Source of the DNA: Pseudaminobacter salicylatoxidans
GTDB taxonomy: Bacteria; Pseudomonadota; Alphaproteobacteria; Rhizobiales; Rhizobiaceae
NCBI RefSeq assembly: GCF_003148475.1
Contig: NZ_QGGG01000024.1
Location: forward strand, 1 to 38,995
DNA: 38,995 nucleotides
Direction: 5' to 3'
The position numbers were made by a program, and so were the translations under genes. The notes beneath the pieces are model-generated. The model was given only the letters and a program-made list of their open reading frames with translations. It searched no databases and was not told where the DNA came from. Positions 1 to 38,995 of the stretch are shown one piece after another (positions within the stretch are counted from its first letter, which is position 1; each line of letters starts with the position of its first letter).

Positions 1-94
1 AGTCGGGCTACGCCCTCCCGCCGTTCCCCGCTTGCGGCGCCAAGTGGCCTACTTTTGCGCCGCCCAACGGCCTGGTTTTGCTCCGCCGTTGACA
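1..94 (-). mobile_element. Terminus of an IS21-like insertion sequence (partial)
   Basis: Read on the minus strand from position 94, the sequence begins TGTCAACGGCGGAGC. It then carries two imperfect copies of a 21-bp unit (plus-strand 61-81 and 38-58, 23-bp period), both of the form GCAAAA-nn-AGGCC-nnn-nGGCG. A TG start followed by reiterated subterminal repeats is the usual layout of IS21-family ends, where the repeats bind the transposase IstA. The boundary at 94 coincides with the point where the exporter reading frame stops looking like its family. The rest of the element, including istA and istB, would lie left of the window, so the family assignment rests on the terminus only. Confidence 0.5.
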
Positions 95-429
95 CCCATG
101 CCAACGGACTGGACCTGCGAAAAGGTGAGCTGAAAACCGAGCAGCACAATCGCTGTCCTGAGAATTGGACGTTGGCAGAAGGCGATCCCGGCAGCCGCGC
201 CACGGGGAATCTCAATGATGTTTGCAAACATGATGCCCAAGATGACAGCGAGGATCATCGGGCTGAAAATGGCAAGCGCTGGGAAGCCACGCAGCGAATA
301 GGCCGCACCACTGACGACCGCAGCAAGGAATATCCCAGGTAAGATATCCTGCAGCTTAGTCGTTATCCGAAAAGACGTCGAGTGTTGCTTTGACTGGACC
401 GGGGAACGAGCAGACACTTGATACTCCAT
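95..429 (-). pseudogene. YeiH-type (UPF0324) putative sulfate/sulfite exporter, 5' fragment
   Basis: The first 110 or so residues resemble the N-terminus of the YeiH/UPF0324 family of multi-pass membrane proteins, annotated as putative sulfate exporters. Visible landmarks are a cytoplasmic leader, a hydrophobic segment (ILPGIFLAAVVSGAAYSL), a second (SPMILAVILGIMFANII) and the motif PRGAAAGIAFCQRPILRTAIVLLGF. The family is usually about 340 residues, so two thirds are missing. The frame runs into the IS21-like terminus at position 94 and then reads through IS sequence to a stop at 49. Only the first transmembrane helices remain, so the gene is almost certainly dead. Its position next to a pathway that releases sulfite suggests an original role in sulfite export, which is inference. 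Confidence 0.6.
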
Positions 430-856
430 CTATGCATCGAACGAAATCTCATTCCAACACCGCAGGGTCCAACGCAAAAAATGGATCAGAATGATCGATT
501 GTTTCGAATAGTTCGGTCGACTAGACGGAGCGGAGGTTTGGCGCTCTGCAGGAGCAGCCCATTCGTCAGGTGCGCTAGCTCAATAGTTGGACCAGGATAT
601 TATTCCCACCGATGTAGGTTCGGCGAAAAGGCTTTGGCAGAGATTCGGTGTTAAACTCCGACGCCTGCAACCCGATTTCTGCGTCCGCAAACCTGCCGCA
701 AACAGCTTTTCAGGTCGTTGCTCTCTCTCGGTTCGGCAACCTCGCAGTCCAAGCTATTCCGGGTCGTAAACTCCGAGACATATCCCAGCGCAAAGAGAGG
801 CAAGCTCTTTGAAGCGATAGCCAATCTAGAACCGCTCAAATGATCTTAGACGACGG
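430..856. other. Gene-free stretch between the exporter fragment and the IS
   Basis: I see no convincing gene here. The short open frames overlap each other and show no recognisable protein. A 10-bp direct repeat TAAACTCCGA occurs at 652 and 767. The region should contain the promoter of the truncated exporter gene, but no clear promoter hexamers or operator could be picked out. Confidence 0.4.
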
Positions 857-866
857 CCTGCAACTC
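857..866. repeat. Left target-site duplication of the ISAs1-family element
   Basis: CCTGCAACTC is found at 857-866 and again at 2107-2116, directly abutting the two inverted ends of the insertion sequence. A 10-bp duplication fits the 8-10 bp duplications of the ISAs1 family. Confidence 0.8.
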
Positions 867-2106
867 CACGGGAATCGGGTGAATTGATTTTCACTTGATG
901 ATGCTGACAAGGAAGTCTTCATTCCAACCCGCGCTCAGTCGTTTCGAAGTCATCGATAGCTTGGCTGGATGGCGACGCAACAGGTTGTGGGCCATATGCT
1001 TGATGGTCGTGAAATTGGCTGGCGCATGATCGGTTCGCACACGGCATTCGTCATCCCTGAAGACGCAATCCATCAGCCAGTGCATACTTTCCACGGACCA
1101 GTGGCGCCGTACGACATCACCGAGCTTGTCGGCGCCGTCAGCTGAAGATGTGATGTAAAAACGCGTTTCCCGTTCGACCTTGGCGTCAATTTCTGTCTCG
1201 CTGTCGACCATGATGATAGCTTTCATGCCCGGCCATTTGTGGCGCTGCTGCAGCCATCCGATGTCGTGGAAGACAGTCACGTTGCGGGTTACGATACGGC
1301 CGTGATCCCCATCGACGGACTTGTGCTGGCTGACCGTGGAGTCGCTGAAATTGCTGGATTTTTGTTCGTTGGAAAAAAGTTCGACATCCTCACGAAGGGT
1401 CCCCTGGTTACCTTTCAGTGCAAGGACGTAGTCAGCCTTTTTGTCGATGATCTTGCTGGCAATGTCACGCTGGCAGCCCATCGCATCAATGGTGATGATG
1501 GCGCCCTCGATGGCCAGCATCTCCAGGAGCTTCGGAATTGCGACGATCTCATTGGACTTCTGCTCAACCTTGACCTGCCCAAGGACCAGGCGTTGCTGGG
1601 CGGCAAAGGCCGAGACCATATGGATGGGGTTGTGCCCACCCTTCTTGCCGGAGCGTCGGCTAGTCTTTCCATCGATGGCGATCACGCCTTCGGGTATGTC
1701 GGTCAGTGCCGCAACCCAATGGACGAAACACTTCTGGAAGTGTTCTGCATCAAGGGCGGCGAACACTTCTCCAATGCGATCGTGGTCCGGCGTTCCGTTG
1801 GCAAAGGGCCGAAAGCGGCGCAGCAGATCAGGCTTCAATCTCCCGAACTCGGCAATCCCGGTGAAGGTCTCGGCCCCGGCCACAACGGCAAGCAAGGAGA
1901 GCAACAGGATCTCATCAAGCGGATAGATCACCTTGCTGAGCTGCCGCGGGTCGGACAGGTCGGAGAAATGATCAAGAAAAACAACGCTTTCAAGAACAGC
2001 TTCTTCGGATACGCTCATGGTCAGAAAATCCCAATCGAATCAATTGGGTTCCCACAGATTCAGCACTTCCCGCAAATGTCACGCATTAACTCGCCCGATT
2101 GCCTTG
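867..2106 (-). mobile_element. Complete ISAs1-family insertion sequence
   Basis: The element is 1240 bp. Its left end reads CACGGGAATCGGGTGAATTG and its right end, read on the minus strand from 2106, reads CAAGGCAATCGGGCGAGTTA. These are imperfect inverted repeats sharing AATCGGG and flanking matches. It is bounded by a perfect 10-bp direct repeat, so the insertion looks intact and relatively recent. It carries one transposase gene on the minus strand and separates the exporter fragment from the catabolic promoter at about 2140-2190. Confidence 0.82.
891..2018 (-). CDS. tnpA: ISAs1-family transposase (DDE type)
   Basis: This 375-residue protein catalyses transposition of the surrounding 1240-bp element. 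It has the ISAs1/H-repeat layout. An N-terminal helical domain contains DPRQLSKVIYPLDEILLL. A DDE core follows, with the first acid in VIAIDGKTSRRSGKK, the second in ITIDAMGCQRDIA, and a C-terminal HWSVESMHWLMDCVFRDD segment supplying the last acid. The length is normal for the family (about 370-380) and there is no frameshift, so it is probably active. The start at 2018 leaves 88 bp to the right inverted end, and the stop lies 24 bp from the left end, as expected for a one-gene IS. Confidence 0.9.
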   Translation of the reverse strand: MSVSEEAVLESVVFLDHFSDLSDPRQLSKVIYPLDEILLLSLLAVVAGAETFTGIAEFGRLKPDLLRRFRPFANGTPDHDRIGEVFAALDAEHFQKCFVHWVAALTDIPEGVIAIDGKTSRRSGKKGGHNPIHMVSAFAAQQRLVLGQVKVEQKSNEIVAIPKLLEMLAIEGAIITIDAMGCQRDIASKIIDKKADYVLALKGNQGTLREDVELFSNEQKSSNFSDSTVSQHKSVDGDHGRIVTRNVTVFHDIGWLQQRHKWPGMKAIIMVDSETEIDAKVERETRFYITSSADGADKLGDVVRRHWSVESMHWLMDCVFRDDECRVRTDHAPANFTTIKHMAHNLLRRHPAKLSMTSKRLSAGWNEDFLVSIIK

Positions 2107-2116
2107 CCTGCAACTC
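2107..2116. repeat. Right target-site duplication of the ISAs1-family element
   Basis: This is the second copy of CCTGCAACTC, abutting the right inverted end. See the entry at 857. Confidence 0.8.
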
Positions 2117-2143
2117 GGGACGGCGTTGACGGGCAAGAAAAAG

Positions 2144-2183
2144 TGTTCTAACTTATTGAACAGTGTTTAGATTATATGAACAG
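2144..2183. promoter_or_regulatory. Candidate IclR-family operator upstream of pcaH
   Basis: Three half-sites lie just before the pcaH start: TGTTC at 2144, GAACA at 2158 and GAACA at 2178. The first two form an inverted pair and the last two a direct repeat with a 20-bp (two helical turns) step. Read on the minus strand, CTGTTCATATAATCTAA matches the region before the cycloisomerase gene (7560 onward), which has CTGTTCATATTAAGCTAA followed by CTGTACA exactly 20 bp later. Triple-repeat operators with one palindromic pair plus one direct repeat are known for the IclR-family regulators PcaU and PobR. Binding by the local IclR protein is inference. Confidence 0.55.
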
Positions 2184-2193
2184 GTAAGTGCTC

Positions 2194-2931
2194 ATGGCCT
2201 TGTTCCTCCCCGGCTGGCCCGAAGTGCCGGCGGAATATCCCTCCGATAGCGTCGGCATGCATCCGCCTTATGATACGCCGGCCTACATCTTTACCAGAAA
2301 GCGCGCTCCATCCCGGCCCTTAAGATATATTCCGCAGACTGCTACGGAGTTGTACGGGCCTGTGTATGGACACGAAAGTGTTCGTCCAGAAGACTCGGAT
2401 CTGACTCGTCAGCATGACGGAGAGCCGATAGGAGAGCGCATTCGAATTACGGGGCGTGTTATCGATGAAGACGGCCGCGGCGTTCCAAACGCACTATTGG
2501 AAATCTGGCAGGCGAACGCAGCTGGTCGCTATATTCATAAGTTAGATCAGCACTTAGCACCCCTTGACCCAAACTTTTCGGGCGCTGGCCGTACCGTTAC
2601 CGGAAGCGACGGCTCATATTCATTTATTACGATTATTCCTGGTGCTTATCCGGTCGTGGGACTGCACAACGTCTGGCGTCCACGCCACATTCACATCTCT
2701 TTATTCGGGCCGTCATTTTTGAGCCGCTTGGTCACCCAACTCTACTTCGAGGGCGATCCCCTACTCAGATATGACTCCATCTATAATGCAGCGCCGGATT
2801 TCTCAAAGAGAGGAATGGTGGCTTCGCTCGATCTTGAGGCTACACAGTCTGAATGGGGCTTAACTTACCGCTTTGACATTGTTCTGCGGGGCCGAAACGG
2901 GAACTATTTCGAGGAAACTCATGCGCATTGA
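2194..2931 (+). CDS. pcaH: Protocatechuate 3,4-dioxygenase-type beta subunit; likely 4-sulfocatechol dioxygenase
   Basis: This 245-residue protein is the iron-binding subunit of an intradiol ring-cleaving dioxygenase that opens catechols between the two hydroxyls. All four Fe(III) ligands are visible: Tyr113 (ANAAGRY), Tyr152 (PGAYP), and His165 and His167 (WRPRHIHIS), plus the catalytic Arg162. The N-terminal part, with YIFTRKRAPSRPL, is typical of beta subunits. Around the second Tyr ligand it differs from the Pseudomonas putida enzyme as I recall it: the PYPWR segment is YPVV here, and WRPAHIH is WRPRHIH. The ATG at 2194 is preferred over a GTG at 2188 for position and similarity. The gene overlaps pcaG by 11 bp. 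With the cluster's hydrolase and maleylacetate reductase, 4-sulfocatechol is a likelier substrate than protocatechuate. Confidence 0.88.
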   Translation: MALFLPGWPEVPAEYPSDSVGMHPPYDTPAYIFTRKRAPSRPLRYIPQTATELYGPVYGHESVRPEDSDLTRQHDGEPIGERIRITGRVIDEDGRGVPNALLEIWQANAAGRYIHKLDQHLAPLDPNFSGAGRTVTGSDGSYSFITIIPGAYPVVGLHNVWRPRHIHISLFGPSFLSRLVTQLYFEGDPLLRYDSIYNAAPDFSKRGMVASLDLEATQSEWGLTYRFDIVLRGRNGNYFEETHAH

Positions 2932-3511
2932 AGCCCCGATGACGATCACACCATCTCAGACAGTCGGTCCCTTCTATGCCTACTGCCTGACGCCAGACGA
3001 CTATCAAACGATCCCTCCTATTTTTGGAAGGAACCTCGCCACCGACGATGCTGTGGGACAGCGCATTTCAATTTCGGGAACGCTCATCGACGGAGATGAT
3101 CATGCCATCCCTGATGGTATGATCGAACTCTGGCAGCCTGATGGAAATGGCAATTTTGTAGGTGCACAAATCAACCCACGAAAGTCATCATTCACGGGCT
3201 TTGGCCGCACCCACTGCAATGAGTCTGGCTCCTTCACATTTCACACTGTGAAACCGGGTCGTGTTCCGACATCCGCAGGGATCTTACAGGCGCCTCACGT
3301 TGCGCTTTCCATCTTTGGAAAGGGATTGAACCGCAGATTATACACGAGAATCTATTTCGCAGATGAAGTCTCTAATGATGAAGACCCGATCTTGGCTCTC
3401 CTGTCGAGTGATGAGCGTGCTACGCTTATCGCAGAAAAGATCGATGATGCCGCCTTTCACATCACAATCCGCCTTCAAGGACAGAGGGAGACGGTTTTCT
3501 TCGAAGTGTGA
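2921..3511 (+). CDS. pcaG: Protocatechuate 3,4-dioxygenase-type alpha subunit; likely 4-sulfocatechol dioxygenase
   Basis: This is the partner subunit of the dioxygenase, 196 residues against about 200 in known alpha subunits. It begins near ITPSQTVGPFYAYCL, the conserved alpha-subunit start. It contains LIDGDDHAIPDGMIELWQPDGNG, the structural counterpart of the beta-subunit core without iron ligands, and TVKPGRVP followed by QAPHVALSIFGKGLNRRLYTRIYF. The GRVP arginine corresponds to the substrate-contacting arginine of alpha subunits. The ATG at 2921 has GAGGA five bases upstream and overlaps the end of pcaH, so the subunits are probably translationally coupled. A second ATG at 2939 is possible. 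It acts in the cytoplasm with PcaH in an alpha-beta multimer. Confidence 0.87.
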   Translation: MRIEAPMTITPSQTVGPFYAYCLTPDDYQTIPPIFGRNLATDDAVGQRISISGTLIDGDDHAIPDGMIELWQPDGNGNFVGAQINPRKSSFTGFGRTHCNESGSFTFHTVKPGRVPTSAGILQAPHVALSIFGKGLNRRLYTRIYFADEVSNDEDPILALLSSDERATLIAEKIDDAAFHITIRLQGQRETVFFEV

Positions 3512-3532
3512 GATCACAAACATAGCACTCGC

Positions 3533-3553
3533 CTGCGAAGGCTGCCTTTGCAG
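3533..3553 (+). other. Intercistronic hairpin between pcaG and dctP
   Basis: CTGCGAAGG and CCTTTGCAG pair (8 of 9) across a CTG loop. There is no following T-tract, so it is more likely an mRNA stability or processing element than a terminator. It sits in the 132-bp gap separating the dioxygenase and transporter genes. Confidence 0.35.
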
Positions 3554-3643
3554 CGCAAGGTAATTCTGACGCCAATCGCGTGGCCGCATGTGTTGAGAAA
3601 GACCGGACTACGTAAGTTTAGCAACATCAAGCCAAGGAGGAAT

Positions 3644-4636
3644 ATGATGTTCTCGAAAATGTTGGTTTCCGCAGTGACCGCGACAGCGCTTCTGTCGACA
3701 TTGCCCGCCTTTGCCCGTGATCTGAAACTTGCCGATTTTCATTCGCCCTCGCATTTTATTGTTGAAGAGGTATATGAGCCTTTTGCGAACGCAGTGTCAG
3801 AGGCAACGGGCGGGGATTTAACCGTCCGACTCTATATGGGAGGGGAGCTTGGCCCAGGCCCAAACGAGCAGTACAATCGTGCTGTCGATGGCGTCGCTGA
3901 TATCGTCTTGGCTATGCCGGGTTACACGGCCTCTACATTTCCATTGACCCTTCTTGCCGACCTGCCCGGTGTGATTGACGCTGAGACCGGTACCGAACGC
4001 ATGCTGGCCAACATTGACAAGCTCTCTCAGGAGTATCGTCGAGTTCAGCTGCTCGCCCTATGGAATAACGCACCGTCGTTTTTGTTCTCTGCGACCAAGC
4101 CAATTCGTAAGCTCGAGGATCTTGCTGGCATGAAGGTTCGCGTCCCATCACGTAACGCAGGCCTTGTGCTCGAAGCGTGGGGAGGTGTTCCCGTTTCCAT
4201 GCCTGCAAGTGAAGTTTATAATGCGATGCAAACGGGGGTCATCGATGGAGCGATGATTGACGCCACAGCTCTGACAGGGTTCAGACTGGAAGAGGTGACA
4301 AACTACATCACAGTCGGCATGGATACGTCGATTTCCCAGTTTTTGATGGTGATGAATCTCGACAGTTTCCAGGAGCTTAGTGAAGAGCAACAAAAAGCTG
4401 TTCTCGATGCTGGTCAGGAAGCCGCACGAAACGGCAATAGGGCTTGGCTCGGCGTTGCATCCACCGCCCTCAAGGACTTCGCTGGAACGGAAGGTAAAGA
4501 AGTAATTACGCTTTCAGAGGAAGAAATCGAGAAATTCAATGCCGCAACTAGTACCGTGGTCGAGAGCGTGATTGAAGAAGTCGAAGCAACAGGCGTTGCA
4601 GCACGCGCCTATGTCGAAGCGCTACAGAATGACTAA
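3644..4636 (+). CDS. dctP: TRAP transporter substrate-binding protein (DctP family)
   Basis: This 330-residue periplasmic solute-binding protein is the receptor of a tripartite ATP-independent transporter. A Sec signal peptide occupies about residues 1-24 (hydrophobic core, cleavage after PAFA). The mature protein has DctP hallmarks: KLADFHSPSHFIVEEVYEPFANAV, GGDLTVRLYMGGELG, and the KPIRKLEDLAGMKVRVPSRNAG segment whose arginine contacts the ligand carboxylate in the family, then ASEVYNAMQTGVIDGAM. AAGGAGG lies four bases upstream of the paired ATGs at 3644 and 3647, which fixes the start. The stop overlaps dctQ. Embedded between the pathway genes, it probably delivers the aromatic sulfonate (for example 4-sulfocatechol), an inference from context only. 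Confidence 0.9.
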   Translation: MMFSKMLVSAVTATALLSTLPAFARDLKLADFHSPSHFIVEEVYEPFANAVSEATGGDLTVRLYMGGELGPGPNEQYNRAVDGVADIVLAMPGYTASTFPLTLLADLPGVIDAETGTERMLANIDKLSQEYRRVQLLALWNNAPSFLFSATKPIRKLEDLAGMKVRVPSRNAGLVLEAWGGVPVSMPASEVYNAMQTGVIDGAMIDATALTGFRLEEVTNYITVGMDTSISQFLMVMNLDSFQELSEEQQKAVLDAGQEAARNGNRAWLGVASTALKDFAGTEGKEVITLSEEEIEKFNAATSTVVESVIEEVEATGVAARAYVEALQND

Positions 4637-5156
4637 CTCTCCGACAATAAAAAAGAAGCAAGGCATCGCCCATTCGATAGTAATCGAATGGGCGGTTGCC
4701 TTCTTAACGTCTCTGTCAGCTCTAGCCTTAGCCATTATCTTATGCACCAGCTTTGTTGGCGTCATCATGCGCTATTTCTTTCAGACCCCAATCCTCGGTA
4801 GTGATGAGATAATTCAGCTAGTCTCGATCGCGTTGGTTATGCTCGCAATGCCAGGCACCGCCCAGCGCGACGGACATGTGCGAGTTGATGTGTTCGATAA
4901 GCATATCGGCGTGTGGGGCCGTTTCATTGGCGACTTGTTCTCGCGTGCCGTAGGCGTCTACCTCATGTACCTCTTGACTTGGCGCTCGTGGCTAAAACTG
5001 CGTGAAGCACTGGAGTATAACGACCTATCCAACATGCTGCGTGTCCCATTCTGGCCATTCTATGGACTCATGGCGCTCGGCGGTGCCCTTTTTGCGGTTG
5101 TTCTGGTCCTGCAAATAGTTGACCTCATTCGCGGGGGTACAGGCGCGCATGACTGA
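4629..5156 (+). CDS. dctQ: TRAP transporter small permease (DctQ family)
   Basis: This 175-residue membrane protein has four hydrophobic segments, the normal DctQ layout: about residues 19-45, 55-75, 93-115 and 137-160. The family motif region MRYFFQTPILGSDEIIQLVSIALVMLA is intact, and the TAQRDGHVRVDVF motif follows it. It bridges the receptor DctP and the large permease DctM in the inner membrane. The ATG at 4629 overlaps the dctP stop by 8 bp and the gene ends inside the dctM start, so the three genes form one translationally coupled unit. Confidence 0.88.
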   Translation: MTNSPTIKKKQGIAHSIVIEWAVAFLTSLSALALAIILCTSFVGVIMRYFFQTPILGSDEIIQLVSIALVMLAMPGTAQRDGHVRVDVFDKHIGVWGRFIGDLFSRAVGVYLMYLLTWRSWLKLREALEYNDLSNMLRVPFWPFYGLMALGGALFAVVLVLQIVDLIRGGTGAHD

Positions 5157-6450
5157 TTTTTCGATTGGCCTCTTCGGCATCGGAGCGCTTTTCGTATTGA
5201 TGGTCTTGCGCATGCCAGTTGGGATGGCGATGCTGACCGTGGGCTTCTTCGGCACGTGGATGCTGAATGGCTTCCGTTCGGCGAACGCCTTAATGGTTAC
5301 GGAGACATTCTCTCAGGTATCCAACTACTCGTTGACCGTCATCCCTCTATTTATATTGATGGGCAATATAGCTTCGGTAGCCGGCTTCAGCCGTGGGCTC
5401 TACGAAGCGGCTTTTGCATGGGTGGGGCGACTCCCTGGAGGTCTTGCTTCGGCTTCAGTCCTTGGGTGTGCGGCGTTCTCCGCCGTCAGTGGCTCATCGG
5501 TGGCGACTGCGGTTACCATTGGACGTGTCGCACTGCCAGAGATGGCGCGTTTCAACTATTCCAGCGGGCTCGCAACGGGTGCGATTGCTGCCGGTGGCAC
5601 CCTTGGTTTCCTTATCCCACCATCAACCGGCTTTGTTATCTACGCCATTCTCACCGAACAAAGCATTGGCCAATTGTTCATGTCGGGTATTCTCCCCGGT
5701 CTCTTGCTTGCAGGCTTGTTCATTCTCACGGTCACCCTCATCTCGCTTCGAAATCCAGAAGCGGGACCGCGCGGAGCTCATGTTCCGCTAAAGGAACGTA
5801 TGGCTGCCGCACTCCGTGCGGCGCCCCTGCTAACGGTAATCATAGTATCAATTGGGGGTATTTATCTTGGTGTATTCACGCCAGTCGAAGCCGCCGGCAT
5901 CGGCGCGGGACTGGTCCTTATCTTGGCTCTATTTACGCGGAAGCTGACTCCGTCAACCGCTTGGCGAGCGGTTAGCGACACGGTCAGCACTACAGCCATG
6001 CTGTACCTGATCATTATAGGCGCAGCAGTCCTCAATCCGTTTCTATCGATGACACAATTGCCGTCGATGTTGGGCGAAGCAATGACGTCTGCTGGTCTCG
6101 GCCCCTATGGCGTGCTGTTTCTTGTCGTTGTTGCCTATCTGATTTTGGGGATGTTCATGGACGGGTTAGCAATGCTGGTCGTGACTGTTCCCATCTTCTA
6201 CCCCATCATGATGTCGATGGGCTTTGATCCGATCTGGTTTGGTGTTGTAGCCGTTATCATGATTGAGATGGGTATGATCACGCCTCCTGTCGGCATGAAT
6301 GTATTTGTCGTGAAAAGTATTGCCGGTGATGTGCCCATGGCCACGATTTTTCGCGGCGTCCTGCCATTCTGGTTTGCAATGGGGTTCTGTCTGCTTTTGC
6401 TCGTACTTTTCCCCCAAATTGCATTGTTTATACCCCAGGCGATGTTCTGA
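5149..6450 (+). CDS. dctM: TRAP transporter large permease (DctM family)
   Basis: This 433-residue polytopic protein with about 12 hydrophobic segments carries out sodium- or proton-driven transport. Recognisable family segments are LTVIPLFILMGNIASVAGFSR, ASVLGCAAFSAVSGSSVATAVTIG, IAAGGTLGFLIPPSTGFVIY and, near the end, MITPPVGMNVFVVKSIAGD. The length is normal for DctM (about 425-440). The start overlaps the dctQ stop (ATGACTGA). It is the last gene of the rightward unit beginning at pcaH and is followed at once by a strong hairpin. Confidence 0.92.
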   Translation: MTDFSIGLFGIGALFVLMVLRMPVGMAMLTVGFFGTWMLNGFRSANALMVTETFSQVSNYSLTVIPLFILMGNIASVAGFSRGLYEAAFAWVGRLPGGLASASVLGCAAFSAVSGSSVATAVTIGRVALPEMARFNYSSGLATGAIAAGGTLGFLIPPSTGFVIYAILTEQSIGQLFMSGILPGLLLAGLFILTVTLISLRNPEAGPRGAHVPLKERMAAALRAAPLLTVIIVSIGGIYLGVFTPVEAAGIGAGLVLILALFTRKLTPSTAWRAVSDTVSTTAMLYLIIIGAAVLNPFLSMTQLPSMLGEAMTSAGLGPYGVLFLVVVAYLILGMFMDGLAMLVVTVPIFYPIMMSMGFDPIWFGVVAVIMIEMGMITPPVGMNVFVVKSIAGDVPMATIFRGVLPFWFAMGFCLLLLVLFPQIALFIPQAMF

Positions 6451-6466
6451 CTTTTTCAGCGAAATA

Positions 6467-6509
6467 CAAGTGTCCCGGCCAACTGCGCAGCGGTTGGCCC
6501 GGACACTTG
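6467..6509. terminator. Bidirectional terminator between dctM and the iclR gene
   Basis: CAAGTGTCCCGGCCAAC at 6467 pairs with the inverted copy ending at 6509, with a single mismatch in 17 positions and a 9-base loop. It sits in the 62-bp gap between two convergent genes, the usual place for a shared terminator. A T-rich run on either side is weak. Confidence 0.7.
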
Positions 6510-6512
6510 CCT

Positions 6513-7295
6513 CTACCTCCTGTTCCACCCCAATGAACGAGACATTTCAGCTGCGGCCTCTTGTACATGAATGGTGCAGAAGGTCAGTTTCTCCTCCCTA
6601 AGACGGCTGGCAGGTCCAACGATTCCGAGCGACGCCACCACTTTGTGGGTCTGGTCACGAATCGGTGCTCCAACCGCATTCACACCTGGTAAGTAGCCGC
6701 CAAGATCGACAGCATAGCCTAAACGCCGAATGTCCTGGAGTTCAGCTCTCAATATCTCAGAATCGACGACCGTTTCCGATGTAAAGCGTTTGAGGGGTTG
6801 CGAAAAGAACTGAGACAGTTGCGGCTCTTCTATGAAGGCAAGCAGAGCTTTGCCGTTTGCAGAGCAATGCAAAGGGGCGCTGCCACCGACGCGAGACGCG
6901 ACACGCATAGGCTCGGTGCTTTCGTTTTTTGCTAGGTAGAGAAGCTCCGAACCGTGCAAAACAGAAAGCGTCACCGTCTCCCCCGTCTTTTCCATCAGAG
7001 CCTTCATGGGGGGCGAGCAAACCTTGACCAGATCTAACTGAGCAAGCTTAGTTCCGGCAAGCTGAACGAGTGCGAGCCCGAGCCGGTATTTTCGAGTCTC
7101 AGGATGCTGCTCAATGAAACCTGAACTGGCGAGGGTGCGGAGCAGATTGTGAACTGTAGCGCTGTTAATATCGAGGATTCTTCCGATTTCGCGTACCCCG
7201 AGCCATTCAACATCGGGGGTGAATAGCTCAAGTAAAGCAAGCGCTTTAGAAACCGTCTGAACTGTGTTTTGTGGCGAATTTGGCTCCAGAGCCAT
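6513..7295 (-). CDS. IclR-family transcriptional regulator
   Basis: This 260-residue regulator has an N-terminal winged helix (about residues 10-70, with WLGVREIGRILDINSATVHNLLRTLASSGF) and a C-terminal effector domain. The effector domain includes GETVTLSVLHGSELLYLAKNES, GSAPLHCSANGKALLAF and the late GVNAVGAPIRD motif. Regulators of this family (PcaR, PcaU, PobR, CatR-like) control aromatic degradation. The frame extends upstream to 7400, but the ATG at 7295 is chosen because GAGAGGA precedes it and homology begins there. It is transcribed away from the cycloisomerase gene and convergent with dctM, so it can act on both rightward units. It may respond to 4-sulfocatechol or a muconate-type intermediate, which is inference. 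Confidence 0.9.
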   Translation of the reverse strand: MALEPNSPQNTVQTVSKALALLELFTPDVEWLGVREIGRILDINSATVHNLLRTLASSGFIEQHPETRKYRLGLALVQLAGTKLAQLDLVKVCSPPMKALMEKTGETVTLSVLHGSELLYLAKNESTEPMRVASRVGGSAPLHCSANGKALLAFIEEPQLSQFFSQPLKRFTSETVVDSEILRAELQDIRRLGYAVDLGGYLPGVNAVGAPIRDQTHKVVASLGIVGPASRLREEKLTFCTIHVQEAAAEMSRSLGWNRR

Positions 7296-7495
7296 AGTCC
7301 TCTCATTCTTGCAAATTGCTGCCAAGCGGCGGGTCCTTCGCGTTACAACTTCGTGAACTGTAAACCGGCGACATGAGTTAGGTCGAAGGCGCGCACTCAA
7401 GTCACCCTACCTGCTTTAGAAACGTACCATTCCATCACACATCGGTTGGAGGGGCATCATACTTCTACCGCTACCAGATTCCTTTTTCTGCCGCT

Positions 7496-7518
7496 TCGGC
7501 GAAGGTGAACTTCGCCGA
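7496..7518. other. Perfect hairpin in the iclR-pcaB divergent region
   Basis: TCGGCGAAG and CTTCGCCGA pair perfectly over 9 bp around a GTGAA loop. It lies about 200 bp upstream of iclR and 130 bp upstream of the cycloisomerase gene. It may be a regulator site or a transcript-end structure, with no T-tract. Confidence 0.4.
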
Positions 7519-7560
7519 CGCAGCAACGCAGATCGCACAGAAATCTTATACGATAAATGC

Positions 7561-7599
7561 TGTTCATATTAAGCTAACGCTGTACATAATAGCCAGTCA
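7561..7599. promoter_or_regulatory. Candidate IclR-family operator upstream of pcaB
   Basis: TGTTC at 7561 and TGTAC at 7581 are separated by exactly 20 bp. They share surrounding bases (CTGTTCATAT, then CTAA) with the inverse of the site upstream of pcaH. The third, inverted box expected near 7595 is degenerate (AGTCA). The site lies about 65-90 bp before the ATG of the cycloisomerase gene, in the 353-bp divergent intergenic region that also carries the iclR promoter. Confidence 0.5.
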
Positions 7600-7648
7600 A
7601 AGTTATAGCTACGGCTCCATCCCTAGATTCATCTTACTGGGCGTTTTG

Positions 7649-8992
7649 ATGTCATTTTCCCCCCTTGATTCAGACCTGTTGGGGCCTCTGTTTACGACGA
7701 AAGAAATGAGGGACGCGCTCTCGGAGCGTCGATTTCTCGGGTTGATGTTGCGAGTCGAAACCGCTTTGGCGCGCGCTCAGGCTGCTGAAGGTTTGGTCAG
7801 CCAAGAGCTTGCCAACTCCATCGCCGGTATAGATCCTGGCTCTCTGGACATTAAGGTACTGGCAGAGCAGACCCGACTTGGAGCGGTCCCTGTCATCCCA
7901 TTCGTAAAATCAGTGCAAGCCATGCTTCCGCCGGATGTAGCAGGTGGCTTCCATTTCGGTACTACGAGCCAAGACATCATGGATACGGCCATGATTCTTC
8001 AAATGGCCAAAGCGGTGGATCTAATCGAAACTGATCTAAGTGCCTTGCTTTCTTCCCTGTGCGAGCTAGCGGAGGAACATTGCGAGACTCCCTGCATCGG
8101 GCGCACAGCTGGCCAACATGCTTCGCCTGTCACATTCGGCTTCAAAGTGGCAGGCTGGTGTGTCGCGATCGCTGAGCACTTAGCTCAGCTTGAGCAACTT
8201 AAACTGCGAGTGCTCGTCCTCTCATTGGCTGGTCCTGTAGGCACACTGACCCAAATGGGCGATCGGGCCGAAGCCGTTGTGACGAGGACTGCGGCGGATC
8301 TTGGATTAGCCGTCCCCGCTATGCCGTGGCACACGCATCGTAGCAGAATTGTTGAACTAGGTAGTTGGTTGGCCATCCTTCTCGGAATTCTAGCGAAGAT
8401 GGCGACAGATGTGCTTCACCTTGCGACAACGGAAGTGGGAGAGGTATCTGAGCCAGCGGTCGCCGGCCGGGGTGGCTCCTCGGCTATGCCTCACAAGCGA
8501 AATCCTGTTGGATCGATGATCATTCTGGCCCAACACTCTGCATCAGTGGGCCACCTTTCGACGTTGGTGAGCGCGATGGCAAGCCTTCATGAAAGGCCCG
8601 TTGGCGCCTGGCATTCTGAATGGCTGGCGCTCCCGTCTCTCGTCGGACTGGCGGCAGGAGCGCTCAGAGAGGCTCGTCTTCTAGCTGGTGGCTTGGAAGT
8701 CGATGCCGCACGAATGTACCGAAACATAGAATTGACAAACGGAATGATATTCAGCGATGCGGTTGCGGGAGGTCTAGCGCAGGCGATGGGACGCGCCGAA
8801 GCTTACACCGCCGTAGAGGAAGAAGTCGCCAACGTCGTCCGTTCAGGTGGGCACCTTCGGGAACGTCTGACCAAACGCTTCCCCGCCCACCATTCCACCA
8901 TCCTGCAGGCATTTGAGCTTGCACCAGCGATCAATGCTGCCGCGAGCCGCTGTCGCGCAGCGCTAATCTCTGTTCGGAAGCAATTGGCATGA
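7649..8992 (+). CDS. pcaB: 3-carboxy-cis,cis-muconate cycloisomerase-type enzyme; likely 3-sulfomuconate cycloisomerase
   Basis: This 447-residue enzyme belongs to the fumarase/aspartase superfamily, as do bacterial PcaB proteins (about 450 residues). It has GTTSQDIMDT (about 104-113) and the signature GGSSAMPHKRNPVGS (about 275-289). Segment GRTAGQHASPVTFG (about 151-164) is typical of PcaB rather than adenylosuccinate lyase. The reaction is lactonisation of the ring-cleavage product, here probably 3-sulfomuconate to 4-sulfomuconolactone. The open frame reaches back to 7505, but the ATG at 7649 gives the family length and lies beyond the operator. No strong ribosome binding site is visible. 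It starts the second rightward unit with the hydrolase and reductase genes. Confidence 0.88.
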   Translation: MSFSPLDSDLLGPLFTTKEMRDALSERRFLGLMLRVETALARAQAAEGLVSQELANSIAGIDPGSLDIKVLAEQTRLGAVPVIPFVKSVQAMLPPDVAGGFHFGTTSQDIMDTAMILQMAKAVDLIETDLSALLSSLCELAEEHCETPCIGRTAGQHASPVTFGFKVAGWCVAIAEHLAQLEQLKLRVLVLSLAGPVGTLTQMGDRAEAVVTRTAADLGLAVPAMPWHTHRSRIVELGSWLAILLGILAKMATDVLHLATTEVGEVSEPAVAGRGGSSAMPHKRNPVGSMIILAQHSASVGHLSTLVSAMASLHERPVGAWHSEWLALPSLVGLAAGALREARLLAGGLEVDAARMYRNIELTNGMIFSDAVAGGLAQAMGRAEAYTAVEEEVANVVRSGGHLRERLTKRFPAHHSTILQAFELAPAINAAASRCRAALISVRKQLA

Positions 8993-9031
8993 CTTGCTAG
9001 TTTCGGCTCAACAGAAAGGAGCTCCAGGAAA

Positions 9032-9931
9032 ATGTTACCCGCTGATCAAGCTGGCATACCGCCTTGCGAAGGGCCTCGCGCGCGCTCTGCGCCAATAAGT
9101 TTTGCAATACCAAAAGGCGCATGGGACACTCATCTCCATGTTTTTGGCCCAACGGCTGTGTTCCCATATGCGGAAAAGCGTCCGTATACTCCGCCGGATT
9201 CACCGCTTGAAGATTATCTGGCGTTGATGGAGCGTTTGGGCATCGAACGGGGTGTCTGTGTCCACCCGAATGTGCACGGGATTGATAATTCAGTGACTAT
9301 TGATGCGGTCGAGCGTTCTGATCGCCGTCTCCTCGGAATAATCAAGCCTCATCGTGATATGACCTTTACGGAACTGCGTGACCTGAAGACCCGCGGTGTA
9401 AGAGGGGTACGTTTCGCATTCAATCCCCAGCACGGTTCCGGCGCACTCGACACCGAACTGTTCGAGCGAATGCATGGTTGGTGCCGTGAACTCGATTGGT
9501 GCATAAACATGCATTTTGCTCCTGATGCTTTGGAGGGGCTATGTGACCTCATCGCGGGAGCTGAAACACCGATCATAATCGACCATTTTGGCAGAGTTGA
9601 AACGGCGGCCGGAGTCAACCAGCTTCCCTTTAAGATCCTACGTGATCTTGCGACTCTTGATCATGTCTGGATTAAGTTGACGGGAGCCGATCGGATCTCG
9701 CATTCAGGTGTTCCATATGACGATGTTGTGCCGTTCGCACACGCCTTAAGTGAGATAGCCCCTGACCGCCTACTCTGGGGAAGCGACTGGCCGCATTCCG
9801 GGTACTTCGACCCGAAGCGCATGCCAGATGACGGAGATTTGTTGAACTTAGTTGCCCGGTTTGCTCCTGACGTCGCTCTCCGGCATAAAATCCTGGTTGA
9901 TAACCCTGCCCGATTGTTCGGCGCCATCTAA
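9032..9931 (+). CDS. LigI-like amidohydrolase; probable 4-sulfomuconolactone hydrolase
   Basis: This 299-residue protein is of the amidohydrolase superfamily, closest in layout to 2-pyrone-4,6-dicarboxylate hydrolase (LigI). Visible elements are DTHLH at 32-36, INMHF at 158-162, IIIDHFGR at 181-188 and LLWGSDWPH at 247-255, whose Asp252 is the expected catalytic base. Known 4-sulfomuconolactone hydrolases belong to this same family and cleave 4-sulfomuconolactone to maleylacetate and sulfite. The flanking cycloisomerase and maleylacetate reductase genes point to that reaction rather than PDC hydrolysis, since no lig meta-cleavage genes are present. AGAAAGGAG lies 10-15 bases upstream of the ATG. 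Substrate is inferred from context. Confidence 0.8.
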   Translation: MLPADQAGIPPCEGPRARSAPISFAIPKGAWDTHLHVFGPTAVFPYAEKRPYTPPDSPLEDYLALMERLGIERGVCVHPNVHGIDNSVTIDAVERSDRRLLGIIKPHRDMTFTELRDLKTRGVRGVRFAFNPQHGSGALDTELFERMHGWCRELDWCINMHFAPDALEGLCDLIAGAETPIIIDHFGRVETAAGVNQLPFKILRDLATLDHVWIKLTGADRISHSGVPYDDVVPFAHALSEIAPDRLLWGSDWPHSGYFDPKRMPDDGDLLNLVARFAPDVALRHKILVDNPARLFGAI

Positions 9932-9945
9932 AGGGCGGATATTCA

Positions 9946-11001
9946 ATGCAACCTTTCGTGTACAATTCAGCTCCTTCAAGGGTTATCTTTGGCCGTGGAG
10001 CATCACGATCACTGGCTGCGGAGCTGGACCGACTAGGGCTGAAAAGAGCGCTGGTACTGTCCACACCGCAACAAGAAGAACAGTCGCTTTCAATCGCGAG
10101 CAACTTAGAATGGCGGTTGGCGGGGTCGTTCCATGAAGCCGCTATGCACACTCCGAGTGAAGTCACGGCGGTGGGTGTCAGGCGAGCGAGCGAGGTCAAT
10201 GCGGACTGCTTGGTTGCTATCGGAGGTGGTTCCACAATTGGTTTGGGCAAAGCAATAGCGTGGCGAACCGATTTGCCACAGGTTGTGGTACCGACGACAT
10301 ATGCGGGGTCAGAAATGACCCCCATACTGGGGCAAACGGAAGATGGGTTGAAAACCACAATCCGTAACCCAAAAATCCAGCCCCAGACGGTGATCTACGA
10401 CGTTGACTTAACTCTGACCTTACCGGCCCAAATTTCTGTTACGTCAGGCTTGAATGCGGCTGCACATGCGGCTGAAGCGCTTTACGCCCGGGACCGCAAT
10501 CCGGTGATTTCCCTTTTAGCAGAGGAAGCTATTCGCGTCCTGACCCAGGCGCTCCCACGGATCGTCGATGACGAGCGAAATGTCGAGGCACGAAGCGAGG
10601 CGTTGTACGGAGCCTGGTTGTGTGGGATTTGTCTCGGCTCCGCGGGAATGGCTTTGCACCACAAATTGTGCCACACGCTTGGGGGCAGTTTCAATTTGCC
10701 TCATGCAGCTACCCACTGCGTGGTACTGCCTTATGCCTTGGACTACAATCGTACGGAAATTCCCGAAGCAATGGCAGCGATGTCGCGCGCAATGGGAGGT
10801 GTGGACGCTGCAAGGGGTTTCCGTGCTCTCGCAAAGAACTTAGGAGCCCCGACGTCCCTCCAAGCATTGGGCTTTGAAGAAGCAGATATAGCGCGCGCAG
10901 CGGAGCTCGCCACGGAAAATGCTTATTGGAATCCACGTCCAATCGAGCTCGCGCCAATACGAACGCTCTTGACCCATGCATGGCGTGGCGATGATTTGTG
11001 A
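9946..11001 (+). CDS. Maleylacetate reductase
   Basis: This 351-residue enzyme of the iron-containing alcohol dehydrogenase superfamily reduces maleylacetate to 3-oxoadipate with NAD(P)H. Visible elements are FGRGASRSL near the start, the nucleotide-binding AIGGGSTIGLGKA (91-103), VVPTTYAGSEMTPILG (114-129) and the histidine-rich active-site region LHHKLCHTLGGSFNLPHAATH (237-257). The length and motifs match maleylacetate reductases (TfdF, ClcE, MacA) more than general alcohol dehydrogenases. It lies 14 bp after the hydrolase gene and closes the operon. Its product would enter the 3-oxoadipate pathway encoded elsewhere. Confidence 0.9.
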   Translation: MQPFVYNSAPSRVIFGRGASRSLAAELDRLGLKRALVLSTPQQEEQSLSIASNLEWRLAGSFHEAAMHTPSEVTAVGVRRASEVNADCLVAIGGGSTIGLGKAIAWRTDLPQVVVPTTYAGSEMTPILGQTEDGLKTTIRNPKIQPQTVIYDVDLTLTLPAQISVTSGLNAAAHAAEALYARDRNPVISLLAEEAIRVLTQALPRIVDDERNVEARSEALYGAWLCGICLGSAGMALHHKLCHTLGGSFNLPHAATHCVVLPYALDYNRTEIPEAMAAMSRAMGGVDAARGFRALAKNLGAPTSLQALGFEEADIARAAELATENAYWNPRPIELAPIRTLLTHAWRGDDL

Positions 11002-11333
11002 AAGACTTTGCGCCCCTTCAGCACACGAGTATGACGATGATAGCCTCCTGTCTCCAGCCATCCGAGCCGCACTTTTAAGGTCGAATCGTCCCCACCAGTA
11101 AGGTCACGCGAAAGATCTTGAAGCCTTAAACCCGGATATATGCGGCGCCGCGAGCCAGGCGTCGTTTGTGTCATAAGAGCGGCGCGCAGAGATCGGTTCT
11201 CGCCGACCGTCTCTTAACGCGACGGCGAGCCTCGCTCGTGCCAAAGCCGTTTTGCTGGCGGTCACCCGCGATGGGCGCCTCCACCAGCTTGATTCCAAAG
11301 GAGCCAGACGATCAACAACGCCACGACCAACCT
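11002..11333. other. Gene-free stretch between the catabolic operon and the Tn3-like remnant
   Basis: No gene is supported here. Several short open frames on the minus strand (for example 10923-11174 and 11104-11298) have no recognisable family. No clear terminator hairpin follows the reductase gene. The stretch may be scrambled DNA left by earlier insertions. Confidence 0.4.
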
Positions 11334-11371
11334 GGGGTCAGAACAAGAACTGTTCGAAATCATACGCTAAG
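11334..11371 (+). repeat. 38-bp terminal inverted repeat of Tn3-family element 1
   Basis: The 38 bp begin GGGGTCAGAACAAGAA and end CATACGCTAAG. The GGGGTC start, the TACGCTAAG end and the exact 38-bp length are diagnostic for Tn3-family termini. It borders the 3' end of the resolvase gene, whose stop codon lies inside it. No matching opposite end is present in the window, so the element is incomplete. Confidence 0.85.
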
Positions 11372-11960
11372 GTCGAACGGACCGTGAACCGTCGTCTCTG
11401 ACGCGCATGATGGTCTGCCGGCTGGTTTCGAACTTTCTGGCGAGCGCGGAAACGCTCATGCCATTGGCCAGCCCTTCAAGAACGTCTTGCTTCCGCATTT
11501 CGTTGAGCCGCGCCGGTCGACCAAGAATCTTTCCTTCCGATTTTGCCCGTTTGAGGCCGGACTGCGTGCGTTCGATAAGCAGGTCACGTTCGAACTGCGC
11601 GACGGCGTTGATGACGTTCATAGTCATTTTGCCAGCGGAGCTTGCGAGATCGACACCGCCCAGAGCGAGGCAGTGAACCCGGACACCCAATTCCTCCAGT
11701 TTCCCTACTGTGGTGCTCACATCGATGGCGTCCCGCCCAAGACGGTCGAGCTTTGTCACGATGAGCACGTCGCCGGCTTCGAGCTTGTCCATGAGCCGGA
11801 TGAAGCCTCGGCGCTGCGCAATGGCGACACTGCCGGAGACTGTTTCGGTGACGATGCGGCGTGGCTCGATGTGGAAACCGGCTGCCTCGATTTCCTGAAT
11901 CTGGTTTTCAGTCGTTTGGCCGGTCGTGGAGACACGGACGTAGGCAAAGGTGCGTGGCAT
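11367..11960 (-). CDS. tnpR: Tn3-family resolvase (serine recombinase)
   Basis: This 197-residue serine recombinase resolves cointegrates at the adjacent res site. The N-terminal catalytic domain shows [10 protein letters not shown] with nucleophile Ser11, [15 protein letters not shown] and the [16 protein letters not shown] helix. A C-terminal helix-turn-helix ([23 protein letters not shown]) ends the protein. The frame extends upstream to 12137, but the ATG at 11960 is where family similarity begins, leaving 154 bp for the res/promoter region shared with tnpA. It appears intact although its transposon is not. A solo resolvase can still recombine res sites of related elements. Confidence 0.88.
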
Positions 11961-12114
11961 GGGCTCGATTCGTCCGAATAGGCTGTCCGGAATGTCGAGC
12001 ATGTCCATAACTATGTCAAGGTAATTTGTGGACAGTGCGGTTTCACCCTGTACGGAACCGGTCGTTTTCGGACATGCCAAGGGGTCATCGGCAAGATGTT
12101 GTGTGGAGTAAAGA
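11961..12114. promoter_or_regulatory. Candidate res site and divergent promoters of Tn3 remnant 1
   Basis: This short gap between divergent tnpR and tnpA contains inverted TGTC...GACA-type pairs, as in resolvase subsites. One is TGTCAAGG...TGTGGACA at 12014-12034, another runs from TGTACGG at 12049 to CGGACA ending at 12074, and there are further TGTCC motifs near 11972-12005. Placement and motif type fit a three-subsite res, but the exact subsites are not determined. Confidence 0.55.
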
Positions 12115-13461
12115 ATGGCCCGACGGAAGCTTCTCAAAATCCAGGATCGACAGGAGCTGTTCGGCGTGCCGATCGATGAAGACAGCCTGATCCGTCACTA
12201 CACTCTGTCTCCAGCCGATCGGCTGGAGATCGCAGTCCGAAGACGCAAACATAACCAGCTCGGCTTTGCTGCCCAGCTTTGCATGATGCGATATCCGGGC
12301 AGGACGCTCATGGCGAACGAAATACCGCCGCGGGGAATGCTCAACTATATCGCCGAGCAATTGGATGCCGATCCAGAAAATTTCAGTTCTTATGCGAGGC
12401 GAGAACCGACCCGGCTGGAACACGTATCGCACCTCCTCGCCTATCTTGGGATGAGAACTGCAGCAGCTCCGGACCGGCGGGCCGCCTTGATGTCGGCGAT
12501 CGAAACGGCAGCGACGACAGACAAAGGGTCTTCTATTGCCAAGGCAATCATCACCACCATGCGGGACCGCAATGTGGTGCTTCCTGCGCCAGACACTGTA
12601 GAGCGGATCGGGCTAGCGGCGCGCGCTATAGCGCGACGGCGTGCGGAAACGGCGTTGATCTCCGGCTTTTCCCCTGAGCAACTTCAGAGTCTTGACGATT
12701 TGCTGAAGGTCGATCCTGCAATCGCACAGACGCGGTTCCATTGGCTACGATCGGCTCCGGACGCACCCGGCGCCAGCAACCTGGTCGCGATGATGGAAAG
12801 GCTCTCCTTCATTCGCGCCATCGACATCGATCCCCGTCTGCAGGGCCGCATCCATTCCGGGCGCTGGGACCAGATGATCCGGGAGGGCGATGTTACGCCG
12901 GCCTGGCTTACCGCTGATTTCAACGCCAGCCGTCGGCGCGCGACGATCGTCGCCCAGGTTATCAAACTCGGCCAGAAGCTGACTGACGATGCGGTCACCA
13001 TGTTCATCAAGCTGATCGGCAGGCTCTTTTCCCGGGCCAACAATCGCAAGAAGCAGCGCCATGCCGAAACGCGTAAAGAGACGGCCAAGGCGCTCCGGCT
13101 GTTTCTCGATACGATTTCCGCCCTTCAGGCCGCCAACGACAATGATGAGGATGCGATCGAGACGATCAACCGGCACGTCGGCTGGCATCGTCTTTTGCAG
13201 GCAAAGCCCGCTCTCGAGGCCATGGTGGAAAATGGAGATCCAGATCCATTGCTTGTGGCGGTGGAGCAATATGCGAGCGTCCGCAAATATGCGGCGCTGT
13301 TTCTACGGACCTTCGCTTTCCGCTCGGCTCGCCGGAACGATCCCCTGCTTGCGGCGATCGAGATCCTCAAATCCCTCTACGAAGATGGGCGGCGCAGCCT
13401 TCCAGATCGGGTTCCGGTTGCCCATCTCGGCGTGACGGCCCGCAAATTGGGCTCTGAGTAG
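12115..13461 (+). pseudogene. tnpA: Tn3-family transposase, N-terminal part only
   Basis: About 445 residues of a Tn3-family transposase N-terminus remain, starting [19 protein letters not shown]. It contains the DNA-binding region ([35 protein letters not shown]) that recognises the terminal repeats. Full-length TnpA is about 1000 residues with a C-terminal DDE domain, which is missing. The frame enters the terminal repeat of the second Tn3 element at 13449 and stops at 13461 after a few foreign codons. Transposition activity is lost, though the fragment could still bind terminal repeats. Confidence 0.85.
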
Positions 13462-13486
13462 CAACGGAACAGAAAACACACATAAG
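13449..13486 (+). repeat. Left 38-bp terminal inverted repeat of Tn3-family element 2
   Basis: It begins GGGCTCTGAGTAGCAACGG and ends ACATAAG, 38 bp long. It matches the inverted copy at 17691-17728 except at a few positions. The five bases outside are AAATT. Confidence 0.88.
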
Positions 13487-13491
13487 CTTGC

Positions 13492-16400
13492 CTACAGGTC
13501 GTCGATTCCTGCGGTTCGGGGATCGCGCAGCGGCCTGAGTTCGCCACGCGCGATGATTTCCGGCAGTGTGAAGGCGTAACGGCCGAGCATGTTGATGTGG
13601 CCGAAGCTCAACGGGGAAAGGTGGGCGACGTCCTCGGACTTCACCTCGTATCCTTCGGCGCGCAGCTGATTGAGAGCGGCGTCCATATAGATCGTGTTCC
13701 ACAGGACGACGACGTTGACCACCAGGCCGAGCGAGCCGAGCTGGTCCTCCTGACCGTCGCGATAGCGCTGGCGCAGTTCGCCACGCTTGCCGTGGAAGAT
13801 CACGCGCGCCAGCCTGTGGCGATTTTCGCCGCGGTTGAGCTGTATGAGGATGCGCCGGCGATAGCTCTCGTCATCGATGAACCGCAGCAGGTAGAGCGTC
13901 TTGATCAGGCGTCCCAGCTCCTGGAGCGCACGGGCCAGTTTCATCGGGCGATCGTTGGTCTGGAGGGTGCGGGTGAGCCCGGCGGCTCGCACGACGCCGA
14001 GTTTCAGCGACCCGGCGAGGCGCAGGAGGTCGTCCCAGTGGTCGGCGATGAGGCGCACGTTGATCCGGTTCGCCGCAAGCCCGTCGAGCAGGCCGTAATC
14101 AGCTTTCCTGTCCACCCGCCAGAACCGGGAGCCGCCGATGTCGGCGATGCGAGGACTGAACTGGTAGCCGAGGAGATGGAAGATTCCGAAGATCGTGTCG
14201 GTGTAGCCTGCGGTGTCGGTCATGATCTCGGTTGGAGAAAGCTCGGTTTCCTGCTCCAGGACGAGGGCCAGGAGATAAAGGCTGTCGCGCAACGTTCCGG
14301 GAATGGTGATCGCGTTGAGGCCGGTGTACTGGTCGGACGCCAGATTGTACCAGGTGACGCCGCGCTCGTGTCCGAAGTAGTGAGGATTGGGGCCGGAATG
14401 AATGGTGCGCACCGGCACGACAAAGCGCAAGCCGTCGGCCGAGGCAACTTCGCCGCCGCCCCAGGATCGGGCGAGTGGGACCGCGTTCTGCGCCGCCACC
14501 AGTGCTGCGTTGGCGGCGGTCAGCGTCTCGGCGCGCAGAAAGTTCTGTTTCACCCAGCTCAGCCGCGATCGGCGAAGCGCCGGGCTGTCCCGCCGGACAA
14601 GCGGCTCGAAGCCAGTATTGCAGGCTTCGGCCAGGAGAACCGCGCTGACGCTCGTCGCGATGTCCTCGGCGCGTGAACCACCTTCGCTCGCGTGGGTAAA
14701 ATGCTCGGCAAATCCAGTCCGCGCCTGTATTTCGAGGATAAGTTCAGGCAGATCGACATGCGGGAGTCGGGTCTCGATTTCGGTGCGAAGCGCCACGAGG
14801 CTCGGCGGCTCCTCGATCTTGTCGAGCTGCGCGACCGACAGATCGACGCCGCCGGCCGTCGTCTCGAACGACAGCGCCGGGTTGGCGGGCGCGCGATCGG
14901 CGGTTTCCCGATAGGCGAGATCAAGGCGTGTCGAAAGCCGGGTCAGTTCCTCGTCGGCCGACGCCGAGACCCCGACCGTGCGACAAACGGCCGGGCGAGC
15001 CGCTTCCCAGGCCGCGCCGGACAGAAGACCCTTGCGTGGATCGGCGTAGCGCAGCGACCGGGACGCAAAGACATCCCGCCGGCGGATCGTGCGCCGGAGC
15101 TGATCAAGTACGCACAGCCGATAGCCGAACAGGTCAATCTTGCCGTCGGCCGCTTTCAACTGGCCAATCCACTCCTTCGGTGCGAAGGCGGCGGGTGCGG
15201 GTCCAGACCGTTTGACGCCATCTTGAAGGGCACGCACGTGTTCAACGGCATCCAGGAGCGACCTGCCCGCCGGAGCCGCGTCGAGGTCGAGCCCACGCAG
15301 CAGCGCCGGCGCGAAGCGAAACTGCCCCCGGTGTTTCCTGAGTTCGGCGAAATAGACGTCGTCGGGCGGCTCGGCGAGTGCACCCACCCGGTCATAGGCG
15401 GTTTTCAGGAGATCGCGCCCCACGGTCTCGAAGATGACGGCACGAACCTCGGCGTCCGGTGTCGCCTCGTCGAACAAAACGGCGGCGGCGTCGCGCAGCT
15501 TCAGCGCAGCGGCATCGAGGTCGCGAAGCGAGCGCAGACGCGCCTCCCTTGAGGCCGCCTGCGCATTGGAAAAGATCGTCGTGGTGACGACGTCGAACAG
15601 ATCGATGACGTCGTCGCTGGCGCTGGCCTCGAGTGTGCGGATGAACGCCAGAAGCGTTGCGGTCCGCCGATCGTCCGGAAGTCGGGCGACCGCCTGTGCC
15701 TTGGCAGCGGACGCGAAGCGGGCGAGCGCATTGATGCGACCAGGCGGCAGCCTGTCGATTTCCGGCAACCCTTCCGTGATGACGCGGATTTCGTCGAGAC
15801 GCGCCAGCGCCCGGCTGATCTCTGGGCCGCTCTGGATATAAGGACCGTCCCGAAGGCGATCGAGGGGGCTCTGGCGGACACCTTCCGGCACCACGACGAG
15901 AGCGTCGAGCCGCTCGCGCTGTTCGGGCGTCACCTTGTCGACGAGGCGGCGGAACAGACGGGCATTGGCGCGCGCGCGAACGCGGGAGACCGTCCGCTCG
16001 AGCACCGACAGTCCCGGCAGCAAAACCTTGTTGGCGAGCAGAAAGGAAACAGCTCTATCGAACAGCGCCGAGGGCCGGTCGGTGCCGGTCCAGCAAAGGG
16101 CGTAGAGAAAGCGGCTCAGCCGGAACGACACGCCGGGATCGGTGACGGAGCGATAGCCATAGCGTGCCCGGATGCGCGGGATATGTCGCCAGCGCGCCCG
16201 GTCGTTCGCATAGGCGAAAATCGCGCCCGGATCATTGAGGCCGAGTTGCTCTGCCGCGTACCCCACGGCGGACGCCGGAGCTGTCGCAAGGTCCTCGAGA
16301 AACACCCCGAGCAGGCGAACCGATCCGAGCTGGACGGCGACGCCCAGGCGGTTGCGATCGCCGCGATGCTCGGCGACAAACGCGCGATCGGCGTCATCGA

Positions 16401-16494
16401 GATAGAAGTACCTGACCAACTGATCGGAGGTCGGCTCGTCCGCGAAACGACCGTAGCGCCGGACCTGGTCCTCGGTGAGGAAGCTGACCGGCAC
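13492..16494 (-). CDS. tnpA: Tn3-family transposase (TnpA), full length
   Basis: At 1000 residues this is the normal Tn3 TnpA length. The N-terminal DNA-binding half starts MPVSFLTEDQVRRYGRFADE, and the central helical part follows. The C-terminal RNase-H-like DDE domain shows TEIMTDTAGYTDTIFG (first acid), PRIADIGGSRFW (second acid) and LNRGENRHRLARVIFHG (catalytic Glu). The end contains LVVNVVVLWNTIYMDAAL and a LSPLSFGHINMLGRYAF segment typical of the family. No frameshift is seen, so replicative transposition should still be possible. It follows tnpR by 8 bp on the same strand, and its stop is 5 bp from the terminal repeat. Confidence 0.95.
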   Translation of the reverse strand: MPVSFLTEDQVRRYGRFADEPTSDQLVRYFYLDDADRAFVAEHRGDRNRLGVAVQLGSVRLLGVFLEDLATAPASAVGYAAEQLGLNDPGAIFAYANDRARWRHIPRIRARYGYRSVTDPGVSFRLSRFLYALCWTGTDRPSALFDRAVSFLLANKVLLPGLSVLERTVSRVRARANARLFRRLVDKVTPEQRERLDALVVVPEGVRQSPLDRLRDGPYIQSGPEISRALARLDEIRVITEGLPEIDRLPPGRINALARFASAAKAQAVARLPDDRRTATLLAFIRTLEASASDDVIDLFDVVTTTIFSNAQAASREARLRSLRDLDAAALKLRDAAAVLFDEATPDAEVRAVIFETVGRDLLKTAYDRVGALAEPPDDVYFAELRKHRGQFRFAPALLRGLDLDAAPAGRSLLDAVEHVRALQDGVKRSGPAPAAFAPKEWIGQLKAADGKIDLFGYRLCVLDQLRRTIRRRDVFASRSLRYADPRKGLLSGAAWEAARPAVCRTVGVSASADEELTRLSTRLDLAYRETADRAPANPALSFETTAGGVDLSVAQLDKIEEPPSLVALRTEIETRLPHVDLPELILEIQARTGFAEHFTHASEGGSRAEDIATSVSAVLLAEACNTGFEPLVRRDSPALRRSRLSWVKQNFLRAETLTAANAALVAAQNAVPLARSWGGGEVASADGLRFVVPVRTIHSGPNPHYFGHERGVTWYNLASDQYTGLNAITIPGTLRDSLYLLALVLEQETELSPTEIMTDTAGYTDTIFGIFHLLGYQFSPRIADIGGSRFWRVDRKADYGLLDGLAANRINVRLIADHWDDLLRLAGSLKLGVVRAAGLTRTLQTNDRPMKLARALQELGRLIKTLYLLRFIDDESYRRRILIQLNRGENRHRLARVIFHGKRGELRQRYRDGQEDQLGSLGLVVNVVVLWNTIYMDAALNQLRAEGYEVKSEDVAHLSPLSFGHINMLGRYAFTLPEIIARGELRPLRDPRTAGIDDL

Positions 16495-16502
16495 GGGCTC
16501 TC

Positions 16503-17111
16503 CTATTTCGCGGCGACCGAACGCTTCTTGAGAAGATCAGCGGCACGCGGGCGCGGTTGGCCCTTGCTGTCGACATAGGCATAGAGCGTCGACAGCGAGA
16601 CGCCGAGCTGGGTGGCGACATCACGGGCGCTGTTTTCCCGGTCCGCCATCATCGCCATCGCGGTCTTAAGCTTCGGACGGGTCATCATCCGCGGCCGTCC
16701 GCCGGCGCGACCCCGGGCTCGCGCGGCGGCCAGACCTGCCATCGTGCGCTCATGGATGAGATCGCGCTCGAACTCGGCGAGCGTGGCGAAAATGCCAAAG
16801 ACAAGTCGCCCCGTCGCCGTGGTCGTGTCGACGTCACCGGTCAGCACCTTCAGCCCGATCCCCTGCTTCTGAAGCTCGCCGACAAGCCCGACGACATGCG
16901 GCAGGGATCGTCCGATCCGGTCGAGTTTCCAGATGACAAGCGTGTCGCCCTCGCGAGCGGTGTCGAGTGCCTGGGCAAGGCCGGGCCGCTCGGTGGCGCG
17001 GCCCGAACAGACATCCTCGTAGATCTTCCGACAGCCAGCCTTTTCGAGCGCATCGCGTTGAAGGTCGAGGCTCTGCTCGGCCGTCGACACCCGCATATAT
17101 CCGATCAGCAT
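16503..17111 (-). CDS. tnpR: Tn3-family resolvase/invertase (serine recombinase)
   Basis: This 202-residue resolvase has nucleophile Ser9 in IGYMRVSTAEQ, VIWKLDRIGRSL, the long E helix with ATLAEFERDLIHERTMAGL and a C-terminal helix-turn-helix (SARDVATQLGVSLSTLYAYV). It resolves cointegrates of element 2 and typically represses its own promoter and tnpA. It is a different lineage from the resolvase at 11367. The tnpR-tnpA tandem arrangement on one strand contrasts with the divergent arrangement of element 1. Confidence 0.93.
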   Translation of the reverse strand: MLIGYMRVSTAEQSLDLQRDALEKAGCRKIYEDVCSGRATERPGLAQALDTAREGDTLVIWKLDRIGRSLPHVVGLVGELQKQGIGLKVLTGDVDTTTATGRLVFGIFATLAEFERDLIHERTMAGLAAARARGRAGGRPRMMTRPKLKTAMAMMADRENSARDVATQLGVSLSTLYAYVDSKGQPRPRAADLLKKRSVAAK

Positions 17112-17261
17112 GGTGATGTTCGCCCCCTTCGTCTATCAACGTAGCGGGGGCCAGGTTTTCTGGCTATAGGTTTATCCAAGGCTTTATATGAAATCGGCAG
17201 ATCGTCGCGCCAGATTCGCCGGCGTGTTGTTCCGAGGTGCAGAAAACCGGGGTTTGTTGCG
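17112..17261. promoter_or_regulatory. Candidate res/promoter region of Tn3 element 2
   Basis: This 150-bp divergent gap lies between tnpR and the passenger frame. It contains an inverted pair GCCCCC (17122) and GGGGGC (17146) and an AT-rich tract near 17162-17190 that could supply promoters. Position is the main argument for a res site. Subsites were not resolved. Confidence 0.4.
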
Positions 17262-17654
17262 ATGCCCGACACAGACCACCGCCCGAATGTTCCGGACCTG
17301 CCGCCGGAAGACAAGATGGGCTTTGCCGTGCCGAAGACGCCGGCCCACTCGCTCATGCTCCTGAACCGCTACATGCGGACCGACATGCTGCAGCACATCC
17401 ATGTGCGTCTTCACAAGATGAGGGATGAAAACGAGCCCGGTTCCCCTTTGCATCATATGGCGAAAAGCCTCGAACAGGTCATCGGCACCTGGGACGGCAT
17501 CAACCTGGTCGAATGCTTTACCCGCAACCACCTCCATATCGATCCGGATTACGAATTCCGGCCGGAGCAGGATTACCTCCACGACATCAGGCTGATGAAG
17601 CATCACCTCAAATGCCACAGGTCAACGATCAAGGAGCTGGATCGCTGGCGCTAA
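17262..17654 (+). CDS. Passenger protein of Tn3 element 2, unknown function
   Basis: This 130-residue protein is not recognised. It is rich in His and Met and predicted soluble and helical. It starts MPDTDHRPNVPDLPPEDKMG and contains HIHVRLHKMRDENEPGSPLHHM and HLHIDPDYEFRPEQDYLHDI. There is no signal peptide or membrane segment. It lies entirely inside element 2, divergent from tnpR and ending 37 bp before the right terminal repeat, so it moves with the transposon. Codon use looks like that of the tnp genes. A role in transposition control, toxin-antitoxin function or metal binding cannot be separated from sequence alone. Confidence 0.55.
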   Translation: MPDTDHRPNVPDLPPEDKMGFAVPKTPAHSLMLLNRYMRTDMLQHIHVRLHKMRDENEPGSPLHHMAKSLEQVIGTWDGINLVECFTRNHLHIDPDYEFRPEQDYLHDIRLMKHHLKCHRSTIKELDRWR

Positions 17655-18155
17655 CGCCGTGCCGGAATGTCGGAAAGCCCACCTCGGCCGCTTAAGTGAG
17701 TTTTCTGTTCCGTTGCTACTCAATGCCCTTTCTTCCTCTTGAGAATGTTCCGCTTGAGCCGCGAGGCTTTTGACCAGGCCAGCAAAGCGCCGACGAATGG
17801 TCTTATTTTCAATGCGAGCGAAGGCCCGGTTCAACGCTAAGCCCTCAGCGCTGGACAGAAACTCCGCCATCTCGTTGTCAACGGGCGGAGTACGAGCAAC
17901 GCCCTCGCGGTCGTGCATGTCCTCGAAGAAGTACGAGGGGGCGACGTCGAGAACGGCCGCGATTTCTGTGAGGCGACTTGCGCTTACCCTATTGGTCCCT
18001 TTCTCGTATTTTTGCACCTGCTGGAACGTGAGGCCGATCGCCCCGGCTAAAGCCACCTGTGTCATGTCGCGCCAGACGCGCCGCATACGGATTCGGCGTC
18101 CAACATGAATATCGATCGCGTCGGGTTCTTTTTTCTTAGGCACACCACGGGTCAC
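17622..18155 (-). CDS. XRE-family transcriptional regulator with transposon-replaced C-terminus
   Basis: A helix-turn-helix of the Cro/CI type fills about residues 17-75 (VGRRIRMRRVWRDMTQVALAGAIGLTFQQVQKYEKG). A dimerisation-type tail common in rhizobial regulators follows. Translation probably starts at a GTG at 18155 preceded by AAGGAG. The last native bases are at 17729. From there the frame continues through the terminal repeat of Tn3 element 2 and adds about 35 foreign residues, stopping at 17622. The HTH is complete, so it may still bind DNA. It lies at the far end of the trb unit, 14 bp after the 86-codon gene, and may regulate transfer, which is inference. Confidence 0.75.
   Translation of the reverse strand: MTRGVPKKKEPDAIDIHVGRRIRMRRVWRDMTQVALAGAIGLTFQQVQKYEKGTNRVSASRLTEIAAVLDVAPSYFFEDMHDREGVARTPPVDNEMAEFLSSAEGLALNRAFARIENKTIRRRFAGLVKSLAAQAEHSQEEERALSSNGTENSLKRPRWAFRHSGTALAPAIQLLDR
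17691..17728 (-). repeat. Right 38-bp terminal inverted repeat of Tn3-family element 2
   Basis: Read on the minus strand it starts GGGCATTGAGTAGCAACGG and ends TCACTTAAG, the partner of 13449-13486. The next five bases outward are TTTCT, unlike the left flank. Confidence 0.88.
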
Positions 18156-18169
18156 GCAAATCTCCTTGC

Positions 18170-18430
18170 TTATGCTCGCGAGGGCTGAACCTCTTTTGTT
18201 GTTGGACCATCGATGAAACGGAGCCCGTTATCTGTGAGGTTCAACCCCCAACTCGTTCCCTGTGCAATAACGGGATGGTTGATTTCGGCCAGCTCATTGT
18301 CGAGCAAGACGCAAACTCGGCGCCACGTAATTCCGGCCTCTTCGCCTTGCACGATCAGCTCTAAATCGTGAAGGGCATCCAATCTCCGTTGTCCGGAGAG
18401 AGGTTGCTTATTGTTCGGCAGGATGCTCAT
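18170..18430 (-). CDS. Small conserved-looking protein at the end of the trb operon
   Basis: This 86-residue protein is unrecognised, soluble and partly charged, with an RRLDALHDLELIVQGEEAG helix and a SWGLNLTDNGLRFIDG segment resembling a small winged or beta-rich fold. It has no signal peptide. Its ATG overlaps the stop of the upstream lipoprotein gene, showing translational coupling to the trb unit. It might be a transfer accessory or regulatory protein, with no function assigned. Confidence 0.6.
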   Translation of the reverse strand: MSILPNNKQPLSGQRRLDALHDLELIVQGEEAGITWRRVCVLLDNELAEINHPVIAQGTSWGLNLTDNGLRFIDGPTTKEVQPSRA

Positions 18431-19044
18431 CAGCTTCCGCCCGGATCGAGCTTCAGATATACGCGATCCTCCCAGGATTTCCGATGCCAGCTATAGGTTT
18501 GCCCGGCCTCCTCGTCGGCGTTCTGTTCCAGAACCGTGCCCTTGACGGTGACGGTGACGGTTCCAGTCGCCGGCAAGCCGATCGAGTTGAGGTCAGCCAA
18601 AGCCTGTTTCGGCACCACCGGCGTCGAGATCACGACCGAGCCATCCTCCTGACGTTCAACCGTCAAGAAATTGTTGCCGGACCGTGACTTGGTGGCGGGG
18701 AAACCGATCGCCGGATTCGATTCAGTAAGTTCGCCTTCTAGGCTCATTGCCAGATCAAACCGGCCTCCCCCTACATAGACGAAGCGCTCCATTCCCGGCA
18801 TCGTCGCTGCCAAGGCCTCTTGGCCCTTCATCTTCTCATCGGCGTCGGGCGGAATCTCCTGCCTATCCTGCAGGGCCTTCACATAACGAGGGTCGGCCAG
18901 ACGCCCATCCAGTTCAACGGAGTAGGAATAGCCCGAAAGGTCAATCGTGGCGTTGAACTCCTCCGGCGCGAGGCAGCCGCTCAAAAGAGCGGCCGTGCCG
19001 AGTATGATAGGAAGCCGGATTCCGGCACGCCCAAGTGCGATCAT
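18430..19044 (-). CDS. Predicted lipoprotein downstream of trbI
   Basis: This 204-residue lipoprotein has a lipobox LLSGC with lipidated Cys24 after a short hydrophobic signal. The mature part is beta-rich (ATIDLSGYSYSVELDGRL, GTVTVTVKGTVLEQ) and is not a family I recognise. It overlaps trbI by 4 bp, so it is coupled to the mating-channel genes and is probably outer-membrane anchored. It could be a channel-associated or entry-exclusion protein, which is inference from place and lipidation only. Confidence 0.65.
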   Translation of the reverse strand: MIALGRAGIRLPIILGTAALLSGCLAPEEFNATIDLSGYSYSVELDGRLADPRYVKALQDRQEIPPDADEKMKGQEALAATMPGMERFVYVGGGRFDLAMSLEGELTESNPAIGFPATKSRSGNNFLTVERQEDGSVVISTPVVPKQALADLNSIGLPATGTVTVTVKGTVLEQNADEEAGQTYSWHRKSWEDRVYLKLDPGGS

Positions 19045-20369
19045 CGCTCGCCTCCCGTCCTGTATGCCCCCGGAAACACGATGTCCTGATCGACTAGGAT
19101 GTTGAAGTTGTAGCCAGGCCGGATTTCCAAAGTCGGCTGGACATTCAGATTGCGGTCGATGGTCTTGTCAGCCACGCGGCCGAACGATTCCGCGAAGTTG
19201 CGGCGGGCCGCATCTTCTGGCCGTTCTTGCGAGACACCGAAGGCATTGGTGCTGCTTTCCGGCAAGGCCATGTCGATGCCGGTCCCGATTGCCGCGACCA
19301 GAATGGCGGAACCGAAGGTGCGCCAGAAATGATTGTTCACCTTGTCGCGGAAGCCGCCATAGCCCTGTGTATCAACGCCTGCCATGCCGCCGATCTGCAG
19401 CGTGGAGCCGTTCGGGAAGATGATATCGGTCCAGATGACGAGCGCACGTTGCTGACCGAAAGAGACTTCGGAATCATAACGGCCAAAGAGCTTCGTCCCT
19501 TGGGGGATCAGAAGACGGTGGCCGGTGGCGCTGTCATAGACATTCTGGCGAACCTGGGCGGTGATGCGCCCGGGAAGGTCGGAGTTGATGCCGGTAATGA
19601 GCGTTGCGGGGATCATCGAGCCGCGTTTGAGCTCATAGGGCGACATTTGCGGGACGACCTGATTTGGCAGATAGCCAAGATCGGCCACGTCCTGATTAAA
19701 AAACGCCTGCTTTCCAGCCTGATTGTTCTGGTCGCCTGCACCGGCTTGACCACCAAGCCCGGCGCGCATTGCGGCCGCATAGAGGTCGGACATGCCGCCC
19801 GTACCGGCAAGCGTTGTCCCCTGCCCTTGCCCCTGTTGCTGACCAGACTGTTGGGCCGCGTCGAGATTGGTGATGTCGATCGCCATAGGGCTGTTGCGAG
19901 CATTGCTCTGAGCCTGAATTGCCGCAAGCTGCTGGCGATGGCGCTCGCGCAGCAACGCTTCTTCCTGCTCGCGCAGGAGACGTTCGCGCCAATCGGCTTC
20001 CGGCTCTAATGTCGTCTGCTGGACCGTCTCTTGCCGTGTCGTCGGCTGGAACGGGTTCACGGCCGGTCGATCCTCTTCGACGGCGGTTTCCGTTGACGGC
20101 TGAATAATGACCGGATCAGGCCGAGGCTCGCCGATCACGCCGTCGCCAATGCCGCGCTTGATTTCATCGGCAAAATCGCTCGCAGGTTGCCCCTGGGTTT
20201 GGTCCGGCTGTTCCCCGCCCCTCATCAGGCCGCGTTGCGACAGGCCCCAAATGATAACGCCAAAAAAGAGGACCGCGAGCCCGATGAAGATGAAGATCGG
20301 CAGTCTGTTGAGACGCCGGATCTTCGGGCGGTCTTCATCAGGACCGGCATTCAAATCAATCGAACTCAT
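19041..20369 (-). CDS. trbI: Conjugal transfer protein TrbI (VirB10-like)
   Basis: This 442-residue protein spans inner and outer membranes in the type IV secretion channel. It has a cytoplasmic N-terminus and one transmembrane helix (about 24-44, FIFIGLAVLFFGVIIWGL). A Pro/Gln-rich periplasmic linker follows, then the C-terminal VirB10/TrbI beta-barrel domain (ELKRGSMIPATLITGINSDLP, GTKLFGRYDSEVSFGQQRALV, GGFRDKVNNHF, FNILVDQDIVFPG). The length and motif order are normal. It follows trbH closely and overlaps the next gene by 4 bp. Confidence 0.95.
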   Translation of the reverse strand: MSSIDLNAGPDEDRPKIRRLNRLPIFIFIGLAVLFFGVIIWGLSQRGLMRGGEQPDQTQGQPASDFADEIKRGIGDGVIGEPRPDPVIIQPSTETAVEEDRPAVNPFQPTTRQETVQQTTLEPEADWRERLLREQEEALLRERHRQQLAAIQAQSNARNSPMAIDITNLDAAQQSGQQQGQGQGTTLAGTGGMSDLYAAAMRAGLGGQAGAGDQNNQAGKQAFFNQDVADLGYLPNQVVPQMSPYELKRGSMIPATLITGINSDLPGRITAQVRQNVYDSATGHRLLIPQGTKLFGRYDSEVSFGQQRALVIWTDIIFPNGSTLQIGGMAGVDTQGYGGFRDKVNNHFWRTFGSAILVAAIGTGIDMALPESSTNAFGVSQERPEDAARRNFAESFGRVADKTIDRNLNVQPTLEIRPGYNFNILVDQDIVFPGAYRTGGER

Positions 20370-20381
20370 AGCCAGGTCCTC

Positions 20382-20840
20382 TTAGCTTTCGGCGCGGCGC
20401 ATGACCGACACGGGGCTTGCCGGAACGGCAATGCCCGTCGAGGTCGAATAGGTACGGGCCAATTCAACGGTCGGCGTGGAAAGACGCACGAGGACCTGTC
20501 CATCAGCCGTGTCGACGGTGTAGGCAAGCGGGATCGCGCCCGCGCCGGTTGCCGCCGGATCAACGGCATAGCCCCAGCCTCGCAGTTGCTTGTCGAGCGA
20601 TGCCGCAAAAGCGGAATCGTCGCTTTTGAGAGCGATCGTTCCGGTCCCCGGTCCGACATTCTCGGCAAGTTTTGCAACCATGTCGCCGGCGACGGCATCT
20701 GCCGCGATGCTATCGAGCTGGGCCGCATCCATGCTGGCAACAGGGGAGAAATAGCCCCCTGTCGTGGTGCAGGCCGCGAGCGAGGTCGATATGATGCCGA
20801 TGGCAAGCGCGCGTGAGATCTTCATGGAGAAGTCAGACAT
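20382..20840 (-). CDS. trbH: Conjugal transfer lipoprotein TrbH
   Basis: This 152-residue lipoprotein has a lipobox SLAAC (Cys23). It sits between trbG and trbI, exactly where trbH lies in Ti-type trb operons. The mature sequence is small and Ala/Asp-rich with DKQLRGWGYAVDP. An overlapping longer open frame extends to 21635, but the ATG at 20840, two bases after the trbG stop and preceded by a strong GGAGGGG, is the credible start. It is an outer-membrane-associated channel component similar in role to VirB7. Confidence 0.82.
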   Translation of the reverse strand: MSDFSMKISRALAIGIISTSLAACTTTGGYFSPVASMDAAQLDSIAADAVAGDMVAKLAENVGPGTGTIALKSDDSAFAASLDKQLRGWGYAVDPAATGAGAIPLAYTVDTADGQVLVRLSTPTVELARTYSTSTGIAVPASPVSVMRRAES

Positions 20841-20842
20841 GA

Positions 20843-21667
20843 CTATCCCCTCCTGTTGATTGTGATTTTCTGCTGACGGCTCCCGACGCCGGAAACGAGG
20901 ATGGCCCGATCGATCAGATAGTCGACGACCATCATATTGTTGTTGAGCCGGTAATTGACGATCTGGTTTTGCCCGCCCGAAACGACATAGAGGACCGGCG
21001 CATCGCCGCTCCCCAGGTGGCCAGGGAACTGGATATAGGTCTTCGTTCCGTCCGTGTAGACGCGCGTCGGCTTCCACCTGGCGCTGCCTGACATGGAGAA
21101 ATTGAAGTTGAGGTTTTCGGCCGGAACGCCGGCGCCGGGGATCACGCTGTCGGAGATCCGCTGGTTCACGACCTCGAGCTGCTTGCGAATGTCTTCCGGG
21201 TAGTTGAAAGCCACGCGCGCCATGTAGCGTGAGCCGTGGGATTGCAGATTGATGTGGTAGGTCCGGCGCGATGTGGTGACGACCATGGACGTCTTGAGCC
21301 CGGCTTCGGCCGGCTTGACGATCAGGCTGATGCGCTGGCCTTCCGGCGAACCGGAAGATGCCGGTTCGACCTGCCAGCGCACGGTATCGCCCACCAGAAC
21401 GTCGCGCACGGCTTCTCCGGCCTGCAACTGGATTTCGCACAGTTGCAGGGGGGAGCAAACGACCGTCGGCTGCGTCTCCCCATAGAGATAGATCACCTGC
21501 CCGTCCGGGCCTTTCGTCATGACCGCGCCGGCATTCTGCCATTGCCCGGATATGCCGATGCCCTTGTTGGCGTTGAAGTCGGCCGACTGTCCCATGCTCG
21601 GGGCAACCGTGCTGAAAACCAAGGCTGTAGCGCACACGCTCGCGCGCAATTTCATCATATTGAACAT
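20843..21667 (-). CDS. trbG: Conjugal transfer protein TrbG (VirB9-like)
   Basis: This 274-residue periplasmic/outer-membrane channel protein has a Sec signal (about 1-27, ending near SMGQSADF) and VirB9/TrbG core motifs: [67 protein letters not shown] and the C-terminal [15 protein letters not shown]. The open frame extends to 21853 inside trbF. The ATG at 21667 is preferred because the signal peptide begins there. Confidence 0.93.
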
Positions 21668-21690
21668 CACTCTCTCCGCGAGCGTTTTGG

Positions 21691-22353
21691 CTAAAGTTGG
21701 GCCGTCCAGTCGAAGTCCTGGAGGTAAAGGCCGATGGGGTTCAGGCGAATGATAGCCTCGTCTTGAGGTGGCGATAGTGTAACGGTCGCCACTCCGCGCC
21801 AGCGTCGCGTGCGCAGCTCTTTGCCGGCGCGATCCCGCTCGATTTCGGACCAATCGACCTGATAGCTCTTGTTCGAGAGCGCCACGACATTGCTGACCTC
21901 AACCGAAACGGTGACAGTCCGCGCCCGGTCGAAGGGCGAATTGTTGCGGAACCAGTTGTTGACCTTCTCTGTTGATGGGTCGGATTTCCGCAGCATCGCG
22001 TATGTGCGATCGATGTAACCCTTCTGGACAATGGTATCGGGCGTGATCGAACGGAAGTTCGAGATCCACGTGCCGAGCATGGCGCGCACGACGCGCTCGT
22101 CGGCATATTCGATCTGCGCTGGGAAGCCGCCCGAAACGGAATTGCCGAGCTGGTCGACCTCGACGATGTAGGGCACCAGTTTGACCTGGCTCGACTGATA
22201 CAGCCCATAGCCGAAACCGATCACGGCCATGGTCATGGCGAGGATGCCGATCGTGCGCCAAGCGTTGGCAGAGCGGGTCGCGCTGCCATACCGCTCATTC
22301 CACTCGTATCGCGCCGCGAGATACGGATTTTCGGGATTTTTCAGCTTCGCCAT
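21691..22353 (-). CDS. trbF: Conjugal transfer protein TrbF (VirB8-like)
   Basis: This 220-residue bitopic inner-membrane protein is a nucleation factor of the channel. It has a short cytoplasmic N-terminus ([19 protein letters not shown], a TrbF hallmark), one transmembrane helix (about 32-52) and a periplasmic VirB8 domain with GSRT-less TrbF-type elements such as [22 protein letters not shown] and [14 protein letters not shown]. It starts 40 bp after trbL and ends 23 bp before trbG. Confidence 0.93.
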
Positions 22354-22393
22354 GACCTAATTCCTGACGTTGGAGAGACGCGGGCCATGCCGC

Positions 22394-23518
22394 TCATTTC
22401 TGATTGCTTTTGACTTTGGGATTGCTCAGCCCCATCGACGGGCCGCCGCTTCCGCGCGAGCCATGAAGGCCAACCGCCTTGTTCAAGGCGTCGTTGGCCA
22501 TGTTGCGGGCACTGGTCGAGACCCCTGCCCGAGCGCCTGCCATGGCCGAACCAAGAGCGCTTGCGCCCCCGGCCTTTGCAGCACCAGCGGCGGCAACCCC
22601 GGCGCCGACGCCAGTTGCCGCAGCGGCGGCAAAAGTGGCGACTTGAGCGCCGCCACGAATGGCTTCCATGCCGTTGCTGGTGGAGACACCCTGGACGACG
22701 CCCTGAATAATGTTCGGGACATGAAGTGCGATCATGAAGACGACGACCGAAAGGCCGGCGATGATCAAAGATGCAAGCCACTCCTCACCAGCAGTCGCAT
22801 CATCGGCCAATCCGATCAAGATTTCCGAGCCGATGCGCGCAATCATGACCAGCGCCATGAGCTTCATGCCGACGCTGAAGGCGTAGACCAGATATTTAAT
22901 CGCAAATTCCTTGGTGAAACTGGAACCGCCAAGGCCGAGCATGATCATACCGGCGAGCAGGCCGACATACATTTCCACCAGCACGGCGACGAAGATTGCC
23001 GCGACAAGGGAAAAGCAGATGACCACGATTGCGACGGCGATAACCGCCGCGATCGCCATGGCATTGTCTTCGAACAGACCGAACTTGATCTGCTCGGAGA
23101 GCTTCGAGGCCACGCGGATACCGGCGTTGAACACGTCCGCAGGAGACGCCGACCCGCCATCGGCGCCGAGCTGGAAGAGACTGTCTACGATCGATTTTGC
23201 GAAGTCCGGCCCTTGCTGAAGGACGAACAGAAAGAAGCCGATGAAGAGGATCCGGCGCACCAGCTCTGCAAACCACGTATCGAGCGAAGGCGAGGCTATT
23301 GCGAGCCAGACGGCGGCAATGCCAAATTCGATACCCGCCAAGATCCAGAACAGCGAAGTGGCCGCGTTCATGACGGTGGATTCCCACCCTTGAGTGGCAG
23401 ACCGCACCTGGTTTTCCAGATTGGTGAGGACACTGCCTTCCTGTGCGATGGCTGGCTCAACCAAAGCGAGGGCGGCAATGGCGAAGGTCGCCATTCTCAA
23501 AATCGATGCGGCGCGCAT
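22394..23518 (-). CDS. trbL: Conjugal transfer protein TrbL (VirB6-like)
   Basis: This 374-residue polytopic inner-membrane protein has a cleavable-looking signal (MRAASILRMATFAIAALALVEPAIAQ), then about six hydrophobic segments (for example SLFWILAGIEFGIAAVWLAI, MAIAAVIAVAIVVICFSLVAA). It ends in a Gly/Ala-rich tail with GVGAGVAAAGAAKAGGASA. The layout and neighbours match TrbL of Ti-type systems. The longer frame to 23674 is rejected because the signal peptide begins at the ATG at 23518, 20 bp after trbK. It forms part of the DNA path through the inner membrane. Confidence 0.92.
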   Translation of the reverse strand: MRAASILRMATFAIAALALVEPAIAQEGSVLTNLENQVRSATQGWESTVMNAATSLFWILAGIEFGIAAVWLAIASPSLDTWFAELVRRILFIGFFLFVLQQGPDFAKSIVDSLFQLGADGGSASPADVFNAGIRVASKLSEQIKFGLFEDNAMAIAAVIAVAIVVICFSLVAAIFVAVLVEMYVGLLAGMIMLGLGGSSFTKEFAIKYLVYAFSVGMKLMALVMIARIGSEILIGLADDATAGEEWLASLIIAGLSVVVFMIALHVPNIIQGVVQGVSTSNGMEAIRGGAQVATFAAAAATGVGAGVAAAGAAKAGGASALGSAMAGARAGVSTSARNMANDALNKAVGLHGSRGSGGPSMGLSNPKVKSNQK

Positions 23519-23537
23519 GCTGAAAACCTCTGCTGGT

Positions 23538-23789
23538 TCAGAAACGAGGTGCCATTTTCTGGCCGCCCGAGGTTGGATAGTCGTCCGGATTGGACTTGAA
23601 GAAGTCGCCGGCTTTTTCCTGCGCAGCCTGGCGCGCAGCGGCTTCCTCTTCGGCAAGCTCAACTTGGCGAGCAAGCAACGCCTTCACCTCCGGATCGGTG
23701 TTCGGAATGACGACATAGGACAAAGCCCCGCCCGCGACAGCGGACAGGAGGGCAATCACGATGACGATGGGGAGCTTAACAACAGTCAT
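23538..23789 (-). CDS. trbK: TrbK-type small membrane protein (alternative entry-exclusion family)
   Basis: This 83-residue protein has one N-terminal transmembrane helix (about 5-28) followed by a charged helical region (ELAEEEAAARQAAQEKAG). It sits between trbJ and trbL, the trbK position, where the gene often encodes an entry-exclusion protein. There is no lipobox cysteine, unlike classical TrbK lipoproteins, so it resembles the alternative TrbK family. Its C-terminus, YPTSGGQKMAPRF, closely resembles that of the neighbouring TrbJ. The gap to trbJ is only 4 bp. Confidence 0.75.
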   Translation of the reverse strand: MTVVKLPIVIVIALLSAVAGGALSYVVIPNTDPEVKALLARQVELAEEEAAARQAAQEKAGDFFKSNPDDYPTSGGQKMAPRF

Positions 23790-23793
23790 GCGC

Positions 23794-24585
23794 TTACCAC
23801 CTCGGCTGCATTTCTTGACCGCCGGAGGTGGACGGCGATGTGCTATTAAAGAACTGCTCCCGCTTGTTCTGCGCGAGATCCTTGGCGGCCTGTTCGGACT
23901 GGTACCAAGCGCCCATCATGGTCGATTGCTGTGCAACAAGGCCGCGAAGCTTCTGCATCTGTTCGACCTGTTGGCTGGCGATCGAATGCCCGACCTGTAG
24001 CGCCTGCATCTGGCCAACCGCCGACTGCGACTGCGATTGCAGCTCGCGCATGGTGCTCTGTTCGCTGTCGAACTGTTGAGCCGTTAGACCGGCTTGCGCC
24101 AATGTCCCGCCGATCGTGTCCCGGTTGGTCTGCGACCAGCTCTGATACTGGTCGGAGTAGTTTTCCCCGCCCTTCACACCGCTGGCAAATTCCTCGAAGC
24201 TCGGAAAACGCTGCTTTAGAACGTCGTCCAATCCGCCCATCGAAAAGGCGATGCCATCGCCCTGCTGGACGAGATTGCGAAGTTGATTGAGGTCCTGCTG
24301 CGCCTGCCCCCAAATGTTATCGGGCAGCTTTTCCAGATTCTGCAGCATCGTCCGGTACTGGTCGAGCTGGTTCTGAATCTGCGTCATCTGGTTGGTGATC
24401 TGTGTCACCTGATTGTTGATCTGGGTGACGCCCTGCCCCGATTGCTCCAGCAATTGGACATTGTTCAAAAGCTGCGTCCATTCGGTCGCGCCGCCAGTGG
24501 CCGCGCCGGCATGAGCCGAGCCGGAAATGCTAAGGGCGAGCAGGACCCCCGCGACGGTGCTACGAAGCAAAGAGTTTGTGAGCAT
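23794..24585 (-). CDS. trbJ: Conjugal transfer protein TrbJ (VirB5-like)
   Basis: This 263-residue secreted protein is likely a minor pilus component. The Sec signal covers about 1-26 (VAGVLLALSISGSAHA). A heptad-like coiled coil follows (INNQVTQITNQMTQIQNQL, about 56-74), then NLEKLPDNIWGQAQQDLNQL, which is typical of TrbJ. The ATG at 24585 is preferred to far upstream starts because it has GAGAGGAA before it and gives a signal peptide at once. It overlaps the end of trbE by 26 bp. The C-terminus STSGGQEMQPRW repeats the ending of TrbK. Confidence 0.92.
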   Translation of the reverse strand: MLTNSLLRSTVAGVLLALSISGSAHAGAATGGATEWTQLLNNVQLLEQSGQGVTQINNQVTQITNQMTQIQNQLDQYRTMLQNLEKLPDNIWGQAQQDLNQLRNLVQQGDGIAFSMGGLDDVLKQRFPSFEEFASGVKGGENYSDQYQSWSQTNRDTIGGTLAQAGLTAQQFDSEQSTMRELQSQSQSAVGQMQALQVGHSIASQQVEQMQKLRGLVAQQSTMMGAWYQSEQAAKDLAQNKREQFFNSTSPSTSGGQEMQPRW

Positions 24586-26998
24586 TCTCGATTCCTCTCG
24601 TCTGAAGCCAGTGCCGCGGCCACTCATCGCCGTAGTGGGTGTGCAGCTCCTCGATGCGCTTGATGTCGTCCTTGCCGGCGGCGCCGACGAAGGACAGCGT
24701 GATTGGGCCGAGCGCCATGTCGAACAGGCGCCGGCCGTCCGGCGAAACAACGTAATATTCCCGCTTCGGGATGGCCGTGGCGACGATCTCGATTTGCCGG
24801 TCGTTGAAGCCGATCTTCTCGTAGAAGTCGCGCGTACCGGTTTCGCGCGCAGCGCCGTTCGGCAGGCAAATCTTGGTCGGGCAACTTTCCTTGAGGACGT
24901 CCATGATGCCGGACTTGTCCGCATCCGAGATCGACTGCGTTGCCAGGATGACCGCGCAATTGGCCTTACGGAGGACCTTCAGCCATTCGCGGATCTTGTC
25001 GCGGAATGCCGGATGGCCGAGCATCAGCCAGGCCTCATCCAGAATGATCAGGCTTGGAGCGCCGGTCAGGCGCTTTTCAATTCGGCGGAACAGGTAGAGC
25101 AGGATCGGAACAAGGTTGCGGTCCCCCATATTCATCAGCTCTTCGATTTCGAAGGTCTGGAAGTTCGAGAGCTTGAGGCCGTCCTGTTCCGCGTCGAGCA
25201 AATGCCCCATGGGACCGTCGACCGTGTAGTGGCGCAGCGCGTCCTTGATAGAGCGCATCTGCACGCCGGACACGAAATCTGAAAGCGAGCGCCGTTCTGA
25301 TTTCGACATAAGATCGACCTGGTGCGAGATCGCGTTGCGATGGTCAGGCGTGACTTTTTCGCCCTGAAGCTCGATCAGGGTTTCGATCCACTCAGCGGCC
25401 CAAGCCTTGTCGCTATCGGATTCCAGATCCGACAAAGGGCAGAACGTCAGTTGTTCCCCTGCCCCAACATCGTAGTGATCGCCGTTAACCGCCAGCGTCA
25501 ACGGATACATCGACTTGCCCTTGTCGAAGGCGAAAAGCTGCGCATCCCTGTAGCGCCGGAACTGCGCTGCGATCAGGGCCAGGAGCGTTGATTTACCCGA
25601 ACCGGTCGGCCCGAAAATCAGCGTGTGGCCCAGGTCGCCAACATGAAGGTTCAGCCGGAACGGCGTCGAACCAGAGGCAACCTGCATCAACGGCGGCGAA
25701 CCCTCCGGATAGAAGGGGCACGGGTTTACCGCTTCACCGGACCAGACCGAGTTGAGCGGCACCATGTCGGCCAGATTGCGGGTGTGGATCAGCGGCTCAC
25801 GAATGTTGGCGTACCAGTTGCCCGGCATGCTTCCGAGAAATGCTTCGGTTGCATTCAGGGTCTCGATACGGGCCGCAAAACCTTCGGCCTGGATCAAGCG
25901 GCGAACCGCTTCCGCGCGTTCGCGCAGCTTGGCCTCGTCATTGCCGAACATGACGATGACCGGCGTGTAATAGCCATAGGCGACGAGCTGCGAATTGGCC
26001 GCTGCAATCGCGTCCTCGCTTTCCGACACCATCAAAAGCGCATCCTGATCAACAGAACCGCTATTGGTCTTGAAAAGCTGGTCGGTGAAGGGGCGAACCT
26101 TCTGCAGCCACTTCTTGCGGGTGCGCTCCAGTCGCTGGCTGGCCTCGATAGGATCGAGAAAGACGAAACGGCTGGACCACCGATAGGTGAGAGGCATGAG
26201 GTCGAGAACGTTCAGAATGCCCGGCCAGCTCTCGGCCGGAAAGCCGTCGATCGCCACGACCTGCATGTATCGGCCGTCCACCATGGGCGAGAGGCCGTGA
26301 TGAAATTCGGCCGTCGCGAGATAGTCGAGATACATGGGCACGGCAGGCAGGCGAACCGGATGGTTCTCGCCTACGAGGCAGAAGCGCACGAACTGGAAAA
26401 GATCATCATATTTGGCGGTGCGGAAGCCGCCGCGCTCCTCTGCTTCGTGCGTCACCATGCGCCGGATCGAGACGACGTTGCCCATGTACTGCTCGAACTC
26501 GCGGATCTGCGCACGGAAATATTCAAGCGTGCGGTCGGCAAAGCTGGTCGAGCGGCTTTCGTCGTCAGAATAGATGTATTTCACCAAGCCGGACTTGCGC
26601 TTTTCCGGCTGGCGATAGGTCAGGATAATGGCGTGCTGGCTTTCGTAGTGGCCTTCGGCCGTTTCGAAGCGCTGGCGCCGCTCGTCATCTATCAACGAGC
26701 TGACCGGATCGGGGAAATAGGACTGATCCTTGGTCGGATATGAAGTGGTCGGAACGCGCACGGCTTCGACCTGAATCATCCAGCCCGAACCGAGCCGGGC
26801 GAGGATGGAGTTGATCTGGCGCGACACTTCGTTGCGCTCGAAATCGGTCGAGCTTTCGCTATCGGGACCGGCAAAATACCAGCCCGCCATCAGCGAGCCG
26901 TCCTTCAGCAGAATAATGCCGTTTTCGACCAGCCCCGCATAGGGCAGAAGGTCCGAGAACGACGCGCCGGTGTGGCGGAATTTGGAGAGAGCTACCAT
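24560..26998 (-). CDS. trbE: Conjugal transfer ATPase TrbE (VirB4-like)
   Basis: This 812-residue cytoplasmic ATPase powers pilus assembly and substrate transfer. The N-terminal VirB4/CagE domain begins FRHTGASFSDLLPYAGLVENGI. Walker A is GPTGSGKST (463-471) and Walker B is SLIILDEAW (649-657), followed by VILATQSISDADKSG and a C-terminal KREYYVVSPDGRRLFD segment. The length is normal (about 810-820). The start is tightly coupled to trbD: the trbD stop lies 4 bp before the ATG at 26998. Confidence 0.96.
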   Translation of the reverse strand: MVALSKFRHTGASFSDLLPYAGLVENGIILLKDGSLMAGWYFAGPDSESSTDFERNEVSRQINSILARLGSGWMIQVEAVRVPTTSYPTKDQSYFPDPVSSLIDDERRQRFETAEGHYESQHAIILTYRQPEKRKSGLVKYIYSDDESRSTSFADRTLEYFRAQIREFEQYMGNVVSIRRMVTHEAEERGGFRTAKYDDLFQFVRFCLVGENHPVRLPAVPMYLDYLATAEFHHGLSPMVDGRYMQVVAIDGFPAESWPGILNVLDLMPLTYRWSSRFVFLDPIEASQRLERTRKKWLQKVRPFTDQLFKTNSGSVDQDALLMVSESEDAIAAANSQLVAYGYYTPVIVMFGNDEAKLRERAEAVRRLIQAEGFAARIETLNATEAFLGSMPGNWYANIREPLIHTRNLADMVPLNSVWSGEAVNPCPFYPEGSPPLMQVASGSTPFRLNLHVGDLGHTLIFGPTGSGKSTLLALIAAQFRRYRDAQLFAFDKGKSMYPLTLAVNGDHYDVGAGEQLTFCPLSDLESDSDKAWAAEWIETLIELQGEKVTPDHRNAISHQVDLMSKSERRSLSDFVSGVQMRSIKDALRHYTVDGPMGHLLDAEQDGLKLSNFQTFEIEELMNMGDRNLVPILLYLFRRIEKRLTGAPSLIILDEAWLMLGHPAFRDKIREWLKVLRKANCAVILATQSISDADKSGIMDVLKESCPTKICLPNGAARETGTRDFYEKIGFNDRQIEIVATAIPKREYYVVSPDGRRLFDMALGPITLSFVGAAGKDDIKRIEELHTHYGDEWPRHWLQTRGIENAHKLFAS

Positions 26999-27001
26999 CG
27001 G

Positions 27002-27301
27002 TCAATATTTCCGCCATGGCGTGGAAGTCGGCCGGTAATACGAGCGGTATCTGATGTGGCGGAGGTAGACCTTGCGCATCAGCGGATCAGCTTTCGCCAT
27101 CATGCGCAAAAGGCCGACGACCACGATCCAGATCGCGAAGCCGAGCGCCGCCGATACCATCGTGAGAACCACGAAAATGAGGATGACCGCTGCAAGCCCG
27201 GTGATCAGCACCAGTTCGCGGTCAGCCCCGAAAAGCAGGGTTGGCCGGGACAGGGCGCGGTGAATCCGCGCCCTCTCCAAACGGCTTTCCTGCTCAGCCA
27301 T
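27002..27301 (-). CDS. trbD: Conjugal transfer protein TrbD (VirB3-like)
   Basis: This 99-residue small membrane protein starts [20 protein letters not shown], followed by [21 protein letters not shown] and a second hydrophobic stretch (about 52-68). It ends near [15 protein letters not shown]. TrbD proteins have this size, a hairpin of two membrane segments and a position between trbC and trbE. It starts a few bases after the trbC stop and is coupled to trbE. Confidence 0.92.
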
Positions 27302-27662
27302 TAGCCGGTCCCCCAGGGACCGGCTTGAGGGCTTCCACTTGCTCCGGAACGCCGATCGACGCGCCGCCCGCGCCAAACAGGCCGACAATCTGCGTTGCGC
27401 CGAGCAGGATGCCGGCGACAAGGACCACGTACATCAGACGGCGGGCGAAATCGTTCAGCTCGCCACCGAAGATCAGCATGCCGCCAGCAATGGCGACGGC
27501 GGCAAGCGCGATGGCGCCGGCGACCGGCCCGGTTATGGATTCCTGGATCTGTTCAAGCGGACCTTCCCAGGGAAGCCCGCCGCCACCACCAGCAAGAGCC
27601 GGTTCGATCATCATCAGTGAAGCGGCAACGAGGCCGAGTAGCGTCAGCAATTTACGCGACAT
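27294..27662 (-). CDS. trbC: Conjugal transfer pilin precursor TrbC (VirB2-like)
   Basis: This 122-residue pilin precursor has a long signal ([24 protein letters not shown]), then [15 protein letters not shown], and two hydrophobic helices ([19 protein letters not shown] and [22 protein letters not shown]) separated by a short loop. This is the VirB2/TrbC pilin plan, and in RP4-type systems the pilin is also cyclised. The start at 27662 overlaps the trbB stop by 11 bp. Confidence 0.93.
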
Positions 27663-28644
27663 GGAGTTTTCCCTGTGTTTCAGACTTGTGGTTGCCGATA
27701 GGCGTGATGAGGTATTTTCCGTCGCGGAACCCCTCGACCTTGAGGATTTCCCGAACAACGCGCCCGCCTGGGGCGCGTTCGATGGAAACGATCAGATCGA
27801 CCGCCTCCCCGATGACTTCGGGCATCGGTTGGGTGCTGACTTCCGCGACAAGCTGCTCGAGGCGAGTGAGAGCGGCATAGGCATTGTTCGAGTGAACCGT
27901 CGCAATGCCGCCCGGGTGGCCTGTATTCCATGCTTTCAAGAGCGTCAGGGCCGCGCCATCGCGCACCTCGCCCACGATGATACGGTCAGGCCGCAACCGC
28001 ATCGTCGATTTCAGGAGACGGCCCATGTCCACCGTGTCCGTTGTATGCAGGATGACGTGATTTGACGCCGAGCATTGGATTTCGGCGGTATCCTCAAGGA
28101 TCACCAGTCGATGCTCCGGGGCCACGTCGACCAGCTCGCGAATGATCGCGTTGGTGAGCGTCGTCTTGCCCGTACCCGTGCCGCCCGACACCACGATATT
28201 CCACCGATTTGCAATCGCTTCGCGAACGACGGCGATTTGCGCCGCGCTCATGATCCCGTCGGTCATGTACTGGTCGAGCGTGATCAGCATCGATGCGCGC
28301 TTGCGGATCGTGAACATCGGAGAGGGTGCGGCCGGGGGCAAAAGCCCCTCGAAACGATGGCCACCCAGGGGCAGTTCACCAGAGATAATCGGCCGGTCCT
28401 GGTCGACTTCGGTTTTGAGCGCGTGAGCCACGCGGCCAATCACCGCCTCGGCGTCATGGGCGCTCATTTCACCTGCCGGCTCCATGCCAGCACCAATCCG
28501 CTCTATAAAAAGAGTGCCGTCAGGATTGAGCATGACCTCGACAACCTTGGGGTCATCGAGGGCGGCAAGGATCGTCTTGCCGAGTGCGTCGCGAAGACTG
28601 TTTTCCAGCCTGCGGCGCGATTCCTTCGCTCCGTCCCTGCTCAA
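27652..28644 (-). CDS. trbB: Conjugal transfer ATPase TrbB (VirB11-like)
   Basis: This 330-residue hexameric traffic ATPase lies at the base of the channel. Visible elements are [14 protein letters not shown] near the start, Walker [10 protein letters not shown] (154-162), the Asp box with [10 protein letters not shown], Walker B region [17 protein letters not shown] and the His box [13 protein letters not shown]. The N-terminus aligns with the usual TrbB start if the TTG at 28644 is used, with AGAGGG seven bases upstream. No in-frame ATG suits. It is the first gene of the minus-strand trb operon, which continues to trbI and the two extra genes. Confidence 0.95.
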
Positions 28645-28680
28645 AAGAAGACCCTCTCGCCATCAAGTCCTATTGCAAAC

Positions 28681-28697
28681 CAGTAATTCGGTTACTG
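28681..28697. promoter_or_regulatory. Palindrome upstream of trbB, candidate operator
   Basis: CAGTAA-TTCGG-TTACTG is a perfect 6-bp inverted repeat with a 5-bp spacer, 37 bp upstream of the trbB start. A further half site (CCAGTAG) follows at 28704. Its place suggests control of the trb promoter, perhaps by the adjacent MarR-like or the XRE regulator. Confidence 0.5.
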
Positions 28698-28839
28698 AGT
28701 TAGCCAGTAGCATGTGTCAACCCGGCGACAGAGGAAACATGACTCAGGGTAGCGACTTTTACACGGAATCCGAGAGTATGTGACACAGTTGCACCAGACA
28801 CGCAGCATCGCCTAGCCGCAAAAATGCGACTAAGGAGAA

Positions 28840-28872
28840 ACAGCCCGCCATCAAAACGATGGCTGGACTTTT
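28840..28872 (+). other. Imperfect hairpin before the MarR-like gene
   Basis: A stem formed by CAGCC(cg)CCATC and GATGGCTG around an AAAAC loop is followed by a short T-rich run (CTTTTC). It lies about 30 bp before the ATG at 28895 and might act as a leader structure or attenuator. The evidence is structural only. Confidence 0.3.
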
Positions 28873-28894
28873 CTATATGTGAAAGTTAAAACGG

Positions 28895-29239
28895 ATGCAA
28901 TCGCACAACCGACTCATTTGGCATCTCGTGAAGCAGATCGTAGAAAACGCCTTTCCGGAGGAAACAGCCGCCTCTCGCTTGCAGCAAGTCGCGGTGCTGT
29001 TGACGATCAATGCCCTGCAAAATCAGCCGGAGCCTTTGACCACTCAGCGACTTGGCGAGATCTACGGCCTCAACGCCTCACAGACGCACAAGCTCGTTAC
29101 CCGGCTGGTCGAGCGCGGCCTGGTCACAAGAGAACAGATTCACAATCGTTTGGGGCGCGGCCATGCGTTTGCACTTCGCCTCGTAGAGACGCCCGAATTG
29201 AAGATATTTCGTGATGCAATACTAAATGAGGGAAATTAA
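28895..29239 (+). CDS. MarR-like winged-helix regulator
   Basis: This 114-residue small protein is dominated by a winged helix: QVAVLLTINALQNQPEPLTTQRLGEIYGLNASQTHKLVTRLVERGLVTREQIHNRLGRGHAFALRL. That is a MarR-type HTH and wing with short flanking helices. It is divergent from trbB across a 250-bp intergenic region that contains the palindrome at 28681, so control of transfer genes is plausible. No strong ribosome binding site is visible. The next gene starts 12 bp downstream, probably the same transcript. Confidence 0.7.
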   Translation: MQSHNRLIWHLVKQIVENAFPEETAASRLQQVAVLLTINALQNQPEPLTTQRLGEIYGLNASQTHKLVTRLVERGLVTREQIHNRLGRGHAFALRLVETPELKIFRDAILNEGN

Positions 29240-29251
29240 ATATAGGAACCA

Positions 29252-29572
29252 ATGACTAAGGCGACCGGAGACAATATTATTCAAGGTCCATGGGACCTTT
29301 GCTTTTACCAATCGTCAACGTTCCGGCCGGCGCATCTAGCGCGTGACCGTGCAATACTTGTGGACCAACTCGCCGTTACGCTCGCGCTCGCCCGAGCGGC
29401 CAACGACTCACTGCCTGTCAAAGTGTCGTTCCTCGTCACGTGCCTGGGCATGGACCACAGTCGTATTCTCTGTGCTCTCGCCCATCTTCTTCAGACCAGC
29501 GTAATCGATCGAGACATGATCGATTTTGATTGCACTGGCCTCCTGTCTGATACGCGGGAGGGCCGATGTTAG
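29252..29572 (+). CDS. Small unknown protein following the MarR-like gene
   Basis: This 106-residue protein is unrecognised. It is mostly helical with a central LVDQLAVTLALARAANDS and SFLVTCLGMDHSRILCALAHLLQT, which could form a compact helical or HTH-like fold. There is no signal peptide. TAGGAACC precedes the ATG. It is co-directional with and 12 bp after the MarR-like gene, so a paired regulatory role is possible. Confidence 0.5.
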   Translation: MTKATGDNIIQGPWDLCFYQSSTFRPAHLARDRAILVDQLAVTLALARAANDSLPVKVSFLVTCLGMDHSRILCALAHLLQTSVIDRDMIDFDCTGLLSDTREGRC

Positions 29573-29646
29573 GAACATCGTTACTGGAATATGACCAAAA
29601 CGGAGTAGACTTACGATGGCGCAAGAGATTCGCGCCACGGAGGCCT

Positions 29647-29666
29647 GCCCCGTAAGCGGACGGGGC
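29647..29666. other. Perfect hairpin upstream of the repC region
   Basis: GCCCCGT and ACGGGGC pair perfectly around AAGCGG. It is followed at 29692 and 29715 by two near-identical direct copies of CGRTCCTCAG spaced 23 bp. In repC replicons the upstream region often holds a counter-transcribed RNA or control sites, but no T-tract on either strand confirms a terminator. Confidence 0.4.
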
Positions 29667-29731
29667 TAATACCGTTAGCGTACCTGCGGATCGGTCCTCA
29701 GTTTCATTTTGTCCCGATCCTCAGAAAAAAT

Positions 29732-30076
29732 ATGCGGTCCGCACATTGGGATGATCCCAATCCGCAGATTTTCCTAATCGACTTGGACAGGGTTGCCGCG
29801 CCGGAGCGAATCCGGCACAAATACCCAAATCACAATACTGCAAATAAAAGGAAACCGTTTGAACTCAGCCCAGAAAAGATAAAGGCCCCGAAGCCGAAGC
29901 GACGGAGCCTATCTTCAAACCCAGGGTCGCCAAACCCCGAGCAGCTTCTGAAACTTGCTCTTGAAGATAGTCTCTCCGGAAAATTTGTCAACCACAAACG
30001 CCGCTTTGGCGAACGGGTCTGCTTTGCCCTGCAACAGGAGATCCTATGTCAAATCCAACCGGTTTCCGGGCGATGA
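29732..30076 (+). CDS. Unknown 114-residue frame overlapping the repC start
   Basis: This possible gene begins MRSAHWDDPNPQIFLIDLDRV and continues into a very basic middle (KRKPFELSPEKIKAPKPKRRS) and ends past the repC ATG, overlapping it by 31 bp. I do not recognise it. The NPQIFLIDLDRVAAPERI segment looks like coding sequence of a primase or mobilisation type, so it may be a remnant. Alternatively it is a short leader protein whose translation controls repC. An AT-rich run lies just before it. Confidence 0.4.
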   Translation: MRSAHWDDPNPQIFLIDLDRVAAPERIRHKYPNHNTANKRKPFELSPEKIKAPKPKRRSLSSNPGSPNPEQLLKLALEDSLSGKFVNHKRRFGERVCFALQQEILCQIQPVSGR

Positions 30077-31398
30077 CGCCTGGAATAAACAATGCGCACA
30101 CCCTTGCCGAACAATGGGGCACGCAGACCGCCGTTCAGAAAAAACGGGCGGTCCTTGCCTTCAACAAAGCATCATCACTGCTTGGGCTCCATGCCCAGGC
30201 GATCCAGCTCATGAACTGCCTCTTGAGCTTCACCCGCGACTGCGATTGGGAAGCAGACAGCCGCCCCTTGGCCTGGCCGGACAATCAACGGCTCATGGAC
30301 GAACTGAACACGTCCCTGGCTACAGTGAAGCGGACCTTGCGCCGGCTGGCCGAAACTGGCCTGATCACCTTCAAAGATAGTCCATCAGGCCGCCGCGTCG
30401 GTCGCCGCAATCCGCATTCCGGCAGGATCGAAGTTGAGCGGAGTTACGGGATCGATCTTGCTCCCTTGGGCATCAGGACTCCGGACCTCGAGGCGATGGC
30501 CGAGGCGCAGGAACGCCGTCAGGCTTACACCCGGTCCCTGGCACAGCAATTCACGCGCGATCGGAAGATGCTGACCTCCTATATCGAATCCGGCCTCGCC
30601 TACGATCTACCCGGCCCATGGCGCGAGTGCGCCGACGAGCTGGACGAGCTTGCCGTGCTGCGGCGCGGCCGTTGCTCGACCGAACGGCTGGAAGATCTAA
30701 GTGAACGCCTCGCAGCCATCCTTGAGCGGGCACGCACGGCCTATGCCGCGGCCGCTGACAAATTCGAAGATCAAGCCGCCCGCCCCACCCCGTCAGGCAC
30801 AGGGCAAGCGGGTCAGAAAGACATGAATATGAGCCCCTTGGGGTTCACCAGTGAGCCGCACATACAGAATACAACCGAGAGACAAATCCATGATTTGTAC
30901 AGAAGAGAGCGGCGTTCCGCTAACGCGGAACAACTCGATTTGATCAGCGCCGGCTCTGCCGGCGAAGAGGGCTTAGGAAATAAGCCTGAGCGAGGCGAGA
31001 CACCAGAGCAACCGACAAAAATCGAAGCAAGGCCGATCGATCCCCCAACTCTGATGGTGCTTTGCCCGGAATTTGGGCAGTGGATAGTTTCCCGAGGGCG
31101 CGTTACATGGGACGATATAGTTAATGCCGCTGAAAAAGTGGCGAAACCGAGCTTGCAGATCCCGGATTCGACATGGGCGGCCGCCTGCCGGATGCTTGGC
31201 CGTCAAACCGCGGCCGCGGCGGTCGCGTTGATCTACGAGAAACATGAGGATGGACTGATCGATAACCCAGGAGCCTATTTGAACGGGATGTTGTCGAAGG
31301 CGGAGGCCGGCCAGCTTCATCTTCCGGCCTCGCTGTTCCATTGGCGGAAGCCGCGAAAAGAACGCCGCGCGCCGTCAACCCCGACATACCGAAACTAA
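30046..31398 (+). CDS. repC: Plasmid replication initiator RepC
   Basis: This 450-residue protein has RepC-family features. The N-terminal winged-helix region is KKRAVLAFNKASSLLGLHAQAIQLMNCLLSFTRDCDW, followed by PDNQRLMDELNTSLATVKRTLRRLAETGLITFKDSPSGRR. A variable linker follows (about 230-330), then a C-terminal domain ending in RMLGRQTAAAAVALIYEK, DNPGAYLNGMLSKAEAG and SLFHW. CAGGAG precedes the ATG. In repABC plasmids RepC initiates replication at an origin inside its own coding region, and the lower-GC stretch about 30840-30920 is the best place to look here. No repA or repB precedes it, so this is a repC-only arrangement or a relic of a repABC unit. Confidence 0.9.
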   Translation: MSNPTGFRAMTPGINNAHTLAEQWGTQTAVQKKRAVLAFNKASSLLGLHAQAIQLMNCLLSFTRDCDWEADSRPLAWPDNQRLMDELNTSLATVKRTLRRLAETGLITFKDSPSGRRVGRRNPHSGRIEVERSYGIDLAPLGIRTPDLEAMAEAQERRQAYTRSLAQQFTRDRKMLTSYIESGLAYDLPGPWRECADELDELAVLRRGRCSTERLEDLSERLAAILERARTAYAAAADKFEDQAARPTPSGTGQAGQKDMNMSPLGFTSEPHIQNTTERQIHDLYRRERRSANAEQLDLISAGSAGEEGLGNKPERGETPEQPTKIEARPIDPPTLMVLCPEFGQWIVSRGRVTWDDIVNAAEKVAKPSLQIPDSTWAAACRMLGRQTAAAAVALIYEKHEDGLIDNPGAYLNGMLSKAEAGQLHLPASLFHWRKPRKERRAPSTPTYRN

Positions 31399-31411
31399 GC
31401 GGAGATCCACC

Positions 31412-31927
31412 ATGCAAATGTCGATGCGTTCCGACAACGCAATCAAAATCCTGCTCTATCTGGCCGCGCAGCTCGAGGACCGACTGGTGCCAGTGCCCGA
31501 GCTGGCCTTTGCCGTCTCCATTTCACCGTTTTCCATGCAGACCCTCATCAACGACCTGGCGCAAGCGAACCTCGTCCGCACGACTAGAGGCCGCAACGGT
31601 GGCGTCAAAGCAGTTCGCGACCTGGCGAATGTCCGCGTGTCGGAAGTGATCGCCGTCGGGGAACAGGAAGCGGGATGGAAATTCACGGAATGCGACAGAT
31701 CGCCGGACTGTGCGTGCTTTCTCAATGGCCGGTGCTCGCTGCGTAACATGTATCGGCATGTGCAGGAGCAAATCATGGTCATCTTCGAAGGCTACAGCAT
31801 GGCGCAGTTGCGAAGCGCCGAAACGGATGCCGCAGCGCGTGAACGCGCAGCGTTATTCCGGAATCGGCCGTGTCCCGAGAAAAAAGACGGAATGACAAGG
31901 CAGCCAGAAGTGAATGCGATGCCGTAG
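31412..31927 (+). CDS. Rrf2-family transcriptional regulator with candidate Fe-S cysteines
   Basis: This 171-residue protein has a winged-helix N-terminus (about 1-75: DNAIKILLYLAAQLEDRLVPVPELAFAVSISPFSMQTLINDLAQANLVRTTRGRNGGV), the Rrf2 plan. A cysteine cluster ECDRSPDCACFLNGRCSLRNM (about 93-113) corresponds to the Fe-S ligating region of IscR and NsrR. The spacing is C-x5-C-x-C-x5-C, with one cysteine more than the usual three. It starts 13 bp after repC and ends 21 bp before the nuclease-like gene, so it may sense NO or oxidative stress and control its neighbour. Confidence 0.78.
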   Translation: MQMSMRSDNAIKILLYLAAQLEDRLVPVPELAFAVSISPFSMQTLINDLAQANLVRTTRGRNGGVKAVRDLANVRVSEVIAVGEQEAGWKFTECDRSPDCACFLNGRCSLRNMYRHVQEQIMVIFEGYSMAQLRSAETDAAARERAALFRNRPCPEKKDGMTRQPEVNAMP

Positions 31928-31948
31928 CATCCGATCAAAGGGCTCCCA

Positions 31949-32452
31949 ATGATGCAGAAACCAAAAATTTGGGCGTTGGCGTTGATCCTGATCGCGGCCG
32001 GAGCTGTTCAAGCCGAAGCGCAATCCCGTTCCGGGCTCGTTTCCGTGGCAAATGGCAGCCGGTTCCAGTTGCAAGGTTCGAACCTGTGGGTGCGGCTTTA
32101 TGGAATCGAAACCTGTGATCTGGAGCAGAGGGCCTTTTTCAACGGCGTCGGCTGGCCGTGCGGGATCGTCGCCGCCGGATGGCTTACGCAGATCACTTTG
32201 GGCTATGCAATCAAGTGCATAGACGAAGGTTCGGCCGAGTATGCAACGTTTTATGGCCGGTGCTTTTTGCCGAGCGGTGAGGACATCGCAAAGCTTGCCC
32301 TGGAAAAGGGCATGGCGATTGCCAAACGAGTAAATGGCGAGCCGATCGAGGAAAGCTATGGTCTGATCGAAGCCGAGGCCAGGGAGAAGAAAGCTGGTGT
32401 TTGGTCTTCAAATTTCCAAAGCGGCGGTAACTTTTACCGGGCTGCTGATTGA
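31949..32452 (+). CDS. Secreted thermonuclease-like (SNase-fold) protein
   Basis: This 167-residue protein has a Sec signal (about 1-25, ending VQAEAQS). The domain resembles staphylococcal nuclease: GSRFQLQGSNLWVRLYGIETCDLEQ, ITLGYAIKCIDEG, TFYGRCFLPSGEDIAKLALEKGMAIA and EAREKKAGVWSS. RLYGIE keeps the Arg position of the family, but the usual acidic pair after it is altered (TCDLEQ rather than APE-x-x-Q), so catalysis is uncertain. Cysteines at TCDLEQ, WPCG, IKCID and GRCF may form disulfides. It forms a pair with the Rrf2 regulator. Confidence 0.72.
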   Translation: MMQKPKIWALALILIAAGAVQAEAQSRSGLVSVANGSRFQLQGSNLWVRLYGIETCDLEQRAFFNGVGWPCGIVAAGWLTQITLGYAIKCIDEGSAEYATFYGRCFLPSGEDIAKLALEKGMAIAKRVNGEPIEESYGLIEAEAREKKAGVWSSNFQSGGNFYRAAD

Positions 32453-32497
32453 TTGAGCGACCCTATGTTGGGCAATACCAGAGATTTTCGGGCGCGT

Positions 32498-32513
32498 TCG
32501 GGCCAAGGCCCGA
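32498..32513. other. Compact hairpin in the 32453-32690 intergenic region
   Basis: TCGGGCC-AA-GGCCCGA is a perfect palindrome with a two-base centre. It lies downstream of the nuclease-like gene and could end its transcript, but lacks a T-tract. The rest of the 238-bp gap shows no gene I can support. Confidence 0.35.
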
Positions 32514-32690
32514 CCCGGCTAACCCCGCCCTGAAAGGGCTTACCGAGCCGATTATTCCATGCCTGGGGGCATTCCTAAGTCCTGCCGGCGTCTCCTCCGG
32601 AGCCGCCATCATGCCAGGAAAGCCAACCCCCGCCAGTCGATCGTCTCGGCCTTCGGGGGCTATCCGTCGCGCAGACCGATATTGCGTAGG

Positions 32691-33584
32691 TCAAATCCCC
32701 TTGTTCATCCGGAGAAGAGCCTGAATCAGGCTGAAAAGCCGATGGAAGAGATAGTCAATATGTTCGCCCCTTGCGACCTGCTCTTTCTCTTTTTCCGAGT
32801 GGCGTATTTGCATGTTGTTGCCTATCCACGTGAGCTCCTTGGCCTCTCTCTCCAAGGCCTCGCGAAGTCGCGGGGAGGATGCTTCGGCTGTGGCGTCGAG
32901 GAGAGCGGAGAGCTGTGCCTTCTTGTCTGGTCCTGGACCCAAGGTCTTAAGCCGCTCCCAGGCATCCCATAGTGTTTCCAGCGATTCTCGGCGCACCGCA
33001 CGGTCAGGGTCAAGAAACTTCCGACGCGCTGTTTCCAGCATGCGGTTCAACTCCGAATCTCCTGTGCGGAAATGTGCCGATTCAAGTTCTTCCCTCAACA
33101 CAGGGGGCGCGAGACGTTCGATGCTGCCATCTACCTTGAGTTCGTAGGCAAGCCCGTTCCGCCGAAGAATTCGGTTGATGTCCTCTCGAAACTGGCCGCG
33201 GCCGGCTCCAACATCGAACCGCAGATGATGGTGTTTGAAATACTCGTGATAGCCGACATGCATAGGCTTTCCGACGCATCGCCAGCAGAATTCGATCGCA
33301 TCGAGGATATCTAACGTCCTCGGCATTTCAATCGCGTCGTACCAGGCCGGTAACGGGAGTTCCTGAAAATTGGGAATGTCTCCCTGCATTCCCTTCCAAA
33401 AGGCATCCGCGTCGGTGCCAATGGGTCCATTACCATCGGGACAGGGATTGGGGTAAGTCGCGCCGAAGGAGCCATCTTCAATTCGTGCGGCGATGAGTGC
33501 CCCAATACCGCCCCACGCCCCTTCGCCAATTTCCCCCTTTTCCCGAGGGCGCTCACCTTCTTCTTTTTCGCTGAAATAGTTCAC
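32691..33584 (-). CDS. AbiJ/HEPN-like protein, candidate defence function
   Basis: This protein is about 297 residues long from a GTG at 33584. An ATG at 33626 is possible but would overlap the upstream gene. The N-terminus is VNYFSEKEEGERPREKGEIG with AWGGIGALIAARIEDGSFGATYP. The middle holds DILDAIEFCWRCVG and GQFREDINRILRRNGLAYELKVDGSIERL, which recalls the N-terminal domains of AbiJ abortive-infection proteins. The C-terminal helical region (KKAQLSALLDATA, ELTWIGNNMQIRHSEKEKEQ, HIDYLFHRLFSLIQALL) resembles HEPN-type domains with an RH-containing turn. It lies 10 bp after a small membrane protein gene, so the two probably act together. The family assignment is from memory of sequence patterns and is tentative. 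Confidence 0.5.
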   Translation of the reverse strand: MNYFSEKEEGERPREKGEIGEGAWGGIGALIAARIEDGSFGATYPNPCPDGNGPIGTDADAFWKGMQGDIPNFQELPLPAWYDAIEMPRTLDILDAIEFCWRCVGKPMHVGYHEYFKHHHLRFDVGAGRGQFREDINRILRRNGLAYELKVDGSIERLAPPVLREELESAHFRTGDSELNRMLETARRKFLDPDRAVRRESLETLWDAWERLKTLGPGPDKKAQLSALLDATAEASSPRLREALEREAKELTWIGNNMQIRHSEKEKEQVARGEHIDYLFHRLFSLIQALLRMNKGI

Positions 33585-33594
33585 GGCCCAACCT

Positions 33595-33846
33595 TTATTC
33601 GTCCTTGGGGGTTTTGCCGAAGGCATATCCCATTGCGCCGGCGATCAGTGTTGCCGCCTCTCCGGTGAGAGCGCCATTTAGCGCGAGGATTCCAACAATC
33701 GGAACTGCAATGGTGAGCACCGTATAGCGGATGAACTGCCACCCAATTCCTTTGGCCTTGTCCTGGGGATTTCCCCGGCGATTAAGATAGCCGACAATCA
33801 ACACGCCCGGAACTACCGAGGCCAATATCACCGAAACCCATGTCAT
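33595..33846 (-). CDS. Small two-helix membrane protein paired with the AbiJ-like gene
   Basis: This 83-residue protein has two hydrophobic segments: about 4-20 (VSVILASVVPGVLIVGYL) and about 41-62 (YTVLTIAVPIVGILALNGALTG). A short basic loop (NRRGNPQDKAKG) lies between them and a charged end (FGKTPKDE) follows. The family is unrecognised. GGGAGGGG precedes the ATG at 33846. The stop lies 10 bp from the GTG start of the AbiJ-like gene, indicating an operon. Confidence 0.6.
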   Translation of the reverse strand: MTWVSVILASVVPGVLIVGYLNRRGNPQDKAKGIGWQFIRYTVLTIAVPIVGILALNGALTGEAATLIAGAMGYAFGKTPKDE

Positions 33847-33976
33847 GACTTTCCCCTCCCGCTTCTAGCCGAATATACACGAGTTTCATTTTGTGACCGC
33901 CTCGACTTTAGGTTTCCGGTCGGTTCTTCGAGTTGGCCGTCTTCACAGCTTCGAGCCGATTAGCCCACGAGGTATT

Positions 33977-34295
33977 GTGGCCGCCCAGGGCGGCCTCTTT
34001 TTGATCCTTTAGAGGGGAAAGAGGGTCGCTGCCCCCTCTCCCCTGCAAGCCGAAAACCGGCATCCCCCATCCTTCCCTCACTCCCTGGCGCCGGCCGAGA
34101 CCGGCCCCCATCCATTCGGTGCAGGACGCGCCGCGGATCTTGCTGACGCGGATCCGCATGCGCGCCCCTTCGGGGTGGGTGGTCCCCCCTGCCCGTTTGT
34201 CGGCTTGCCCCCCTCTCCCCCGCTGTTCCGCACGAGCTCGGGAGCAGGAGCGGGGCTCCTGCCCCTTCGGGCAGGAAAGCCGCTTCGCGGGAAAA
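33977..34295. repeat. 319-bp direct repeat, copy 1 (terminator plus leader)
   Basis: By eye it is identical over 319 bp to 38676-38994. The order inside is a terminator hairpin, a GC-rich body with GCGGATCCGC-type inverted pieces, the hairpin TCCTGCCC-CTTC-GGGCAGGA (34258 onward) and CCGC-TTC-GCGG. It ends 20 bp before the ATG of a 26-codon gene and 124 bp before the parB-like gene. It has no convincing protein-coding content. It looks like a reused leader module in front of maintenance genes. Confidence 0.9.
33979..34002 (+). terminator. Rho-independent terminator at the start of repeat copy 1
   Basis: GGCCGCC-CAG-GGCGGCC is followed by TCTTTTT, a textbook stem and T-run for rightward transcription. 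It insulates the leader and parB-like gene from upstream transcripts. Confidence 0.8.
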
Positions 34296-34314
34296 CGGGA
34301 AAAGGAGAAACCCC

Positions 34315-34395
34315 ATGAAACTCATCTTCGAGGCCGCAGGCCTTACCGCGTTCTTGGCCGCCGCCATGACGCTCGCCATCGCATTCGCCGCTTAA
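34315..34395 (+). CDS. 26-residue hydrophobic leader peptide before parB
   Basis: A very short frame, MKLIFEAAGLTAFLAAAMTL followed by AIAFAA, has AAAAGGAGAAA at an ideal distance before its ATG. It would be a single membrane helix. It lies between the 319-bp leader and the parB-like gene, 24 bp ahead of the latter, so it could be a small membrane peptide or a translational leader. The strong ribosome binding site argues for real translation. Confidence 0.55.
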   Translation: MKLIFEAAGLTAFLAAAMTLAIAFAA

Positions 34396-34419
34396 CCCTT
34401 GCATATCGGAGACACCATC

Positions 34420-36345
34420 ATGACCACCACCAACGAGACGATCACCATCCCCTTGAACAAGCTGGACGTGGACCCCCTGAACGTCCGCAAGACCCATAGT
34501 GCTGAAGGCATCAAGGAGCTTGCCGCAACCATCCGAGCAGACGGCTACAGGCTGTTGCAGAACATCGTCGTGAGGAAAGGTGACAAGAAGGGTCGCTATT
34601 TCGTGACGGCTGGCGGTCGCCGCCGCGCCGCTCTGCTGTTGCTTGCCGAGGCGGGCGAGATCGCGAAGGACTTTCCCGTTGAATGCAGGGAGCGAGAGGC
34701 CGAGGACGCTACGGCGATCAGCTTGACCGAGAACCTGCACGAGGCCATGCACCCGGCCGACCAGTTCGAGGCGTTCAAGGCGATGGCCGATCAGGGAAAA
34801 CCTGTTGCCGACATAGCCGCCCGCTTTGGCACGACCGAAATCATCGTCAACCGCCGCCTCGCGTTGGCGAAGGTCTCGCCCGTTCTCATGGCCGCATATC
34901 GTGCCGAGGAACTGAGCTTCGAGCAGCTTGCCGCCTTCACTATCAGCGATGACCACGCCCGACAGGAGGAAGTGTGGAACGGGTTGCAATCTTGGGATCG
35001 CAGCGCTCACACGATCAAGCGCCAACTGACCGCCGAGGAAGTGCCCGGAACCGATAAGCGCGTTGCCTTCATTGGTGGTCTTGCCGCCTACGAAGCAGCG
35101 GGAGGCCCGGTTCGCCGCGACCTGTTCACTGAGGCGGGCGGCTATGCATGTGACTCCGGCTTGCTGGAAACGCTGGTGCTGGCCAAGCTGGAATCTCTGG
35201 CCGAGCCGGTAAAGGCGGAGGGCTGGAAATGGGTGGAGTTTGCCGCCAAGCAGCCCGATAATCTTTATCAGTTGGGCCGCGTGTATCCGCAGAAGGTGGA
35301 ATTGAGCGAGGCCGATCAGGCAAAGCTCGACCAGCTTTCCGAAGAATACGACAGCCTTGCCGAGTTGATCGAGGCGGGAGCTGCTGACGAGGACGCCGAA
35401 CCCCGGCTTGCCGAGGTGGAAAAGCAGATCGACGCCTTGCGGGACGCCGAGGAAACCTATCAGGCCGAGAACTTGGCAAAGTCCGGAGCGATCCTGACCC
35501 TCGATTATCACGGGCGGCTGGCCATCCATCGCGGATTGGTCCGGGACGAGGACCGGGACGCCCAGGGTGAGCCCGGCGAGGGTGAAGGCGATGACATCGA
35601 GGCCACCGGGGAAACGGCATCGAAGGGAGCCAAGCTCACCCATTCGGCTACTCTGATCGAGGATTTGACCGCACAGAAAACCGCAGCGCTGCGCGTCGAA
35701 CTGGCGAACAACCCCGATATCGCTCTTGTCGCCGTGGTTCATGCCATGCTGCTGCGCGTGGCCTATGGTTCCGGGCTTGTGTCCGAGCAAAGCGCCCTGC
35801 AGATCAGCTTGACCCATGAGCGGCTTGAGGGATCGATGAAGCGCCCCGACGACAACCGGGCGCTGGCAGCGTGGGAGAGCATCAAGGAGAACTACGGCCA
35901 CAAGATCACCGGCAACCCCGCCGATCTTTGGGAATGGTGCCTCGACCAGTCCCGCGAGGAACTGCTGAACCTGCTGGCCTTTGCCGCCGCTCACACCGTC
36001 AACGCCGTAGAAGCGAAATATACCGGCGACAGAAAGAAGGCTTTTATCCATGCCGACCAGATCGGGCAGGCCCTCAACGTCGATATGCGCGATTATTTCA
36101 CGCCGACCGCCGAGAGCTATTTCAGCCATCTGAACCGGCAGAGCATCGAGGCCGCAGTTGCCGAGGTTCGCGGCGCTGATTTCGCCAGCGGTGTTTCCGC
36201 GATGAAAAAGGCCGAAGCCGCCGCCTACGCCGAAAAGGCCGTCAAGGATAGCGGATGGCTCCCCGCCCATATCCGCATTCCCCCGGCCACCCCGGACGAG
36301 GCCGAGAGCGCCGAAATCCACCCGTTCCCCGTGGCGGCTGAATAA
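34420..36345 (+). CDS. Large ParB-like DNA-binding protein
   Basis: This 641-residue protein starts at the ATG at 34420 (GGAGA before it). The N-terminal ParB/Srx domain (about 5-110) has PLNKLDVDPLNVRKT, LQNIVVRKG, GRYFVTAGGRRRAAL and ISLTENLHEAMHPADQFEAF. A HTH follows (about 120-150, KPVADIAARFGTTEIIVNRRLAL). The long C-terminal half is charged and helical, with no domain I can name. It is about twice the length of partition ParB proteins, and no ParA gene is adjacent. Such large ParB-like proteins are common on alphaproteobacterial plasmids and may serve regulation, partition or plasmid maintenance. Confidence 0.85.
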   Translation: MTTTNETITIPLNKLDVDPLNVRKTHSAEGIKELAATIRADGYRLLQNIVVRKGDKKGRYFVTAGGRRRAALLLLAEAGEIAKDFPVECREREAEDATAISLTENLHEAMHPADQFEAFKAMADQGKPVADIAARFGTTEIIVNRRLALAKVSPVLMAAYRAEELSFEQLAAFTISDDHARQEEVWNGLQSWDRSAHTIKRQLTAEEVPGTDKRVAFIGGLAAYEAAGGPVRRDLFTEAGGYACDSGLLETLVLAKLESLAEPVKAEGWKWVEFAAKQPDNLYQLGRVYPQKVELSEADQAKLDQLSEEYDSLAELIEAGAADEDAEPRLAEVEKQIDALRDAEETYQAENLAKSGAILTLDYHGRLAIHRGLVRDEDRDAQGEPGEGEGDDIEATGETASKGAKLTHSATLIEDLTAQKTAALRVELANNPDIALVAVVHAMLLRVAYGSGLVSEQSALQISLTHERLEGSMKRPDDNRALAAWESIKENYGHKITGNPADLWEWCLDQSREELLNLLAFAAAHTVNAVEAKYTGDRKKAFIHADQIGQALNVDMRDYFTPTAESYFSHLNRQSIEAAVAEVRGADFASGVSAMKKAEAAAYAEKAVKDSGWLPAHIRIPPATPDEAESAEIHPFPVAAE

Positions 36346-36361
36346 CCAGCCGTCATTCCCC

Positions 36362-36389
36362 CCGGCCGCGCTTTCTCCGGCGCGGCCGG
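36362..36389 (+). terminator. Terminator after the parB-like gene
   Basis: CCGGCCGCGC pairs perfectly with GCGCGGCCGG across an 8-base loop and is followed by TCCCCTTTTC. It lies in the 75-bp gap before the next gene. Confidence 0.7.
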
Positions 36390-36420
36390 TCCCCTTTTCA
36401 GCCTCGGAATGAGAGAACCA

Positions 36421-36822
36421 ATGTCAGACCTTCGCCCCCTCACAAACGAAGAACATGCCGCCGTGCTCGAATACGCGCTTGCCCATGGCGCGGACTGGAA
36501 AGACGAACTCAACACCGACTGGATGAACGCACGGACGACCGGAATCCTGCAAGCGCTGCGCAACTCGCACGGCCCGTCATGGCTTGCCGATTATTCTCTG
36601 GCTGACTGGCCGCGCTCGCTGTTCAGCGCAGAAACGACCCTTGCCCATACCCCCAGCCCGAGGCTTGCGGCGCTGGCGTGCCGCAAGCTCATCCTCGCTT
36701 ACGTGGACAATCCCGAGCAGGTCAGGTGGGAAGACGTTCAGGACGCCTTGGCCGTCGCCATCGAGGCGTTTGGCTTGCCGGTGAATTTCATCGAAATGGC
36801 AAGGGCCGTGGCTCCCGATTGA
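36421..36822 (+). CDS. Unknown 133-residue plasmid protein
   Basis: It starts at the ATG at 36421 (MSDLRPLTNEEHAAVLEYAL). It contains YALAHGADWKDELNTDWMNARTT, SHGPSWLADYSL and a helical end with EDVQDALAVAIEAFGLPVNF. It is soluble with no signal peptide. I do not recognise the family. It follows the large ParB-like gene, as small unknown genes often do on such plasmids, and is closed by its own terminator at 36870. Confidence 0.6.
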   Translation: MSDLRPLTNEEHAAVLEYALAHGADWKDELNTDWMNARTTGILQALRNSHGPSWLADYSLADWPRSLFSAETTLAHTPSPRLAALACRKLILAYVDNPEQVRWEDVQDALAVAIEAFGLPVNFIEMARAVAPD

Positions 36823-36869
36823 GGGGAGGCCCGCGCCCCCTCCCCTCAAGCTCCCCTTCCCGCCTCAGC

Positions 36870-36893
36870 CTCGCCCGTGTCGGGCGGGGTTTT
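36870..36893 (+). terminator. Terminator before the vapBC operon
   Basis: CTCGCCCG-TGT-CGGGCGGG (one G-T pair) is followed by a run of four T. It isolates the toxin-antitoxin operon from the upstream gene. Confidence 0.72.
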
Positions 36894-36901
36894 ACATTGC
36901 G

Positions 36902-36944
36902 AGGATATGTAAAAGAGGATATTATAATATCCTTGAAAGGATAT
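36902..36944. promoter_or_regulatory. vapBC operator: repeated AGGATAT boxes
   Basis: Boxes lie at 36902, 36916 and 36938, with the inverted form ATATCCT at 36927. The central pair makes the 16-bp palindrome GGATATTATAATATCC (36917-36932). Autoregulation by the VapBC complex at palindromes over its own promoter is the known mode of such operons. Confidence 0.65.
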
Positions 36945-36950
36945 GCTGCT

Positions 36951-37190
36951 ATGCCGCTCTACATCAAAGACCCCGAGGTGGACAAACTCACCGAGGAACT
37001 TGTCGGATTGACGAACTCCACGAAGGTCGAGGCTGTCAAGGCCGCGCTCATCCATGAGATCGCACAGCGCAGGGCCAGTCTGCCCATGCGCAAGCGACTT
37101 GCCAAGTCTCTTGAAATGGCGCGGGCCATCGGCCCTTTCGCGCCGGGAGATCACAAAGCCGAAACCGATGAAATGTGGGGCGAGGACTGA
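36951..37190 (+). CDS. vapB: VapB-type antitoxin (Rv0623-like)
   Basis: This 79-residue antitoxin starts MPLYIKDPEVDKLTEELVGL and continues with TNSTKVEAVKAALIHEIAQRR, the ribbon-helix-helix-like pattern of the PSK/Rv0623 VapB family. The C-terminal tail with FAPGDHKAETDEMWGED would occupy the VapC active site. The stop overlaps the vapC start (TGATG), as usual for such pairs. It represses its own operon through the AGGATAT boxes, by inference. Confidence 0.88.
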   Translation: MPLYIKDPEVDKLTEELVGLTNSTKVEAVKAALIHEIAQRRASLPMRKRLAKSLEMARAIGPFAPGDHKAETDEMWGED

Positions 37191-37621
37191 TGCTGTTTGT
37201 TGATGCGTCGGTTGTCGTCGCCATTCTCGCCCAGGAGCCGGATGGCACCGAGCAGATGGACCGATTAGAGCAGGACGGAGGCCCGTTCTTCATGTCGGCC
37301 ATCGTTCGTATGGAAGCCACGCTTTCTCTGACACGGCGGCTGGCCGAGGCCACCGGCAAGGACAAGCCCGCGACACCGGAAATGTTCGAGAAGGCCCGTC
37401 GCCTGGTCGATCAGTTCGCCGTCGATCTCGCAGCTCGTGAAACCATGATCAGCGGCGACGTGGGCAACAAGGCCCTCGATGCGGCGCAGCGCTATGGCAA
37501 GATCGTCAATCATCCGGCCAAGCTCAACATGGGCGATTGCTTCGCCTATGCCTGCGCCAAGGCGTATCGGTTGCGGCTCGCCTACAAGGGCGACGATTTC
37601 ACCGAAACCGATCTGGCTTGA
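37190..37621 (+). CDS. vapC: VapC-type PIN-domain toxin
   Basis: This 143-residue PIN-domain ribonuclease has four acids in the expected places: Asp5 (MLFVDAS), Glu42 (VRMEATL), Asp116 (LNMGDCFAYACA) and Asp135 or Asp136 (YKGDDF). The length is within the VapC range. Free VapC cleaves RNA (often tRNA or rRNA) and halts growth, and the operon stabilises the plasmid. It is translationally coupled to vapB and followed by a terminator. Confidence 0.9.
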   Translation: MLFVDASVVVAILAQEPDGTEQMDRLEQDGGPFFMSAIVRMEATLSLTRRLAEATGKDKPATPEMFEKARRLVDQFAVDLAARETMISGDVGNKALDAAQRYGKIVNHPAKLNMGDCFAYACAKAYRLRLAYKGDDFTETDLA

Positions 37622-37648
37622 TAGCGGCAGGTCTTTCACCGGTTCCCG

Positions 37649-37673
37649 AACCCCGCCGCGTTCACGCGGGGTT
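37649..37673 (+). terminator. Terminator after vapC
   Basis: AACCCCGC and GCGGGGTT pair perfectly over 8 bp across a 9-base loop, followed by TCCTC. It lies 28 bp after the vapC stop. The remaining gap to 37811 contains the promoter region of the next gene, with no other feature seen. Confidence 0.6.
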
Positions 37674-37811
37674 TCCTCACGCCAAAGGATCAGCATTCCC
37701 GAAAATGCAGGCGCCAGAATAGCTTGCAGCCAATTTTCGCCCTATAGTCGTGATGCAGCTTGAGACTTCCAAGATGGAGCAGAAGCGCAGCACCGAGCGA
37801 GAGGAAGGCAA

Positions 37812-38285
37812 ATGGAACAGCTATTTTGGACACTCGCCTATGGCCTCGGCGTCATCGGCGCTTGCCTGTTCGCCCTGATGACCTTTCAGCACTATTCTTC
37901 CAAATATGCGGGATACAGGTTTTTCACGACCCGCAGGCTGTTCGGCCTCAGCCTGATCGCCGCGCTTTTTCACGGTGCCATCTATCTCGACACCGAGACG
38001 GATCATCTTGCAGATTGGCCCTGGGCGATGGAAGCGATGATCGCAGTCGCTGGCATCCTCGCACTCTACATCGTCGTCAAGAGCATCTGGCATGCCGGAT
38101 TTGTTTGGGCTTTGGCCGGAACCAGCCTGCAATTCACCCTGCTCTATTTCCTTGGCCCTCTGCTGGCGATCATGCCGCCAGTGATCGCCTTCTATGCAGT
38201 GTTCAAAGATTCCGGGGTGAGGTTCCGACCCTTCGCTGGCACTGCGCAGCAAACGACAGTCTATATCAACCAGACCACCTATTGA
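37812..38285 (+). CDS. Unknown membrane protein (157 residues)
   Basis: There are about four hydrophobic segments: 5-25 (FWTLAYGLGVIGACLFALM), 43-58 (LFGLSLIAALFHGAIYL), 72-90 (AMEAMIAVAGILALYIVV) and 98-130 (VWALAGTSLQFTLLYFLGPLLAIMPPVIAF). A polar C-terminus with GTAQQTTVYINQTTY follows. No family is recognised. GAGAGGAAGG precedes the ATG. The next gene starts almost at its stop, so the two form a pair. Confidence 0.6.
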   Translation: MEQLFWTLAYGLGVIGACLFALMTFQHYSSKYAGYRFFTTRRLFGLSLIAALFHGAIYLDTETDHLADWPWAMEAMIAVAGILALYIVVKSIWHAGFVWALAGTSLQFTLLYFLGPLLAIMPPVIAFYAVFKDSGVRFRPFAGTAQQTTVYINQTTY

Positions 38286-38287
38286 GC

Positions 38288-38656
38288 ATGTCCGAAATCA
38301 TCGAATTTGAAGGCGAGCGGTTCCGTGTTCGCCGCCGCCCCGGTGTCATAACGCGGTTGCGTGCAATTCTTGTCATGCGCGCCTACCACAAGGCCGAGCG
38401 GCCATATACTCGTCTCATCCGTGAGTTTGAGGCCCTTGAGGGCCAGCGAGAGGCAATGCTGAACAAGTTATCCAGCTTGACCCTTGCAGGCGCAGACAAA
38501 AGCGAGAAACAGTATTGCATGCGCGAACTGTTCCGGATCAACGAGCGTTTTGGCGACCTTGCCGCGCCTTGGGTGAAGGCGGAGGCCAAGATGATTGCGG
38601 CCCGCAAGGCGGTTGATCGGGTGCTTGCAACAGTCGGATTCGAACCCGCATCTTGA
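38288..38656 (+). CDS. Unknown small protein coupled to the membrane protein
   Basis: This 122-residue protein has MSEIIEFEGERFRVRRRPGVI, then a strongly helical, charged region (YTRLIREFEALEGQREAMLNKL, AKMIAARKAVDRVL), likely a coiled coil. There is no signal peptide. It starts 2 bp after the stop of the membrane protein gene and ends 19 bp before repeat copy 2, whose terminator would end this transcript. No function is assigned. Confidence 0.6.
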   Translation: MSEIIEFEGERFRVRRRPGVITRLRAILVMRAYHKAERPYTRLIREFEALEGQREAMLNKLSSLTLAGADKSEKQYCMRELFRINERFGDLAAPWVKAEAKMIAARKAVDRVLATVGFEPAS

Positions 38657-38675
38657 GCTGAAACTGATTGTCAAG

Positions 38676-38994
38676 GTGGCCGCCCAGGGCGGCCTCTTTT
38701 TGATCCTTTAGAGGGGAAAGAGGGTCGCTGCCCCCTCTCCCCTGCAAGCCGAAAACCGGCATCCCCCATCCTTCCCTCACTCCCTGGCGCCGGCCGAGAC
38801 CGGCCCCCATCCATTCGGTGCAGGACGCGCCGCGGATCTTGCTGACGCGGATCCGCATGCGCGCCCCTTCGGGGTGGGTGGTCCCCCCTGCCCGTTTGTC
38901 GGCTTGCCCCCCTCTCCCCCGCTGTTCCGCACGAGCTCGGGAGCAGGAGCGGGGCTCCTGCCCCTTCGGGCAGGAAAGCCGCTTCGCGGGAAAA
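38676..38994. repeat. 319-bp direct repeat, copy 2 (terminator plus leader)
   Basis: By eye this is a perfect copy of 33977-34295 at an offset of 4699 bp. The first base after it (38995) already differs from copy 1. By analogy, another gene with a leader should begin just beyond the window. Identity this high in non-coding DNA implies recent duplication or ongoing gene conversion. Confidence 0.9.
38678..38701 (+). terminator. Rho-independent terminator at the start of repeat copy 2
   Basis: This is the same GGCCGCC-CAG-GGCGGCC stem with a T-run as in copy 1. It should end the transcript of the gene at 38288. Confidence 0.8.
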
Positions 38995-38995
38995 G

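Follow-up and report, generated by a model that had tools for sequence, protein, structure and literature searches.

Organization of the gene set

The question raised by this locus is whether a short segment of bacterial DNA could suffice for both the uptake and the breakdown of 4-sulfocatechol, and whether the transporter embedded in it serves that compound. The window, that is, the whole stretch of 38,995 nucleotides analysed here (Pseudaminobacter salicylatoxidans, contig NZ_QGGG01000024.1), contains at positions 2194–11001, on plasmid-like DNA, what appears to be a nearly self-contained, putative gene set for these two functions. We put the probability that this cassette serves to take in and break down 4-sulfocatechol, or a sulfonated compound converted to it, at roughly 0.85. 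The reaction sequence of the pathway was reportedly established by Contzen, Halak and co-workers. PMC5632844 gives the names of the genes and the conversion of 4-sulfocatechol to maleylacetate, and describes Hydrogenophaga intermedia S1/PBC and Novosphingobium resinovorum SA1 as degraders of 4-sulfocatechol.

All nine reading frames are open at the positions given in Table 1, and the family scans agree with the gene content that had been proposed from the letters of the sequence (pcaHG, a PcaB-type enzyme, a LigI-like hydrolase, a maleylacetate reductase, a TRAP system and an IclR regulator). Gene starts were chosen among in-frame codons; the start codons of pcaG, dctQ and dctM overlap the 3′ end of the preceding gene. 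The extent claimed by this sequence-only reading, 2194–11001, covers the nine genes, but the cassette is larger, as a truncated yeiH further upstream is also a member; likewise, the absence of pcaC and pcaD applies to the cassette but not as a description of the genome, in which contig C1 carries a separate, type I pcaH-pcaG-pcaB set. Among the window ORFs read, no lig genes stood out.

Table 1. Features of the cassette, with positions in the window and the basis of each assignment
Feature	Position	Strand	Basis
yeiH fragment	49..429	-	Pfam PF03601, 53.9 bits; N. alexandrii match
IS element, 1240 bp	867..2106	-	DDE_Tnp_1 with DDE_Tnp_1-associated; empty site in N. alexandrii
Two tandem operator-like palindromes, TGTTYN9GAACA	2144..2182	+	Sole exact matches in window
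pcaH2, predicted type II protocatechuate/4-sulfocatechol dioxygenase, beta subunit	2194..2931	+	TIGR02422 (protocat_beta), 342 bits, cut-off 296; tree; residue counts
pcaG2, alpha subunit (predicted)	2921..3511	+	TIGR02423 (protocat_alph), 258 bits, cut-off 126
dctP, TRAP substrate-binding protein	3644..4636	+	PF03480; PDB matches; gallate-cluster relatives
dctQ, TRAP small permease	4629..5156	+	PF04290
dctM, TRAP large permease	5149..6450	+	PF06808; TIGR00786, 326 bits
iclR-family regulator, both domains present	6513..7295	-	PF01614 and PF09339
pcaB2, predicted 3-sulfomuconate cycloisomerase (type II PcaB)	7649..8992	+	Family scan, identities, tree
Predicted 4-sulfomuconolactone hydrolase	9032..9931	+	NF042924 (SlmHylase), 594 bits, cut-off 500; clade 100/100; LigI-like fold
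Predicted maleylacetate reductase	9946..11001	+	Fe-ADH; PDB relatives 3w5s, 3hl0; identities to SA1/S1 genes

We infer the reactions, the transported compound, the inducer and the export role as follows. DctPQM would bring the anion through the inner membrane; the ring would then be opened to 3-sulfomuconate by PcaH2G2, and PcaB2 would close this to 4-sulfomuconolactone; the LigI-like hydrolase would open the lactone, whereupon sulfite would leave and maleylacetate form; and the reductase would convert maleylacetate to 3-oxoadipate, to be consumed by the host's ordinary 3-oxoadipate route. IclR would control the cassette, perhaps via the palindromes upstream of pcaH, and sulfate or sulfite would be expelled by a YeiH-type exporter, whose gene is broken here.

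The TRAP transporter

All three subunits of the transporter (DctP, DctQ and DctM) were found by Pfam scan. Eight relatives of DctP with more than 50% identity are plasmid-borne among the matches listed, and three of the four examined lie beside gallate-pathway genes; DctP is closest to binding proteins that often adjoin such genes, which fits a dihydroxy-aromatic anion as ligand. Its best PDB relatives include 7nr2 (only 107 bits), which we take to be TarP. The aromatic-acid transporter TarPQM is of the same TRAP family, but TarP binds aromatic acids that are coumarate-type carboxylates (PMC3610893). The structure model of DctP, built from four sequences, was too poor to use (pLDDT 41).

That the system imports a sulfonated aromatic is plausible, even though the nearest relatives of DctP suggest carboxylates rather than sulfonates. 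This likeness to gallate-type carriers, together with the lack of TRAP genes in the annotation of the SA1 stretch and in the S1 contig (see below), would suit a variant, compatible with the main explanation, in which the catabolic genes are rightly named and the transporter serves some other substrate; we regard it as rather unlikely, because dctPQM is flanked by pcaG and iclR and its genes overlap at their starts, dctP is nearly unchanged in three hosts (992 of 993 bases), and a TRAP system, although an unrelated one, also occurs inside the Bradyrhizobium cluster.

The catabolic enzymes

In the PcaH tree the window protein groups with those of SA1, L005, Nitratireductor alexandrii and L007 (100/99), while the host's own type I PcaH stands on another branch; PcaG2 is 67% identical to the SA1 protein and 39% to the host's own type I counterpart, so that the type II PcaHG is distinct from the type I enzyme of the same genome. 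A search of the S1 genome for PcaH2 gave no match at 1e-20, and the characterised S1 dioxygenase is therefore absent from the tree.

One residue of PcaH separates the two kinds: at position 152, directly after GAYP (numbering from base 2200; 154 if numbered from the ATG), Val is found in 6/6 aligned cluster rows, which represent four different sequences, and Trp in 49/49 other aligned rows (Val in 0/49). The counts come from a first set comprising 20 of 29 non-window loci, the host's own type I protein and L122, and from a second set of 27 of 29 loci, without L149 (stop) and L088, for which genomes were taken irrespective of whether they hold the hydrolase. In the aligned columns of PcaH and hydrolase, L005 does not differ from SA1, and it is no independent row; Antarcticimicrobium luteum PcaH also has Val, as read from its sequence outside the alignment, and the single pcaG-named gene of Delftia was left out of the comparison. 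In Bradyrhizobium, Val occurs on another PcaH branch and hence looks convergent. The marker Trp is presumably Trp449 of the Pseudomonas putida enzyme, near the substrate; a literature search for Trp449 found no paper.

The lyase is matched best by PcaB models, yet remains below all three NCBIfam cut-offs listed (394 vs. 595, 329 vs. 356 and 226 vs. 371). It is 65% identical to the SA1 protein, 54% to that of S1 and 33% to the host's own type I PcaB, and in the tree it joins SA1 (97/99) and S1 (91/97), which places it with the type II enzymes.

The hydrolase exceeds the cut-off of the NCBIfam 4-sulfomuconolactone hydrolase model (594 vs. 500 bits), as do the S1 (603) and SA1 (607) proteins. In a tree of 16 rows, from which L004 was omitted as the same as L003, eight cluster hydrolases, including those of two sulfanilate degraders, form one group (100/100) apart from the LigI-like rows; within the eight, window and L003, and L005 and L008, are pairs of the same or nearly the same sequence. 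The motifs RFAFNP[QE]HG and PH[ST]GYFD occur in 8/8 cluster rows and in 0/8 others. A firm position among PDC hydrolases, named beforehand as the result that would speak against the proposed pathway, was thus not what was found: the protein neither groups with the LigI-like rows nor has LigI-like motifs at the two sites compared. The fold and the HxH motif are shared with LigI, of which the protein of known function was compared separately from the tree; the structure model of the hydrolase (71.6) gives a LigI-type fold, at 34% identity, and nothing beyond that.

The reductase passes no NCBIfam cut-off, but its best PDB relatives, 3w5s (422 bits) and 3hl0, are maleylacetate reductases, and the assignment follows them. 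It is 71% and 61% identical to the genes at the same place in SA1 and S1, respectively. Hydrolase score, type II clades of PcaH and PcaB and the relatives of the reductase together support a lower pathway for 4-sulfocatechol.

Comparison with known systems

On plasmid pSA3 of N. resinovorum SA1 (sca genes), the products are 65% (PcaB2), 73–75% (hydrolase), 71% (reductase), 83% (PcaH2) and 67% (PcaG2) identical to those of the window. The order there is pcaB, hydrolase, reductase, one further gene, pcaH, pcaG, that is, with pcaHG after the reductase, unlike in the window. A YeiH-family gene is annotated beside the cluster and an IclR gene nearby, as here, but these are only 35% and 27% identical; unlike the window, SA1 has TauE/SafE and Gfo/Idh genes, and no TRAP gene is annotated in the 24.9 kb read, for which the PLSDB tables are incomplete. 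The 6-kb contig of H. intermedia S1 has pcaB, hydrolase and reductase in the order of the window (54–61% identity), but what comes after them is, by eye, a TctC-type binding protein, and TRAP genes are lacking in this contig. The order in strain PBC, pcaH2-pcaG2-tnp-pcaB2-4SLH-MAR, resembles that of the window (PMC5632844). Elsewhere it varies: hydrolase, reductase, pcaH, pcaG in L005, and pcaH, pcaG, hydrolase, reductase in L007, with no pcaB among the ORFs read.

Plasmid clusters of Bradyrhizobium betae and Bradyrhizobium sp. SK17 likewise unite a hydrolase with the same motifs, a maleylacetate reductase, pcaHG with Val, pcaB and TRAP genes. However, their hydrolase (354 bits) is below the NCBIfam cut-off, PcaH and PcaB are on the type I branch, MarR replaces IclR, a pobA-like gene is present, and identity between their TRAP binding protein and DctP is only 26%.

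Such varying neighbourhoods (Rieske, thiolase and CoA-transferase genes in Delftia, the pobA-like gene in Bradyrhizobium, none upstream here) might indicate that sulfocatechol activity is incidental and that the enzymes actually serve a different para-substituted catechol, one whose lactone sheds a leaving group; for a related enzyme of the upper pathway, the sad dioxygenase, PMC5632844 and PMC3704786 likewise give no known natural substrate. We consider this improbable, as the compared clusters agree in their hydrolase motifs and, in all those whose PcaH was inspected, in having Val, and as S1/PBC and SA1 are established degraders of 4-sulfocatechol itself. Least probable is a second ordinary protocatechuate route with a PDC-type lactone hydrolase and a TRAP importer of hydroxybenzoates: PcaHG do pass the protocatechuate models, three examined TRAP relatives are in gallate clusters and the hydrolase has a LigI-like fold, but that hydrolase scores and groups as a 4-sulfomuconolactone hydrolase, the ordinary route uses no maleylacetate reductase, neither pcaC nor pcaD turned up in the cassette, the genome already has a type I set, and PcaH Val and the hydrolase motifs track the cluster.

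For the 4-sulfocatechol pathway an upper step may nevertheless exist in the host, because its type I set includes a pobA-like gene (by eye) and the search covered Rieske genes only. This Rieske search, with eight Rieske places in the genome, identified no upper-pathway gene; with the Rieske protein of the L007 cluster as query the best host match was only 28% identical (2.7e-18), while the same query matched Rieske genes of A. luteum and N. alexandrii at about 1e-81. The Rieske/thiolase/CoA-transferase set of these two resembles that of Delftia in part only (Rieske 53%; thiolase 32%, partial alignment). An H. intermedia gene (63% to the L007 Rieske) was considered as SadA; no glutamine-synthetase-like ORF was among those read nearby, and the name was therefore withheld.

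Regulation and mobility

That the cassette has its own IclR regulator is favoured by the position of the gene and by the operator-like palindromes, but the SA1 IclR is, as mentioned, a distant one. The palindromes end 31 and 11 bases short of the ATG of pcaH and border the ribosome site; L008 and L005 each have the motif once in the corresponding position ahead of pcaH. It was noticed first and counted afterwards: with up to two mismatches there are 67 matches in the window vs. a mean of 43.5 in shuffles, and with up to one there are three in the SA1 locus (as many in 34/100 shuffles) and three in L005 (2/200 shuffles); the support for a candidate operator is its place. Promoter and terminator scans stayed at the level of shuffled sequence. 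The regulator gene is whole in the window, whereas in A. luteum and N. alexandrii (ORFs of L003 and L004) it is interrupted by an IS that by eye is IS66-like.

The yeiH gene, whose family (PF03601) we take to be putative sulfate/sulfite exporters, is broken at about position 93; window 93–866 matches N. alexandrii (100%, rounded), where yeiH is intact (348 aa; L119, 642–1688). Between yeiH and pcaH sits the IS, presumably ISAs1-like, with its transposase at 891–2018, ends matching at 16/21 and a 10-bp target repeat, CCTGCAACTC, at 857–866 and 2107–2116; N. alexandrii has the empty site. The contig also carries trb transfer genes and RepC, and the cassette recurs in the drafts of A. luteum and N. 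alexandrii, of presumably marine genera, with about 98–100% identity over most genes. These two drafts share identical stretches, and contamination between them may be possible.

Biological implications

A tentative extension, which we think possible but less likely to hold than to fail, is that of a mobile scavenger cassette, spread by plasmids between bacterial orders, which would import and degrade the 4-sulfocatechol that other microbes release and would itself lack an upper pathway; the change from Trp to Val in the PcaH pocket would fit the bulkier sulfonate and would have arisen independently in Bradyrhizobium.

The pathway is known from few sulfanilate degraders, and what differs here is the mobile layout and the importer of its own: a compact unit, present in two further genera, that combines a likely exporter gene with an importer of the binding-protein type and adjoins plasmid transfer genes. 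The residue after GAYP offers a testable, one-residue explanation for the possible acceptance of a sulfonate by a protocatechuate dioxygenase, as well as a sequence rule for finding such clusters, and, if the proposed uptake is true, the TRAP system would have an aromatic sulfonate as its substrate.

Gene Content and Pathway Assignment

The window comprises bases 1–38995 of a contig of 46,790 bases in a draft genome of 4.84 Mb. The genes under study lie in the order pcaH, pcaG, dctP, dctQ, dctM, iclR (on the opposite strand), pcaB, hydrolase, and reductase; the start codons of pcaG, dctQ, and dctM each fall within the 3′ end of the preceding gene. Their identities, as proposed by the sequence-only reading, are borne out by open frames and by family scans, which returned the expected families. 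That reading had further proposed a probable complete 4-sulfocatechol lower pathway with its own TRAP transporter and IclR regulator, and judged from the sequences the cassette very probably does encode 4-sulfocatechol degradation, as the hydrolase lies above its model cut-off and groups with the hydrolases of other such clusters.

Features of the window
Positions	Feature	Remarks
49–429	yeiH	truncated
867–2106	insertion sequence	10-bp target repeat; absent from Nitratireductor alexandrii
2194–11001	pcaH to reductase	nine genes
11367–17111	Tn3-family transposase and two resolvase genes	followed by transfer genes, RepC, and a ParB-domain gene
12115–13461	separate 448-aa frame with a DUF4158 domain, which also begins the complete Tn3 transposase	perhaps a transposase remnant
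13492–16494	complete Tn3 transposase
33977–34295 and 38676–38994	exact direct repeat, 319 bases	near window end

The hydrolase is the deciding gene for this assignment. Against the NCBIfam 4-sulfomuconolactone hydrolase model (cut-off 500 bits) it scores 594 bits, the reference degraders Hydrogenophaga intermedia S1 and Novosphingobium resinovorum SA1 reaching 603 and 607; further proteins scored 574 (a Kiloniellaceae MAG), 430 (a Burkholderiales MAG), 369 (Delftia), 354 (Bradyrhizobium), and 310 bits (Roseomonas, with extradiol-type dioxygenase genes among the neighbors). In a tree of 16 hydrolases the eight from clusters bearing a maleylacetate reductase form a single group (100/100), separate from the other eight, and the motifs RFAFNP[QE]HG and PH[ST]GYFD are present in 8/8 of the former versus 0/8 of the latter; two pairs among the eight cluster rows are identical or almost identical. 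Structure prediction gives the hydrolase a LigI fold, as expected of a sister family. Only the host encodes a family member above cut-off, both among 61 genomes of the host and its relatives and among 385 genomes of the class, so the cassette is rare.

Window PcaB is 65% identical to that of SA1 and 54% to that of S1, with which it groups (97/99 and 91/97, respectively), and 33% to the PcaB of the host type I set; it stays under the cut-off of all three NCBIfam PcaB models. PcaH shares 83% identity with SA1 and 46% with the host type I copy, and the best solved-structure relatives of the reductase are maleylacetate reductases. On another host contig pcaH, pcaG, and pcaB are adjacent to one another, and the window set is thus the host's second.

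Residue 152 of PcaH (counted from base 2200, following GAYP) is Val in all six aligned rows from hydrolase-bearing clusters (window, N. alexandrii, Kiloniellaceae MAG, Burkholderiales MAG, SA1, and Bradyrhizobium), which represent four distinct sequences, since window and N. alexandrii are identical, as are the Kiloniellaceae MAG and SA1. The other PcaH rows have Trp there (22/22 in one alignment, 27/27 in a second); both types, one copy of each, are encoded in the host and in the Burkholderiales MAG. Bradyrhizobium PcaH groups with the host type I enzyme (97/100), which suggests that its Val arose independently. The Trp presumably corresponds to one near the substrate in the Pseudomonas putida enzyme, for which a literature search found no confirming text; its loss would make room for the sulfonate group.

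Proposed Import and Regulation

The nearest relatives of DctP in plasmid records are 51–56% identical (eight of the 12 matches listed). Genomic context was obtained for four of these eight: three adjoin gallate-pathway genes, the one from Salipiger does not; a further relative (36%) adjoins a P450 gene. Since 4-sulfocatechol corresponds to protocatechuate with a sulfonate in place of the carboxylate, a binding site of the gallate-cluster type would be a natural starting point for DctP, a putative 4-sulfocatechol binder. Unlike the window, SA1 has no TRAP gene among the annotations of the 24.9 kb read; S1 and the Burkholderiales MAG have TctC-type binding proteins (judged by eye), Delftia lacustris has annotated ones, and Bradyrhizobium has a different TRAP system, its binding protein being 26% identical to window DctP. 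It seems that importers of different kinds were combined with the same set of enzymes in separate lineages. A search of the 4-sulfocatechol literature, also with TRAP and marine terms, brought up no report of a TRAP-linked cluster among the open-licence papers listed.

The motif TGTTYN9GAACA occurs twice upstream of pcaH, ending 31 and 11 bases before the ATG, as the sole exact matches in the window, and once at the same place in SA1 and the Kiloniellaceae MAG; it was noticed by inspection, so the number of matches is not an unbiased test, and the motif abuts the ribosome site. Divergent from pcaH lies yeiH (PF03601), a putative exporter gene, broken near base 93 in the window and intact (348 aa) in N. 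alexandrii. SA1 also carries a YeiH gene, adjoining a TauE/SafE gene, the product being 35% identical over 262 residues to that of the cassette.

Mobility of the Cassette

The same cassette was found in drafts of Antarcticimicrobium luteum and N. alexandrii. There, pcaHG is 100% identical to the window (rounded) over about 1.4 kb, A. luteum PcaH differing at at least two residues; identical bases number 992/993 in dctP, 519/528 in dctQ, 1299/1302 and 1298/1302 in dctM, 1313/1341 in pcaB, 898/900 in the hydrolase, but only 792 of the last 876 (90%) in the reductase, and no clear similarity was found past the reductase stop codon. The cassette is therefore a mosaic. Both relatives have a transposase gene between pcaG and dctP and an interrupted iclR; the window is undisturbed there. 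The longest plasmid matches to the backbone (best 25 of 290 records) cover 13–43% of it at 72–77% identity, in trb genes of plasmids from Allorhizobium, Pelagibacterium, Aminobacter, Agrobacterium, Roseibium, and others; shorter matches of at least 99% identity occur in three records among the matches listed.

The 7-kb Kiloniellaceae MAG locus encodes PcaH and hydrolase identical to those of SA1 over aligned columns, adjoined by an IS21-like gene pair (by eye); recent transfer would explain this, as would a contig from another organism misplaced into that bin.

Possible Sources of 4-Sulfocatechol

A. luteum and N. alexandrii, distant genera, carry a near-identical set (by eye) of genes for a Rieske oxygenase, a thiolase-like protein, and a CoA-transferase, a candidate upper pathway, perhaps for sulfophenyl carboxylates. 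Delftia plasmids have a set that resembles it in part next to their pathway genes, the Rieske proteins being 53% identical to those of the two relatives but the thiolases only 32%. The related cluster on Bradyrhizobium plasmids, with its own TRAP system, includes a 4-hydroxybenzoate 3-monooxygenase-like gene and possibly serves 4-sulfophenol. In the Burkholderiales MAG the pathway genes come after a Rieske oxygenase (6295–7572 of that locus) 63% identical to that of H. intermedia S1; a TctC-type binding protein (by eye) adjoins both. A Rieske search of the host genome found no gene close to it.

The pathway itself is already known, and the window holds a variant form of it; new relative to the sequence-only reading are the type II placement, the seemingly convergent Val, the larger cassette including yeiH, its mosaic spread, and an upper pathway not visible in the host. 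Agrobacterium radiobacter S2 lives beside S1 on released 4-sulfocatechol, and the host may similarly feed on 4-sulfocatechol that other microbes give off.
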